From positions 124,001 through 188,000 of the forward strand of contig JYIP02000012.1 of the NCBI GenBank assembly GCA_001051155.2: a stretch of 64,000 bases of DNA. Reading direction: 5' to 3'. The translations under genes were made by a program, and so were the position numbers. This DNA comes from Chrysoporthe austroafricana (lineage: Eukaryota > Ascomycota > Sordariomycetes > Diaporthales > Cryphonectriaceae). The notes under the pieces were generated by a model. The model was not told where the DNA came from and made no database searches. It was given only the letters and a program-made list of their open reading frames with translations. Positions 1 through 64,000 of the stretch are shown one piece after another. Numbering within the stretch: position 1 is the stretch's first letter; the number at the start of each line of letters is the position of its first letter.

Positions 1-1510
1 CTTATTATTTTTCAAAAATTATTACAGGAAATAACGACTATATATCCTAAATAAAATAGCATTGAATTTTATCAAAAAAGCTTACAATAGAAAATACCAT
101 TTCGGTATAAACCGTATATAGCATAACTTAACGGATCAATTCGTTATTAAATATTGCTATGCCAAAATACGCAATTATATATCGATATATCGAGCTTATA
201 ACGAGAACAAAAACGACTTATAGCAATCTTTAAAAGAAATGCAACTTATATTATCTTTACTAATCCCATTTTATATTATTATTATAGACTTTATTATAGG
301 ATTACCGATAATATTATTTATAAATATTATATAAGTTTTAATTAAAATGCTATTCCTGAATATATTTCTTATAATTACGGATAAATATTCCAAAACTATA
401 ATTATTATATTAAGTAATGCAATATATATTATAGCAAATTGAGCAATTCTTATTTTACGGATATTTTATATTATTAGCTAGAGAATACTTAAAAAGATTA
501 TCTTAAATAGAGATTCGAAATTCCTATCAGAATTCTGGAAATATTTATAAGAAGCTATCGAAACGAAACTTGCTTATTTTACTGCCTTATATCCGTAAAC
601 GGATAAGCAATCTGAAATAAAAAACCGAATAATTGAAATAGCAATTCGGCATTTCATAACCGCTTACTTTAATACAGAATAGACCGAAATAATATTGGCA
701 TTATAATTCAATTTGAATAATGCATATAACCAAGCTATAAAATATTTAACTAGCCAAATGCTATTCGGATTTAACTTATTATCGGGCTAATAAATAAGGG
801 ATATAATATTTTTAGCAAAAGAAGTTTTCCAGGAAAAAGCTTAACTTTTTATTGCCGAAACGCAAATAATAATTAAATTGCAATATAATAAGCATTACTG
901 CCAGATAGTTTTCGAATTAAATAATTGAGTATATATTCGCTTGGATTACGGGTATTTATTACTAAATAACTTATTTCTGAAATTTTTATAATAAAGAATA
1001 AGATTTTTCCAGATTATTCGAAAAATAGAAAACTTAATATATAAATTGAAATTAGCCCTTTATATAAATATTTATCCAATAATTTCAATAATATAATTAA
1101 CGCTTACAAACCTCTTTAAGATAAACTCTTATAAATATAACCTTATATATCAGGACTTAATAGATATGCTAGAAAATCCGGATATCGAGAAATATTTGGA
1201 AAATTACCGATATTACGAGCTGAAAAGGATAATTAGCTGCCGTAAGCGAAAATATAAATATAATCCGCGCAAAATTGAATATTTAGTAAAATAGATAAAT
1301 TACTTTAGCTATTATAATGTATAGATACCCTATAATGCTCTGAATGCGAATGAAATAATACGTAATTTCGAACGGAAATACGAAGCTATAACCGAATTGC
1401 AAGAAAGAATAAAGCGAAAGCAGCTATTAACGGAAGAAATCCTTAAACCGGGAGATATTATTATAATTGCTTTACGAAAACGAAATAGGCCAAAGCGCGA
1501 CTTATAAACA
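1..1510 (+). pseudogene. Gypsy-type retrotransposon relic: integrase and chromodomain end (5' truncated by window)
   Basis: Reading through many stop codons on the plus strand, an LTR-retrotransposon integrase is visible: PFYIIIIDFIIGLPI near 270-320 (first catalytic Asp region), LIITDKYSK near 370, NRDSKFLSEFWKYL near 510-545 (second Asp region), then TDKQSEIKNR near 600. Downstream, 1165-1350 reads as a chromodomain-like stretch (YYELKRIISCRKRKYKYN... EYLVK then YNALNANEIIRNF). The order integrase then chromodomain-like tail fits a chromovirus. The mutations are mostly to A/T and create stops, as expected of RIP. The 5' part (RT and upstream) lies outside the window. It differs in sequence from the second element at 4.7-10.3 kb, so it is another family or lineage. 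Confidence 0.75.
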
Positions 1511-1939
1511 GAAAATGCATTAAAATAAGCTAGTCTATTTATTCCAAGAAATCGAAAGAATTCGCGATACAGTAAGCGCGCATTAGAGTAAAAGTAATTG
1601 CTAAGTAAGGCAAATGAATTTTTAGCAAATGCAAAAAGCTATTATTTCGTAAATTGCTAATAAATTCATTTTGTTTTCTTTTTTCTATTAATACGCTTAT
1701 AACTATTATCCTTATTTACTTATTATAGCTAGCCGTATTGCCCCGTTATTATTATCTTTTATTATACTTTTAAATATTATTTTTAAGCATTAAGCTAATA
1801 TTATTATTAATTTCGCTTTATTTTGCCAAGCTTCTATAAACTTGCAAAGATTATATTAATAAAGCTATTAATATTACTAAAACCAAAATGCATTACGCAA
1901 TTATCAAGTTATATCCTTCCGTAAATGTTTTGCCATAAA

Positions 1940-3720
1940 ACTAAAATTAATAAAAAACGGTATATTTAGCTATATTTAATTTTTATGCGATACCGTACTT
2001 TATATCTTAAGAAGAACCTTTTAAGGTTTGCCGAAAAAGCAAAACTATATAATATGCTAAATACGTTTACAAAATATCGCTTAAAGACCGCTTTTCCTTA
2101 AAAAGATATCGATAAGCTATATATTTATATAATAGCGAAAGCCGTTTCTACTATAATACTTATATAACGAAAAACTACTTAAACAATTTCTTTCGCTACC
2201 AGAAAGCTTATATAATAGCTTTTCGTTAAGCGCTAATTAATAAGGGTTATATTAATATAATAGACCGAAAAGTCGAATATAATATTTATATCCCTAATAC
2301 TAAGCTAAATAGCAGCAATATTAATCGGCCGCTAATTATTAAGGAAGCCCAAAAGCTTATTTTATAATACTTTATACTATTATAGATTAACTATTCTAGC
2401 CTTATTTACGAAAGATAAGAGCTTTATCCAGGCATCTTTACTAATACGGATACTATTATAAGCAAGGATATAAATAACGGATTAATAAATAATTCTATTA
2501 AGAAAGCATTGCTTGAATTTATTCCGAATTCATTTATTATTCGTAATTCTATCTTTGCCCTATATACTCTATTAATAGCTTATCGTATCCTATTTCTTAC
2601 TATAATATCGAAAAATAATCGCTTACGAGATAAGCATAGCTATTATATTAAAAATAAGGCTAGATAGATAATATTAAACAATCGTAATAACCTTATCAAA
2701 AGGGAAGTAAATGCTATACGCTATATAGCCAATATAGCAAAAATCGTTATAATTTACGAATATAGTCGTAATATAGCCCTCGCTACCTGGAAAAAAATAG
2801 CCAAGAATATTAAGCCAGTCTTGGCTAAACTTAAAGCTTTCGAGCCTATTATGCCAGTCGTTAATTTAAGCCTATTTGCTATAATAGAGCGAAATTTCAT
2901 AATACTAGCCAAATGCTATCGAATTATAAACAATACTATCGACTTGATTAAGAATAACTTATTAAATATAGCTAGTTTATTAGCTATATTAAGCAAAGCT
3001 TTTCGAATTAGTATTAATAACATTCTGCTCTTACAGGCTATATTTCGCGCTATTCTTATCTTATTTATCAAATATAACTTTAAATCCAAAGCTATTAAGG
3101 CCGAAATCGCAATATATTACTATACGCTAGCCTTCTATATATCTAAAGAATATATATATTATAATTTCACTTAAGAAAGCAATTTCAGCATTAACTATTT
3201 TTATATTGCTAATGGTTTCGCTATTTATAATAATATTAAGTTCGGTATTATCGGAATTTACGATAATTGTATCTAGTATTTCTTCCTTTTCATTATAAGA
3301 GAATATATATACGAATTTATTATTTGGTTTCGCGATTTTAATCCTATTATCTTATCTAACCGGTTAGGCTTATACTTTATTATAAACCAAATCTTCCGTT
3401 TCGAATACAATTTCAAAGCCGTTAAGATCGTTTTTATTAAAGACAATATAGATTATAATTTCAATACTACTTTTCAGAAATAAGCTAACGAAAATAAAGA
3501 TTACTTTAACGCTGCCCGGTCTTTGCAATGCCAAAATCGCATAATAGGCTTCAAATCCTATATTCAAACGCATAAGCTAATTAAGATTCTGCAATTTGAT
3601 ATCTATAATTATACCGATTTTTGCAATTATATCGGAAAAGAAAAATTATTTGCTATATTCTTTCGCAATTTATTAAACTTTGAAACTATTATTAAAACCC
3701 GGAAAATTATTCCTAATTAA
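1940..3720 (+). pseudogene. Unidentified AT-rich decayed coding region between two Gypsy relics
   Basis: The plus strand carries long stretches of coherent protein-like sequence interrupted by stops, including a 117-codon open stretch at 2821-3174 and a 65-codon one at 3523-3720 (QCQNRIIGFKSYIQ...). Before that, 2040-2800 reads coherently in one phase (YVYKISLKDRFSLKRYR, later NTDTIISKDINNGLINN). Codon use is extremely A/T biased like the flanking retroelements, so this was probably a repeated ORF that suffered RIP. I do not recognise the family. It could be a transposase or an accessory protein of a mobile element. The direction is inferred only from where the coherent open frame lies. Confidence 0.35.
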
Positions 3721-4130
3721 TAAATATAGCTATTATTTATCGATATAATATTATTAATAATATATAATGCTATTTTTTTTTAATAATTTATAAATTTAGC
3801 TATTTATATTAAAAATTAGCTATAATATCGCTATATAATAATTATATACGGCTATCGGCTTTGCATGCTAATATATCTTATTATAATTTCATTTTATATT
3901 TATTATTATTATACTTACTTAATACTTTATTATCTAAAAGCTATACTTTTTATTAATATTTATAAACAATTTTAATCTTTAATTATATTTATACTAAATA
4001 TTTCGGCAATAAATACGATTAAGCATTACCGAAATATACTTGGATATCAGCTAGCCTTATTATATATAAGTATTATATATATTTATCCACTCTAAGTATA
4101 AACCGATTGTAATAAAAGATTAATTTTAAG

Positions 4131-4215
4131 TTCCCGGTATAAGCAGGTTTTCTTTTAATCCCCGGTATAAGCATATTTATTATTCAAGTCCCCGGCATAA
4201 GCATATTTACCTATT
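4131..4215. repeat. Three short direct repeats upstream of the chromovirus gag
   Basis: The motif CCCGGTATAAGCA (with one variant CCCGGCATAAGCA) starts at 4133, 4161 and 4191, a spacing of 28-30 bp. The second and third copies extend into GCATATTTA. The repeats sit about 480 bp before the first visible gag codons, where a 5' LTR or leader of the element would be expected. No matching copy was seen near the 3' end, so LTR identity is not shown. Confidence 0.5.
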
Positions 4216-4680
4216 AGGATTCTGGTACGAATCGGCTTTATAAAACGATTATTATTTCCTATATAATTTCTTTTATCCAATAATGCTATTATGCTTTTCC
4301 TTGCCATATAACTCAAGGTTTTATTATATCGTATTATCGCTATCCAAAACGTTTTTAACTATTAGCTTCCTTTATAAATAAAGGTTATAAAGGGCCGGCA
4401 ATTAATAGCAAAACCCATAAATATAATAAATTTATAATGGATTCGCCTAATAAATTTACAGTAAATCCCTTAATAAATATGCAATAAATTTATTAAATAA
4501 ATGCTATACCCTTATTAAAGGGCTTATATAATGTCCTGATATGCTTTTAGCGTAATTTACTTTCTTAAGAAAAGCATGCTTTATAATATATTTCAGTACG
4601 TTTATTATTATAAACCCTATTTTCTTCTAATAACCCGGTTTTTCAAATAAAGATTCCTGTTATCCTTATTAATAAACAAG

Positions 4681-5520
4681 ATTATTATAGCTTTATACTA
4701 GCAGCTTAAGGAAGTCAAGAATGAAATCTTCCGCTTTAACGCCTTCTAGCAAGCTAAAGCTTTTAAGTTCGATAAGCTTAAGCTTTATAAAGGAACGCAT
4801 AGAGATTTTCAGGCTTTCTTAACCCAATTCAAGGCCTATTTCAAGTATTATAGTATTCAGTTTAAGACTATTTACAATAAGATTAACTTTGCAGGAAGCT
4901 ATTTCGAAAGGCTTGCTTTCCAGTAATGAAAGCTAACTTTCCGTAATTATTTAAATAATAACGAAGCATTCCGTTTCGAGGATACCAAATGCATTTTCCA
5001 GCATTATTCCAATTTCGAAGCAATTTTTATAAAGATTTTCGGAAACCCGGACGAACGATATATTGCTATACGATAGCTAGAAGCGTTCCGACAACCTGGT
5101 TTAGCTGCGGACTATATAGCTAAGTTCAAGCAAATCGTAACCTATTTGGACTATAAAAATAAACCCTTTATAGACGCTTATTATGCAAGACTTAAAGAAA
5201 AGGTTAAAGACGAATTTTATAAGGAAAACCGACTCGAGAAATTCAGTAAATTTATTAATAAAACAGTTTATATTAACAATCGACTTTACGAACGATAGCA
5301 ATAACGATAGAAGAATTATAATAATATCCCGAAATATTAATCAAATTTTAAAAAGCGCAAGTTCTAGCAAAAGAACCGAAATAGCATAGCTTATTTAAGT
5401 ACGATATATGCTAAACTTATAGAAATAAATACCTTTATACGAAAATAGCGCAAAAGGATTATTTGCTATAATTGCGGCAAGAAAGGCTATATTGCATGCA
5501 ATTATTATTAGGAAAGAAAG
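4681..5520 (+). pseudogene. gag: Chromovirus gag relic (Retrotrans_gag domain plus CCHC knuckle)
   Basis: In one phase, with scattered stops, this reads as a capsid/nucleocapsid protein. Segments include FQAFLTQFKAYFKYY (4810-4860), FGNPDERYIAIR (5040-5080), ADYIAKFKQIVTYLDYKNK (5110-5165) and DEFYKENRLEKFSKFINK (5210-5270). These match the plan of fungal Gypsy gag proteins. It ends in a zinc knuckle, CYNCGKKGYIACN, at about 5467-5505; the final His/Cys spacing is slightly degraded. It is followed by the pol region on the same strand. Several Trp and Gln codons are now stops, consistent with RIP. It is non-functional. Confidence 0.75.
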
Positions 5521-8500
5521 AAGCGAAAATAGAAACTATTTCTGGAAAAACAAGTTAATATTGCTTAGCAATAAGAGCTCAATTAGCTAAATAAAAACTC
5601 CTTACCGGATTAAATAACGGACTTTAATTATAGCAATATAAGCTAGATAGCTTGCTATTAGGATTATTGCTTATTATACTTTTCGGCAAAAGAAAGCTTA
5701 AGATAATTCTTATGCAAAACTAAAAGATAAAGATAATTCGTTATAAGAAAAAAAGGCCTTTTTTACGATACGGCTATAAATAGCAATAATTCAGACTATT
5801 CGAGCAATCCGCTAGATGCTAAGAAAATAAACTTAAGAAAATTCCCTTTAAATTATTATCTTGAACGATAATGGGAAGCAATAGTAGAAGAAGAGATAAG
5901 CACTCAATAAGCGGAAACCTTTATGCTTAATACTATATTCGAAAAAACAATATTGCAGGATAAGCAGCCAGATAACTTGCCAATTCCTATATTCGAAAAA
6001 GAACCCGATACGGAAATAGAAAAAGCGGCCGCTTAATACGCAAAGCAAAAACGTTTAAAATGCAATAATTAAATAACCAAGCATACGAAAATTAAATATC
6101 TTATTTACGGGCTTACGTTATAAGAACTTTTTTAAAGCATTCTATTTCAGAATAATAAATGCAAACCTTAAAAAAATAAAAGGATTAGTTATTCATACTC
6201 TTATTATTACGAACTTAAATATATTATATTTATTATAATTACTAAATATATTTTAGCAAGAAAATCAAATATAATTGGTTCTTAATCAAAAAATAGAACT
6301 AATTAATCTAGCTTATTATAGAATCTCGAAATAAATATAGAAAAGTCTTGTATATTGAAAATAATAATGCTTATATCGGGCTATCCGATAATTATTTATA
6401 AAAATGTATTTAAAGAAAAACGATATGGGAATAATGTTATATTATAGCATATTTTATTTATATATAAAACAAAGTTAGAGAATAGCATAAATTGTAAAAA
6501 GCTAAAAAAGCAAAGCAATACGGCCAAATTTAAGCAAAAAGATTAGCAAAGCAAGTAGCAAAATAAGCTTAGAATACCCCAAAAGGGAAAGATCGCTTAT
6601 AACGGGATAATAGCCGATTAAAATTACAAAATCCTTATATGCTATTATTAAAGAAAATAAAAAGCATATTATTTTAAATGCATATATTAACGGGTAACGA
6701 TATAGCGCGCTATTAAATAGCAATATACAAAGAAATTTCATTTCGCTAGAAATTATTAATAAAAGACGAATCTTTTAAATATAAAAGAAAAATCCTTATA
6801 AACTTAATACTATAAAAAGAAAAGCGGTTGCATATAACTTTAATATAATCGATACGGAAACTAATTACTTACTTATTTCGATTTAAAGCTTTATAATAAA
6901 TATTACTTTCGATATTATAAATACGGCATAGCATAAATTAATTTTAAGAATATTTTGGCTTAAGAAATATAACTTTCGAATCGATTGGATTACTAGCTAG
7001 ATTTTATAAGAATAAGCCGTATTTACTAAAAGAGTTGCAATTAACGAAATAAAGAAAGTTTTAGTTACTGAGAATAATATTAGGAATATACGCTCAAATA
7101 AGCTCAGATATACTTTTAAAGCAGAAAAACTTGCTAGAAAACAAGAAAGGGTTACGGATATTTCAAACTTACGAATACAAATTAAAGACGAATTAAAAAT
7201 CTAAATAGCTAGCAATTAGCAAAAAACTAATATAGCGCAAAGCGTTATAAAGAAATATGGATTATAGAATTATAAGGAAATATAGCTTCTAATACGATAG
7301 CTATAAAAAGATTACAAAAGAAAATTCGGCTTAATAAATAATAAATACTCAAAACTACCGGAAATCAGGCCGTATAACTGGAAATAGAAAGCAAAGGAAG
7401 CAAAATACGCTTAATAGTACTTTTTATTCTTCCAAATCGCAAAAAATAAGAAAAAACTATTACCGGAATTTAAAAATATATTATAAGAATATTACGAGTT
7501 CAAGAAACTATAGCAAAAGAAGTTCGATATCGGCTTATTAAAGCATAGTTTTTATAATTACGAAATTCTATTGAAAAAAGGAACTTAGCTAAAATTCTAC
7601 TATATTTACGAATTCGATAAAGCAAAACTCGAAATATTTAAAGAATATATCGATAAAAATTTAAAGAGAAAATATATACGATTATTACGATTACTTGCAA
7701 AATACTCAATCTTATTTATATTTAAGAAAAATAATAAGTTATAACTTTGTATAGATTATAAGCAATTTAATAATATTATAATTAAAAACCGCTACTTATT
7801 GCTATTAGCAAACGAAATGAGAGATTGTTTAATAAGAGCAAAATAGTTTATTATATTTGATTTCAAAAAAGGATATTATTATATCCGAATTAAAGAAAAC
7901 GATATTTGGAAAATAGCTTTCAAGATTTATTACGGATATTTCGAATATATAATTATGCTTTTTAGATTTATAAATACGCTAGTATCGTTTCAAGAAATAA
8001 TTAATTATATTCTTTGCGAATACTTGAATATTACGGTTATCGTTTATTTTGATAATATCTTTATCTTTTCCAAAAACTTCGAATTATATAAGAAATATAT
8101 ATAGAAAGTATTCCAGATATTATAAGATAATAAATTCCTAATCGAACTAAGCAAATGCTATTTCTATTATTCAAAAGTTAATTATTTTAGATATACTATC
8201 GAATTAAAATAAATTAGCATGCAAGAAAATAAAGTTAAAGCAGTATAAAAATAGCTTAAATTAGAAAACGTTAAAGATATTAAAGCTTTTTTCGGATATG
8301 CTAATTTCTACCGATAATTTATATGGAATTATAGCAAAATCGTATACTTTTTTATAGATCTTATAAAAAAAAAACGGAAATTTAAATAGTTTTAAGAAAT
8401 ATAGAAAGCATTCGATAAAATCAAGAAACGAATTATATTAAAACTTATACTTTGCAAAGCAAACTTAAGAAAACCTTTTGAAATTGAAACCGATATATCA

Positions 8501-10260
8501 GATTTTGCATTCGGCAAATAGCTAGGATAACGAAATGACTAAAAACGTTTTAGGATTATAAGCAATTTCTCGAAAAAATTAAATAGCCCAGAACTTAATT
8601 ATAGCATTCTAAATAAGGAATTAATAGCGATTGTTAAAACATTCGAAAAATAATAATAATATTTGATCGGAACAAAATATTAGATTATAATATATTCGAA
8701 TTACAAAAATCTAATAATATTTATAATTACGAAAGTTCTAAATAAATAATAAATCAAATAAGCAGAATTCTTTTTACAATTCGACTTAAAAATCGTTTAT
8801 TGCAAAGGATTCGAAAACGGCAAAGTAAATGCATTTAGCAAACGATCAAATTATTAAAATATAGAACCTAAAGAGCTTTAGAATATTTTCCGATAAAATA
8901 AGAATAGCAACTTTATAAACGAAATTAAAGAATTCGATACGATTATTAAAATTAATAATAACGAAAAGAAACCGGAAAATATAACTTTCGAAAAATAGAA
9001 TAAATATATTAAAGCTATATATAATATACCGGCATATGGCTATTAAGGAATCAGAGCTATATACGAAAGAATTAGAAAATATTGGAACTTCTTAAAGCTA
9101 AAATGAAAGATTGAAAGAATTTTACGAGAATGCAATAGTTATAAGAAAAATAAGATTGAATATTACAAGCCTTATAAACTATTTTAATTGCTTTTTATTT
9201 TAAAAGCAATTTGGCAATCTATTAGCTAGGATTTTATTATTAAATTACTCTTTTTATAAAAACCTTTAACTAAAATGCAATACGATAGCATTCTAATAGT
9301 AATTTGCAAATTAAGCAAGTACGCTTATTTCTTTTCTTATAAAAAAAGCAATATAGCAGAAGATTTTGTATATATATTTTTTAGAATAATTATAGCTAAT
9401 TATAGCATATTTAAGGAAATTATTTCCGATAAAAATAGGAAATTTATATTAAATTTCTGGATTTTATTTATAAAACTATTCGGAATATAGCAAAAAATAT
9501 TTATAGCATTTTACTTATAAATAAACGGACAAATAGAACGAATAAACTAAATTATTAAATAATACTTATAATATTATATAAATTACAAATAAAATAATTG
9601 GGTTAATTTGCTATTATTAATATAGTTTGCATATAATAATATAAATACGAATATAATAAAGAAATTACTATTTTATATACTTTACGGCTATAACTTAATA
9701 GCTTATTATAACGAATTATTAAGAATAAATATTAAAATAGCAGAAAAACGGATTAGGAAAATTAAAAAGATCCAAAAAGAATTTCAAAAAGAACTGAAAT
9801 TCGTATAAGAAAGAATAACGAAATACGCTAATTCCAAAAAGATTGAAAGATTAATCTTATAAGAAAGGAATAAAGTTTATCTTATTTAGCGAAAAGAGCA
9901 TATCAGAACAATAAGACCTTTTTACTTATTAAACTATAAAAAACTTAGCTTATTTAAAATTTTGAAAAAAATCTCAAATATTAATTTCGAACTTGTATTA
10001 TCCTATAAAATGAGAATCCACTCAGTATTCCATATTTCGCTTTTCGAACCAATATTTAAATCGGCTAGAATAGATAAAACAATATAAATCGAAACCAATA
10101 AACTAGAATACGAAATTGAACGAATCTTTAAATATTAAAAATCGACAAAATACAAAAAGTACTTTATCAAATGGAAAGGATATTATTCAAATAAAAATAA
10201 TTAAAAACCAGTTAGTAACTTAAATAATGCATAGCAAGCATTCAAGAATTATTAGAAAAA
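5521..10260 (+). pseudogene. pol: Chromovirus (Ty3/Gypsy) pol relic: protease region, RT, RNase H, integrase, chromodomain
   Basis: Despite many stops the domain order is clear. Reverse transcriptase lies around 7740-8200, with KNRYLLLLANEM and YFDNIFIFS, a degraded form of the family's Y-x-D-D active site with Asp to Asn. RNase H is at 8460-8840 (FEIETDISDFAFGK, SPELNYSILNKELIAIVK). The integrase zinc region and core are at 9040-9500 (IRKYWNFLK; SWDFIIKLLFL; EIISDKNRKFILNFW). A C-terminal chromodomain is at 10090-10255 (YEIERIFKY then KYFIKWKGYYS). The protease region (about 6-7 kb) is too degraded to define. The chromodomain places it in the Chromoviridae. The long terminal repeats could not be identified by eye. 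The AT enrichment and the Trp/Gln-to-stop changes indicate RIP, so the element cannot move by itself. Confidence 0.85.
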
Positions 10261-10344
10261 ATAACTTATTAATTAGCTAGAAAAATAACTAAAACTAAAA
10301 AGACCCGTTATAGCTTTATGCTTTGCAAACAGGTCGATAATAAA

Positions 10345-10700
10345 CTAGTCGATCTCGGAACCAAATTGCTGCAAAGCAGTATTTAAGTCGAAATTCTTAG
10401 GAAAAAGACTTTCCGGAACTAAGGATTTTACAGGACGACGCTCGGCCTTAGCCTTGCAAGGCTCTTCTACAGCCTTTGCAGCCTTTATGCGCTCTAAATC
10501 TTCCAGATTCGATAAACTATAACGAAACGCGCGCATTATCCGTTCTTGCTATAATCGCTTTTGCTTGCGAAATCGCGCTAGCCGATCCTTAAGCTTTTCG
10601 ATTTCGTCTTTCAGCTTTTAATGCTAAGCCGAAATACGCAATAGTTCCGCTGCGTTAATAAGCTCTAAAATATTATATTTCGATCGACCGTACTGAATGT
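10345..10700 (-). pseudogene. Antisense coiled-coil ORF in the 3' region of the chromovirus
   Basis: On the minus strand a 63-codon open stretch (10536-10345) is preceded in the same phase by about 50 codons with only a few stops: QYGRSKYNILELINAAELL, then KLKDEIEKLKDRLARFRKQ, then the open part containing NLEDLERIKAAKAVEE. Charged heptad-like spacing suggests a coiled coil followed by a Pro/Leu tail ending FGSEID. It lies just beyond the chromodomain, where the element's 3' end is expected, and is more GC-rich than its surroundings. I recall similar small proteins near fungal retroelements but cannot name the family. It could be an accessory gene of the element or a host fragment. Confidence 0.4.
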
Positions 10701-12990
10701 ACCGAAAATAGCGAGAGGAATCTGCTTAAGACGCAATATAGGATTTAAAGCCTAAACTATCGTAATAAGAACAAGAACGTATTTCTATAGTATTCGAAAT
10801 AATACGAAATAATAAGGCGGCACGCTATTTATCCTTATTAGAACAAATAGAAAATTTCGACTTTTTGACTTTGCCAGATATCCTAATTAAGAAAGTACGA
10901 ATAATAGGCAAGGATAACGGGAAATACTTACGGAAAATTATTGAGGATAATAAGCGAGAAGAAAAGGATAATATTATAAACTAACGTGCAAGACTAAATT
11001 ATAATCTTAAAGCTATCCGAAAAAATAACCCATTCGGTATTATACTTTCCAAGCTTAGCTGCAAAACTAACTAAATGCTTATATAAGCAAGGGTTAAAGT
11101 TAGAATAGCTAGAATAGCTAAGCTATTCAAAGCTTATATTTAATACCGCTTTTATTAGCATAAACCCTTTAACTTTACAGTATATTTTAGGATTACTATA
11201 GCATTTATAATATTAATTAATTAAGTAAAGGGTATATAGAAAAGTAAAGCAACTAGCACTTTAACCCTAACATTTTTATACTTTATATATTTATAGCTAA
11301 ATACTATATAGCCATTTTCACTCTCTTTTATAAAAGATAGATTTCTATTTCAATACTTATTTATTCTTTCTTATATTCGATATTAAGTGCTTATTTCGCT
11401 ATATAAAACACTAGCGGCTAAGCTGAAACGCCGGCTATAAAAGTATAAAAAAAGTATAATAAATGCTTAAATAATATAAATACTTGGTACGTTAAAGGTT
11501 TATGCTAAATAAAGGCAGTATTAAGTATAATTTATTATATACGGAAATACAGCTAATAAAGTGGTTGGAAACGCGAATAATATTAACCTTAACTTTAGGC
11601 TTTCTTGTTTCGTTAATCTTAAATCCATTAATCCGGCCTATTTTTATAACTTAAACTATTCGTTAAATTATAATAAAAGGATATTCTATGCTCGCTTATA
11701 TGCTTAACTTTCTTTACTTTATAACTACAATTTACTCTTTAGATTAAAGAATTATATTTCTTATAAAATAAGCACTTGCTATAAGCATATATATACAAAT
11801 AATTAATATAAAGATATAAATAATAAGCTTTATAATAATATATAAATATATATATAAATAATATAAAAAGCTCAGATAATTAAAAGAAGAAAAGTTAATA
11901 AATAAATAATATTAAAACTTTATTTCTTAATATTTCAATAACTATACGAGCTATAGAGCTAGGGTTGCTATATTTATAACTATTATAAACTATACTTATA
12001 TATAAGATATAATTATATAATCAGTTGATTACGTAAGCAGAAGCTGCTAGAACATTCGAGAGAGTAGCGAGTGGCAAATAGCAAGCTTGCATAATGCAAA
12101 GCTTATTGTAATAATTATTTCCCTATCGCTTTCGAACGGATAAACCAAATAATACAAATGCAACTTTGATTTATAATAAGCTGATAAATGCTTATAAATA
12201 CAGCTTATAATTATAAATCAAGTGGCAAAGAATATTCGAAAAAGATAGAAATTTCAAATATATATATCTCGCCTTCCGCTCACTTTCAATAGATAGAATA
12301 AGTAAGAGAAAAAAAAGAAATAACGACTATATAACAACTAATATAACAGAAATTAACCCTTTTCTTATCTCTTCTTTATCTGTATTTATATAATTGTTTA
12401 AGCCGAATATTTATCCTTAATCTATATACTTTTTTATTTATCCTATACCGACATTCGCCCTTTTATACTTGCATTATACTTTCAGTTATATTTCCGTATA
12501 GGATAAATAATACTTTCACTGCTCTTACTTAGCATAAACGTATAAACCCTTTCGAGGTATTTGCTATATCCCCGTATACTGTGCTTATTATATTTTTCTC
12601 TTTTTTTCTTTTTTTCTTTTTTTCTATTATAAACTAACGAATGGTTCAAGTTATAAGAACAGGTCGGATTAGTAGATTTAGGACTAACGCAGCCCGGATC
12701 TAACATCCGAAACAAGAAAGCCTTCTTATATAAGAATGCCAAGCATTTAGAATTGTATAAGTAAGGGTTAGGGTTATAATTATAAAGAATAAGACATATT
12801 TATAATAATCGAACGGTTTAATATGAGAACTATAAGATATTGAATATAGTCCGGACTAAAGAGCTGGATATATAAGATTGGACTCTCCTATTATCAGATA
12901 GATTTCATAGTTGCTCTTAAGTCGTCAATCTAAGTATCAGTTTCCTTATAACTAGTATCCAGTACGGATAGTAAATATCACTTGCGTTTC
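10701..12990. other. AT-rich, gene-free tail of the RIP block
   Basis: This stretch is strongly A/T-rich with no recognisable coding phase. Fragments such as 12480-12620 and 13005-13130 resemble each other loosely: both have a tattTCCGTATA stretch, then TTAGCATAAA or CTAACATAAA, then a pyrimidine tract. They may be diverged copies of one sequence. Base composition switches abruptly to GC-rich near 13,200, at the edge of the zinc-finger gene. Confidence 0.5.
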
Positions 12991-13099
12991 CAATTACTTC
13001 ATTGGCTGTATTTCCGTATACGGTATTCGATATTCCATCCGACACTTGCCTAACATAAATCTTGACGTACCAGGTACTTGTGCTACTTGGGTGTTTATT

Positions 13100-13185
13100 A
13101 TATTTTCTTTTTTTTTCTTTTTATTCTTTTTTTTCTTTTCTTCTTTTTTTTCTTTTTTTCTTTTTTTTCCCCCCCCTTTTTTTGC
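13100..13185 (+). repeat. Long polypyrimidine (T/C) tract upstream of the zinc-finger gene
   Basis: Nearly uninterrupted runs of T with single C residues, ending in a run of C and then T. It lies about 180 bp before the chosen ATG at 13,358. CT-rich tracts are common in fungal core promoters, but low-complexity slippage explains it equally well. Confidence 0.5.
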
Positions 13186-13357
13186 TTTCCTCCGTCTTTT
13201 GCTCTGGCCGCCTGGCCGACTGGCTGACTCAGCGGGCCAACAGTGTGAACGCGCAGCCAATCCAGGGGGGAGGTGCCATTTGACCTGAAACACGACCTCG
13301 CGCGAGCAGGACGCGAACTCCCACCTCCACCGACCCGACGGCTGTCACGCCTTCAAG

Positions 13358-14292
13358 ATGGTCCCGAGTGTGTACTTCGAGTGTGGGACCTGCTGCAAGC
13401 TCTTTCCGGCGGGATGGCGGGCTCGCGAGAACCACTGCGACGCCACTGGTCACCGGCGCCCTCGCTTCGAGTGCGACTCGTGCGCCCGCGTCTTCGCGAC
13501 TGAGGGTGCGCGTTCGCAGCACATGAACGACAAGAACCACTTCGCATGGGGTTGCAGCCTCTGCGATGAGACCTGGCCCACAGAGAATGAGCTGCGAGGC
13601 CATGAGGTGGCCGAACACCACTACTGTGTTGACTGCGACCGCCACTTTCAGAGCGAGAACAATATCAGGATGGCATGTCTCTGGATATCGACCGCTCCGA
13701 GAACCCAAGCTCCCTAGCTGACAGCCCAGATTAGCACCGCAACTCTCGCGCGCACCGGGGCACCGATGTTGTCTGCCCGTACTGCAGAGCGCAATTCACC
13801 ACGGCCACCGGTCTCTGCCATCATCTGGAGCGTGGGGGCTGCTCCAGCGCTCCGAGCCTCGACCGCGACGAGATTTACAAGATGGTTCGGCGCCTCGACC
13901 CTAATGGGCTCATCTCCAAGAAGCTTATTGGTTGGCATGGGACGGACAAGTACGAGGCAACTGGCCGAGCCTGGAACGGGTATGCTTGGGCCTGCTACTT
14001 CTGCCAGAAGACATTCACCACGTGCATCGGTCTCAACCAGCACCTTAATTCCCCCATTCGTATGTACACGCTGTCTGAGCCCCATGCGAGAGTGACCTGG
14101 GTACCGAGTCTGACTTGCGTCTATATAGATCAGCAAGCCTTCTACCATTGCCCGAAGTGCCGGAAGGAGTTCACGACCCTAGCTGGCATCATCAACCATC
14201 TAGAGAGCGAGACTTGTGGCTTCATGAGGTTCGAGGCCGTTCAGCGGAACATTGACGGTCTTGTTCGCGGTAATCGCTTGATCGGAAACTAA
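13358..14292 (+). CDS. C2H2 zinc-finger protein, three exons (267 aa)
   Basis: Exons 13358-13672, 13735-14059 and 14129-14292 join to 804 nt. The protein starts MVPSVYFECGTCCKLF and carries repeated C-x2-C ... H fingers: FECDSCARVFATEGARSQH, WGCSLCDETW, HYCVDCDRHFQSENN, VVCPYCRAQF, WACYFCQKTF and YHCPKCRKEF, ending GLVRGNRLIGN. This matches a widespread Pezizomycotina family of multi-C2H2 proteins of unknown function, presumably nucleic-acid binding. Intron 2 has a canonical GTATGT donor, a CTGAC branch site and a TAG acceptor. Intron 1 is read with a GC donor (GCATGT), a CTGAC branch site and a TAG acceptor; it joins the two halves in phase 0 with the expected family sequence. The gene sits directly beside the AT-rich block yet is GC-rich with no internal stop, so it appears intact. 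If the GC donor does not splice, the protein stops after about 118 residues. Confidence 0.8.
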
Positions 14293-15986
14293 AGCATGGA
14301 TGTCAAGGATGCTTCCCAAGGGTACAGGCCATCAGAAGGAAAGCTGTATTTCCAGCCACCCCAAGTTACAAGCTATAGTTAACATGTTCGGCGGCCTCGA
14401 AAAGCTTCTAGTAAGTAATGATGTTCTCGACGTGCTGCGCCTGCACTGCGACCGGAGACGCGAGCGTTTCTCTTTCCGGCCCTGCAGCCCTGCCGTCGGT
14501 CGTCACAACAGATGTTAGTGTGTCTGCCCAGGCGACCGACGGCTGAAGGGCTCTGCGCCGCCCAAAGAGGAACTCCAGGGCCGGTATTATAGGCGTCATC
14601 GCACGCCATCACCATCACTACGCATCACTACATCCACCGTCGGATCGTCCCCGGGCGTCTGCGCGGGGATGGCCTAGACGTTTGTGCTGTCTGGGGATGG
14701 TGTTACCACTGCGAGTCTCACGACTCCGGTCACTTGACATGCTTTGCATATGTACGTATCCTCGGGCCACGGGGCTACGGCGGCCGTGGGAAAGGGGAGA
14801 TCCCACGGCTAGTACGCCGTGCAGGAGTTGCTGACAAGGCTCGTCAGGCCCACCAGACCCGTTCCGATTCACGAGATCAGCAGAGGGGGTGGCGAGAGCG
14901 ACGATAACCTTTCTCCCTCTGGATCAGGGCAACCAGGCTCGGCGCAGCAGTATCGGTCCTAGCCCTGGGTTCCATGATCTGGATGTCTTCGATCTGAACA
15001 GACTGCTTACTATGCAACAGATAGGTTCAGGTAGGCAAGCTTCATGCACTCTCTTTCGCGACACTTGGAATTCCAACAGCGGGTCATCGACGTCGGTGGA
15101 GATAGGTACCAGGGCCTCCACGATGGCGGTTGCGACTCTGAGGCATGGCTGCTAGTATACACGGGGGCCAGTTCATATGAAGGTCACAAAACTGATACCC
15201 AGGACGCTCGGGTCGGCGTCGACCGTAGGATACTACAGGCCACAGATCGTACGTACCCTTCACCAGGGTTTGTGCTGCCGGGTTCCCCAGATATCTTGTC
15301 CTCTCCAGTCCGGAGCTTTGACAGGATGCTGCCGAGCCTTTCTTTTAAAAAAAAAAAAAATAAAATAAAATTTTAATTGCAAGGCGGAAAGGGGTGGCCC
15401 CTGGGCTTGCGGGCCGTATGCCCTGTTCCCACCCTTTACGCTCGAGGCTTAAGGCTCGAGATCCGGCCTTCCTTCACAGTGTTGGTGGTAACCTCTTTGT
15501 ACGTATATGAAGTGTTCTGACTTGAATGAGACAGCTTGACAGGGCACTTCCCAGACCCTTGGTTCATGTGCTTTCATAGTAAGGGGCCGCACATGACAGG
15601 GTGGCTCTTCCTCTAGGTATGACCTGGCCCTTCTTTTGTCTGCCCGCCCTTCAGGATCCTCTCGCTGGCCCGTTGAGACTATCGTAAAGGTGTATTTCGT
15701 TCTCTCCACCCTCGGGCCGGGGGACCCGCATCGATCACAACCAGATCAACCCTCCTCCAGTGATACCATCTACCTCAATCACACTGATCGCCGTCTGACT
15801 CAACCATCCTGTTTGTTTTCTCACTTAACCGACTTCTCCATCGATACGACGGATCCGGTCACTATCGGCCGTACATAACTTCTCCGCTCGTCGGTAGACT
15901 ATCCCGCCCCTTCTCTCTTGTTCACAACTTCACACGGATCCCTTATCATTTCCCCGCCTTTCTGATCACCCGCATCACTCTGCACC
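14293..15986. other. No recognisable gene between the zinc-finger gene and the aminotransferase relic
   Basis: Only short overlapping open frames without family resemblance were found. An A-rich run at about 15347-15375 is the only low-complexity feature. The last 500 bp before 15,987 are CT-rich with CACC before the ATG, as in a fungal promoter, and probably belonged to the decayed aminotransferase gene that follows. Confidence 0.5.
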
Positions 15987-17570
15987 ATGGCCTCCTCCGC
16001 TCTGCAACCCACCTCGCAGTACTCGCTCTACCGCGACTTTTACAAGGCTTATCCCACGATCGAGTACGGGAGGGGGAACATCCTCTTCATGAGCGAGGAG
16101 CGCTGCGTCTTTGACGCGGCCTATGGCGCCGCCGTCTCCTGCCTCGGCTACGGATACCCGAGGCTCATCAGGGCCCTCTGCGATCAGCTGAAGTGCGGCA
16201 CCCCCTACCTGGCCGCCGCATTCTGAGGCAGCACTGTCGTCGAGGAGCTGTGCGAAGAGCTCATCCGCGAGACCGGCCAGAGGATGGCGCGGGACCTGCC
16301 GGAGGATGGGCCGGGCCTACCTGACCGGGTCGGGCTCTGCGGCCATAGAGGTCGCCCTCAAGCTGTCGCTCCACTACTTCTACAAGCGGGATAGGCAGAC
16401 TCTGCGCGCCAGACTTATCACCCGCGAGATATCCTACTACGGCAACATGATCAGCGCCCTGGGCGTCTCAGGATACCTAGCCCAGCGGGCACTATACGAA
16501 CCACTCCTTTCCGAGGACGTCCATTACGTCTCCGCGCACAACCCCCACCGCCAGCCAGGGGGACGAGTCCGACGCCGCCTTCGTGGCCTGCAAGGCTGCT
16601 GTTACACGGACGCCTAAGGGTGCCCTAATGAGGATTATCACAGGCTTTGCGAGCTACGCGCCGTTGGGCATCCAGACCCGCCCAACGGCAGGAAGAAAGG
16701 CACCCAACTGCATAAAGAAGGAGGCTGTGCAATAAATGTCTGAGGCAGACGTCGGGAACAAAGGTCTATAAGTACGGCGGGAGCAAGCCCGTCGGACCAA
16801 GGAAGAACCTGGTTCCTCAAGCACTCCTTAGACCACCTTAACAGTTATCGTTGAATGAAGACCCCTTCCAAGCCCCAACTAGAGCCCTTGTAACAGCTGC
16901 CGAGCTGGAGGTCAAGTTCCAAGAGCTTGGCCCGGGAACCGTTATCGGCTTCATCGCGGAGCCCGTAGTAGTTGCCGCCCTCGAGTACGTCCTGTGCATC
17001 CCCAGCTATCTCGGGGGAATGCGGGACGTCTGCTACAGGCACGGCGCCCTTTTCATCCTCAACGAGGTCATGTATGGGATGAGCCGGACGGGCATCCTGT
17101 ACGCGTAGTAGGTATAAGGCGTCGCCCCGGAGATCCAGACCGTGGGCAAGGGGCTCGGCGCGGGATATCAGCCCGTCGCAGCTATGCTGGTCGCGGAATG
17201 GATCGTCCGCGTCCTCGAGGAGGGGAGAGGGCAGTTCGTCCATGGGCTTACCTACGAGGCTATGCCGGTGCAAGCAGCCGCTACTCTAGAGGCCCAGCGG
17301 GTTATCCGGGAAGGCAACCTGCTATAGAACGTCAGGGACCCGGGGGCGTCTTGAAGACGGGCTTGAAGGTCAAGCTAGAAGGTCACCTGCACGTTGGAGA
17401 CATCCGGGGGCAGGGCTTTTCCAGGGTGTAGAGTTCGTCAAGGACAAGGTAACCAAGGAGTCTTTCGATCCGGTGCTCTGCGTCGCCTGGCGCATCTTCA
17501 TCTCGGCCGAGTTCAATATGACGTCTGACCGGGAAGCGGTAGCATGGGTGGTTGTGGAAGCCATATCATC
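15987..17570 (+). pseudogene. Decayed class III (PLP-dependent) aminotransferase
   Basis: The intact-looking start MASSALQPTSQYSLYRDFY follows CACC, then an N-terminal fold-type I region (CVFDAAYGAAVSCLGYGYP). A stop (TGA at 16224-16226), frame changes near 16,300 and 16,550, and more stops at about 17,106-17,117 and 17,324 break the frame. Family landmarks remain: TGSGSAAIEVALKLS (PLP phosphate-binding region), VIGFIAEPVVV, LFILNEVMYGMSRTG, and the lysine region VGKGLGAGYQPVAAML. In the landmark I would expect an Asp (ILDEVM in the family) but an Asn is present. Several differences look like G-to-A changes. Class III enzymes include ornithine, GABA and beta-alanine transaminases; the substrate cannot be told. 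Non-functional. Confidence 0.8.
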
Positions 17571-18665
17571 CTCGCTCCCTGATATTTGGTTACGGTTGAC
17601 GATATACTGGCTATCGTGGAAGTGGTCTCGGCTGTTACCAAAAAGTTTTCTATTTTTTTTCTCTTGATTAACGGCATATTGGCGACGGCAGGCTGGGAGA
17701 TAGCAAGGGCTGTCGGAAAGAGCCTTGTTTGGTTTGGAAGGGGTTGGGTGGTTCTTTCGAGATTGGTTACGGGAGGGGGTAAGCAGGGGGGAAAGAGAAA
17801 GGAATAAAAAAAGGTTGCATTATGATTAGACCTAATTTGTTCACTTCTCGTGCTTTGGTCGGTTATTTCAAGTTCATTGAGAAAATGCAACTTTTCAATT
17901 CGCTTTGAGCGCGAAGAGCGTAAAGACGCTGGATGCAGTGTGTAACACGTCAAAGAGGAAAAGATATAAAGGGCGCTTAGTTCGGGACAATAGGCCTTTA
18001 CAATACATAATCTTTACGGCAACTCGCTTATGAATTGCGTAGCAGCATTTACTACATAAGATCAGCCCCTTCGCGACTTTTCTTGCACTGTTACATATTT
18101 CGAATTTACATGTTTCGAATAAACAACTTTTGCAGCAGCCAGCAGTACACCTCGAATACAATTTGCCCGCCGCTATTTATCTTATCAATTTTTCATTCGA
18201 CTCGAGATTTTCATCTTTCCCAAACAACATACGCAAATGCAGACTATGCGACTCTTACCCTTCTCATTGGATATCGTATTCGGAACCGCATGCTAACTAG
18301 TTCTACCTGAACAGCCTACCAGTACGACTACTACTGACCGATCGCATTGATCCAATATCGTTCCGTTCGTCTCGACCTTCTTCAATATACCGCGTTTGTT
18401 CCATTCTCTGCACCGACAATAGACGCGTTACGAGCGCAAGCTACCACGCTCTTCGTCTAGGTGGCCAGGCTACCGCTTCGGTCTTATCTGGTTATGCCCG
18501 GGGGGGGGGGTACCCGTGGAAGACTTGAGCCAGACCGATCCCTCGGGAGAGGAAAGGAATCGCCCGCGTTCCCCGGCGGAAGAAGAAGAGACGCGGTGGG
18601 CATGGGTAGCCTCCCAGAAGCCTCCCCACATACCTCCACATCCGTCTGCCTCTAGCATTATTCTC
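17571..18665. other. No recognisable gene
   Basis: Short open frames only. Composition drops toward A/T at about 17,800-18,300. A run of G (18,499-18,508) and CT-rich stretches are the only low-complexity features. Confidence 0.4.
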
Positions 18666-18669
18666 CGGA

Positions 18670-19021
18670 CGGAGAGGGCTTGCATACTGCCTGAGTTCTT
18701 GTATCTTTCTCTCTTGCCCGTGTTCCCCATGCTCTAGGCCTCCTTCCTTGGCCCGATATGACTGGAGAAGTCCCTAGCCCTGTGGCCATGACGGGACGAA
18801 GGCCTGTGCAGAGTGATCGGTATAATATCTCTTTTGGCTAGGTAGACCACGAGGGCTTGCACGCTGCCTGAGCCCCCACGCCCCTCCCTCTCGCCTGTAT
18901 TCCTCTGCTCTAGGCCTCCCTCCTTGGCCCGATATGACTAGAGAAGTTCCCAGCCCTGTAGCCGCAATGGTATGAGGGCCTGTGCAGAGCAATGGGTGTA
19001 GTGTCTCTTACGGCTAAGCAG
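18670..19021 (+). repeat. Imperfect tandem duplication, 176-bp unit, two copies
   Basis: Landmarks recur exactly 176 bp apart: GAGGGCTTGCATACTGCCTG at 18,676 versus GAGGGCTTGCACGCTGCCTG at 18,852, and CTCTAGGCCTCC at 18,732 and 18,908, followed in both by TTGGCCCGATATGACT. The copies differ by transitions and small indels. No coding phase is shared. Confidence 0.8.
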
Positions 19022-21590
19022 ACCACAATGTCTTCTACGTGCCCGCTCTTTCTATCGACTAAAGGCCGCAATCTACGTAAGGCATATAGCTCCCTATATA
19101 TTCTCGTGCAGACAGTCTAACTAACCCGCTCTTACAGCATAAGAGGTGACATTTACGTGATGGTATCCAACTTTATCGGGCGTAACCAATACTGTAACAA
19201 GGCGGGTTCGAGACGTGGCCAGCTGCTGCCAACCAAACAGAAACGATCAAGCTACGTTAACCCTTACCAATGGAATGGCATGCTAGCAGCACTGACTCTG
19301 ACTCCGACTCTCGCAATACAGACATCTCGCGCTCTTCGACACTTCCTTCGACTCTTCATCCCCTCGCAACGACCGAGGCCAAGGAAGCGCCGAATTTCTC
19401 ACCATCCACTTTAACACCTTCACACTCCATCCACGTCTGCTCCATCAGCCTTCACACTTTCACCGCTTCACCATTTATTTCCCTTTTGTCTTTTAGCCGT
19501 ATTTTCATAGCACTTGCTCTATATCAAACACATTACTAACAATATAGCATAGACTACAGATCCGAAGTCTAGGCCGGTGTATACGCCCCAAAATGTATTC
19601 CATACCGGGGAATCACCACCCATTCCCGCCCCTCCTCTTGTTACGGGGCCCCTTCTTGCACACAAACTCTTCATCTTCAATATATCTTTTAAACGTTGAA
19701 AACAAATATTTCAAAGTCAACAAAGATATAATAAATTCGTTTAAAACCAATTGAAACCTTAACTCAAACTTGTACAAGCATTTTCCTTGAAGCTTGCTAA
19801 TTAATATTACAAATATAGTCAACGATTATTATGAAGTTATTTTGGTAAAGAAATTCAATAAATACATGACTATATGATATGAATTCATAAAGAAATTAAG
19901 AAATTCTAATATAAACATTTCAAATTTTAAATTACGTAAGTTATAATCCGTTTTGTTCTTTACATAAAACGTTATATATCTCCCTCCTCCAATTCCAGCT
20001 TTATTTACAGCTCCAAAGAGAGTAAGATCCCTCACTATGACCAGTGACAGAGTAAGTGTGTACTCGAGAGACTTGAGTGTCTTCCTATAATTCTTTTAGA
20101 AGATCGTCGAAGGCCTAAGACGGCAGGACTATTGCCGTTTTAGACTTCATTTCTGGAGTACACTTAGATCTTTTGTCCTAGAACAACCACAATCTTCCCT
20201 CACTAGAGGACAAAGCTTCTTCCCACACAAGCGGTCCAGCTTTGGCAGCACCTAGCCGCTACCGCCACCATGAGACTCGCGAGTATTCCACTCGACTCGT
20301 GTGCCCGGGTCATTGAGAGATCGCTTGCGAGATCAGCTTATTAGGCACGTTGCGCGTTTCGCTCCTCCGAGTTCTTCTGAACTCATCATCTGTTCAATTG
20401 TGGCCAGCAAGCTCGCTCTGAAGTAAGGAGGATGAACGCATCTGAGAATTGATACATTAGACCTCACAGAACTCCGGGATGCTTTCTGGTTCGCCTGTTG
20501 ATGCCGACTGACGCTGGCCTACTTCGCCCGACAGCAGTACTATATGCGCACTGCTAATAAGCGTCCTTGATAGCCCACCTATGCAACTAATATTGCACGC
20601 TACATCGGAGCCTACCTTCGGAATATACTGTTGAGCGTTAGTAAAGCATTGCATTGTGATCTCGTCAAACTCAGATGACAGAAGTACGCGCTTGAGGCCA
20701 GCACGGTGTTGCAAACTCATTCGCCAAGCTGGAATCCGGCATGTCACCTCGCGATATGACAAACCCAGGATGAGGCAGAGACAGAGACGACCATGCTTGC
20801 GCGGCCCCAGTGGTTATGAATAACTCTGCGCTACAAGTACGATCTCAACCTAAGACTCTACTAACCTCAACATTTCCAAGACAAAATCAAGGACCCAACC
20901 TCTGCCTTCGGTGCCAAAATGGTCAGCTCAAACACTTCACGCTGGCCCAGCAGGGAGCCCAGGTATGGCAAAGACAACACTATCTGTCTCTATCCAGTCA
21001 ATTCATCGCTTACAACACTCTGGGGCTTCTTTCTGGCGGTGGATACGATTGAGAAAAGTTCACTCGCCGCTCATCTCACAGTCGACAGATTCTACCGCTA
21101 ACAATGAAGACAGATTCACTGCAGGGCCCAACCTCGAGGCCAATTCATTGCAGCACTCGAGCACTCAATCAAGCCTATTGCTATTCTATCATAGGAAGGC
21201 CTCGCGCAAAAATAAAAAAAGCGTCCAGTCTTTCGGTGCAGCTTTTTCAGAGTCTATTGTAGCAAGGCTTGCGACCCTAGGAACCGACTCTCCAAGCCTG
21301 CGACGCACAGATTCGGTGGTTTCACCGTGGCTTGCGAGTTAAAAGTGTTGTAGTGAATCACCGGAAGTTTGACAAATGCCGCCCTATTCGGCAAGTCCCA
21401 ACATTGTCTACTGCGGTTATCGTGACCAAAGCCAATTCCAGCTGCGTAATCGTACAAGCTCATTAAAGTGTTTACCTAAGTACAAAGAGACTACACTGTA
21501 AGAACACTGCAGCATCAGCTCGTCTAAGTATTACCTCCGCAGACGGAGGTGACAATCAACTAGATAGATTATCATTTTTGGCTCAAACTC
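19022..21590. other. No recognisable gene; includes an AT-rich patch at about 19,640-20,000
   Basis: The AT-rich patch lacks any repeat family signature that I can name and could be a small RIP-affected fragment. 20,240-21,480 is of mixed composition with only short frames. No domain was recognised. A small hairpin (ACCTCCG...CGGAGGT) lies at about 21,533-21,550, before the first tRNA. Confidence 0.4.
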
Positions 21591-21595
21591 AGCTA

Positions 21596-21600
21596 GCGGG

Positions 21601-21632
<32 letters not shown>

Positions 21633-21684
21633 CCAAACTTCAATCGATATCTGAAGGTCGTGCGTTCGATCCGCACTCACCGCA
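21596..21684 (+). tRNA. tRNA-Phe (GAA), 16-nt intron at 21633-21648
   Basis: A full cloverleaf is visible: D-arm TAGCTCAGTTGGGAGAGC, anticodon stem TCAGA/TCTGA with loop CTGAAG..A (anticodon GAA), variable AGGTC, T-arm GTGCG TTCGATC CGCAC, discriminator A. A 16-nt intron sits after position 37, the usual site, and contains TTC, which can pair with the anticodon. The acceptor stem GCGGGGA/TCACCGC has one G-A mismatch at the fifth pair. A run of five T follows about 5 bp after the 3' end, suitable for Pol III termination. Confidence 0.9.
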
Positions 21685-22477
21685 GTCTGTTTTTGCTCTC
21701 TATATACTTGACTTTTTCCTGCATTTGTCTTCTGCCACTCACATATCTAGATCCTGCTTATCCTCATATATTGGGAAATACTAATTAGCATGCCGTTCTG
21801 TTCTCTTGGTATCGAAGATCGATCTCAGTGAGCCGGAAATTGAAGGCTGACACGAACGGAGCTTCGGTAAAGCATTGACAGCTGGCCCTGATGAATAAGT
21901 AAATATAGTGTCGCAACTTTCGCCATATGCATTCACTCGAGTCTTCAGCAGTCTAGAGGATAGGCCGGTCACAACGGGCCGGGCTAGGCCAACGTTATTT
22001 GAGGCGGGCCACGATGTGCTAACCCGGCCCATTTAGCTCGGGCTTGGTAGAGATCCCATATTGTGGATTATATCGTGAATATTGTGAGTATACTTACTAT
22101 ATGGTATGGGTATCTGAGCCACCCAGTCAAGACTGGATGTGTCTGCCCCCCCCCCCAAGATTTTCTTTAAAAAAAGAAAATTTCGTTTTTAGTTTACCAC
22201 TTGGCCCGCGCCTTGACCCGGGCGGGTATGGGCCTACAAACTTATATAGGCGGGCAGGCGGGCGGGTCAAGAGGGCGTAGCCTAGACAGCGTGACTGTCC
22301 GCTAGACTGGTGTTCGGTCAACCAACCTTGCTGCTTCTTGTTTCCTCGACCGTTCGAAATGACCGGCCGCCTGAACGGTCGAAGCCACTGTACTCGAGGC
22401 GGTTTGCGGGCAAGGCTGCAAGTCATCTACACAGTCGAGAAATTTCGTGCGATAAAGATAAGGATCTCACTTGCAGG

Positions 22478-22867
22478 TACTCCCACCTGTATTCAAGTGG
22501 AATTTCCCACAACATTCTCGTCAATTTACAACCAAACCACCATAAGAATGAATATTTCAGCTCAGTAATATTAGAGCCAGAGAAAAGCAAAAACATGTAT
22601 TAGAAAGCGTGCATTTTCAGATTTCTAAATATTGTTTCATTTTTCGAATACAACTTGTAATTAACAAGTAAATTCAAAAATCAATTTTCGACGAAAAAAA
22701 ATCCCAAAAAAACCCTTGATCCTTGCCGCCCCGCTTATTGTCCCATCTGCATTCAAATGGTTTTATCTTTCAAACTTTAGTATTTAAAAATATGAACTTG
22801 ATTTTTTGGAGCCTGGTTGAATTGACGAAAGTATTGTGGGAATTCCACTTGAATGCAGGTGGGAGTA
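22478..22867. mobile_element. MITE-like element, 386 bp, ~47-bp terminal inverted repeats, TA target duplication
   Basis: The left end starts CTCCCACCTGTATTCAAGTG at 22,480. The right end, read in reverse complement from 22,865, starts CTCCCACCTGCATTCAAGTG. Similarity continues for about 47 bp with a few mismatches and one 1-nt indel. TA flanks both ends (22478-22479, 22866-22867). The interior is AT-rich with no transposase frame. TA duplication and long inverted repeats fit a non-autonomous Tc1/mariner-pogo derivative. I do not recognise the terminal sequence; it is not the Fusarium mimp end. Confidence 0.8.
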
Positions 22868-24263
22868 CTAAGGTACTGTACTGTACATACCCGCGCACTG
22901 CGCTACCATAGCATCTATGCAGGGTGGCGACGAAGCTTTTGCCGCCCAGTCTTCTATGCGACCACATATAATACAATACGAATCCTTTTGCCGCACGTCT
23001 CTCCTCGAACTGGCGAATGGACGGATGCCACTACAAGCGTAAAAGAGAGACAGCATCTGCGTGAAGCTCGCCATGGTTCACCTGGGCACAACGATTACCG
23101 GGCACGCAAGTTCACCAACGTGCTTCGCGACCCCCCAAAGGATCCCAAGATGAGTCCAGGCAACTGCTAAAGCAGCACCTCGCGGTGCAATTCGAACGCT
23201 TTTACGAGAGTCAAAGCTGAGACCAACTTGCTAGGCTGGTAAGACCGGAAGATGCGGACTTATTTTCATTCATCTCCAAAGCGAGGAAGACGCAATCGGA
23301 CCTTTCTGATATTCTCGGAACCCAAAACATACAACCCCTCAGAAAGAAAGGCCTCAACGAACAATTTGCCTTCGGCTTCGGCCGACATTTGCATGCAGAA
23401 AAGACATTCCGCGGCAGGGAAGCTTAAAGGTCCCTGAAATACTAAGAACTTGGATTCCTTGGTTGATTTTCTGGATGGCCAGGACGGCGATTGGACCGCG
23501 CAGACGCAACAGTAGTTCTTGAACACTTATGCAAGCAAAATCATGATGAGGCCCATGTGCATGCTGTAAAGTTTTGATCACAATTACTTGCATGGCTTCG
23601 GAATTTATGTCAAAGGCAAAGGATAAGAACAATCTCACCTAACGTCTCGAGTCGCCGGCGCGAGCAGGTGGCCAGCAGTTTTGAGCTTGCCGGGTGGAGG
23701 CCAAAATAGAATTAATTATGGTCTCGCTCCAGATCAAACTATTGAAGAAAGGCGGCCGCGGAGGTTGATTCAGATGCTTCGAATTGGACCCCGAAGTCAA
23801 ATGAATAGGCATGGATTGGTCGCCGTCGAGGTAACCCGGTATGGGTGTGAGCATTTGTTTGAATCAGTCGCACCAGGCAATAGAAACTTCTTTTTCGTAT
23901 CCAAGTCGCTTCGGTAGTATCAGACTGCCATTCGATCCATCGTAGCAAACTTTCTTTCGGATACCAGAACGATTGTACAGCATCTTGTCCAACAAAAGTT
24001 GCCTTACTGCGCGATTCACGGGTATTAATACTGCTTGGGAGCTTAAGCTGGTTCCAGTTGCTTATAGCAATCCCATTTATAGTGCCACCCAAAGTGAATT
24101 ATGAACGAAGCGAAAGGACTTAGGCATATTTATGTGAGAATAATGTGGCATATTATTCAATTCCGCGCATTATTCTTTATGAAGTGAGGGGTGGGCGCTG
24201 GGAAGAGCTCCACATCGGCTATCTTGACTACATGGATATCTTATTCAGGCTTTAATCTGAACA
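22868..24263. other. Possible decayed gene of unknown family between MITE and second tRNA
   Basis: On the plus strand, roughly 23,150-24,120 reads as coherent protein-like stretches in shifting phases with stops. Examples are RPEDADLFSFISKARK at about 23,240 and, in another phase, a hydrophobic stretch LILLGSLSWFQLLIAIPF at about 24,030 that looks membrane-spanning. No family was recognised. It may be a pseudogene or chance. Confidence 0.25.
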
Positions 24264-24268
24264 GCGGG

Positions 24269-24300
<32 letters not shown>

Positions 24301-24352
24301 CCAAACTTCAATCGTTATCTGAAGGTCGTGCGTTCGATCCGCACTCACCGCA
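24264..24352 (+). tRNA. tRNA-Phe (GAA), second copy, 16-nt intron at 24301-24316
   Basis: It is identical to the copy at 21,596 in all mature positions, including the G-A mismatch in the acceptor stem. The intron differs by one base (CGTT versus CGAT near its 3' end). Flanks are unrelated to those of the first copy. T-rich tracts follow closely. Confidence 0.9.
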
Positions 24353-24648
24353 GTACTTTTCGCCTTTTTCTCGCTCCTTTGTCCTCCTTTCATTTTTTTT
24401 TTGATTGTTTCCTTTTTTTTTTTTTTTCTTTCTTTTTTTCCCATCGGTTTAAGAACGTTACTAAAAAGTATTTATTTATAATTTAAATTTACAACAAGCG
24501 GTATTAAATATATGTGTTGGTTAGGCTGTTATTTTCCCTGCCCGGTGTCTTCGTCGACATCGATTTCGAAAGTCATATATGGTTAGTTAGTAGTCGGCCA
24601 TAGCGGTCTGGTGGATCAGACCTATCCGTCAAAGCTGCTTGCTTCACA

Positions 24649-25146
24649 TCACCGCTTCCACAGTCTTTCTGCGACTCGGAATTCATGACGGATCACGGGA
24701 TTCTCGTTCGAAGTGATGAATGTGTCGAGCCCGATCATCAGATTTCTCCTTTGGAGTGATATTACCGTAGCGATCTTGGTCCGCCATCTCCTTGACATAG
24801 CGTCTCGCGTGTCTTTGTTGGTAATGCGCCGCAAGGCAACAAATTGCAGTTGGGTCCATCGCCTCTTCTTCGGGTGATTCCAGCGTTTTGTAGTAACAGT
24901 AATCAGAAAGCCAGAAATGTTTTGGAACAACTTTTTAATCGGCTGTTGAACTAGATTGATGTTGTTGATGGTCTTGCGCAAAGTAATCTTTGCGGGCTTG
25001 CTGATGGAACTGTGTGATTTGTTTTCTTGAAAATGCTTCAAAGCTCCCCGGCCGAACAACACCACCTCTATAGATGATCTATAGATGATCTCACAAACAG
25101 CGTTGGGAACAGTGCAGCTTTTTCCTGCGCCTCTTGATGCTTCCAT
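24649..25146 (-). CDS. Hypothetical protein, 165 aa, unsupported by any family
   Basis: A single open frame begins MEASRGAGKSCTVPNAVCE and ends RVAERLWKR. It is basic, with no signal peptide or membrane segment. The part around residues 85-135 is rich in Lys/Arg/Trp (KRWNHPKKRRWTQLQ). No known domain was recognised. It lies 418 bp downstream of the SDR gene on the same strand. It is long for this composition but could still be chance or an exon of a decayed gene. Confidence 0.3.
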   Translation of the reverse strand: MEASRGAGKSCTVPNAVCEIIYRSSIEVVLFGRGALKHFQENKSHSSISKPAKITLRKTINNINLVQQPIKKLFQNISGFLITVTTKRWNHPKKRRWTQLQFVALRRITNKDTRDAMSRRWRTKIATVISLQRRNLMIGLDTFITSNENPVIRHEFRVAERLWKR

Positions 25147-25564
25147 GCAGGCCTATGGCAGCAGGCGCAAGCATTGGAGCATAAGGCACCTAGGTAGGTA
25201 GATGACTACCGCTGTGCGACGTTCCTACGGTAGGTAATCCGAGTAATCATCGCTAGTTTCGGATCTGTCAAGACAAAATCCTGAGCAGACATAGTGTCCT
25301 TCTCCTCAGATGTAAGCAATGCTTTGTCTCAGGCCAATGGCTATAGGGCATTACTTGGAGGTATCTTTTTAAAACAAGAAGGAGGAGGAGGAGAAGGAGA
25401 AGAAAAGAAATAAAAGTAATGAAATACTTCAGACAATGTGAAAGGGAGGGGAGCTGTGAACGACTGGTCATGGTATGCGTATATTGGGAATATAGTTAAC
25501 TACATGGGCTTACTAGCTATTGAGCTTACTAGCTATTATAAGACAATGAAGAAATATTTTTGGT

Positions 25565-26560
25565 CTACAAATATGGTCCAAGAATTGCCTGCGTATGGTC
25601 CCAGATCTTCCCCTGTGCCTTCTCTCGAAGCAAAGACATGACTTTCGCATTCGGAGTACAGTCGCACTTGAAATTAACGAGGAATAGCCCTTCCTCTTGC
25701 TTCCCCAGCGAATTTATACCTGGCTTTCCCTTCCATGGTACGCCACGACCTCCAAAAGCAGCGCTAGTACTTTGGAACAAATGTCTTTGTCCAGATTCCT
25801 CATCGCTGAACGCAAGTAGACCAATGAGGGGTTCTATAACAAGCCGGATGAGCCAGGCCATGAAAGAATTCGGATCCCGACCCCTTCTAACGTTTCCCGT
25901 GTTAACCCAGCCTGGCCAGGAGTGTATGAACGTAATATTGGAATTATCGTTGGCCAGCTTCTCAAAAGTCGTTGTGTGCATAGTCAGGTATTGCATCTGA
26001 GCCTTTACTCCGCTGAAATTCCCAGGCTTCCTCAGGTCCAAGTCATCTAAGTCGACAGTTGTTCTCTCCAGCCCACCCCCCAGAACGCTGACGACCTTGG
26101 GGGTTTCCGCTTCACGTAGAAGGGGGAGAAGATGAAGGACGAACAATATCCGCGAGTAGTACTCCAGACTCTGAGCAATTTCTAAGCCCTCAGAGGTCTC
26201 CCTGCGTGTGCCGAACGGTGCATAGCCTGCGGTGAGGAACAACAAGTCGACACGTGACTCCCTGCTCTTAATGCACTGGCATACTCTCTTTGTTTCTGCG
26301 AGAAGCGTGACCTCACCTTCGGTCCAGATAACTTCCGCCTTGGGATTGATGGCGTACAAATCTTGGATGAAGGTATGTGTGCGCTCTGTAGAGCTCTTGC
26401 GCCCGACCAGATAGATTCTCACGCTTGCGCCTGTGGCGACTAGAGCCTTAATCGTAGACTTTCCGATGCCTGATGTACCGCCGACGAAGACCACGACGCG
26501 TGGCGCTGTCACATCGTTGACGAGGGAGTTGGAGGCTTGTATCTCTTTGTACGAAACCAT
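25565..26560 (-). CDS. Divergent short-chain dehydrogenase/reductase (331 aa)
   Basis: A single-exon frame. I start at MVSYKEIQAS (26,560), not at the upstream in-frame ATG at 26,608, because family members begin shortly before the Rossmann strand. The nucleotide-binding glycine motif is intact (VVFVGGTSGIGKSTI), followed by LVGRKS. The usual N-N-A-G motif is replaced by LLFLTAGYAPFG. The serine segment reads KVVSVLGGG, but the usual Y-x3-K is not recognisable in the expected place (YLTMHTTTFEKLA), as in a subfamily of fungal SDR-like proteins found in secondary-metabolite clusters. It probably binds NAD(P), but catalysis by the classical triad is doubtful. No other cluster gene is adjacent. 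Confidence 0.75.
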   Translation of the reverse strand: MVSYKEIQASNSLVNDVTAPRVVVFVGGTSGIGKSTIKALVATGASVRIYLVGRKSSTERTHTFIQDLYAINPKAEVIWTEGEVTLLAETKRVCQCIKSRESRVDLLFLTAGYAPFGTRRETSEGLEIAQSLEYYSRILFVLHLLPLLREAETPKVVSVLGGGLERTTVDLDDLDLRKPGNFSGVKAQMQYLTMHTTTFEKLANDNSNITFIHSWPGWVNTGNVRRGRDPNSFMAWLIRLVIEPLIGLLAFSDEESGQRHLFQSTSAAFGGRGVPWKGKPGINSLGKQEEGLFLVNFKCDCTPNAKVMSLLREKAQGKIWDHTQAILGPYL

Positions 26561-26935
26561 TTTCAGCGGCAAAATGCAGAGAAGAATAAATGTAGGCCAA
26601 TATGCCAATATACAAGAGACTCTTTAGATTAGAAAAAGTTCCAGCAACGCAATAGGCAGAAGAGACAAATCTATTAAAATACCATCCCACAGGGTTTCGG
26701 GCCCTCGGACTTTCGTGCCGTCGGACTTCATTAGCGCCGTCTTCGTATTCAATGTCCGCCCAGCTACTGTTAATACCAACAGAGTAGAATGATATATATA
26801 ATACAAGACCAATTGAATCAATCAAACGGTAAGCAATTTCACTGAACTTGAAGAATCGATAATCGTAAGTTTTATACTTGAAAGCAAAATCGGTGTCCCA
26901 TAAATTTCAAATCTCTTACATAACTCGATGCATAG

Positions 26936-29245
26936 TAAGTTAAAGCACCCCCTACCTGTCTACCCCCCCTACCTGTCCACCCTGGCGCCCCCCCCCAAAT
27001 TTCACATACATATTTCACTCTTTCGTTTCTCAACCACCTAAGCAACTATTATACAGTCTCTTTCAGCTATACCTATTTCGACCTCGCTCTCTTTATCTAT
27101 AGCATTCCTGTCGCGATTGGCCTTAATCTGAGCCTTCTGGATAGCTTCGATATTGCCAAATTTCGAATTCGGACTAGTATCAATCTTTCTTCTTTTCGAC
27201 AGCTCTCTAGCTGCATTTTGAGCTTCCAGAATCTAAATTTTTCGCTAATCCCTTGCCTATACTAGGTCTCTCTCTTTTTACCTTTTGATTATCTTTCTGA
27301 AGAGCGTTCGGGCTATTGGCATAGGTTCCGTTAGCCTCTGAATCTCGCGAACTTGGGCCTTTAATTCCGTAATCTTCCTAGGGTTCGAATATTTATCTGA
27401 ATAGCTCGAAATTGCTAGCGATTGATCTTCCGGAACTGATAAAGGTTCCTAGGCTAATATTAATTAGCTAAAAGGTTATTAATTAATATTCGAAATTATA
27501 AGAGTGCTTATTATCGGCTTTGCTATAGAAACTGGCTATAGATTAATAGCCTTTTATTCTAACCGAATATTTCGCTTGGAAAGGCTATTAATATATATTA
27601 AGTAATAGTTTTCAAAAAATATTCGCTTGCTAGCTATGCTAGTATTGTTCTAATTTAGCAAGCCGACTCTTTTTCTATATGCTTTCTTTAAAAATAAGAA
27701 GATTCTTAAATTAAAAGGCTAAAAAACGTATAAATTATAAAGAAATAAATAAATTAGCCGAATATTATTCAAGAAATAAAGCTATATAAACTCTTTAGTT
27801 ATATAGCTGCTATAGCTATTCAAAATTAATAATTTAATTTCTTTAAAATCTTTTGGCTGGCTAGCTAAAATAAAGATCTTTTTTAGCTATTTAAAAGCTA
27901 TATTATTATTTATTTAGATATTTTTAATAGCAATAAAATGTTATTCCCTAAAAGGTTCCGTATTAAAAGGAAATTATTATTGCTAAACTATTTTCTTTTT
28001 AAAAATTACTATTATAAACGCTATAGCAATTTTAGGATTTACTGTAAAGTCGAAAGGGTTTATACTAGCAAGAGCGGTGCCAAGTATATTCCTTAAATAC
28101 CGAAATACGTTTAATAAAGTAATGCAATATCCATAAGCTTAAGCGGCTATTACTTAAAAGTACTTTAGGGTCCAAGTAGTATTTAGATTTACGACTGAAA
28201 AGCTATAGCAATCTAGCTAGTAAGTAGTCTTTTTTTATATATCCAGCTTTTCAGTTTGGCTTACTTGCTCGTTCGGTAATCCAGTAAGCCTGGCTTACTA
28301 GATTATTAAATAATCCGGTAAGCCGTATCTTATTTAACTTTAACCCTTAATTATATAAGCAATTATAAGCTTTTTTGAAGCGGGGTTAATCGTATAATAA
28401 CCCGGTATTTTCCCCTTTACGCATTGCATACCCCGGTTAGTATATTAGGTTATAACAATTATAAAAAGGAATAGATAATTGCTTTAAGCCGATATGCATT
28501 TGAAAAACGAAATCTAGATACGTAATATAGATTATTTTCTTTATATTAAATAGCTTTAAGAATTTTCGAAAACTAAGCTATTATCTCTTTAGCTTTTTAT
28601 TATTCTTATTTTATCTATATTCTACTTATTAACTAGTTTTATTAAGCTTATTTCTGGCTAGTTAAAGAGTTAGAACTAAAGCCGGATTACTTTTATTATA
28701 GCTCTATTTATACAGTTTGAAAAGATCCGTCTAGCCCTTAAAGTCTTAAGGATCGAATTGCGCTATAAAAAGCTTGCCAGCCAGTTTTTTCCCAAAGGCT
28801 AAAAGTCGCCTTTGATTATAAGGATTTGTTAAGCAAAAGCTTTCAATTCTTAATAAGTCGGAACAAAGCCTATAGCAACCTGGCCAATAGCCTAGAAAGC
28901 TAGTTCTCTTTCCTGAACGGCAAAGAGCTTCTGAGCTGCTTCTTGAGCGATTGGACGTAATAAGGAGCCTGCAAGGCGAAGCCGAAAAGTAGCCTTTGGA
29001 ATACTATATTCGGAAAAGGCGGCTCGCTGAGATACGCTAGCCCTGACCGCAATAATGGCCCGTTGAATGTCGCCTTCTGTATAGACCATTTTTAATTATC
29101 GATAGAAGTTTTCTGAAAAAATAAAGAAATTTCGATAAGAATCTGTTAAGAAAAAAAGGAATGTTAAGGGATAAGTCGAAATGGCGGTATGGGCGCCAGG
29201 GTGGACAGGTAGGGGGGGTGAACAGGTAGGGGGTGCTTTAACTTA
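26936..29245 (-). mobile_element. pogo/Fot1-like DNA transposon with 53-bp TIRs and TA target duplication
   Basis: The inverted repeats span 26938-26990 and 29191-29243 and match at 51 of 53 positions. They start AGTTAAAGCACCCCCTACCT. TA flanks each side (26936-26937 and 29244-29245). Each arm contains two tandem copies of CCCCCTACCTGT-like sequence, possibly transposase-binding sites. The 2.3-kb body is AT-rich and carries a degraded transposase on the minus strand. The well-kept ends with a RIP-decayed body mean the element could still be mobilised in trans if a related transposase exists; that is inference. Confidence 0.9.
27038..29089 (-). pseudogene. pogo/Fot1-type transposase relic
   Basis: The N-terminus is open for 65 codons: MVYTEGDIQRAIIAVRASVS then QRAAFSEYSIPKATFRLRL. 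This is the pipsqueak-type helix-turn-helix typical of fungal pogo-family transposases. The middle is stop-ridden and A/T-rich, so the DDE residues cannot be verified by eye. The C-terminus reads ILEAQNAARELSKRRKID then FGNIEAIQKAQIKANRDRN, which is the basic, helical tail of that family, ending at a stop near 27,038. It lies centrally between the inverted repeats. RIP-type decay; not functional. Confidence 0.8.
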
Positions 29246-30643
29246 TAGCGGGTTTCGGTGGAATTGAACTCCGTCAGCCGGAGGGTTTATACTCACCGTC
29301 GGCGGTGTAGGCTTTGGCGCATTCAGAGATGCTTTGTCCGACCGGGTTCTATCGCCGCTGTAAGCTCAGACGCATGCATACCGGTCGATGGAGAATGCAG
29401 TGGCCAGTAAAGTCGGTCAACACAAAGACGGTAGATAGCCAGGCACGCCAGAGAAACCAGTCGAACTGCATGGTATTATCGAACATCCCCTAACGCTATA
29501 CATACCAATAACAATATTAAAAGACATGGCTCCAATGATTGATGCCAAGGGTACTCACTAGCTATGAAGCTACCCAGACGGACGTCAAATGAACACTTAG
29601 ATTGGCGACTTAAGAGCTATTTTAGAAAAGAGGGTAACGAACGTGTCCTTGTATATCCAACCTTTCGTACCTGGTCGCTAGTTGTTCACATTCGGACTAT
29701 CGTGAGCTCGTCTTGTGCACGCCTTGCCCACGTTCCAACAATCCTATTGTCTCAACATGAGAGAGTGCCGCAGGGGCTTCGCCGAGCGTTGGACTGCTGG
29801 CGCCCCGGGTTCTCGTGTTCCATTCCTTGGCGTGCGGCCTTGACCTGCGTGTTGAACCAGGTCCATAACATCATTCTTTTCATTCACCACACGGCCATTC
29901 GTTTGCTGGCGGATCTCGCATTTCGCTGATAACTCTGCTCGTCAAGAATCTCCGGGAAACGCTCTTCACGTATGTATGCTACCTCAGGGAGTCGTCTCTT
30001 CGTACTTATGTTTCAGACGTAATGATGCCCTTCGTAGTGTAGACACCATCATTCCACTCTCTTGGTGCAAGATCAAGAAATATTGCTCCAATTTTCAAAC
30101 AAGCTTCCTGATATAGTGAGGAACTCAGAAGGTATACCTCATGATTTTTACAGTTATGTTCATCGCGGTCTAGGTTTATTGAAGGAAATCGCTCATCGCT
30201 GTACCATTCCGCCCAGGCCTCATCCAGACGAAAGCCCCACTCCTCACCCCTAGGGACGCAAAGGTAAACCGGGGGATGCATAGATCCAGCCGCGTTTACC
30301 TCGTGTAAGGCTCAACCCGAGGGACCCGACAGGTTTGTTGCTTCGCGCTAATATGATCCTCCGTAGGGTCTTCAGCGCCGTGCTCTGAATCACTAGCAAT
30401 GGCGCCGGCTCCTCGACTCCCCGATGATTTCAACAGAGGTGGCTCCGGGTAGTAAGTCTCGCGAGAGGGACGCCATGAGCCCTGGCTCGTCACATAAGCG
30501 GTCTAGATATTCTACCTAAATCTACCCACAGAGAACCGCTTGTGGGCAAGGATTCTCTCCCGAACAAGGGCATGCGTCTATGCAAATCCACTGCCCAACA
30601 CAGCGCTCTGCTTTCTCTTGGCAATGCCTACGTATAATCTGCT
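29246..30643. other. No recognisable gene
   Basis: Only short open frames, the longest 121 codons at 29,564-29,929 on the plus strand, without family resemblance. Composition is ordinary, not RIP-like. Confidence 0.4.
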
Positions 30644-31924
30644 CTAATCACCCGCCCCTCTGACCGTCGTCTGGACTGCAAATCGGCTAGGGTAATAATA
30701 AGGATCATTTTCCACATCGTTGCCACGCAGCGTATTCGTCTCGACGCTCAGCTCCGTTAGGACCCCGATAGCCTTGCCACCGCGGGCAGACGAGCCAAAC
30801 GTCACCAGGTCCCCGCCAACTTCACTGCTCTTCGCGCCGCTTCGGTAGTCGGGCAGGCGAATAGACGGGCCAGTGGGACCGCCGGCGCTGTTATTGTGTT
30901 TGGACCGCCCCCCTAGGCCGATAAGCCGGGGTGCATAGCGGGCAAGCAGGGCCTTGAGATGGACGAGGGACGCGCAGACGATACCGACGTTCATCTCGAC
31001 CGAAGACCAGAGCGCGGCGCCAAAATCGTCCCCTTTTTGTGAGCGTCAGCACCTGTGTGTCTGAATATGCCCCCCTTGGGGCTCGGCCAGGTAGACATCT
31101 GGGCGAGGAGGGGGTGGGCCTACATGTGGGATCCGTCGTGGTGCCCAGGACCACAAGCGACGGCACGCGGACGATGCTCGTCACAATGACAAACCCCCCC
31201 GTGGCAAAAACGAGCACGAGGGCGATGCGCTGCTTCTGCGCCAGGTTCAGCCCCCACAGCATGCGGATGGGCATGAAGTAGACAATCAGGTCCTGAGTGA
31301 TGTTCAGCGCCGCGTTGGTGATGAACATATCGATCCGGGCGAAACACGTGCCGGGCTCATCGGTGTACCAGGCCTTGCTGATAGGCGTGCACTGGAAGAT
31401 GCCGGCAATGCTGATTGAGACGGCGGTGAGCATGACGAAGGTTATCATGACCCACACGGCGCGCCGGAAGGAGCGACTGGGCGACAACTTGAGGTAGAGG
31501 AAGAGGATGGAGACTTTGGTCAGCGCGACGACGAAGTAGTAGACGGGCTCCTTGATGAAGTAGAGCTTGAGCTGCAGCGGTGTGTCGGTCCCAGGAGGGA
31601 GCTCGTACGCGTGGAAGCCAAGTCCGTAGCGTGTCTCTGTGCATCATCGTCAGGCATCATCAGCTCGGTGTCTGTCCGGCCGTGTGACCGGCAGCCCGTC
31701 GAGGTTCACTTACGCACGCAGACATCCACAGCGAAGAAGAGGCTTAAGACCCAGGCCGCCAAGATGGTCCAATCATCGGCACCCAGCGGCATCGACTGGA
31801 TCATGGTACGAGTCCACAGCCGTAACGCGAGGACTATCGCGGAGAGGGCCGTGAAGCCTACCTGAATGCCTATGATCTCGTGCTGGCGCGTGTGCGCCTG
31901 GGCGACGCCGGTGCTCGTCAGCAT
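30644..31924 (-). CDS. Rhodopsin-domain (PTH11-like) seven-helix membrane protein, three exons (370 aa)
   Basis: Exons on the minus strand: 31924-31714, 31636-31124 and 31032-30644 (1113 nt in total). Intron 1 uses GTAAGT..CAG and intron 2 GTAGGC..AAG; both joins restore family sequence (VDVCV|QTRYGLGFHAYEL and TTTDPT|WDDFGAALWSSVEMN). About seven hydrophobic segments run from residue 20 to 280. Fungal rhodopsin-domain landmarks are present: GADDW after helix 2, YGLG, YFIKEPVYYFVVALTKVSILFLY, FQCTPISKAW, the NITQDLIVYFMPI segment and WSSVEMNVGIVCASL. The cytosolic tail is about 85 residues, Ser/Gly rich. This family lies at the plasma membrane and is often called PTH11-like GPCRs; ligands are mostly unknown. 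It appears intact. Confidence 0.85.
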
Positions 31925-33840
31925 ATTGACAGCCGAGCTGAGGAGCGCATGCTATGCGGAAAAGGGAATGCTCGCGCGCAGGTGCAGAAGCATAGCTTCG
32001 ACTACATATGGAGAGACCAAGTCCCCCAAGGCTATAGGGCGCTAGCCCAGAACTCGCCATGCGAGGCTCTCGGTCTCAAGCCGTTAGGCACGCCGCAGCT
32101 GGACTGAAATCCTGATAGGGGCAAGTATGCTGCGGACCTTAGTGCTGATTTCAGGGGCCTTTCTCCGGTCAGTCCACACAAATTTGCCATCGTCTAACGA
32201 GATAACAGAGCTGAAAAGGGGCTTCTCCTGTTCCCTTGTCCAGGTTCGTTGCCCTCGAAGCCGAGGAGGAGTCGTACTCTCTGATCGCCCACGGGGCAGA
32301 TTCCATTAACCGCATGTGCGGCCCGATTTCTTGGACCCCGAGCTCTTCGCTCAATGGTAACCTGAAATCATCCTCTTACCTGCCGCTATCTACCCTTTTC
32401 AGGCATAAAAAGAAAGCTTATTGAGCAAGATAGCACCGTCATCCAGCGCACTGGGCTAAGCGAGATGGCAAAGGAACCGGATCGTTACAATCTTAGCGAC
32501 GTTCCGGAGGGTGAGCAAGAGGATGACAGGACGACCTGCTGATTTGTTGGAAAGTGCCTGCGTTTCAGGACGACAACACCGTGGCTGCGACTGATACTTC
32601 CTTTGCTCATGTTGACAAGCGTGGAAAGGTACATACATCACTATTTTTCTTCCTGTTCATGACGATTCGCTGACATGAAGCGCAACTGTAAGATGTTTTG
32701 TGCGGCGCACATATCCCGCGGCCATGTTTACCTGCCAGCCCCCGAGAGTCGCTTCTGAAAATAGGACATGCTGTCGAGTGTGGAGACATGCCACCGAGCG
32801 TGGCTTTTCTGGATGGCTCCATGACCAGGGGCGACAGCACAGACGGTGGTGTAAGGTGACTTCGAGCCTGGTTCCGCGTATTTCTAGACTTTGTTTTCCT
32901 TTTGTGTTTCTTGGCATTTCTACGCTTCATTACAATTTCTAACCCTTATAATAAGTGATAGAATGCAAAGGTTAAACTGCTCGATGCTTTACCCAGCCGA
33001 AACAACAGTTTGCCGGTCGACCGGTCAAGAACATTAGCATGGACCCGCGTACTGCACACCTTTTCCACGAGTCACGACTCATTGCACATGCTTCGCATAG
33101 AAGCAATGGCTCCGCCTGACAAGCCCCACGTAGTATTACAGATCGTTCGAGGGCTTGCAAAGCTACTGTAGCATCAACGTCCGTACTATTTCCCTGCCCA
33201 GGCACGGCCCCCAATACTTAAAGCGGTGCTTACAAGCTCCAGTGCCATATTTTTCAGCAATGACGGCAATAGAAAATTTTGGAAAAATTATAACGTACTC
33301 TTTGTTCTCTACAGAAGGTCTTTGCATTTTATATTCATACCCTGGTTGCTATATCTCGAAGTGAAGTCTTGTCCTTCAAGTCGGCTTCGCAGGGATCTGA
33401 CTTACTGAGTGCCGCTTTAAGCAGCCAACCGCATGTTCAGTACCCACTTCCTAGGCCTTTGTCACGCCAGTATCAGTCCATCTATCATGACTGCAGAAGG
33501 CTTCTGATTAAAAGAATTCTTTAGCATGCAGGCCTGTAAGAGTTTGCAGGCCCCCTTGAGCCCTTGCTCCCATAATCGGCCCCCAATGGGTCCTGACTAG
33601 GCCATTGACTCCTGCAGGAAACGGAAGGTTCCTTGCATTTCTCGTATATTTCCCGGGCTGTCGGTTTGTCGTGCAGTTCGAGCTGGCTAACACGCTCTGT
33701 TTAGCATATGTAAAGTTCTTCCCTCACACGTTGGATTGTGGGCTTCGAACAGGATCCTTTCACTATACCACATCAGTCCCAACCAGCACAGATATCCGAA
33801 TCGCCTCCCAAGGCTACCGCTCCCCAGCCCTCATCTTCTC
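31925..33840. other. No recognisable gene; promoter regions of the flanking divergent genes
   Basis: The rhodopsin-domain gene (minus) and the SDR gene (plus) diverge from here. The 1.9 kb between them holds only short frames with no recognised domain. Confidence 0.4.
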
Positions 33841-34921
33841 ATGATCTCACCACCCGAAAACATGAGCGTCCCCACTTCATCGTCCCCTGTCTGGCTTGTC
33901 ACGGGCGTCTCCTCGGGCTTCGGGACGCTCATTGCCCAGCTCGCTCTTGACGCCGGCCACCGCGTTATCGGCACCGTGCGCAGCAAGACCAAGTCCGCGG
34001 CGGTCATCGCCCCGCTCGAGGAGCGCGGTCTGCGCGTCGTTGAGTTTGACTATACTGCGACGCAGGATGCGATCGTCCAGACGGTTGCGCGGGACATACT
34101 TCCTGTCTTTGAGAACCACGTCGACATCCTGGTCAACAACGGCGCGTACGCGGCACTCGGGCCGCTGGAACGCTATGCGTGAGTTGCCCCGCCTCGAAGG
34201 TATGTCTGTCATGTTGGGTGGTCTGCTGAGACTTGGGGGGTGGGTGGGTGTGCGCGCGTATAGCGAGGATGAAATCCTTACGCAGATGCGCACCAATGTC
34301 TTTGGCCCGCTATTTCTGACCCAAGCCATTCTTCCACAGAGTACGTACTTTTCCTACCCTTGCTACTAATTTCCCCATTATTTCCTCGTCTGCTGGGGCT
34401 GGCAGAAGGGTTTACTGACGACTACAGTGCGCGCCCGCCGCACCGGCACGATCGTCAACATGTCCAGCTTCGCCGCGCAGAAGGGCGTGCCGGCCGCCGC
34501 TCTCTACAACATGAGTAAGTTCGCACTTGAAGGATGGACCGAGGCCCTGGCCACCGAGGTCGCCGAGTTTGGCATCACGGTGCTGGTGCCAGAGTTCGGC
34601 CACTTCCGCACGTCTTTCCTCAACGGTGACGCATTCGTTAGGCCCAGGAGGGGCGTCGTCGAGGGGTATGAGGGCAGCGCGGCCGAGAAGGGGTTCGACA
34701 TGTTTGGACCGTTCGGTGGGAACCAGCCGGGGAGCCCGGAGAAGGGGGTGAGAAAGCTGATTAAGTGGATCCTGGACGGCGGGGTGGTGAAGGGGGAAAA
34801 GATGCAGAGGGTGGTTGTGGGTGAGGATGCTATTCAGCTGATCGGGACCAAGGTAGCGGATCTGACGAGGATGCTTGAAGTGAGCGCCCAGTGGGAGAAG
34901 GAGGAGCCGACGGCGATTTGA
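33841..34921 (+). CDS. Classical short-chain dehydrogenase/reductase, three exons (302 aa)
   Basis: Exons 33841-34178, 34264-34340 and 34428-34921 (909 nt). Intron 1 is GTGAGT..TAG and intron 2 is GTACGT..CAG with a CTGAC branch site. The joins give ERY|AEDEILTQMRTNVFGPLF and ILPQ|MRARRTGTIVN. The cofactor motif is VTGVSSGFGTLIA near residue 20, then LVNNGAYAALG (NNG), the catalytic Ser segment NMSSFAAQKG and Y-x3-K in LYNMSKFALEGW. All classical residues are present, so an NAD(P)-dependent oxidoreductase active in the cytosol is expected; the substrate is unknown. The start could also be the in-frame Met eight codons in (33,862). A T-run follows the stop directly. Confidence 0.9.
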
Positions 34922-35990
34922 GCTTTTTTTTTTTTTCTAGCCACCTCGATCTCCTGGCCTTTATCGCCATTCTTCAGGAGACTCTGCGTTCTCGTCGACA
35001 ACCTTCAGAGTTTGCAGCGGGTTCTGGCGGAAGGCTCAGAGGGAAGAAGGCCACTGAGGTAATCAACATACATACCAGGACCATCATCTGGCTTACAGCG
35101 CCGGGTTATTACACCAATATACGCTGCCCCTCAAGACCAGACCTTATGGACTACTCTAAGCTCATCCACTGTACTACCTTCTTCCATACGTTTACAGCGT
35201 GACTAGAGCGAGAGAGGGTGTTGCCTCTAGCCACCCACTCGTATTACGCGAAGGATATGTTCTTAGAGGCCGCAGGCGAGGGCGAGGCGGACCTCTATGC
35301 AGCCAAGTGTCAGCCCGAGCCAGATCGATGCACCGTTGTGTCTCACCAGAACAAGAGAAAAAGAGAAAGAAAAAATAGTGGGGCGAACAAGACCGCTAAA
35401 TGAAACGGGGGCAAAGACAAAACCGAAGTTTGTGCAATATATCAACTGCCCTCCCGACAGCTCGGCGACCGGGGATGGGAGGCAGAAATATCACCCACGA
35501 GGTGAGAGGGACGTAGTCGAACGAGACGAGTGCGCCTGGGAAGCGGAGTTTGAGCGCTAGAGAGAGTATCATGGTCGTTCGTGGCACCTAGGGGATCTCA
35601 ACTTGCTGCACGTCTGCTGTGCGAGGCTGGCTAGGGGCTTGTAGCGCTACAGCAGGCGCTAGGCTCGTGTCTCAGTGCGCCTCAGCGTGGCTTAGCGTGG
35701 CTCGAGCACCTAAAAGTGTGCGGTACGCAGTGCTGGGGTAGGATGGTCCCTTGCTCGCAGGCTCTCTCCCCTTGTGGCACCTCCAGCTGCCGACTTCGAC
35801 CTCGACAACAACCATCGCTACCCTACAGTCTCCCTCTATGACCCGACATACGAAGCCATGTAACCATTTTCTCTCTTCTACCTGGAGCTATGACCGGTCC
35901 TGCTGCCGAGGAGGGCCCCGGTGGCCTGCCAGAAACCACTGCCTCCTCCTTGCAGATGAGATGCCAACTCGTCACGCCGGGCACCTGAGG
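34922..35990. other. No recognisable gene
   Basis: Short frames only. A stretch of GC-rich, repetitive wording (several CTAGCG, AGCGTGGCT motifs at 35,630-35,705) is simple-sequence-like. No domain recognised. Confidence 0.35.
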
Positions 35991-36175
35991 CCTTCTCCAA
36001 AAGTACGTCCCGCTTGCCCAGCAGACTCCTCGTAGATGCCACCTTGCCTTTCAAGACAGGCAGGCATACGCTATGTATGGTCTTCTCGGCCGGAACGGCT
36101 CTGGCAAACCCAGTATGCCTGCCTCCTTGCCGCCTCCCCGTCTTCTCGTGAAGGAGGCCGGCAGAAGCTAATTAA
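35991..36175 (+). pseudogene. ABC-F type ATPase fragment (Walker A region)
   Basis: In one phase 36,007-36,070 reads RLPSRLLVDATLPFKTGRH and, one phase over, 36,075-36,120 reads MYGLLGRNGSGKPSM. Together these give the '...LLVDA.L....G..YGLLGRNGSGKS' context of ABC-F (GCN20/ARB1-type) ATPases, interrupted by a frame change. The residue after the Walker A lysine is Pro rather than Ser/Thr. No further ABC motif was found nearby, so this is at most a broken fragment. Confidence 0.4.
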
Positions 36176-36806
36176 TTATAGAAGCTAGGTAGCACATCTC
36201 GTCGCGGCTACCGACCTCCCAGGCACTAAATCCTTGTAGGCAGGCTCTAACAACGTCGAGGCGCCGGCCATTCGGACGAATGCTATGCTATGACAGGCTT
36301 GCGCACGCCATGGCCATCCTGCGAGGTGACGTTTCTTTCTTAACAATAAGCCTGCCTACGTTCTTCCTTGAACGACCTTAGAAATTAAGGATGAGGAGTA
36401 CATGACCAGGAGAGGCATGCTGTGATGCCAAAATGTCGCAGCGGTTGTCCAAAGGATGTGGTGGGCGGAAAGTATTCTTGAAGTTCGACAGTGTTCCTGT
36501 CACTGACTTCTGGACGGAGGTATCCCAAGAAACGAGCTTCAAATAGAAAAGAAAAACATCCCTTGATTTTGTTTACCTGTTGGTCTCTCCTTCCTAGGAG
36601 GTGTATTGCTGATTTACATCGTGACAGACGCCAAGTACTTAGCCATCGACCAGCACCGTCATCGCCGACATCCTCCCAAAGCTCCCCCCCCCCGGGCCCC
36701 AGCCGACCAGCATCTCTCCCAGCCAGCCAACCAATCCCCTCTCATGAAGCCCCACCACGCGGCCGACAGTCGCGTAGAACGCTTGGGTGGATAGCTGCTG
36801 TGACTA

Positions 36807-38094
36807 TCATAGCAACGCGTCGGCGTCTGAGAGTGAAGGACGAGAGCCAGGCGATGCGGTTCGGTTGATATGAACGCCCTGCAGAGACTTATCGCCCGTT
36901 GATGAGTGCTGAAGCTCCTGTGCCTGGTCTCGCTCTGCCTTCTCAATCGCGTTGACAAGTCCTTTCAGCGAGATGTGGACGGGGTGCAGCTCCAAGAGGG
37001 CAGCCAGACGGCGCTCCTCCGGGCTGTTCCCTCGAAGAAGGCAAGGACGAAGAAAGTCCCGGCACGTAATCCGAGCGGAATCAGTGTCGGTGACAAGGCA
37101 GACGCCCCGATTGTCGCGCAAGACCTGTGTGTAAGATAGCAAAGTCAGCCAGCCAGCTAGCCAATCGACCATGACAAGACAGGGCAGACAGGACAGACTG
37201 ACTTGGTCGAAGCACTTGTTCATAGAGATGGACATTGACTCGTCGTCAAAAACAGCCCGCCAGATGGCCAGACGTATCTCGCCAGGGAGGTCGTCCTCCA
37301 TGTTTGCAATGTAAGGCGGCTTGACGACGATGACCATACGAACTTGACCTTCTTTACCGCCCTCCCACGGGCCGAGCAGGTACTGCTCTGCCTCGCTGAC
37401 CACATCCTCCCATCGGCGTGAACTGGCAGAAAGAATAACGACAGTTGGAAGATGGCCTCGGTCTTGGGCCAGGTAAGAGCCACCGGGTTCTTTCAGGAGT
37501 CCTTTGCGAAGAATGAACCGTACGTTGCCAACTTCGAGAAGAGACTTGAGGAATTGTTGGACTTGAGAGTCGAGAGATGGCGAGCTGTTGATAGTGTCGA
37601 TACGAGACTGCTCGAGATGGCGGACAAGCCACTTGTAGGATCGGTTGTGAACTTGAGAGGGCATCTTGACTGTAAGCTTTTGCTCAGCAGGACTGTAGCT
37701 GTAGCTGTTCAGGAACATCAGCCGGTGCGATTGCTGCTCAACGACAGGCATCGTGAACATACTAGAATTGATCGCCATGCGCCTTCAGAAAGTCTTGAGA
37801 AGCGTCGAAATGCTTCTGGGAAAAACGGTAGTTTGTAAAACCGAGAATGGGAGTGGAAGTGGGATACGGAGGTGGGTTATTCCAGCGCGGGGGAAAGATG
37901 GCTCTCAAGGCGCTCTCAACATCACCAGCATACTTTTCGTCGACAATATCGAGGGTAGTAGGGTCCTCACCCTCAGTTGGGATGCAAGAGAGCGAGGGCG
38001 AGGGAGAGGCCCGCAGCGACACTCCTTGGCATGGTGAGCCGATGTTTTCGACATCCACATCAGGAGTGGAGGGGTCAGAAGGAGATGGCGGCAT
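36807..38094 (-). CDS. Hypothetical protein, three exons (379 aa)
   Basis: Minus-strand exons 38094-37763, 37692-37203 and 37124-36807 (1140 nt). The 70-nt intron 1 has GTATGT..CAG; splicing removes a TAG that would otherwise end the frame (GDQF|YPAEQKL). The 78-nt intron 2 has GTCAGT..CAG and is a multiple of three, so it also reads through. The start MPPSPSDPSTPDVD is in good context; another Met lies 8 codons upstream. The N-terminus is Ser/Pro/Asp rich and disordered; the middle contains a predicted alpha/beta part (VVILSASSRRWEDVV, RMVIVVKPPYI, LPGEIRLAIWRAVF). No signal peptide or membrane helix. I do not recognise the family. All three introns/exons joining in phase supports a real gene. 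Confidence 0.6.
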
Positions 38095-39057
38095 GTTGTG
38101 TGTGCTTTCTTGAAACAAGAAACAAAATGTGGTGTCTATCGTCTGGTGTTGGTGATGCAGACAAGCCTAGGACGTGACGGACTCCCCAGGTGGAGATGTT
38201 ATTATATAGTATTGTCATGCACGTGATTTTCTATACACGTGGTATGCCATGGCTATGCCAGTAGTCGAAGCGCTGATAATTACAAGACCTCCTCTTTTCT
38301 TGGAGATAAGGTCACTCTTTGAGGGGTGGTGGCAGTAATGTCTTTCTTTGCCCCTTGGTCTACTACCATTCATTAGCCAGACCTCTTGCACGCTGGCCCG
38401 ACCAACCATCAACGCAGCACACTCACTATAGAGAACAGCGAGGCGGTATCGATCGATGTTCTGCTTCTGGTATTCTTGTTTATCAACTAAAGAGCCAGGC
38501 TTACCACGGGAGTGGGGCAGGTCTGCCAGTGATAGCACCGGGGAACCGGCATGGGGAAGACAGGGGCGAAAGGGGAGGCTGGCGAGGCCCCCCAGACATC
38601 AATAGACATGCTGGACATGGCCAGGCTCGCGTTGTACATGGTCTAGCCATTTGGAGCCCATACCTACCTACCATATTCAATCAACAGCGTGGGACAACTA
38701 TATCAGCCGGCCACTGTTCAGATCACCAGAAGCTCCTGTTCCCTCATCTCTGGAAGGAATATGTCCGCCTCTGTCAGAGGGACGAAGTGTACCAGCAGTT
38801 CGAGCGACAGTACCCGGCGGCAGACAAAGTCATCATCATGGGCAATGACGAGCAATTCTTCAGGGCTAAATAGCTGCCTAGCAATTAATACCGTCCCGTG
38901 CCCAGCATTCATGACTGTGTAAATGTCAATACACTACTGGTCGGGTTCTAGAATGATTGGAAGCAGATTGGCCATGGCATTGCTCTATGACAGTGGGGAA
39001 ACCATTCAGTAGGCCTCCTTAGGCTTTTTCGGGCTGCACCAGGCATCCCGGGGTCAT
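38095..39057. other. Unassigned; possible decayed coding tail at 38,740-38,873 (+)
   Basis: A plus-strand frame ends with a plausible protein tail (WKEYVRLCQRDEVYQQFE then KVIIMGNDEQFFRAK). Upstream of it the translation looks random. The family is not recognised and it could be a 3' exon of a lost gene. Confidence 0.25.
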
Positions 39058-39345
39058 ATGCTGAGTAATGCTGCCAATGATGTTAAAAATATTGATATGC
39101 TGAGCATATGTCGTGGATATGCTACTGGCTGTATTAAAAATACTTATATGCAGAGCATACATCGAGCATATGTTATCAAAAAGACTGGACACCTTGACAT
39201 ATGTTTAACATATGTCTAAAACAAAAAAAGTTCTTTCGTTACCTGGCCAACCTATTATCAGACCTACCTTTCTGTACCCCCAATGTGCTGGTTGAGCCCC
39301 CCGCGAGCTGTTTCTACCCCCATGAGCTACATACCCCTCATCATC
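39058..39345 (-). mobile_element. Diverged fragment of the same repeat family as the element at 62.5-63.1 kb
   Basis: 39,058-39,215 contains repeated GCATATG/CATATGCT-like words. It is followed by TTCTTTCGTTACCTGGCCAA at about 39,231-39,254. The reverse complement of 62,612-62,640 gives the same word in the same position relative to CATATGCT repeats. Beyond it, degenerate TGTACCCCC and ACCCCCATGAGCTAC units (39,274-39,335) mirror the GGGGTGTACA units of the other copy. This copy has no clear second end. Confidence 0.6.
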
Positions 39346-39417
39346 CGCCCACCATGCAGGCATCGTGGCATCTATCCCGTCACCAAGAAATACCTCGTCT
39401 CTTTTCGTCGAGTCGCC

Positions 39418-40907
39418 ATGGACAAGCTGAGTCCAGAAACCTTTTCTCTCATCATAACCCAACTCCTCGGGCAGACCATGCCAGCACGGGGCGACACTAC
39501 TCGCCGTGCGTCGACCTATTCATGCGTCTCTCGCAGCTGGCAGCAAGCAGTCGAAGCACACGCCTTTGCCAACATCACAGTCAGTAGCAGGGGGCTGTCC
39601 ACCTTCGCCCATATCCTTTCTGGGCTCGGCTACCACCGCCACGCCCTCTTGCGCCAGCTCACCTACAACGTTGGGCTGCGGACCCACGGCGACTCGCATC
39701 AAGATCATGCTACCAATGAGCATACCTTCGGCGTTGCGTTCAGGTCGCTTTTGGACCTACTTCAGTCCTAAGACTTTGACCAGGTTGAGCAAGGCCGGTG
39801 CCCAAGCAGAACGGAGCATGCGAGGCTGCAGCTAAGGCTCTGGCTTAGCTACGATATCAGCAGTGACACGGACGGCCCCGTGGACCACGATTTCGGCGTG
39901 TCTAATTCCACCGCGGCGCGGCGGTATCACGGCCTCCCGTCTGGTCTTGCCATCCCAGTAGTCAGTCATGTTACCGGCTTCAAAGTTGATGTCTCGCTAG
40001 GACAGGCACCGCATCCCACCACGCTCTGCCAGCTTGCCGGCTGTTTCCCCCGCCTAGAAAACTTGGATCTGGAATACCGCGACCCGGCCGTCAAGAGGCG
40101 CGAGGTGCGCAAGGCTCACCGCTTGGCACTTGGGAACGGGCTGAGGGGACTGGCCGACAAGCTGCCGAAGCTGGAGAGGCTGTGCATCAGGCGTCAGGGA
40201 GGATCGGACCCGTGGAATCACAGCTTCGACTACCAGGATCATCGAGACGGCGGAGTCGACGTCCTTTGCGACGCGATCAGGCACCTGGCACAGACCACCC
40301 ATATACGAGAGCTGGAACCACAGGACACTCTCATCTTCGCGGATCTCTTCAGAGACTGGACACTCAGCAACAATGAGACAGCTCTTTCCCGGCTTTGAGG
40401 GGCTTCAGGATAAAGGCCGGCATCCTCGCACCCAACGGAGAGTGGTACTATACAGGTGACCCAGCCGCCGTGGAGGCCGGCGAGGAAGATCCTGCCATCG
40501 ACGACGATGACGAGAGCGTTACTACCGATACTTCAGATGAGGATATGTTATCGCACGACCGATTTGTCAATGGCCAGCGACCGCACCACCAATGGCGAAC
40601 GCGTCCTGACCCGGAGATGTTCGATCCTTTAGTCAGGAATATGACAGAAACCATGCTCCAGCGGATGCCGAACCTTGAATGGGCGCAGTTGGTGATTGGT
40701 TTAGTGCAGTGGTGCGAGGCCAGGCAGCCGTTCATTAGCCCTCCTAATAGGAGGCCGGAGCAGATACACCTGAAAAATAAAACAGTGAGAAGGTGGGTGG
40801 TGTGGGTGGGGAGAGGTCTGCACTTAGATGTGCCAGGCGATGTGATGAGCAAATTGCAGGAATGGGTCAGATTTTCTGGCCAGACTGGAATCAGAATCAT
40901 TCCTTAA
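39418..40907 (+). pseudogene. Broken F-box-type gene
   Basis: Starts MDKLSPETFSLIITQLLGQT, then SCVSRSWQQAVEAHAF, an F-box-like N-terminus. It continues through leucine-rich sequence (LAGCFPRLENLDLEYRDP, LADKLPKLERLCIRR) and an acidic insert to a C-terminus (VRRWVVWVGRGLHLDVPGDV, MSKLQEWVRFSGQTGI) typical of a large Sordariomycete F-box family. Two lesions are visible: an in-frame TAA at 39,769-39,771 (after SLLDLLQS), and a 1-nt frameshift at about 40,393 where ALSRL* gives way to LRGFRIKAGILAPNGEWYY. F-box proteins recruit substrates to SCF ubiquitin ligases via SKP1. Either lesion alone would truncate the product unless spliced out; no good intron spans either. Confidence 0.7.
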
Positions 40908-41874
40908 AAAGCCAAAAATTCTCTGCTTTTCTACCACTATTACGACCTTTTGCCCTCAGACCTGATCTATATGGGGGTTTTTTTGGGGGGTTTTTTTTTC
41001 CCACATCTTCCTTAGCATATGACCTACCCGTCGTTGATTCAAATATGGTCTATGTAAAATTTGTTGGCCTCGGCGTGGGTCTCGTATCTGGATGCCGACC
41101 CGCCCAAGCCACCCTTCGAACAGCATGCTGGATGGCAGATGCTGATCGCCGTCTGCGAGCACATCAGAACCCCATCGAAAATCGTATTGGGGTTTGAGCG
41201 CATAACCTTCTGTGCCGTCCAACTTTTTTTCGGAAAGGAGGGCAGTAAATGACCTGCCCAGCAGCGTTAGCTTCGACATATTCGGTACTACGGTCTGCAA
41301 GGATCGTCTTACCCAAAGCCGACAGCACTGGCATCACGGTATCGTTGGCTTTGCCAGGAGCTGACGATGCCGATATGGGGTCGTTAAAGTCGGATGACAC
41401 ACCACGATAGACTCGCAAAGACCCGTTGCTTTAGGGGGAATCCAGCTTGGTGGGTTTGAATCTAAACACAATGTGCACTGTCTATGACGAGCTCAATAAT
41501 TGCCACCGATTCAGCGCGAAACACAACCGCGACTTTCCGCAAGCTCTTCTCATTCCCTGCAGTCTCAGGTAGGCGAATGCTACTTCTGGTGAACCTACTA
41601 GCGTAACTATCAATTTAACTTATCAAGTCGCTTGAACCTGTTTGCCTTGCATAAACTACTGCCAAACACCCTCTGGATCAAGACATCACATATTCAGCAA
41701 TCTTTCTGATCCACTGATATGGTATCCGCATCTTCTCATGTTGGTCGCTCAACTCCTTCAGAGCAATACTGTAATGGCCAAAGTTGATCGTGCAAAGGAC
41801 ATCGCATACCCTTCGGGCAGCTGATACGGCCCGGTCCCGTCGCAGAATCAAACGCTTGATGTCTTGAGAGCTAT

Positions 41875-42921
41875 TTATGCTCCCATCCATGGGCAAGACC
41901 GCCTTCTCGAAGCTTGCAGCCCTAGTTGGATGGTAATCGGCATACCAAAAATGCTGGATAAGAGATTCTGATTCTCGAGCTGTGTGCTATCCCGTTGGAG
42001 ATCTCGGGCCTTATTATCCACCAGGCCACCGACAGCCTCAGATACGCGTTTGTGCAAGACCGCCAGGATAGATTGTGTCGTGCAGAGCTGCTCGAGGATC
42101 AAGTGGACCTCATCATTGTGGGGGCTTAGGTCGGAGCCCCAGGCGGCGGCATTCTCCTGCATGGCTGTGACCCACTCGTTGGCATCGCTGCGGCTAGGTC
42201 CGTGTCGAAGGAGCCAGGTCTTCTCCTTAAGCTTGGAGACGAGAGCATCCAGCATCTCGGGTCCTCGCGTTGGCTGCATCATTGCGGCGAAGATGGTCCG
42301 CCAGACCCGCGTCTCAGTTCTCGCGGGCCTCGCCTCGCCGGTCGAGAAGTGCATCATCTGCACTAGGGTATGCACACCGCAGCTAGATTGATCGGTCTGC
42401 TGCTCTGCTGATGCGATAGCGAACTGCCATACATTCTCCAGTTCCAACTTCTGGAGAAACTTGGCCATGATCTGGTACGCCTTATTGAGGTGGTTCGTTG
42501 TGGAGGCGGAATCACAGGTCATGACTGTCTTCTGCTGCACCGACGCATGTCCGAGAACCCAGTGCTTATTACCCAGATTGATTGTAGCTAGTACGTCGAA
42601 GGACTCTCCTTCCTTCATGTTTCGGAGGGGACCGGAATACTGCGAGTCAATCAAAGAGCCGGTAAGGACGACGTCGTTGAGGGCAACGTACTGGTAGAAG
42701 CCATCCTCTAAAAACATCATCTAGGCAAGGACTCTGATCATTTCATCATTCAGCCATCCTTCGATGCCTGTCAGCGTCGACATATCAGGGTCCTTTCCGT
42801 CATTCGCCCACGAATCTTTGGGTGGGGCATAAATAGTTGACTTCTTTCTGATAACGGCGGAGGTACTGACAGCGGTGTCGTTACCGCGAGAGTCTTCGTC
42901 GGAATCAGGGATCTTGATCAA
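41875..42921 (-). pseudogene. Ulp1/SENP-type (C48) cysteine protease domain with internal stop
   Basis: Minus-strand frame starting upstream at MIKIPDSDEDSRG and passing GIEGWLNDEMIRVLA, then TAG (42,723-42,721), then MMFLEDGFYQYVALND, all in one phase. The catalytic set is intact: His in GNKHWVLGH, Asp in MTCDSAS, Gln in AEQQTDQSS and Cys in QSSCGVHTL. WLNDE is the usual start of the fold. Ulp1-type enzymes cleave SUMO (or related) conjugates. A single C-to-T change (CAG to TAG) would explain the stop. In fungi, C48 genes often sit in transposon-rich DNA and some are carried by DNA transposons; no inverted repeats were found here. Continues upstream into the next entry. Confidence 0.75.
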
Positions 42922-44449
42922 GTCAAAAATTCATCTTCAAGAGTAATCTAGCCGGCCTCTTGCGATAGACGCAGACGCTTCGCGACCGTCTCCGCATCCG
43001 TCGGTTCGTCTGATTTGGCTTGATGTTTACGATTCGCGTTCGCGGTGCGTCCGGAGCCGCTGACGCCACGCGTGTGGACTTTAGATGGTGTCGGGCATCT
43101 CGCCCACAAGCGCAACCGCCGAGGGATGGGCTTCTTGTGCCTCCGCCGACGGCATTGCGGATCGGAATGGAGCTCCACTCTCTGGTGCTCGAGGGTTTGA
43201 AAGGGGACGGGCAGAGGGAGTCTGAGGGACTCCGACGGATGGTACAACTAGCTTCGTGTCGTCCCGCCTGGGAGTTTCCAGATCTGGCTGCGTGCGAGAA
43301 TTGTGGGCATCCGTGTAGTTGAAAGAGTCGGTACTCGTGGAATGGGCGGATGATGAAGACTCTGTACAAGAAGGGCGAGATGAAGGCGAGGCCTGCTCAA
43401 GGCTCAGATCTTGGTCGCGCACGATGGGGGCCGGGATACTTGGCGGGACAGGCGGCACGGCCTCGACAAGCAACGGGGCAACAGGCGGCGCCTCTTGTTG
43501 TGCGCCGACGTCAGTAGTATTGCCCACGAGGCGGACGTTGATGCTAGCCGCCTCAGTGACAGCAATTCCTGCGCTGGCGGCGTTTAGGGATGTGATTTCA
43601 GTCTCCGTACGGGAGGTGTGGCTGAGGGCACTGCTGTTGCCCTGGCGCGCTTGATAGCTCATGCCACCTCTTCTTCGTTTGATGGCCTTGCTGACATCTC
43701 TAGGCTGCATGGCCTTACGATCCCCCATCCACTCTATCTCTCCCATGCCAAATACAGGGCATGTATCGTGCGACGCCTTCGTCCGGACGTAATACTACAC
43801 AATGATGGCCGGGTAAATGTTAACCCAGAAACTGCAGGTTTTGCCGAAATGGCAGGCAGCATCGAAGTCATCTAGGCCGGACTAAGATTAGGATACCTAG
43901 CCTTCATCCGCGCGGTCGATGGCTTCGGCGATTTCTTGACGAAATGTCCTGCTAGTGAGCTTGGAACCAAGCAACAGGTAGGCGTGACGTCAGTTTTTGA
44001 GGCCGAGTCGAGGGCTTGAGGTCATCCCCGTTGAATGAGACATCGGACTCCTTCCTCAGGAATTCGAGATCAAGAAAGATGTCGAGCACAGTCCAGATAA
44101 CAACAGTTCGATATGCCCAGATGCCGAAAAGGGACGGAGGTGATGGACTCCCCGCCTTTATCTGCGCAATCGCGTATAGCTTGCACCTCAGCAGCACGAA
44201 GCTCCGCAATCCTCCCCCAGTGACCCTTCCACGATTCGTTCTCCGGGTCGCGTTGCATGTCCCCGCGCAGACCTTGAATGGCAGTCAGCTCATTGTTCAA
44301 GCTGGCCTGCTGCTGTAGCAAGAATTCTTGAGGGTTGTTCTCTCCCGCGCTCTCCTGGCCATGGTCGCTGTAGACCGAATCCTCCTTTGCCTTCGCTTTC
44401 CCTTTTGGCCCGACGGTTATCTGTCTAACTGGGGACGACGCTGGCGCCA
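42922..44449 (-). pseudogene. Decayed N-terminal part of the Ulp1-like gene
   Basis: Minus strand, starting MAPASSPVRQITVGPKGKAK at 44,449 with coherent sequence to about 44,070 (QASLNNELTAIQGLRGDMQ, HWGRIAELRAAEVQAIRD). A frame change follows, then a Ser/Pro-rich disordered stretch at 43,746-43,081 (MQPRDVSKAIKRRRGG, VGVPQTPSARPLSNPR). Stops and frame changes occur near 43,080 and 42,960 before the protease domain. The continuous strand and disordered-linker character suggest a single long N-terminal region of the protease gene, but the join is inference. Confidence 0.45.
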
Positions 44450-47400
44450 TGATGATGAAGCCTTGGGTGTCAATTCGAGGCTCAAACTCGGAGTATGTTG
44501 TGCTTGTCTTGGCCGGCTTGGGGCAGAAAAGACTGGGTGTCAGCATGGATATATACCTGCTGGTCATATGAACCAGGTAAAAATAAGTCTCATGTACTGT
44601 TTCTCCGGCGTTTGCTCCGGCATCTAGGTAGTCAAGAACGAAAGGGAGACGGAAGAGAAGTGAAGAACTTACTTAGGGCGTTGTTAATTTTCGTCCTCAA
44701 GGTTGTATGGCTGCCAACAGCATTCCTGCTATTCCCACTACCAGTGGTGCTTATCGTTGAGGTGTGGCCACGATCTGACAGGCCTTTGTGTGCATGAGAG
44801 CGCGCGCGAGTGTGTGTAGAGCATACAAGGAGAGAGTGGGAGTTAAATAGGAAGAGAGGGAATAATAGAGAGAGGGGGAGGACTGAGTACCAGTTTGCTT
44901 TGGGGGGGGGTGCCCACCTGGTGAAAGCGGCAAGTCCACCCTTTCTTTGAGACCCAACGCTTTCGACGCATCCCAACATTTGCCACCCGAATTCAAGGCT
45001 GCGTGAATCTCGCCGGTCTCAACCCGTGTCCGGGGCGGACCAAGACAGGCGCCATCCGGCAGGTGGAATGCTGCACCCCACATACGAGCAAGACGGTCCA
45101 AATCTCAATAGAACAAGAACCAGGCTTCCAGTCTTCATGCCTGAGCTGATTGGAAGCCAAGAACCTACCTTGTTAAGTCTAGCTCATAGCCCGTACGCCA
45201 GAGGGACTTTATGGTCTGGCTGTGAAGTTTGAATAAGCCAAATAGCGAGGGAGGTTGGAGGGGGGGTGTGCTTCGGAAAGGGGGGGCAGTTAAGACTGGC
45301 CCCTCACCTCCTTATGTCTATAGTAATTATTTACTATGCATGCTCATGTAGGCTCTTCTTTTTTTTTTTTTTTGTTTTCGTTTTCCCCTGGTGCTGTTAA
45401 AGCAGAGTATAGATAGCAAGCCTAAGATAACATCACTCGAAACAATTCACTTTCCGCGCGGGAAACCCCCACTTGAGGGTGAAAAAGACTGAGCTTGCGA
45501 GGGATGCGACTAATCCATCAACAGATTATACTAATTATTTAATTAATGCAACGCATGCTTACGACAGCTATATCTCTCAGGGTCTATACGTTTTTTTTTG
45601 GTAAAAAAAAAAAAAAAAAAAAAGGCTGCGGCTAGTGCCATCTAACTTTCATAAAAACATCCCTAGGGGCTAGTTATAGTTAGTCTTACTGTCTGACGGT
45701 CTGACGAGGCAGAACGAGACATGAGAGCAGGGGGGGTCGTTGCTCTGCTCGTGCTGATGCTCACCTCCTTGCCCTCTGACCACACTGGCATTCAAGGCTT
45801 ACCAGCATCTGCTTTGACGGTCCATCCACCTCCCTCATTGCTTGTTATTCTAGTCAGGCGAGGTACAGCTGGGGCCGGAGCCAGAGCCGGGGGCCTAATT
45901 GATTCTTCTCAGGGCTTCGGAGCAGACTTTCGTCATCCCAGCCGGTCTGATCTGGCGTTGGCTCTGGCACTGGACAGCGATGCAGCGTCGGCGCCAGCCC
46001 ACAAATATTGTCGCAAGGAACAAGCAGGTGGGCTAACGCCATTGCTTTAGGGTGACTAGTTCATCCGAAAAAGAGTGTCCCAATAGGCATAGCCAAGAGT
46101 CTATACATCCGAGATACAAAATACATCTCTTGCCGCCATGCATCGCACTCCGACAAAAACCATACGTTTGGCCTAGAAACGCAATCTGCTGAATGAATCC
46201 TTGTGCATGCCCCTGGTAATCGCATTGGCTATGCGATGAGTATCGCCAAACCTCAGACATAGCAGGAACGTGATTATATAGGTCCCTGCGTCCCCTCTCT
46301 TTCGGTGCCGGGGCTGTTCCGAGATACAGCTCTTAGGCTGTCATCAATTTGAGGTAAAGCCAGGGCATGCTTCAGCAACATGAACCGCTTCGAACCAAAC
46401 AACTCGTACCCTCGTGATCCGCCATCCCCCTTCCCGGCTCTCCCCTCTATGTACAGATTACAAGTGCTTTTCAGTATGTCAAACGCCGCGACAGCTCTTT
46501 TGGGTGTCACCACACAGGCTCGAGCTCTAAAGGTGTGGCATTCACCTCAACATATCGCAAGAGGTACGTGCATGCCGTCTACAGCCGCACCCTACAGGTC
46601 TCATATGTATCAGCCATTTCAATCTCAGCAGACCGCCCATTCATCAGTCTCGATCGCGATGCGCTGCCAAGATTAGCTGGGTCCGAAATGATTACCCACT
46701 TATTCATCCCGCTTGGAACCCCAGTCAGGACATCTCGTTTTCAGTGGAACTGGGGTGGACTGTGCTGAGAAGAGGAACAAGACCTCCGCTGGCTCACAAA
46801 TACTTGGCGGATTATACCATGTAATTACTGAGGTAGCCAGAGGGCAGTCGCCTAGTTTGTATCACTGTAGCAATGAGAAATCATATCGAATACTCCAGAT
46901 TTGAGAGAAAGGGGGCAGTCACTTTGCTCCACTGCGCACACTCGTTCCAGCTGCCACACCTACGATAACTGCTACCTATCTGTCAGCGCCGCCCCAACAC
47001 CCCACCTCTCCTGTAGAGCATCTGTTCGTGCGAATGTAGAGGCCCCAGGCGTCGTGCTGGTCCCTGGACATATCGCAAAGCTACTAGGGTCAGTCCGTAC
47101 TCAGCGCCTAGAAATTGCTGCTGCATTCGCCGTCTTTGCCGTCGTCACTTTGTCTTCGCTCAGGGGCAGTCGAGCCTAGTCGATGCCTCTCTGCAATCCG
47201 GCGTCAAGCTGCGGAGTCCTCCCGTAGAGCGTCTGCAAGGTGTATGTCTGCGCTGGGCTGGTTCGGCGGGAGTTGGTCGACAGTGGAACGCATGGGCGGC
47301 GATAGTGATGCTGGCAAATAAATAAACTGCTACTTGGATATCGCGTATGACATTATTTAGAAGAGTAAGAAATGCCTCTCCGTCTTGAAAAACTTGATCA

Positions 47401-48620
47401 GTAGCTGTTCACCCACGATCCCCGGCACATTCGACTTCCGGACATCAGAATTCAGCAGCGACCGCGGGCTGCATGGATGAGCCAGTCCGAGCGAATGCCT
47501 TCGGCCTCGACAGCACCAGCATTGGCATTCAACACCCTCTGCGGCCACTTCTGGGCTGCGGCTTATTAGTCGCACTACGGTATTTTTCTACAGACTACTA
47601 CTAGCATGTCTAGCTGTGGACATTATCGTCAATCCTTCTCGTAATTACGGTTGCGTGCCGCGTTCATCCTGCCTATCTTCTGGAGAATCGGTAGTCCTTG
47701 GGGAGGGTAATGGAGGGTACCACCAAATGGTTTGATGGTTATCAGACTAGCCTGATATCGTTCACTAATGGGACTTCGAAGACGGAGTTGGCTCTAACGA
47801 CCTGAAAGCCCGGGCTATCACTGATGATTACTGCATCACTGCCAGGGACAGGTCCAACGTAGGTGTAGCGAAAGACAAGCCGTGGTGATATTGGACGTGC
47901 CGAACATACATCTAAGTACACCGGAATGAGCCTAAAGATTGTGACTCCATGCTTCAGTTGCGTGCGACCACCAGGTTTGTTTAGCCGGTTAGTAAGGTAT
48001 ACCTTCTCAGTATAGGTCAAAACACCCCCCTTGCGATCGCCTACTTACATACAAACTACTCATTTTAAACATACCCTTCAAAGCTTCAGAAAAATCGCAT
48101 AGGCTCAAGATTAAATTGGCTTATCCACATTTACGTATATTACATTTATTTGTAAATAGATTCAAATATTTCTCAATTTTGTTAACGAACTAATATTTTA
48201 GAATGGGGTACACTGGCAGTTTAAGTTTAGCTCTATTCTTTGACGAGTATGCATTTAGTTACAGGCTGCCAAATTTGTAAATAGTTTTAAGGGATATGGG
48301 TAGACCAGCTATGTATGAAAGCGACTTTAGGCCTCGTTCTGAGAAAATGTAGAGTTAAAGGCAGAGTAGACGCATCACGACGGAGAGTAGCCGCTCGCAG
48401 GCTTAGACGCGGAAATAAGAGTACGGAGCCGGAATGAATAAACTTTCCGTGTTAATACCTAGTACGGACGTATGTCTGCGTAATCCAATCACCCATGTGA
48501 CAAACCCACATTTTCTTCTCCATTTCTCTTTTCACTCTTTCTGAACCTGTTGTCCCCGATGTTTGTTCTTTAGCCTAGCGTGTACTTCACGACGATAGAT
48601 TTGATCTCCAACCTCTGGCA
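44450..48620. other. Long stretch without a recognisable gene
   Basis: Contains only short frames, the longest 116 codons, without family resemblance. Low-complexity features: G-run at 44,901-44,910, T-run at 45,360-45,373, and a T9/A21 inverted homopolymer pair at 45,590-45,622 (T's, GGT, then A's) that can form a hairpin. A 92-codon minus-strand frame at 48,020-47,742 (ending SVFEVPLVNDIRLV) looks somewhat protein-like but unidentified. 48,060-48,200 is AT-rich. Confidence 0.4.
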
Positions 48621-49368
48621 ATGGCAACATACACTCGGCCAAGAAGGGGAACCATTTCTGTCACCATTCACGTAACCGGGCTTCTCTTCTTTGCGGCGTC
48701 GTTTCTGTGGCTCCAGACCATTACAAATCCTCGGCACAATGGATTCGGTGGCTCATACCAGTTCCTAACCGTCATCGCACTCACCATCTCTACAGTCACG
48801 TTCATACTCGGCCTCCTTGCAGATCTTTCTCTCAACAAACATCTCATTGCCCTAAAGAACATGCTTTCGGTATGCGCTACACCTCTCGAAATCCTTATCA
48901 GCATCACATACTGGGGTCTTCGCTCCGTTGATAAGAGGTTCGTGGTACCTCCTGGGCACGAGATACCATTCATTCCAGACTTTGGCTTCCACGCTATGCC
49001 AGCAATATTGTTGACGCTGGACTGGATACTCTTTGACGCTCCCTGTTCAATCCAGGCTTACAGTGCCATGACGCTGTACTCAATATTGGCGTTCTTGTAC
49101 TGGGGTTGGATTGAATACTGCTTTTCGCTCAACGGATGGTGCGGCATCCTAACAACCCAGAGTCTGATACTTAAAAGAGGTTGACAGTTCTCGCAGGTAT
49201 CCTTACCCTTTACTCACGCGTCTTCCTAGCTGGCAAAAGCCACTTCTTTGTATTACCCTAGCTACTATGATGACATCTCATGTCATGACTTTGCAATGGG
49301 TATATAGACAAACCAACGGAGTCAGACAGTCTAGGCGGGACCCTTGCAACCCGGTCAAACTAGACTAG
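48621..49368 (+). CDS. FAR-17a/AIG1-like integral membrane protein, two exons (229 aa)
   Basis: Exons 48621-49138 and 49197-49368 (690 nt). The 58-nt intron has a GTGCGG donor and a CAG acceptor; splicing changes a false end (NGWCGILTT) into the family C-terminus NGWYPYPLLTRLPSW then MTLQWVYRQTNG. Hydrophobic segments lie at about residues 13-32, 48-68, 82-100, 125-145, 155-175 and 195-215, giving the expected six-helix plan of the FAR-17a/AIG1 family. Human members (AIG1, ADTRP) hydrolyse fatty-acid esters of hydroxy fatty acids using a Thr and a His; fungal roles are poorly known. The likely membrane is the ER. Appears intact, with ATG in CTGGCAATGGCA context. Confidence 0.85.
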
Positions 49369-50973
49369 GCAAAGTGGTGATAGGGTGTCTAAAACCCCTA
49401 GTAGACTATAGCAGCTGTGTGGATATCGAAAACTTATGGGCCAGTACATTTAGTATTTCTGTTAGTGTGATCTGTCATGCTGAGGAACCGGGTGTTTGAA
49501 GTCATCTTTAAGCTGCGAAGGTTGAGTGAAGTAGCAGTTGATGTATAATGATATCCTCTAGCAGTTTGTTCTTGACCTCTTCGGGTTTTACCAGACCCAG
49601 TAGCCGCCGAAAAGTTAAGCTCGGATTGTTGACTTTCGTTGGTTGACCCCATCCTTCTCTCCAGTGATGTTTGGCTAGGGGTCTGATCGATGCTTTGAAA
49701 AGGAATCTTTGAGATCTTTGAGGTTTAACTGGAGCTTTTCCCTTGATTCGCATTTCCGCCCAAGTGAAAAGTCTACTATCTTTCAAACTAGAAGTGGAGG
49801 GCGCTTGTACTTACACCTGGATACAGTAATTGTGGCAAGAAGATATTATCATCACTGATTTACGATCCCCCTCCAGCCATGTGTGACAGCCACTGTGTCC
49901 CACTGTCCCATCTGCCTCCTGCATCCTCTACCGCGTTTCTCCTCGCATACACTCTTCGCCGTGGCCCTTCTTTCTCTCTCTGCGTTGCAAATCCTGTAAG
50001 TCAAGAACATCGTTGCAGAAAGCCGAATGCCATGGTGCCAGGTACGGCCATATCTGGGGGTCATCGAAAGGTGTTTGTTATTGATAGTGATATGAATGAT
50101 GGAGAGGAGATCACCGTCAATTTTAGGGCCAAGTTTTTGATTGGGTTAGATTGTATTTACGAAGACTTCCTATAACGCTTTTTTCTCCTAATTCATATTT
50201 TCTTTAATTTTATTGCGTCTCATATGCTTTTCCAAAAGACGTAGATACGAATAGCTCACGTTTAGTACAAACACACTCATCCATTCATATAGCGATATAG
50301 CATCTATAGTGGATCCATTGTTCGCCCGGGATCTAACGCAACCCGTAATTTGCCGACGATATGGTCAAATGTACAGAAAATAAAACAGATGCTAGGTTGT
50401 TGAGAAGGGATGGCTAATCCTGCTGGTATTCTAACCTGGGCGTCCCAAAGTCTTGGATAACAAGCGGCTGAGATCAACAGCACCCTCCTAACGAACTCGG
50501 CAGAACCGCTACGATGCTAAGGGGCGAAGCCCTCTGGCAGCGACCACACAACGCTCCATTTTACCCAGTACATAGCCCAGCATAGCCCCAGTGGCGTCAA
50601 GTCACATTCAGTAAGCGGCGTCAGCCATCCGAACTAGACCACAAATGCGTATCCTAGAATATTCAGCTCGGACGATGGTTCTCTCCCTTCAATTAGCAGA
50701 TAGCCGCGTTTCCCGCAGTTTCTAACACTTATTCAACGCATCGCATGGATAATTCGCGACACCTCGACCCAGAGTGTATAACGACTGGTCCAGCTTTCCT
50801 ACTAGTTCGACGCGCGTGTTCCTAAGCTGAGGCTCCTGTTCGCCATAATTAGTGCTAGTCGGCACTTTGAACAGATGTGACAAGGCAATAACATCACCCC
50901 TTTCAAACGGGTTATGAACATTTCGTCCATTCACCCCAAGACTTCTGGCAATCATCAAAGCAAAATAGTCATC
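49369..50973. other. Unassigned; two protein-like short frames
   Basis: A minus-strand frame at 49,786-49,508 (contains LTFRRLLGLVKPEEVKNKL) and a minus-strand frame at 51,027-50,722 (contains TSTNYGEQEPQLRNTRVEL, ending NYPCDALNKC) look more protein-like than their surroundings, but no family is recognised. The second one overlaps the proposed first cullin exon on the opposite strand. A plus-strand frame ending at 50,175 (HRKVFVIDSDMNDGEEITV) is also unidentified. Confidence 0.3.
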
Positions 50974-51995
50974 ATGGACTCTCAATGGCCAGCAGAATCG
51001 CGGGCTACCGAGGAGACTATCCTGCAAATGCCCCCGGGAGTCAACTCAAGCGACCCTGAGGCAGTGTGAGCCTGTATTCGCCCGCGCTACGTGTGCATTC
51101 TCCTGATATTAGCGACTAGGTAGCCCTATGTAGAGAATGGTCTCGATCGCGTCATGTTTGAGCTTACCTGGGATACCGACATTCCGTCACTTGTAGGGCT
51201 GTATACGTGAGTTCTCCGTCTCTGAACGAGTTGCGCCTGCTGAACGAAGTGAAGGGCCGTGCACAACTATTGCACATCACAGAAGGCGGTTGTCACCGGA
51301 GCTACACTAAACAGATCGGGAAACGTGAGAGGTGCGTCTACTCAAAAAGTAGCAAGCTCTCATAGCTTTACCGTTGACAAAAAGGTCCAGCTTCCTTGCT
51401 AGGCGGAGAACTCCCCAGATTCTTCGCAAACTATCTCCATCAGTACCTTAGCACGCTCAAACAACGTCTCAAGTCACTTTCCGGTCATATACTCCTGAAT
51501 CACCACCTCGATGAATGTGCCCATTATACAAACGCCGCCCAAATCATCAATCACGTCTTTAGGTACCTCAATCGCCACTGGATCAAGCGCGAATTGGACG
51601 AGGGGAAGAAATCGATCTACGACGTCTACACCTTGCACTTCGTCCTTTGGCATAGTGAGCTTTTCAAGGAGATATCCTACCTGCTGGTAGACACCATTTC
51701 GGAGCTAGTGGACAAGCATCACAAAGGTGTGGCTATAGAGTTCGGCACGAGCAACGTCTTCATCGATTTCATTATGTTGCTTGAGCTTGATAGCATGAAT
51801 CTGTCTAGTCCTATCCGCAACGTTTACGGAAACCTTGTTGAAACTCCCTTGCGCATCGCCCTCGAAGCCTCTGACTATGGAGACCTGCCCGAATTTCTCT
51901 ACGAGAGACCGATTACAGCATCTATGCACATAAGAGGAATGGCCCGTAAAGATGGAGGAGCGACTTGTCACTCTGGTTTTGCATTCTGGATTTAA
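50974..51995 (+). CDS. Truncated CUL1-type cullin: N-terminal SKP1-binding region only, four exons (286 aa)
   Basis: Proposed exons 50974-51063, 51124-51206, 51255-51331 and 51385-51995 (861 nt). Exons 2-4 are well supported: ENGLDRVMFELTW...LVGLY|TAVHNYCTSQKAVV, NVRG|PASLLGGELPRFF, then YTNAAQIINHVFRYLNRHW and IKRELDEGKKSIYDVYTLHF. These are hallmark cullin N-terminal sequences closest to CUL1/Cdc53. The product ends shortly after the first cullin repeat and part of the second (ALEASDYGDLPEFLYERP), with a divergent tail GATCHSGFAFWI and stop. The remaining cullin repeats, the cullin-homology domain that binds RBX1, the WHB domain and the neddylation lysine are absent; intact CUL1 is about 760-780 aa. 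Introns are 48-60 nt. Exon 1 (MDSQWPAESRATEE) is the least certain; the start could be the Met at 51,153. Frames are free of stops, arguing against a random relic, but expression is unknown. Confidence 0.75.
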
Positions 51996-52029
51996 ACAAC
52001 CGTTCCCTGATAGCGACCGCGACACTGGC

Positions 52030-52649
52030 ATGGTAAAGCTTGTCACTAATGATCTAATCGTCATTGAAGCTGGCAAGTAGCCACGAGAAACGTCCCTCAG
52101 TCGCCACTGACCGCTAACCACGTTGCAGATCAGAAAGCTGTCGAGTTTTCTGTTCTTATCAAGCATTCATGCGCATACTTTGGTAGGAAGATCGTCGCTA
52201 GGGAACTTATTCCCCTCCCAAGCGTGGCGGAGCCAGTCCTTCGTAAGGTCCTCGAGTGGTGTGAATACCACAAGAACGATGCCGATATCAATATCCACAG
52301 TATCAGACGCTATAGCAGACCCGATATGGACGAGTGGGATCAGAAATACTTCGAAGTTGATACAAAGACGTTGTTCGAAATTATTCTTGTACGATTTCCC
52401 CTCGCTCCAACATATTTGCTGCTCTAGGCGACCGCCTACTGTTCGTTTCGCTGCGTATGGCTGAGTTGATCACAGGTTGCCAATTATCTTGACATCGAAC
52501 CACTATTAGACGCAGGCTGCAAGGCGGTAGCGAATATGATCAAAGCAACACATCCTGACAAGATTCGCAAAACTTTCAATATAACCAACGAGTTCACGCC
52601 TGAGGAAGAGGAGCAGATTCATCGGGAGAATGAGTGGCAAGATAGATAG
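52030..52649 (+). CDS. SKP1-like SCF adaptor, three exons (158 aa)
   Basis: Exons 52030-52072, 52129-52388 and 52476-52649 (477 nt). Product starts [25 protein letters not shown]-like part to about residue 105 with [18 protein letters not shown], then [11 protein letters not shown] and [17 protein letters not shown]. The C-terminal F-box-binding helices are complete ([23 protein letters not shown]) and the protein ends QDR, where most SKP1s extend a few residues more. The length fits SKP1 (about 160). SKP1 bridges the cullin N-terminus and F-box proteins in SCF ubiquitin ligases. Intron 1 has a GC donor (GCAAGT) with a perfect GCTAAC branch site and CAG acceptor; intron 2 is GTACGA..CAG. An in-frame ATG at 51,952 would add 26 residues and overlap the cullin stop. 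It lies 34 bp after the cullin gene. It is quite diverged from housekeeping SKP1 and is probably a second copy. Confidence 0.88.
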
Positions 52650-52662
52650 GTATACCAGTCGG

Positions 52663-52915
52663 ATGGATAGTCTGCGCCTTACTGATGGTTCCACACCAGA
52701 GAAGCACGATTTAAGGTATGCGGGAAGTGAATGAGGAGAATGGGTGCGCTGTTGGTTCGACAGCTAGGGCGAGGGGTCAAGTTCACGACATTACTATTAG
52801 TGAAGATATCGCGGACTTGATTTCCATTCTAAGTAAAAGATTCCGCGCTCTGCCTTTCAAACTTGAAAGCATCGTCAAAAGTACTGGGTGGTCCTTGCGA
52901 CAGGAAAGACAGTGA
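52663..52915 (+). CDS. Tentative small spliced ORF just downstream of SKP1 (66 aa)
   Basis: Exon 52663-52715 (MDSLRLTDGSTPEKHDLR) joined via a 52-nt intron (GTATGC..CTAG) to 52768-52915 (ARGQVHDITISEDIADLIS then LPFKLESIVKSTGW). It begins 13 bp after the SKP1 stop on the same strand. The phase works and the second exon looks helical, but no family is recognised and no clear branch site is present. It could be a third member of the compact locus or chance. Confidence 0.2.
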
Positions 52916-54718
52916 ATTGTATTATGTCCACATCCCAGTAATTCTTGAAGGTACTCCTCGGATCTTCCTGCTACTAACTAGAATTTCCTGAAGTTAGTCG
53001 TGGAAAAGTACAATTTCTTAATACGCCTACCTAGCATCAATGTCATTAAATCCTATATACAGAACGACTGAAATGACAAGAGTGGACAGAAAGCGATAGC
53101 ATCGAATTAATGTTGAATGCTAGCAAAACTCTTAGCATGACCAAATGGAAGTAATTCGCGTGAGGCTCCACTTGTCTGAGAAACTTCGGGGCGCTTCTAT
53201 TCTTTACCTTAGCAATCAATTCAACGATCGCCTTGATCAAGTGTGTTCCGACGATTCGTATTGCATAATGTAATTATTCTAATAACCATTTCCGAGCTCA
53301 GCCTCTCAGTGTTTCAGGGCATCTTTCTATCTTGAGATCTAGGAAGGTCTTAGTGATCACGAACGTATCAATTTAAAATAATACCCGGGCGCCATGACAC
53401 TCGGTTCGTGGAAGACGGTGCCGAACGGGCCTGAGTCGAAACGCCTTTCGGATCGGTGCCTGCATCCAGGAGCGGGCGCGCCATCTCCGGGCATTGGCGG
53501 GCCGCTGTCTGTAGCAGTGACAGAAGCTCTGTGCGAGCGGGGTCTTCGCTTCCGAAGCTGCAATCGAAACCCTCCAGCGTGAGCTCGACTAACTAGTAGG
53601 GGCCAGTGAGGCTTGGTGAGGTTGTCGAAGCGTTCGGCAAGATTGCTATGGAGGGACTGGATAGTACAGAGACGCCGGTCCTACCGGTGGCTAAGACAGT
53701 CCTAATCCGCTCATTCAGTTGTCAGCCGGGCAAATGAGCGGATAAATAATTAACAGAGCGGATGATGGTCCCGAATCCGATAGATGTATTCATGACGAGC
53801 AATATGGTTATTGAAGTTTACCTATCTGAGACGGATGCCGATGGCAATAGCGGTAATATTGGTTGTAGTGTTGACGGCTTGGTACAGCTCGTTTAAAATT
53901 ACTTCGAGGTTACGCCATGATTGCTTTTACCGATCATTTTCGTAAATCCTAGACAACGACCTCACCCACTCCCCTAACACATGAATTTTCAAAGAGTTAT
54001 AATACACTACTAAGAGCCCTGGCTTTCATTATTATTGCCTCTCATGTCAAGCATATTTGGTATGCACGCCACGTACATGTATAGACGTCTGAGCCCCTCT
54101 TCCAGTCCAAGAGAAAGAGAAAGGATAAGTAAAGCAATCGAATTTGAGAACTGTATCAATTGCCAAATAGTATTTTTTTACTTTTCTTCAATTTCCAGAT
54201 CCGCCGCATGCAGCCTTTTGATTTTGTTTATTTCCCTACATCAATTCTTCCGAGCCGCTGGGTTTTACGGTTAGAAACCAACAATATTTAAAGCTGAATT
54301 AGGCTTAATAATACTTGAAGAAATAAAATGACTCGCAAATACTATATTAAATAATGCGAAAACAATATTAATATCGCACATTACTTATTTAAAAAAAAAT
54401 CGAATAACTTTATTTATAAATAACAGTCTGAAATAATATAAAGTTTCTACGTAATAATATATTTTTATATTGTTCATTCTAATTTCTTACTTTTTAAATA
54501 CTTTTATAAAAGCAGTGTAATTAATTGTAAACTTTCCCAAGCAACCTTTTATCGCTGTTCTTCTAGTTTATAATACACATGTACATTAGTTCTTTTTCAT
54601 ATTCAAGGATATTGTTAATGTATATTTGCCGTTACGAAAGCTTCATTTTGGTTGTAAAAGTGAGATTGCTGTAGAGTTTGGAACCCAGAGCCGCTCTACA
54701 AGACGAAGAAACTGTTAG
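52916..54718. other. No recognisable gene; AT-rich patch at about 54,280-54,660
   Basis: Short frames only. The AT-rich patch may be a small RIP-affected remnant or the 3' flank of the minus-strand membrane-protein gene that ends at 54,719. Confidence 0.4.
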
Positions 54719-56592
54719 TTAGCGGGTAATCAAACAGTAACGTAGTGTAGAATTTACCTCAACTTCGACATCTGTCCGAACGTAAATATGCCCTAGCCCC
54801 GGCGTCTGCGAGTCTGAGTTTCCTATGCTGCCTGCGATATGTGCTTGCGGGACACCCCATTCCAGGTGATCAGAAGCGCCGCCACTATGATTGAAGCATC
54901 CATTGTCACCACAGAATCTCGTCAGCTGGATTTCATCACCCGCTGTACCTCTTCCGTCATTACGTGTCTGGTCAAATGTCGCGTCGAGGTCCGTGATATG
55001 GTTCAGGCTGCCGAACCGGGAGAAGCCATCGTGTCCACTTCGACTGCGCCAGTTCCGCAGGCGTCCGCTCTTGTTGGCGGAGCTTCGAGCACCGCTGCTT
55101 TCGCAAGAAGGATAGCTAGGCTTGGTACCGAGCTTCCTCCTCAACTTCTTGACTAAATACGGGCCGATTATGGGGAGACAAGCGCACACCACTGCAATGG
55201 TCTCGATGGATGCGGTGAGAATCAAGAAGATGGCCACTCCCCCTGCCACAAGGCAGGTGTCAGTAGCGATAGTGCTGATAAAGTTGAATCTGTTCAGAAT
55301 GAGAGGGACAAGTAACTCACAGCTTGGATCGGTCTTGTCATCCGTATCGATGAGCAGGTCGAGTATACGTGCTAGCTCAAGCACACAAGCAATGGCGCCA
55401 ACTCCGAAGACGGCCAATAAGCCATACTTTCTCTTCCTGCTGAGCTTCAATTTCGATATTGCCCATATGGGTAAGACCATGAGCCCCACATCTGATACGA
55501 GACTAAAGATCACAGGAAGTGCGACGTTGAGCACATTTGTGACCGCGCATTGGCCCTTGAGTCCTCCTGGTACCGGCTTTTTGAACCTAGCGTAGTATTG
55601 TAAAAAATACCACTGTACGGGACTGCACTGGAACAGGTAGAAACCGGTAGCCCCAATCCACCATAGAATGGTGTAAACCAGATTCACCGACCAGAAAATC
55701 CGCATCGCTTTCCACTGTCGGCCTGTCAGAACGTGGTTCTACTTCTTTGGAAGAGGAAACAAAGGGACATGGATGCACGACTTTGCATGGGGAGGTTATA
55801 CATGCACAAGGAGACCTTGGAAATTACGGGCTCCAGTGTGGATCTCAATGAAGAGCTTCTGCCTCACAAACCATCCAAAAGGGGAATACCTTGATCTGGA
55901 GGACCTACCTTAGTGACTAAAAAGAGACGCTTGTAGAAGAAGAGCAGCGTCATCTTGATAGACAGGAAAAAGCTGGCCATCAAGACCATCGTGATCCAAA
56001 CATGCTTTTTGCAAAAGAAAAAAAAAATAAAAGTCAGCCAAAATATTGATGTGATGAAGTCTGATATGAAAACCAAGAACCTGGGCAAATGGGGAAGGCT
56101 AGTTCACCCTGAATGTGTGGGACAGATTCGTTGGATAGTCCGGATCTCGCGCATTCACAGTAAAGAAGTGCATGCCAAGCCCATAATGAGTTGCTACCAT
56201 GAGGTTTGCTATAATTGCATTTACGAAGATCTAGATGAGTCGTCAGAACGACCATTTCATGCTATGCAGCAGGGCATTTGTCTGACTCCACTTAGAATGA
56301 TCTGTAGGCGTCGGTAGTTAGTAGTTTTCTTGTTGTGATACTGAAAAAAGCTCTGAGAGAAAGCTGAAGAGAACCCCGAAGCAAGTTAAGTTGGTAATAA
56401 TGGGTGGCATACAAATATGTCCTCAGCTGTAATTCTCTTGCGATTCACCATCGATCCCCATTTGATCCGTAGTCTTGCAGCAATGGCAATATCGTTGATG
56501 ATAAGGAAGCTTATGAGACAGCCCCAGAGTGCCGGCTGCCTCGTCTCATGGTTGAGAGCCTCCTGCGCTGGGGTGAGTATGTATGTAGACAT
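54719..56592 (-). CDS. Rhodopsin-domain (PTH11-like) membrane protein, five exons (about 438 aa)
   Basis: Minus-strand exons 56592-56413, 56230-56108, 56004-55909, 55714-55321 and 55242-54719 (1317 nt). The introns are of mixed size (78-194 nt). The joins restore family sequence: ITAEDIF|IFVNAIIANLMVATHYG, SHTFR|HVWITMVLMASFF, LFLVTK|WKAMRIFWSVNLVY, and TDPS|WGVAIFLILTASIE; the last removes a 78-nt in-frame intron (GTGAGT, CTGAC, CAG). Seven hydrophobic helices are followed by a 150-residue Ser/Arg/Gly-rich cytosolic tail. Landmarks THYGLGMH, FQCSPVQWYF, VLPIWAISKLKLSRKRKYGL and VVCACLPIIGPYL match the family, which resides in the plasma membrane; the ligand is unknown. Starts MSTYILTPAQEAL. 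A further 3' intron (GTAAAT..CAG near 54,760-54,711) would change the last residues. Intact in this model. Confidence 0.8.
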
Positions 56593-57549
56593 GGTTCGAA
56601 TGCAATTGCAAATCCACACAAGATAACCAATATTGTGCTATGAGAGTTTTGAGACACCTCTATGCACAGAGGGAAAATGAAGCATAACGAATCAGTAGAG
56701 TAGATCGGTCACAATAGAAGAATGCATGCCCTAGAAGCTAAACGAAGGCGCCAGACTAAGATACTAATAGGCTCATCCACCCGAAGTTCTGTACCACCGG
56801 ATGCGACTGGCTGCTCAGGCAGCCTGACCAAAGTCTGCCCTGTATGCGCCCACAACCAGCACCGTCATTCTTGTGTCGTATCAAGTGGCACGTTACCCTC
56901 GAACCAAAGGTATTGGAGTGTGAGCCTCCCGAAGCCTCGATAGCCAACCAAGTAGAGACAATCATGTCAGAATGCAGCTAATTTGGGAAATCGCATACGC
57001 AGAACCCAGCGCCACACAGCTGGTTCCATTCCCATTTCATTTGCCTGCGACGATGGACGGGCTAAACCTCGATTTGAGCTCCAACAAGCTGTCAGCTTCT
57101 AATGGTTGTGTGACATCCACGCCCCTGGCACTCAACCAGAAAGGGGAACTTGCGAGGCTTCCTGCCGATCCATCTGCCTGCAGTGGCTTTGCCGGTGTAA
57201 CGCAGAAGTACCCGCCAGAGTGTTTTGATTCGCTATTTTGAATGCTTGGATTCAGTGGTGTGGCGGTCAAACTGTGAACGCCTGCAGGTGGCCACGGTGC
57301 CGTCCTACTGGCCCGCCAACAAGTGGGGCTGTGAGACAAGTATTCGGAACTGATTCAGGGACGGACATATCAAACACGCCCTGGTTTACTTACGGACAAA
57401 ATGCCACCCCGACTCCCTCTTCTTGCCCAGTCCAGCCCAGCCCTTGATCCTCCACCTTCTGCCTCGACAAGCGTATTAGCCAAAGGTGTCTTGGCTGCAT
57501 CTATGCAACAAGTCCTTCCCATTCATAGCCACATCCATCGACAAGCATC
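56593..57549. other. Intergenic region between divergent membrane-protein genes
   Basis: The rhodopsin-domain gene (minus) and the MFS gene (plus) diverge across this interval; no family-like frame was found. It includes the likely promoters of both genes. Confidence 0.5.
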
Positions 57550-59247
57550 ATGTCCGAAGGGCCGGATCTGCCGAAGTTCGAGGCGGACCTGCCTGCTACC
57601 TTGCAGACTGAAGAACCACAACCTGACGGGAATCATGTCTTTGCTCACACAGCACAGCAGGAAGTGCGTGTCGTACACAAGCTTGATTTAAACCTGATGA
57701 CCCTCTTCTTCGTTTTATGTAAGCCAACTGATGTAGACATTTCCTACCGGCCCAGAAACAACATGCCTAGGTACTAATTCTCACACCTACCAAGACATGC
57801 TGGCCTTTCTTGATAGGTCGAACATTGGAAACGCCAAGATTGCCGGCATGTCAACGGACCTTGACCTCAGCAGTGATAGATACCAATGGCTGCTCAACAT
57901 ATTCTACATTGCTTATGTTATTGCCGAGTTTGCGGTATTGCTCTGGAAGTTGTTCCCTCCCCACATAGTTGGCGCGACTGTGGTTTTTGGCTGGGGCCTC
58001 ATCGCGACAGCCCAGGCGGGAACTCACTCTTGGGGCGGGATGATGGTACTCAGGTTCCTCCTAGGGGTGTTCGAAGCGGCTTATGGGTGAGTTTTAAGGT
58101 CTTGAATCTCTCACGTGTACGTTTTACAAATTCATTACTAATACAAGACCATCCACTCTTGCCAGACCAGGCATTATCTATCTCCTATCATTCTTTTACC
58201 TTCGCCACGAAATTGGCTTTCGATGCGGCATCTTTGCTTCAGCAGCCCCGTTGGCCTCAACATTCGCTGGTGCCCTGGCCTATGGAATCACTAGTGGCCA
58301 CGCGCATCTGGCTAACTGGCGGCTCCTCTATCTCGTCGAGGGCCTGCCGACTATGGCAATGGCGACTGTTGCGTTCTTCTTCATTCCGGACTCACCGGAG
58401 AAGGCCAGGTTTCTGACGCCGGAGGAGAAGGACATCGTCCGTTCCAGAGCTTTTCGCCAGGTCGGCACGGACGCAAATACAAGGGTCGCAGGGCTCGACC
58501 TCAAAGACCTTGGGACCGCAATCATCGACCTCAAGGTTTGGATGTGTGGGCTAATGTACTTCTGCGGCAATGTAACTTATTCGAGCCTACCTGTCTTCCT
58601 GCCGACTATCCTCGAGGATATGGGCTACACCGCGATCGATGCTCAGGGTCTTTCCGCTCCTCCTTCCTTCGCAGCTTTCTTATTCGCTCTGATTACGACC
58701 TGGATTGCAGATAAGACGCAACAACGGTGCTTTGTTATCTTGTCTACCTCAGTGGTTGGGGGTATTGGTTACATCATCCTTGCTACCGTTAACACTGTCG
58801 GGATTCGCTATTTTGCTACCTTCCTAGCCTCAGCTGGAGTGTTCTCAACCATCCCTAATATTCTTGGATTAACACTGAGTGAGTTTTATTACAAATCCAA
58901 GACTCAGCTTAAAGCTTCTTCAGTACTGACTGAATCCAGATAATCAGGGTAGCGACACCCGCCGTGGAATGTCTATCGTACTCATTAACCTGATTGGCCA
59001 GTGTGGACCATTCTTGGGCACCACTAGATTCCCCTCTGATCAGGGACCCAGATACGTCCAAGGTATGAGTATCTGCGCTGCATTTATGTTCTTCTCGGCG
59101 GTTCTTGCCATTGCGCAACGCCTACTACTGGCATGGGAAAACAAGAGGCTCGATCGCAAACATGGTCTTATTACGAAAGATGACGTAGGTACGGCGGATA
59201 ACTTTGCGGTGGAGAATTACGGTCCCAAGTTTCGATATGTGCTTTGA
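57550..59247 (+). CDS. MFS transporter, anion:cation symporter (DAL5/TNA1-like) family, four exons (493 aa)
   Basis: Exons 57550-57718, 57795-58086, 58166-58878 and 58940-59247 (1482 nt). Introns are 61-79 nt with GTAAGC, GTGAGT and GTGAGT donors and CTAAT/CTGAC branch sites; the joins give FFVL|YMLAFLDRSNIGNAK, EAAYG|PGIIYLLSFFY and GLTL|NNQGSDTRRGM. Twelve membrane helices are expected. DRSNIGNAKIAGM in helix 1, FLLGVFEAA, WRLLYLVEGLPTM and FIPDSPEKARFL are signatures of the fungal allantoate/nicotinate/tartrate-type symporters at the plasma membrane. The C-terminus ends in a charged tail (KFRYVL). Substrates in this family are small organic anions; which one cannot be told. No stops: intact. 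Confidence 0.9.
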
Positions 59248-59919
59248 AACAACCATGCGTCACTTTCTAGTAATCACCTCCTGAGTAGACTAGACCAGAG
59301 AGAAGCTTCAAGAGGGGGTATGCTTGCAATCATACGACTAGAAGAAGCGGTGGAGACCAGAAGGGGGAGAAAGAAAAGAAAAAAAAAACAATGAAAAGAG
59401 TGGAGCAAAGAAGTTAGCGACATCGTTCGGTCGACCGGCAATGAATTCATATCCTCGATACTCTTAGCGGAAATAGCCAAGTCGTGGATGAATGGAAGCA
59501 GTTCCCGAAAAATATGTAGGCAGATTACTGCCGTAATAGCAGAGCTTCTTATTCTAATTCTTCCAGCCAGCATTCCTCTTGTACAGTTCTACTTGAAGCC
59601 AAAGGCAAGGGTAGTGAGTGGGTGAGCAACCAAGTCACCCAGGAATGTGAGTATGAAAGAAAGTGTGCCCTTCCGCTCCCCTTCCATGTCTCTAATAAAC
59701 CTGCAACCGGACAGCCAGGTCAGAGCTCAAAGGACAGACGTACGTCACGCTGCATAATTGTAAATCAACTTTGCTTGCTGCTTTAATATTGGCTCGTCAT
59801 CAACCCACATTTAAAATTGTATACCAAAATGTTTCCCCCGTGAACGCAAGACTGAGAGGGAGAACAGATCGACTTGTAAGCAGAGACCAGGGGATTCAAA
59901 AAAAACTACCGGGCGTATT
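59248..59919. other. No recognisable gene
   Basis: A-rich run at about 59,375-59,390 and short frames only. Lies between the convergent ends of the MFS gene (plus) and the M20 relic (minus). Confidence 0.4.
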
Positions 59920-60830
59920 TGTGTGTAATGAGAAGCCATGCTTGGTCAAACAACTGAATGGCTTACAGCTATCGAAAAATCGAGATCATCAAACTCTTTC
60001 TTCACAGTGCCGCGAAGTCTCTGCTCACCATTATCTCCAGCACCGTCGTCGTCATGGTTCTTCCTTGAGCTAGTGCTTTTTGTGTGCCTCCTCGGTGCCC
60101 GCTACCCACGGAAAGTCTTTACATGTATCCCTCCGCCAGCAGTGTCGACTGTGAAGATTGATGTATACTTGGCCTTACGTGCGTCACATTTCCCATGTTC
60201 GTGATGTTACAGTCGTCGTTAGCCTCTGCTCACCAGGACTTGTCAAGTACACTCCCTGGCGCTCCATGTGGTTAAAAGCGTGTGGCAAGGACCTCATTGG
60301 TACGAATTTCCTAGCAGGCTGGCAACCAGGTCGTCCGTAGCTCGCAGCCGGTAACGAGTGCAGCGGCATCCAGACAGTTGGCGAAGCTCTGTTTAGGCGT
60401 CTTATTATAAAGCTCCAGAGAGGCAAAACGACGCCGCGAATGTGGTCAGTTAGTGGGATCTGCTGGCAGAGGAGATCAAATGCTGGTGTGAAGCAGCGTC
60501 ATGGCATCAAGCGCATCAATACCATCCCCCGGTGCCACCATTTCGTGGGCAGGCTTTCCGACATACTCAATCGTAAGCTCAGAGCCGCACATGGTCGTTA
60601 CGCAGGCGTTGCTCTTTGCCCTGGGAAGGTATTAGTGTTAGGTTGTTGTCACGTGCCAGACGTTCATACAATGAATCAATACCATAATATTGTGTGATCA
60701 TAATAGAATCGAGACCCACATGGGGTGTACTATCTTGCCACAGATTTGATCATCGTATGCACTGGCGCCAATCATCTTGATCTCGCCACGGCCACCCTCT
60801 CCAGTTGGAGTTCCCATGGTAGGGATCCGC
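59920..60830 (-). pseudogene. M20-type amidohydrolase/peptidase relic, 5' truncated
   Basis: On the minus strand, near 60,820-60,730, the metal-site region reads TMGTPTGEGGRGEIKMIGA then SAYDDQ (family: GTPAEEGGGGK...AYDD). At 60,600-60,490 the dimerisation domain start reads GSELTIEYVGKPAHEMVAPG and DGIDALDAMTLLHTS (family: GKPAHAA.PW.G.NALDA). Then stops accumulate (about 60,480 onward). The N-terminal metal-binding half is missing; the next thing upstream is the end of the MFS relic at 60,927. M20 enzymes (PM20D2-like) hydrolyse acylated amino acids or dipeptides. Non-functional. Confidence 0.6.
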
Positions 60831-60926
60831 CTGTCAACCTCACAGCGTTTCACTAGTTTGACTCAGTGCGTCCTGCTGACGCATGTTCAATACACATACA
60901 CACAAACAGTGGGTTTTCTTGATCCG

Positions 60927-62200
60927 TCAGATTTCCAAATGCATATGCGCCAGCTCTTCCTCCGTACTCAACGCTTCCAGAGCACTAACCCGCTTCTTGT
61001 TCCGCCAGACGAGATAGTCTCTCAAGAATGCCGTGGCCATGATGAGGATGGCAAAGGACACAAGCCAAGAGCCGATTCCGAGTCCTGTATATTCACTGCG
61101 ATAAGTAGACACCCTTTGGGTGAAGGGCATGTGTCCTCCATTCGCAGCGCTCACCATATCGAAGTTGCTGGCTCGTCTTGGAGAACTAAGAGCCTATGAT
61201 GCCAGTACTTACCAGGAAAAAAGCTCACCCACAACACTCTTGTCGATTTGAAAACTCACTTCTTGGCGCTATATCTGATTAATAACATTGAGTTGGTCAC
61301 GACCTTCTTAGTATGGCCCGCAATGTTCGCCTATGCCATGGCTAACAGCAGGATATGCCCAGTCGGTAATATGTAAGCCTACCATACTACGAAGGAAGCA
61401 CCCTAGCATTAGCAATTGGTATATCGAGGAAGCCAGCACAGGTAGAGTTAGAGGAGGCCCTAGAACTCACGAAGTAATAACCAATAACCACGTAGTAGAG
61501 CGGAACTGTGAACAGAAGTAGTAGTATTCATATTTGCTCGATATCCTCATCCCAACACGAAAGATCCCAGCAACTTTTGTCTAAGTGGTTGTAGATTCAT
61601 AGTTGCAATCAAATTCGGCACGTTCCATTTAAGTACCATAACAAAACCACCGGGTTTTCACGTCGGTGAGTGCTTCAACAAACTGAGCTCGCCGGAAATG
61701 ATTGTTACGAACACCGGTATAATTCTATCTCATCATCTCCACGGCCGCACGCCTCTCAATTTCGTCCAGGAACTAGGCTATGCATTGATAATTCGGCAGG
61801 ATGAACGACAGCGCTACTGCCCAGAGAACAGACAATGCCCCGGTCACCAAGTAATATATCTATTTCCAGAAGGGGATTGCATAAAAATGTATGTGGCCGA
61901 GTCCATGGGAGAGGAACCCGCCAAGAATGAGGGCAACTCCGTTGAAGGAGAATCAGATCCCCGTCCGCAATAGTTGATCTCGCCGAGCATACTAAGCACC
62001 GCTTATAAGGATGAAGGCCGGGGTTACGACTCGAAACTATTCTTCATCAAACTTCTTCAAACATGAGGTGGGTCGTAACCTAGACTCCTTCAACGACGCC
62101 GAGGAGAAATCGCGCCGTCATCAGCTTGGCCCAGTCATGACAACATGCATAAAGATGACGAAACCCCAGATAGATCTGTAGACATTTTCAACAAACGGAT
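60927..62200 (-). pseudogene. Decayed MFS transporter, DAL5-like
   Basis: Minus strand, 5' to 3': IWGFVIFMHVVMT (about 62,170), KLMTARFLLGVVEG (about 62,110), FNGVALILGGFLSHGLGH (about 61,950), GALSVLWAVALSFILPNY (about 61,840), NNHFRRAQFVEALTDVK (about 61,690), ANIAGHTKKVVTNSMLLI (about 61,320), and the C-terminal GLGIGSWLVSFAILIMAT then FLRDYLVWRNKKRVSALEA to a stop at 60,927. Segments are in several phases with stops (for example FWK* and W-to-stop sites), so the gene is dead. The order and motifs match the same family as the intact gene at 57.6 kb, but it is a different member. A short inverted repeat GTTACGAC/GTCGTAAC brackets an insertion of about 50 bp near 62,032-62,081. Confidence 0.7.
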
Positions 62201-62493
62201 TAGCATGGGGTATTATTCCATAAGCAAAGGAAGCCCAGGGGCTTTGCCCTCGGATATTGCCAGAACTCATGAAAATTCACACACAAATTTGTTGTATTTA
62301 CATACAAAAGAGCCGCACCAAGCTGTCAATGCTACGACCAATACAATCGTTGTTTCTGTCACTATTGACAACTCTATCTCCATCTATTTCAGACACTTAA
62401 GCTTTGAGAACCCCATCGCTCGTTACGAATACACTTGTCGCCTCCAGAACCGTCCTCCGCTCGGTCTATTCATGGTATATCCGTTCGGGGTTC

Positions 62494-63060
62494 TAGCTCG
62501 TGGGTTGTACAAAAAAACTCATGGGGTGTACAAAAGGTCGTGGGGTGTACAAATAGCTCATGGGGCGTACAAAAAGCTCGTGGGGTGTACAGAAAAGTGA
62601 GGCTGATCGCAGGTTGGCCAGGTAACGAAAGAATTTTTTTCTTTTTAGCATATGCTCGATATATGCTTAATATATAAGATTTGTTAATATTATTCCAATA
62701 TATGCTTAATATATGCTAAGCATATGCTTAGCATATACGAAATTATCTTTCTAATTTATATTTTAATTGCTTTCCTTTTTTATATATTTAATTCTAATTA
62801 AATAGTAAGTATTACTGTTTATTTAATTAAGTCTAGCTTTTTCGTGTATCTGAATATATATATAGGTTGTTCGAGCTTCTTATTCCGGATCTAATTATTG
62901 ATATTGTATCTAGTTCAGCATGTACTGAGCATATGCTCGTATTCGATATATATTTTCAATATTAAGTAAACAAATAATGTAGATTCTTTCCGTATTGGGC
63001 CTGTACACCCCACGACCTTTTGTACACCCCATGAATTTTTTTTGTACAACCCACGAGCTA
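62494..63060. mobile_element. 563-bp TA-flanked element with repeat-built ~56-bp inverted ends
   Basis: Left end (62,496) and right end (63,058, reverse complement) both start GCTCGTGGGTTGTACAAAAA and stay nearly identical for about 56 bp; TA flanks each side (62,494-62,495 and 63,059-63,060). The left end is made of five ~20-bp units of the form CTCGTGGGGTGTACAAAAAG, and the right end of three. The interior is AT-rich, rich in CATATGCT-type words, and contains the AACGAAAG/TTGGCCAGG word shared with 39.23 kb. No transposase frame is present, so it is a non-autonomous element, probably of the Tc1/mariner-pogo type by its TA duplication. Confidence 0.8.
62710..62737. repeat. 28-bp perfect palindrome inside the 563-bp element
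   Basis: Centre CATATG; each arm is TATATGCTAAGCAT. It lies in a run of CATATGCT/AGCATATG words (62,640-62,745) and could form a cruciform or be a protein-binding site of the element. Confidence 0.85.
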
Positions 63061-63627
63061 TATGCCCATCCGTTCCTTTGTCCGGCGGACAACTGGATAA
63101 TCGAAAGCCCCTTGCCTGACTGGCAACTGAAGGAGTGGATTTATTTTGGATACCGTGTAATACATTGAACTAGATAAGACCCTAGCTTTGGATCGAATCC
63201 TGCTATATGCCCCTCTTAATTTCAGACTCACGAACAGAAGTATTAGGTATCTTACTGGTTGGTAAGTCGTTGATTAAGGTACCAAACTTAATTATATTCG
63301 GAGGTTCGGCGTTTCGGCGCCGTCGGCAGCTTCCGATGCCGGCGCAAAGTTAATTTCCTCTACCCCTCGTGCTGTGGAACGCCAGCCTCTGATGAATTTG
63401 GTGAAGACTCGAAAGACCATTCCGACAATCATCTTATTCTTCGGCATTCCGGCTCCGAAGCTCCTACTAATGCAGGGGTAACGTAAAGATTCGCTGTCGC
63501 CTGCTTATCACTGTTGTGCTTATAATAAGACGAAGCTGACAGCGCGAAAAGGTGAAATATTGTTGCAGCTATGTAATGATGCAGCTTATCCCAAGCCTAG
63601 CACCTCAACGTTGAGTTAAATCCGAAA
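63061..63627. other. Intergenic, probable promoter of the right-edge aminotransferase gene
   Basis: No coding sequence recognised; mixed composition. Confidence 0.4.
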
Positions 63628-64000
63628 ATGAGGTCCCTCGGGAAGGCACCTGGTACTGACCCTCTGACGCCTCTTGCTCGACAGCTTCGCCTCTCTGCCA
63701 CGCTGGAGATCAATGAGCAGGTGAAGGAGCGCCTCGACAAGGGCAAACAGGTTGTGCACCTAGGCTTTGGCGAAGCAAACTTTCCTGTCCACCAAGATGT
63801 CCTCGCAGCTCATTATCGAGCAACCAACAGCGCTAGTTATTTACCAGTCGCTGGTTTGCAGAAGCTTAGAGAGGTGCGTGTTGCTTCGTTGATTATGACC
63901 TACCACCTTCATCAAACACAAATGGTTTTATGTCAAGATAGCGACTGCACACAGCTTGCATTACCACACCGAAATTTATGGTTGAACTAAATCATTGTTG
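63628..64000 (+). CDS. Class I/II aminotransferase, 5' end (runs off window)
   Basis: Starts MRSLGKAPGTDPLTPLARQL, then INEQVKERLDKGKQVVHLGF and GEANFPVHQDVLAAHYRATN, SASYLPVAGLQKLRE. This is the N-terminal substrate-binding segment of fold-type I PLP aminotransferases (the LGFGEANFP.H..V...Y......Y.P..G...LRE pattern of the aspartate/kynurenine aminotransferase group). A GTGCGT donor at 63,874 ends exon 1 in phase 0. The acceptor could be CAAG at about 63,945 (then IATAHSLHYHTE...), but that phase soon meets a TGA, so either the acceptor lies further on or the gene is broken. The PLP lysine is outside the window. Confidence 0.65.

What the first reader, a model, noticed from the sequence alone, without database searches (positions are those of the whole stretch)
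50974..52649. Two-gene SCF-core module: a truncated CUL1-type cullin directly followed by a complete SKP1-like gene
Seen: exons joining in phase give cullin N-terminal hallmarks (HNYCTSQKAVV, YLNRHWIKRELDEGKK) and then stop. Thirty-four bases later on the same strand a full SKP1-like protein with intact F-box-binding helices begins. Known: in SCF ligases the cullin N-terminal repeat binds SKP1, while the C-terminal half, missing here, binds RBX1 and is neddylated. Inference: the pair could form a SKP1-cullin stub that captures F-box proteins without ubiquitin transfer, acting as a decoy or regulator. It sits in a transposon-rich accessory region, both partners kept introns (so not retrocopies), and both frames are open although diverged. 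Housekeeping cdc53 and skp1 are not normally neighbours. I know of no described system of this form.
Basis: partly seen in the sequence, partly recalled or inferred. Interest (0 to 1): 0.88.

Follow-up and report, generated by a model that had tools for sequence, protein, structure and literature searches.

The report
Frameshifted cullin–SKP1 fusion gene
What looked like two neighbouring fungal genes is one broken copy of a little-known fused gene that joins the front part of a ubiquitin-ligase scaffold (cullin-1) to its adaptor SKP1, and unbroken relatives occur in several other fungi.

Summary
The sequences are real, but "two genes" is wrong. The cullin part (50974-51995) has four exons; its last exon loses frame at about 51946-51955 and soon hits a stop. 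In the shifted frame the linker and SKP1 follow without a break. Sixteen database proteins run from the cullin part into SKP1 in one frame. Four reach the SKP1 end (Cryphonectria parasitica, Hyaloscypha variabilis, Coleophoma crateriformis, Nemania sp.); twelve are partial ORFs that stop at one shared intron position. Trees of each half put the fusions on one side of a branch (100/97 and 100/100) and place the window beside C. parasitica with equal end branches. So this is a fusion family: CUL1 residues ~1-261 plus a full SKP1, without the RBX1/NEDD8 half. The window copy is frameshifted, probably recently, or less likely by assembly error. Mechanism (inferred): an F-box trap, like the laboratory dominant-negative Cul1-N252 but with its own SKP1. 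The rows listed by seven full-text searches show no paper on such a fusion. Function, expression and selection are untested.

The parts
50974..51063 (+). cullin part, exon 1 (starts at ATG)
   Evidence: N-terminus matches P0006 ('PAERRDT-DMIPQMPP'); donor GTGTGA is weak, so the exact exon end is unsure by a few bases
51124..51206 (+). cullin part, exon 2 (YVENGLDRVMFELTW..SLVGLYT, first cullin helices)
51255..51331 (+). cullin part, exon 3 (AVHNYCTSQKAVV)
51391..51948 (+). cullin part, exon 4 in frame (FRYLNRHWIKRELDEGKK, up to human CUL1 residue ~261 by phmmer)
51946..51955 (+). place where the reading frame is lost relative to unbroken relatives (net shift of two bases, equivalently +1)
51949..51995 (+). 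out-of-frame tail of the cullin ORF, ending in a stop (51993-51995)
51952..52072 (+). linker plus SKP1 exon 1 in the shifted frame (MEERLVTLVLHSGFKQPFPDSDRDTG + [14 protein letters not shown]); in-frame ATGs at 51952 and 52030
   Evidence: similar junction in P0001, P0002, P0003, P0005
52073..52128 (+). GC-AG intron (GCAAGT..GCAG), phase 1
   Evidence: 12 of 12 partial relatives leave the SKP1 homology at the same place
52129..52388 (+). SKP1 part, exon 2 (BTB/POZ fold)
52389..52475 (+). GT-AG intron between FEIIL and VANYLDI
52476..52649 (+). SKP1 part, exon 3 (F-box-binding C-terminal helices)

Best explanation
The locus is one gene, a member of a fungal family in which CUL1 residues ~1-261 (cullin repeat 1 and part of repeat 2) are fused through a linker of roughly 30-40 residues to a complete SKP1. 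Shown: the shared architecture, the grouping of both halves with the other fusions, and the loss of frame in the linker of this copy. Inferred: unbroken members fold so that the cullin part covers the cullin-binding face of their own SKP1. They can then bind F-box proteins and hold them, with their substrates, away from the active SCF core, because no RBX1/NEDD8 half is present. That makes them a built-in dominant-negative F-box trap. The copy in this window was probably inactivated, or split into two ORFs, recently.
Against: No expression, binding or phenotype data. The window, P0004 and P0006 (the three that have the region) read L-V where the housekeeping CUL1 reads Y-M, residues that I recall as Skp1 contacts (human CUL1 42-43), so the interface may differ. 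In the SKP1 tree two fusions sit on long branches (Nemania 1.37, Hyaloscypha 0.53), whose place is less sure. P0002 and P0019 begin later in the cullin part, so only P0004 and P0006 show the full N-terminus. The window copy is frameshifted and may do nothing. A neutral-decay simulation gives zero stops in 7% of runs at 87% identity, so the open frames alone are not strong proof of constraint.
Confidence: 0.55

Rival explanations
1. Dead relic: the family was functional, but this copy is a pseudogene since the frameshift and makes nothing useful.
For: Loss of frame in the linker with a stop soon after; no intron with a consensus GT donor bridges it; GC3 lower than in the housekeeping genes (0.58/0.51 v 0.76); weak exon-1 donor.
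Against: No premature stop in the other 429 codons of the model. The other introns have GT or GC..AG ends. End branches equal those of the unbroken C. parasitica copy.
Confidence: 0.5
2. Assembly or sequencing error: the real gene here is an unbroken fusion.
For: Only one lesion seen, in an otherwise open, normally evolving gene.
Against: The site holds no long homopolymer (sequence). No reads were available to test it.
Confidence: 0.2
3. Two separate genes, a cullin stub and a SKP1-like protein that pair up in trans.
For: Two open ORFs; ATG codons at 51952 and 52030 could start the second.
Against: The 'intergenic' stretch resembles the linker of relatives in the shifted frame. 16 relatives have it as one ORF or protein.
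Confidence: 0.08
4. The fusions in other genomes are annotation chimaeras of tandem genes.
For: The four that reach the SKP1 end may be automatic gene models (not checked).
Against: 12 partial ORFs cross the junction without a break, the linker is similar among the nearer relatives, and both halves give the same tree order.
Confidence: 0.03
5. The fusion is not a trap but a scaffold that brings F-box proteins to another partner or to a SKP1 role outside SCF.
For: SKP1 occurs in non-SCF complexes among solved structures (CBF3 kinetochore, PRC1.1; listed).
Against: No further Pfam domain was found in P0006 beyond Cullin, Skp1_POZ and Skp1 (E up to 0.01).
Confidence: 0.25

Closest known systems
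CUL1/Cdc53 (SCF scaffold), Pfam PF00888
   Same: cullin repeat 1 and part of 2, FRYLNRHW motif; P0006 model matches CUL1 16-230
   Different: lacks everything after CUL1 residue ~261: repeat 3 and the RBX1-binding, neddylated C-terminal half
SKP1 / SconC / scon-3, Pfam PF03931 + PF01466
   Same: POZ fold and F-box-binding C-terminus; 54% identical to this genome's own SKP1 over 155 residues
   Different: carried on a cullin N-terminal part; apart from the 26 other SKP1 rows in the tree; introns where this genome's SKP1 has none
Laboratory dominant-negative Cul1 (Cul1-N252, N385, dnCul1)
   Same: nearly the same cut of CUL1; lacks the catalytic half (passages)
   Different: natural, found in several fungi, and supplied with its own SKP1, so it would capture F-box proteins without taking up free SKP1
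Cryphonectria parasitica Skp1-domain protein P0002 (344 aa)
   Same: same fusion, 75% (cullin, 155 residues) and 72% (SKP1, 156 residues) identical to the window
   Different: frame unbroken; its listed protein begins later, inside the part that matches the window's fourth exon

Membership tests
CullinN::SKP1 fusion family (defined here) | cullin N-terminal part followed directly by a complete SKP1 on one strand | tested here: met
CullinN::SKP1 fusion family (defined here) | one uninterrupted reading frame across the junction | tested here: not met
   frame lost at ~51946-51955 in the window; met in 16 relatives. The window copy is therefore a broken or split member, not an intact one
CullinN::SKP1 fusion family (defined here) | both halves group with the fusions in trees | tested here: met
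   100/97; 100/100
CullinN::SKP1 fusion family (defined here) | phase-1 intron just after the first SKP1 strands | tested here: met
   window GC-AG intron 52073-52128; same break point in 12 of 12 partial ORFs; not visible in the 4 listed full-length proteins
CUL1 cullin (active SCF scaffold) | N-terminal repeats with the SKP1-binding helix motif YLNRHW | tested here: met
CUL1 cullin (active SCF scaffold) | C-terminal cullin homology / RBX1-binding half and neddylation site | tested here: not met
   cullin match ends at human CUL1 261 or own CUL1 275; the only PF00888 match on C4 is this N-terminal one (6 of 6 candidates scored)
SKP1 | POZ domain and Skp1 dimerisation / F-box-binding domain | tested here: met
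SKP1 | binds F-box proteins | not testable with these tools
   C-terminal helices retained by sequence; no binding assay
Dominant-negative cullin | expression stabilises SCF substrates | not testable with these tools
   needs an experiment

The most novel reading that the evidence does not exclude
Several ascomycete lineages keep a genetically encoded, self-contained SCF inhibitor: a CUL1 N-terminal part fused to SKP1 that titrates F-box proteins, arisen once and retained in two classes. In this genome it has just been split by a frameshift into two ORFs that might still pair in trans.
Probability: 0.3. Interest if true: 0.82.

Novelty: new variant of a known kind. Interest (0 to 1): 0.6.

Why it matters
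SCF ligases are assembled by exchange of SKP1-F-box modules on CUL1. A natural protein that welds the CUL1 docking part to SKP1, without the catalytic half, would be an evolved counterpart of a laboratory dominant negative. It would give a direct way to test how fungi tune their F-box repertoire. It also shows how a frameshift can make a fusion look like a two-gene module.

Tried and rejected
An intron that bridges the frame loss: GT/GC..AG choices of 40-160 bases were listed, with the first base from 51700 to 51993 and the last up to 52030 (57 found; only the 25 with GT donors were printed). None of the 25 has a consensus donor, and they would remove cullin sequence that relatives read through.

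A second copy or the missing cullin half elsewhere in this genome: DNA 50900-52700 has one place. Six cullin matches in the genome: C12 is the housekeeping CUL1, C18:1077709 and C17 match the whole profile, C18:4110478 is APC2-like (label by recall), C16:996032 is an isolated fragment, and C4 is this locus. None lies near enough to supply a spliced-on C-terminal half.

Giant-transposon (Starship) cargo: 23 DUF3435 matches in the genome, none on C4; that DUF3435 marks Starship captains is recalled. Mini-chromosome: the outer 3 kb at either end of C4 shows no run of telomere repeats, so this is undecided.

Relatives in the viral and prokaryote collections: none confirmed. Codon-position differences against the housekeeping genes (third positions 0.63; first and second 0.27-0.44) speak only of the older history. 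The neutral-decay simulation was equivocal. The SKP1 search could not list fusions because of its length limits; 120 of 1752 were shown. The profile search scored only 7993 candidates, listed 120 of 2824, and did not list P0013 and P0019, so more family members may exist. Of the 26 hits, I read 17 as sequences; 8 of the other 9 were placed outside the fusions by the tree, and P0026 was left out of that tree for lack of the motif used to cut it. Cis-docking could not be checked without coordinates. The species of the window was not identified.

Full report
What is there. The window lies in a 48.15 Mb, 22-contig genome, fungal by its genes, on the 673 kb contig C4. At 50974-52649 on the + strand I find seven coding blocks. 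Four make the cullin part (50974-51063, 51124-51206, 51255-51331, 51391-51995; 284 residues). Three make the SKP1 part (52030-52072, 52129-52388, 52476-52649; 158 residues), with a GC-AG intron after the first and a GT-AG intron after the second. The exon 1 donor (GTGTGA) is weak. Otherwise the model is supported by the N-termini of P0006 and P0004.

Both halves are genuine. Pfam Cullin, Skp1_POZ and Skp1 match above their curated cut-offs. In the same genome the housekeeping CUL1 (C12) and SKP1 (C17) are 39% and 54% identical to the two halves over 252 and 155 aligned residues. Besides these two SKP1 places the only Skp1_POZ match is a short one on C20. The locus has no second copy in the genome.

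The two ORFs are one gene. The cullin frame runs to a stop at 51993-51995, but its homology to relatives already leaves that frame at about 51946-51955. From there the next frame (open from 51934 to 52072) carries KMEERLVTLVLHSGFKQPFPDSDRDTG and goes straight into the first SKP1 strand. Much the same stretch is the linker of the C. parasitica protein P0002 and of the partial ORFs P0001, P0003 and P0005. By eye its first residues (EERLVTLVLH) also resemble the continuation of CUL1 (EERVKLYLH in the housekeeping copy), so part of the linker may be old cullin. No intron with a consensus GT donor bridges the break.

The family. Searching with the cullin part gave 26 proteins. I read 17 of them, and 13 run from the cullin part into SKP1. 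A profile search added three, 16 in all. Four reach the SKP1 end: Cryphonectria parasitica (344 aa), Hyaloscypha variabilis (465 aa), Coleophoma crateriformis (461 aa) and Nemania sp. (355 aa). They belong to Diaporthales, Helotiales, Helotiales and Xylariales. P0002 and P0019 begin later in the cullin part; P0004 and P0006 have the whole N-terminus. The other twelve are partial ORFs without a named organism, most from collections that I take to be metagenomes (P0014 is from ncbi). All twelve leave the SKP1 homology at the point where the window has its phase-1 intron. Because these twelve cross the junction without a break, gene-model chimaeras are unlikely for them.

One group. A tree of SKP1 halves (31 rows) puts the five fusion SKP1 parts on one side of a branch (100/97), though Nemania and Hyaloscypha have long branches there. 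A tree of cullin halves (39 rows) does the same for all 17 (100/100). In both the window is sister to C. parasitica, and Hyaloscypha and Coleophoma fall in a second branch. This fits one origin of the fusion. The window's end branches equal those of C. parasitica (0.49 v 0.52 and 0.21 v 0.21), so the frame loss is probably recent or an artefact. A simulation of neutral decay to 87% identity leaves no stop in 7% of 1000 runs, so the open frames alone do not prove constraint.

What this copy does. Either it is newly dead, or its frame is unbroken in reality, or its two ORFs are both still made. The evidence here does not decide; I lean to newly dead or split.

Novelty. Seven full-text searches listed no paper whose title or abstract start describes a natural cullin-SKP1 fusion. 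(six exact phrases) and held no paper; only 20 of 86, 10 of 165 and 10 of 28 papers were listed. I read passages of four papers and listings of the rest, and the library lacks most subscription papers. The kind of parts is known; the combination is new to me.

Surroundings. The first 4.6 kb of the window is a multicopy AT-rich element (11 other places at about 85%; 11 of 827 candidates scored). The stretches 41800-45000 and 45000-50900 are single-copy, apart from one 63-base match in the second. A short dispersed repeat lies at about 53692-53911. The genome has 36 F-box-like matches at E up to 0.001 (69 candidates scored), possible clients of such a trap.

Noticed in passing
G000:C16:996032-996223 (L007 1501-1692): An isolated cullin fragment (profile positions 370-437) in an 81-residue open frame; by eye it resembles CUL4. 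Probably a gene relic.
   Followed up: partly
window 1-4610: AT-rich (25% GC) multicopy element with 11 other near-full-length copies at about 85% identity; 11 of 827 candidates were scored.
   Followed up: partly
window 53692-53911: Short dispersed repeat of about 200 bases; 28 other partial matches in the genome, 71-100% identity.
   Followed up: partly
window 41878-42720 (-): Ulp1-type C48 peptidase-like ORF (E 1e-7); the stretch 41800-45000 is single-copy in the genome.
   Followed up: partly
window 39220-40907 (+): ORF pieces that look by eye like a fungal F-box protein (MDKLSPETFSLIITQLLG...); Pfam gave no match for the first piece.
   Followed up: partly
G000:C17:3823000-3826000 (L012): The housekeeping SKP1 of this genome has no intron in its coding sequence, unlike the SKP1 part of the window gene.
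   Followed up: yes
window 54722-55738 (-): Fungal rhodopsin-domain membrane protein next door (E 1e-17).
   Followed up: no
P0150, P0151 (database proteins): Proteins with repeated SKP1 copies by eye: Erythroxylum (two) and Trichinella (several); another kind of natural SKP1 fusion.
   Followed up: no
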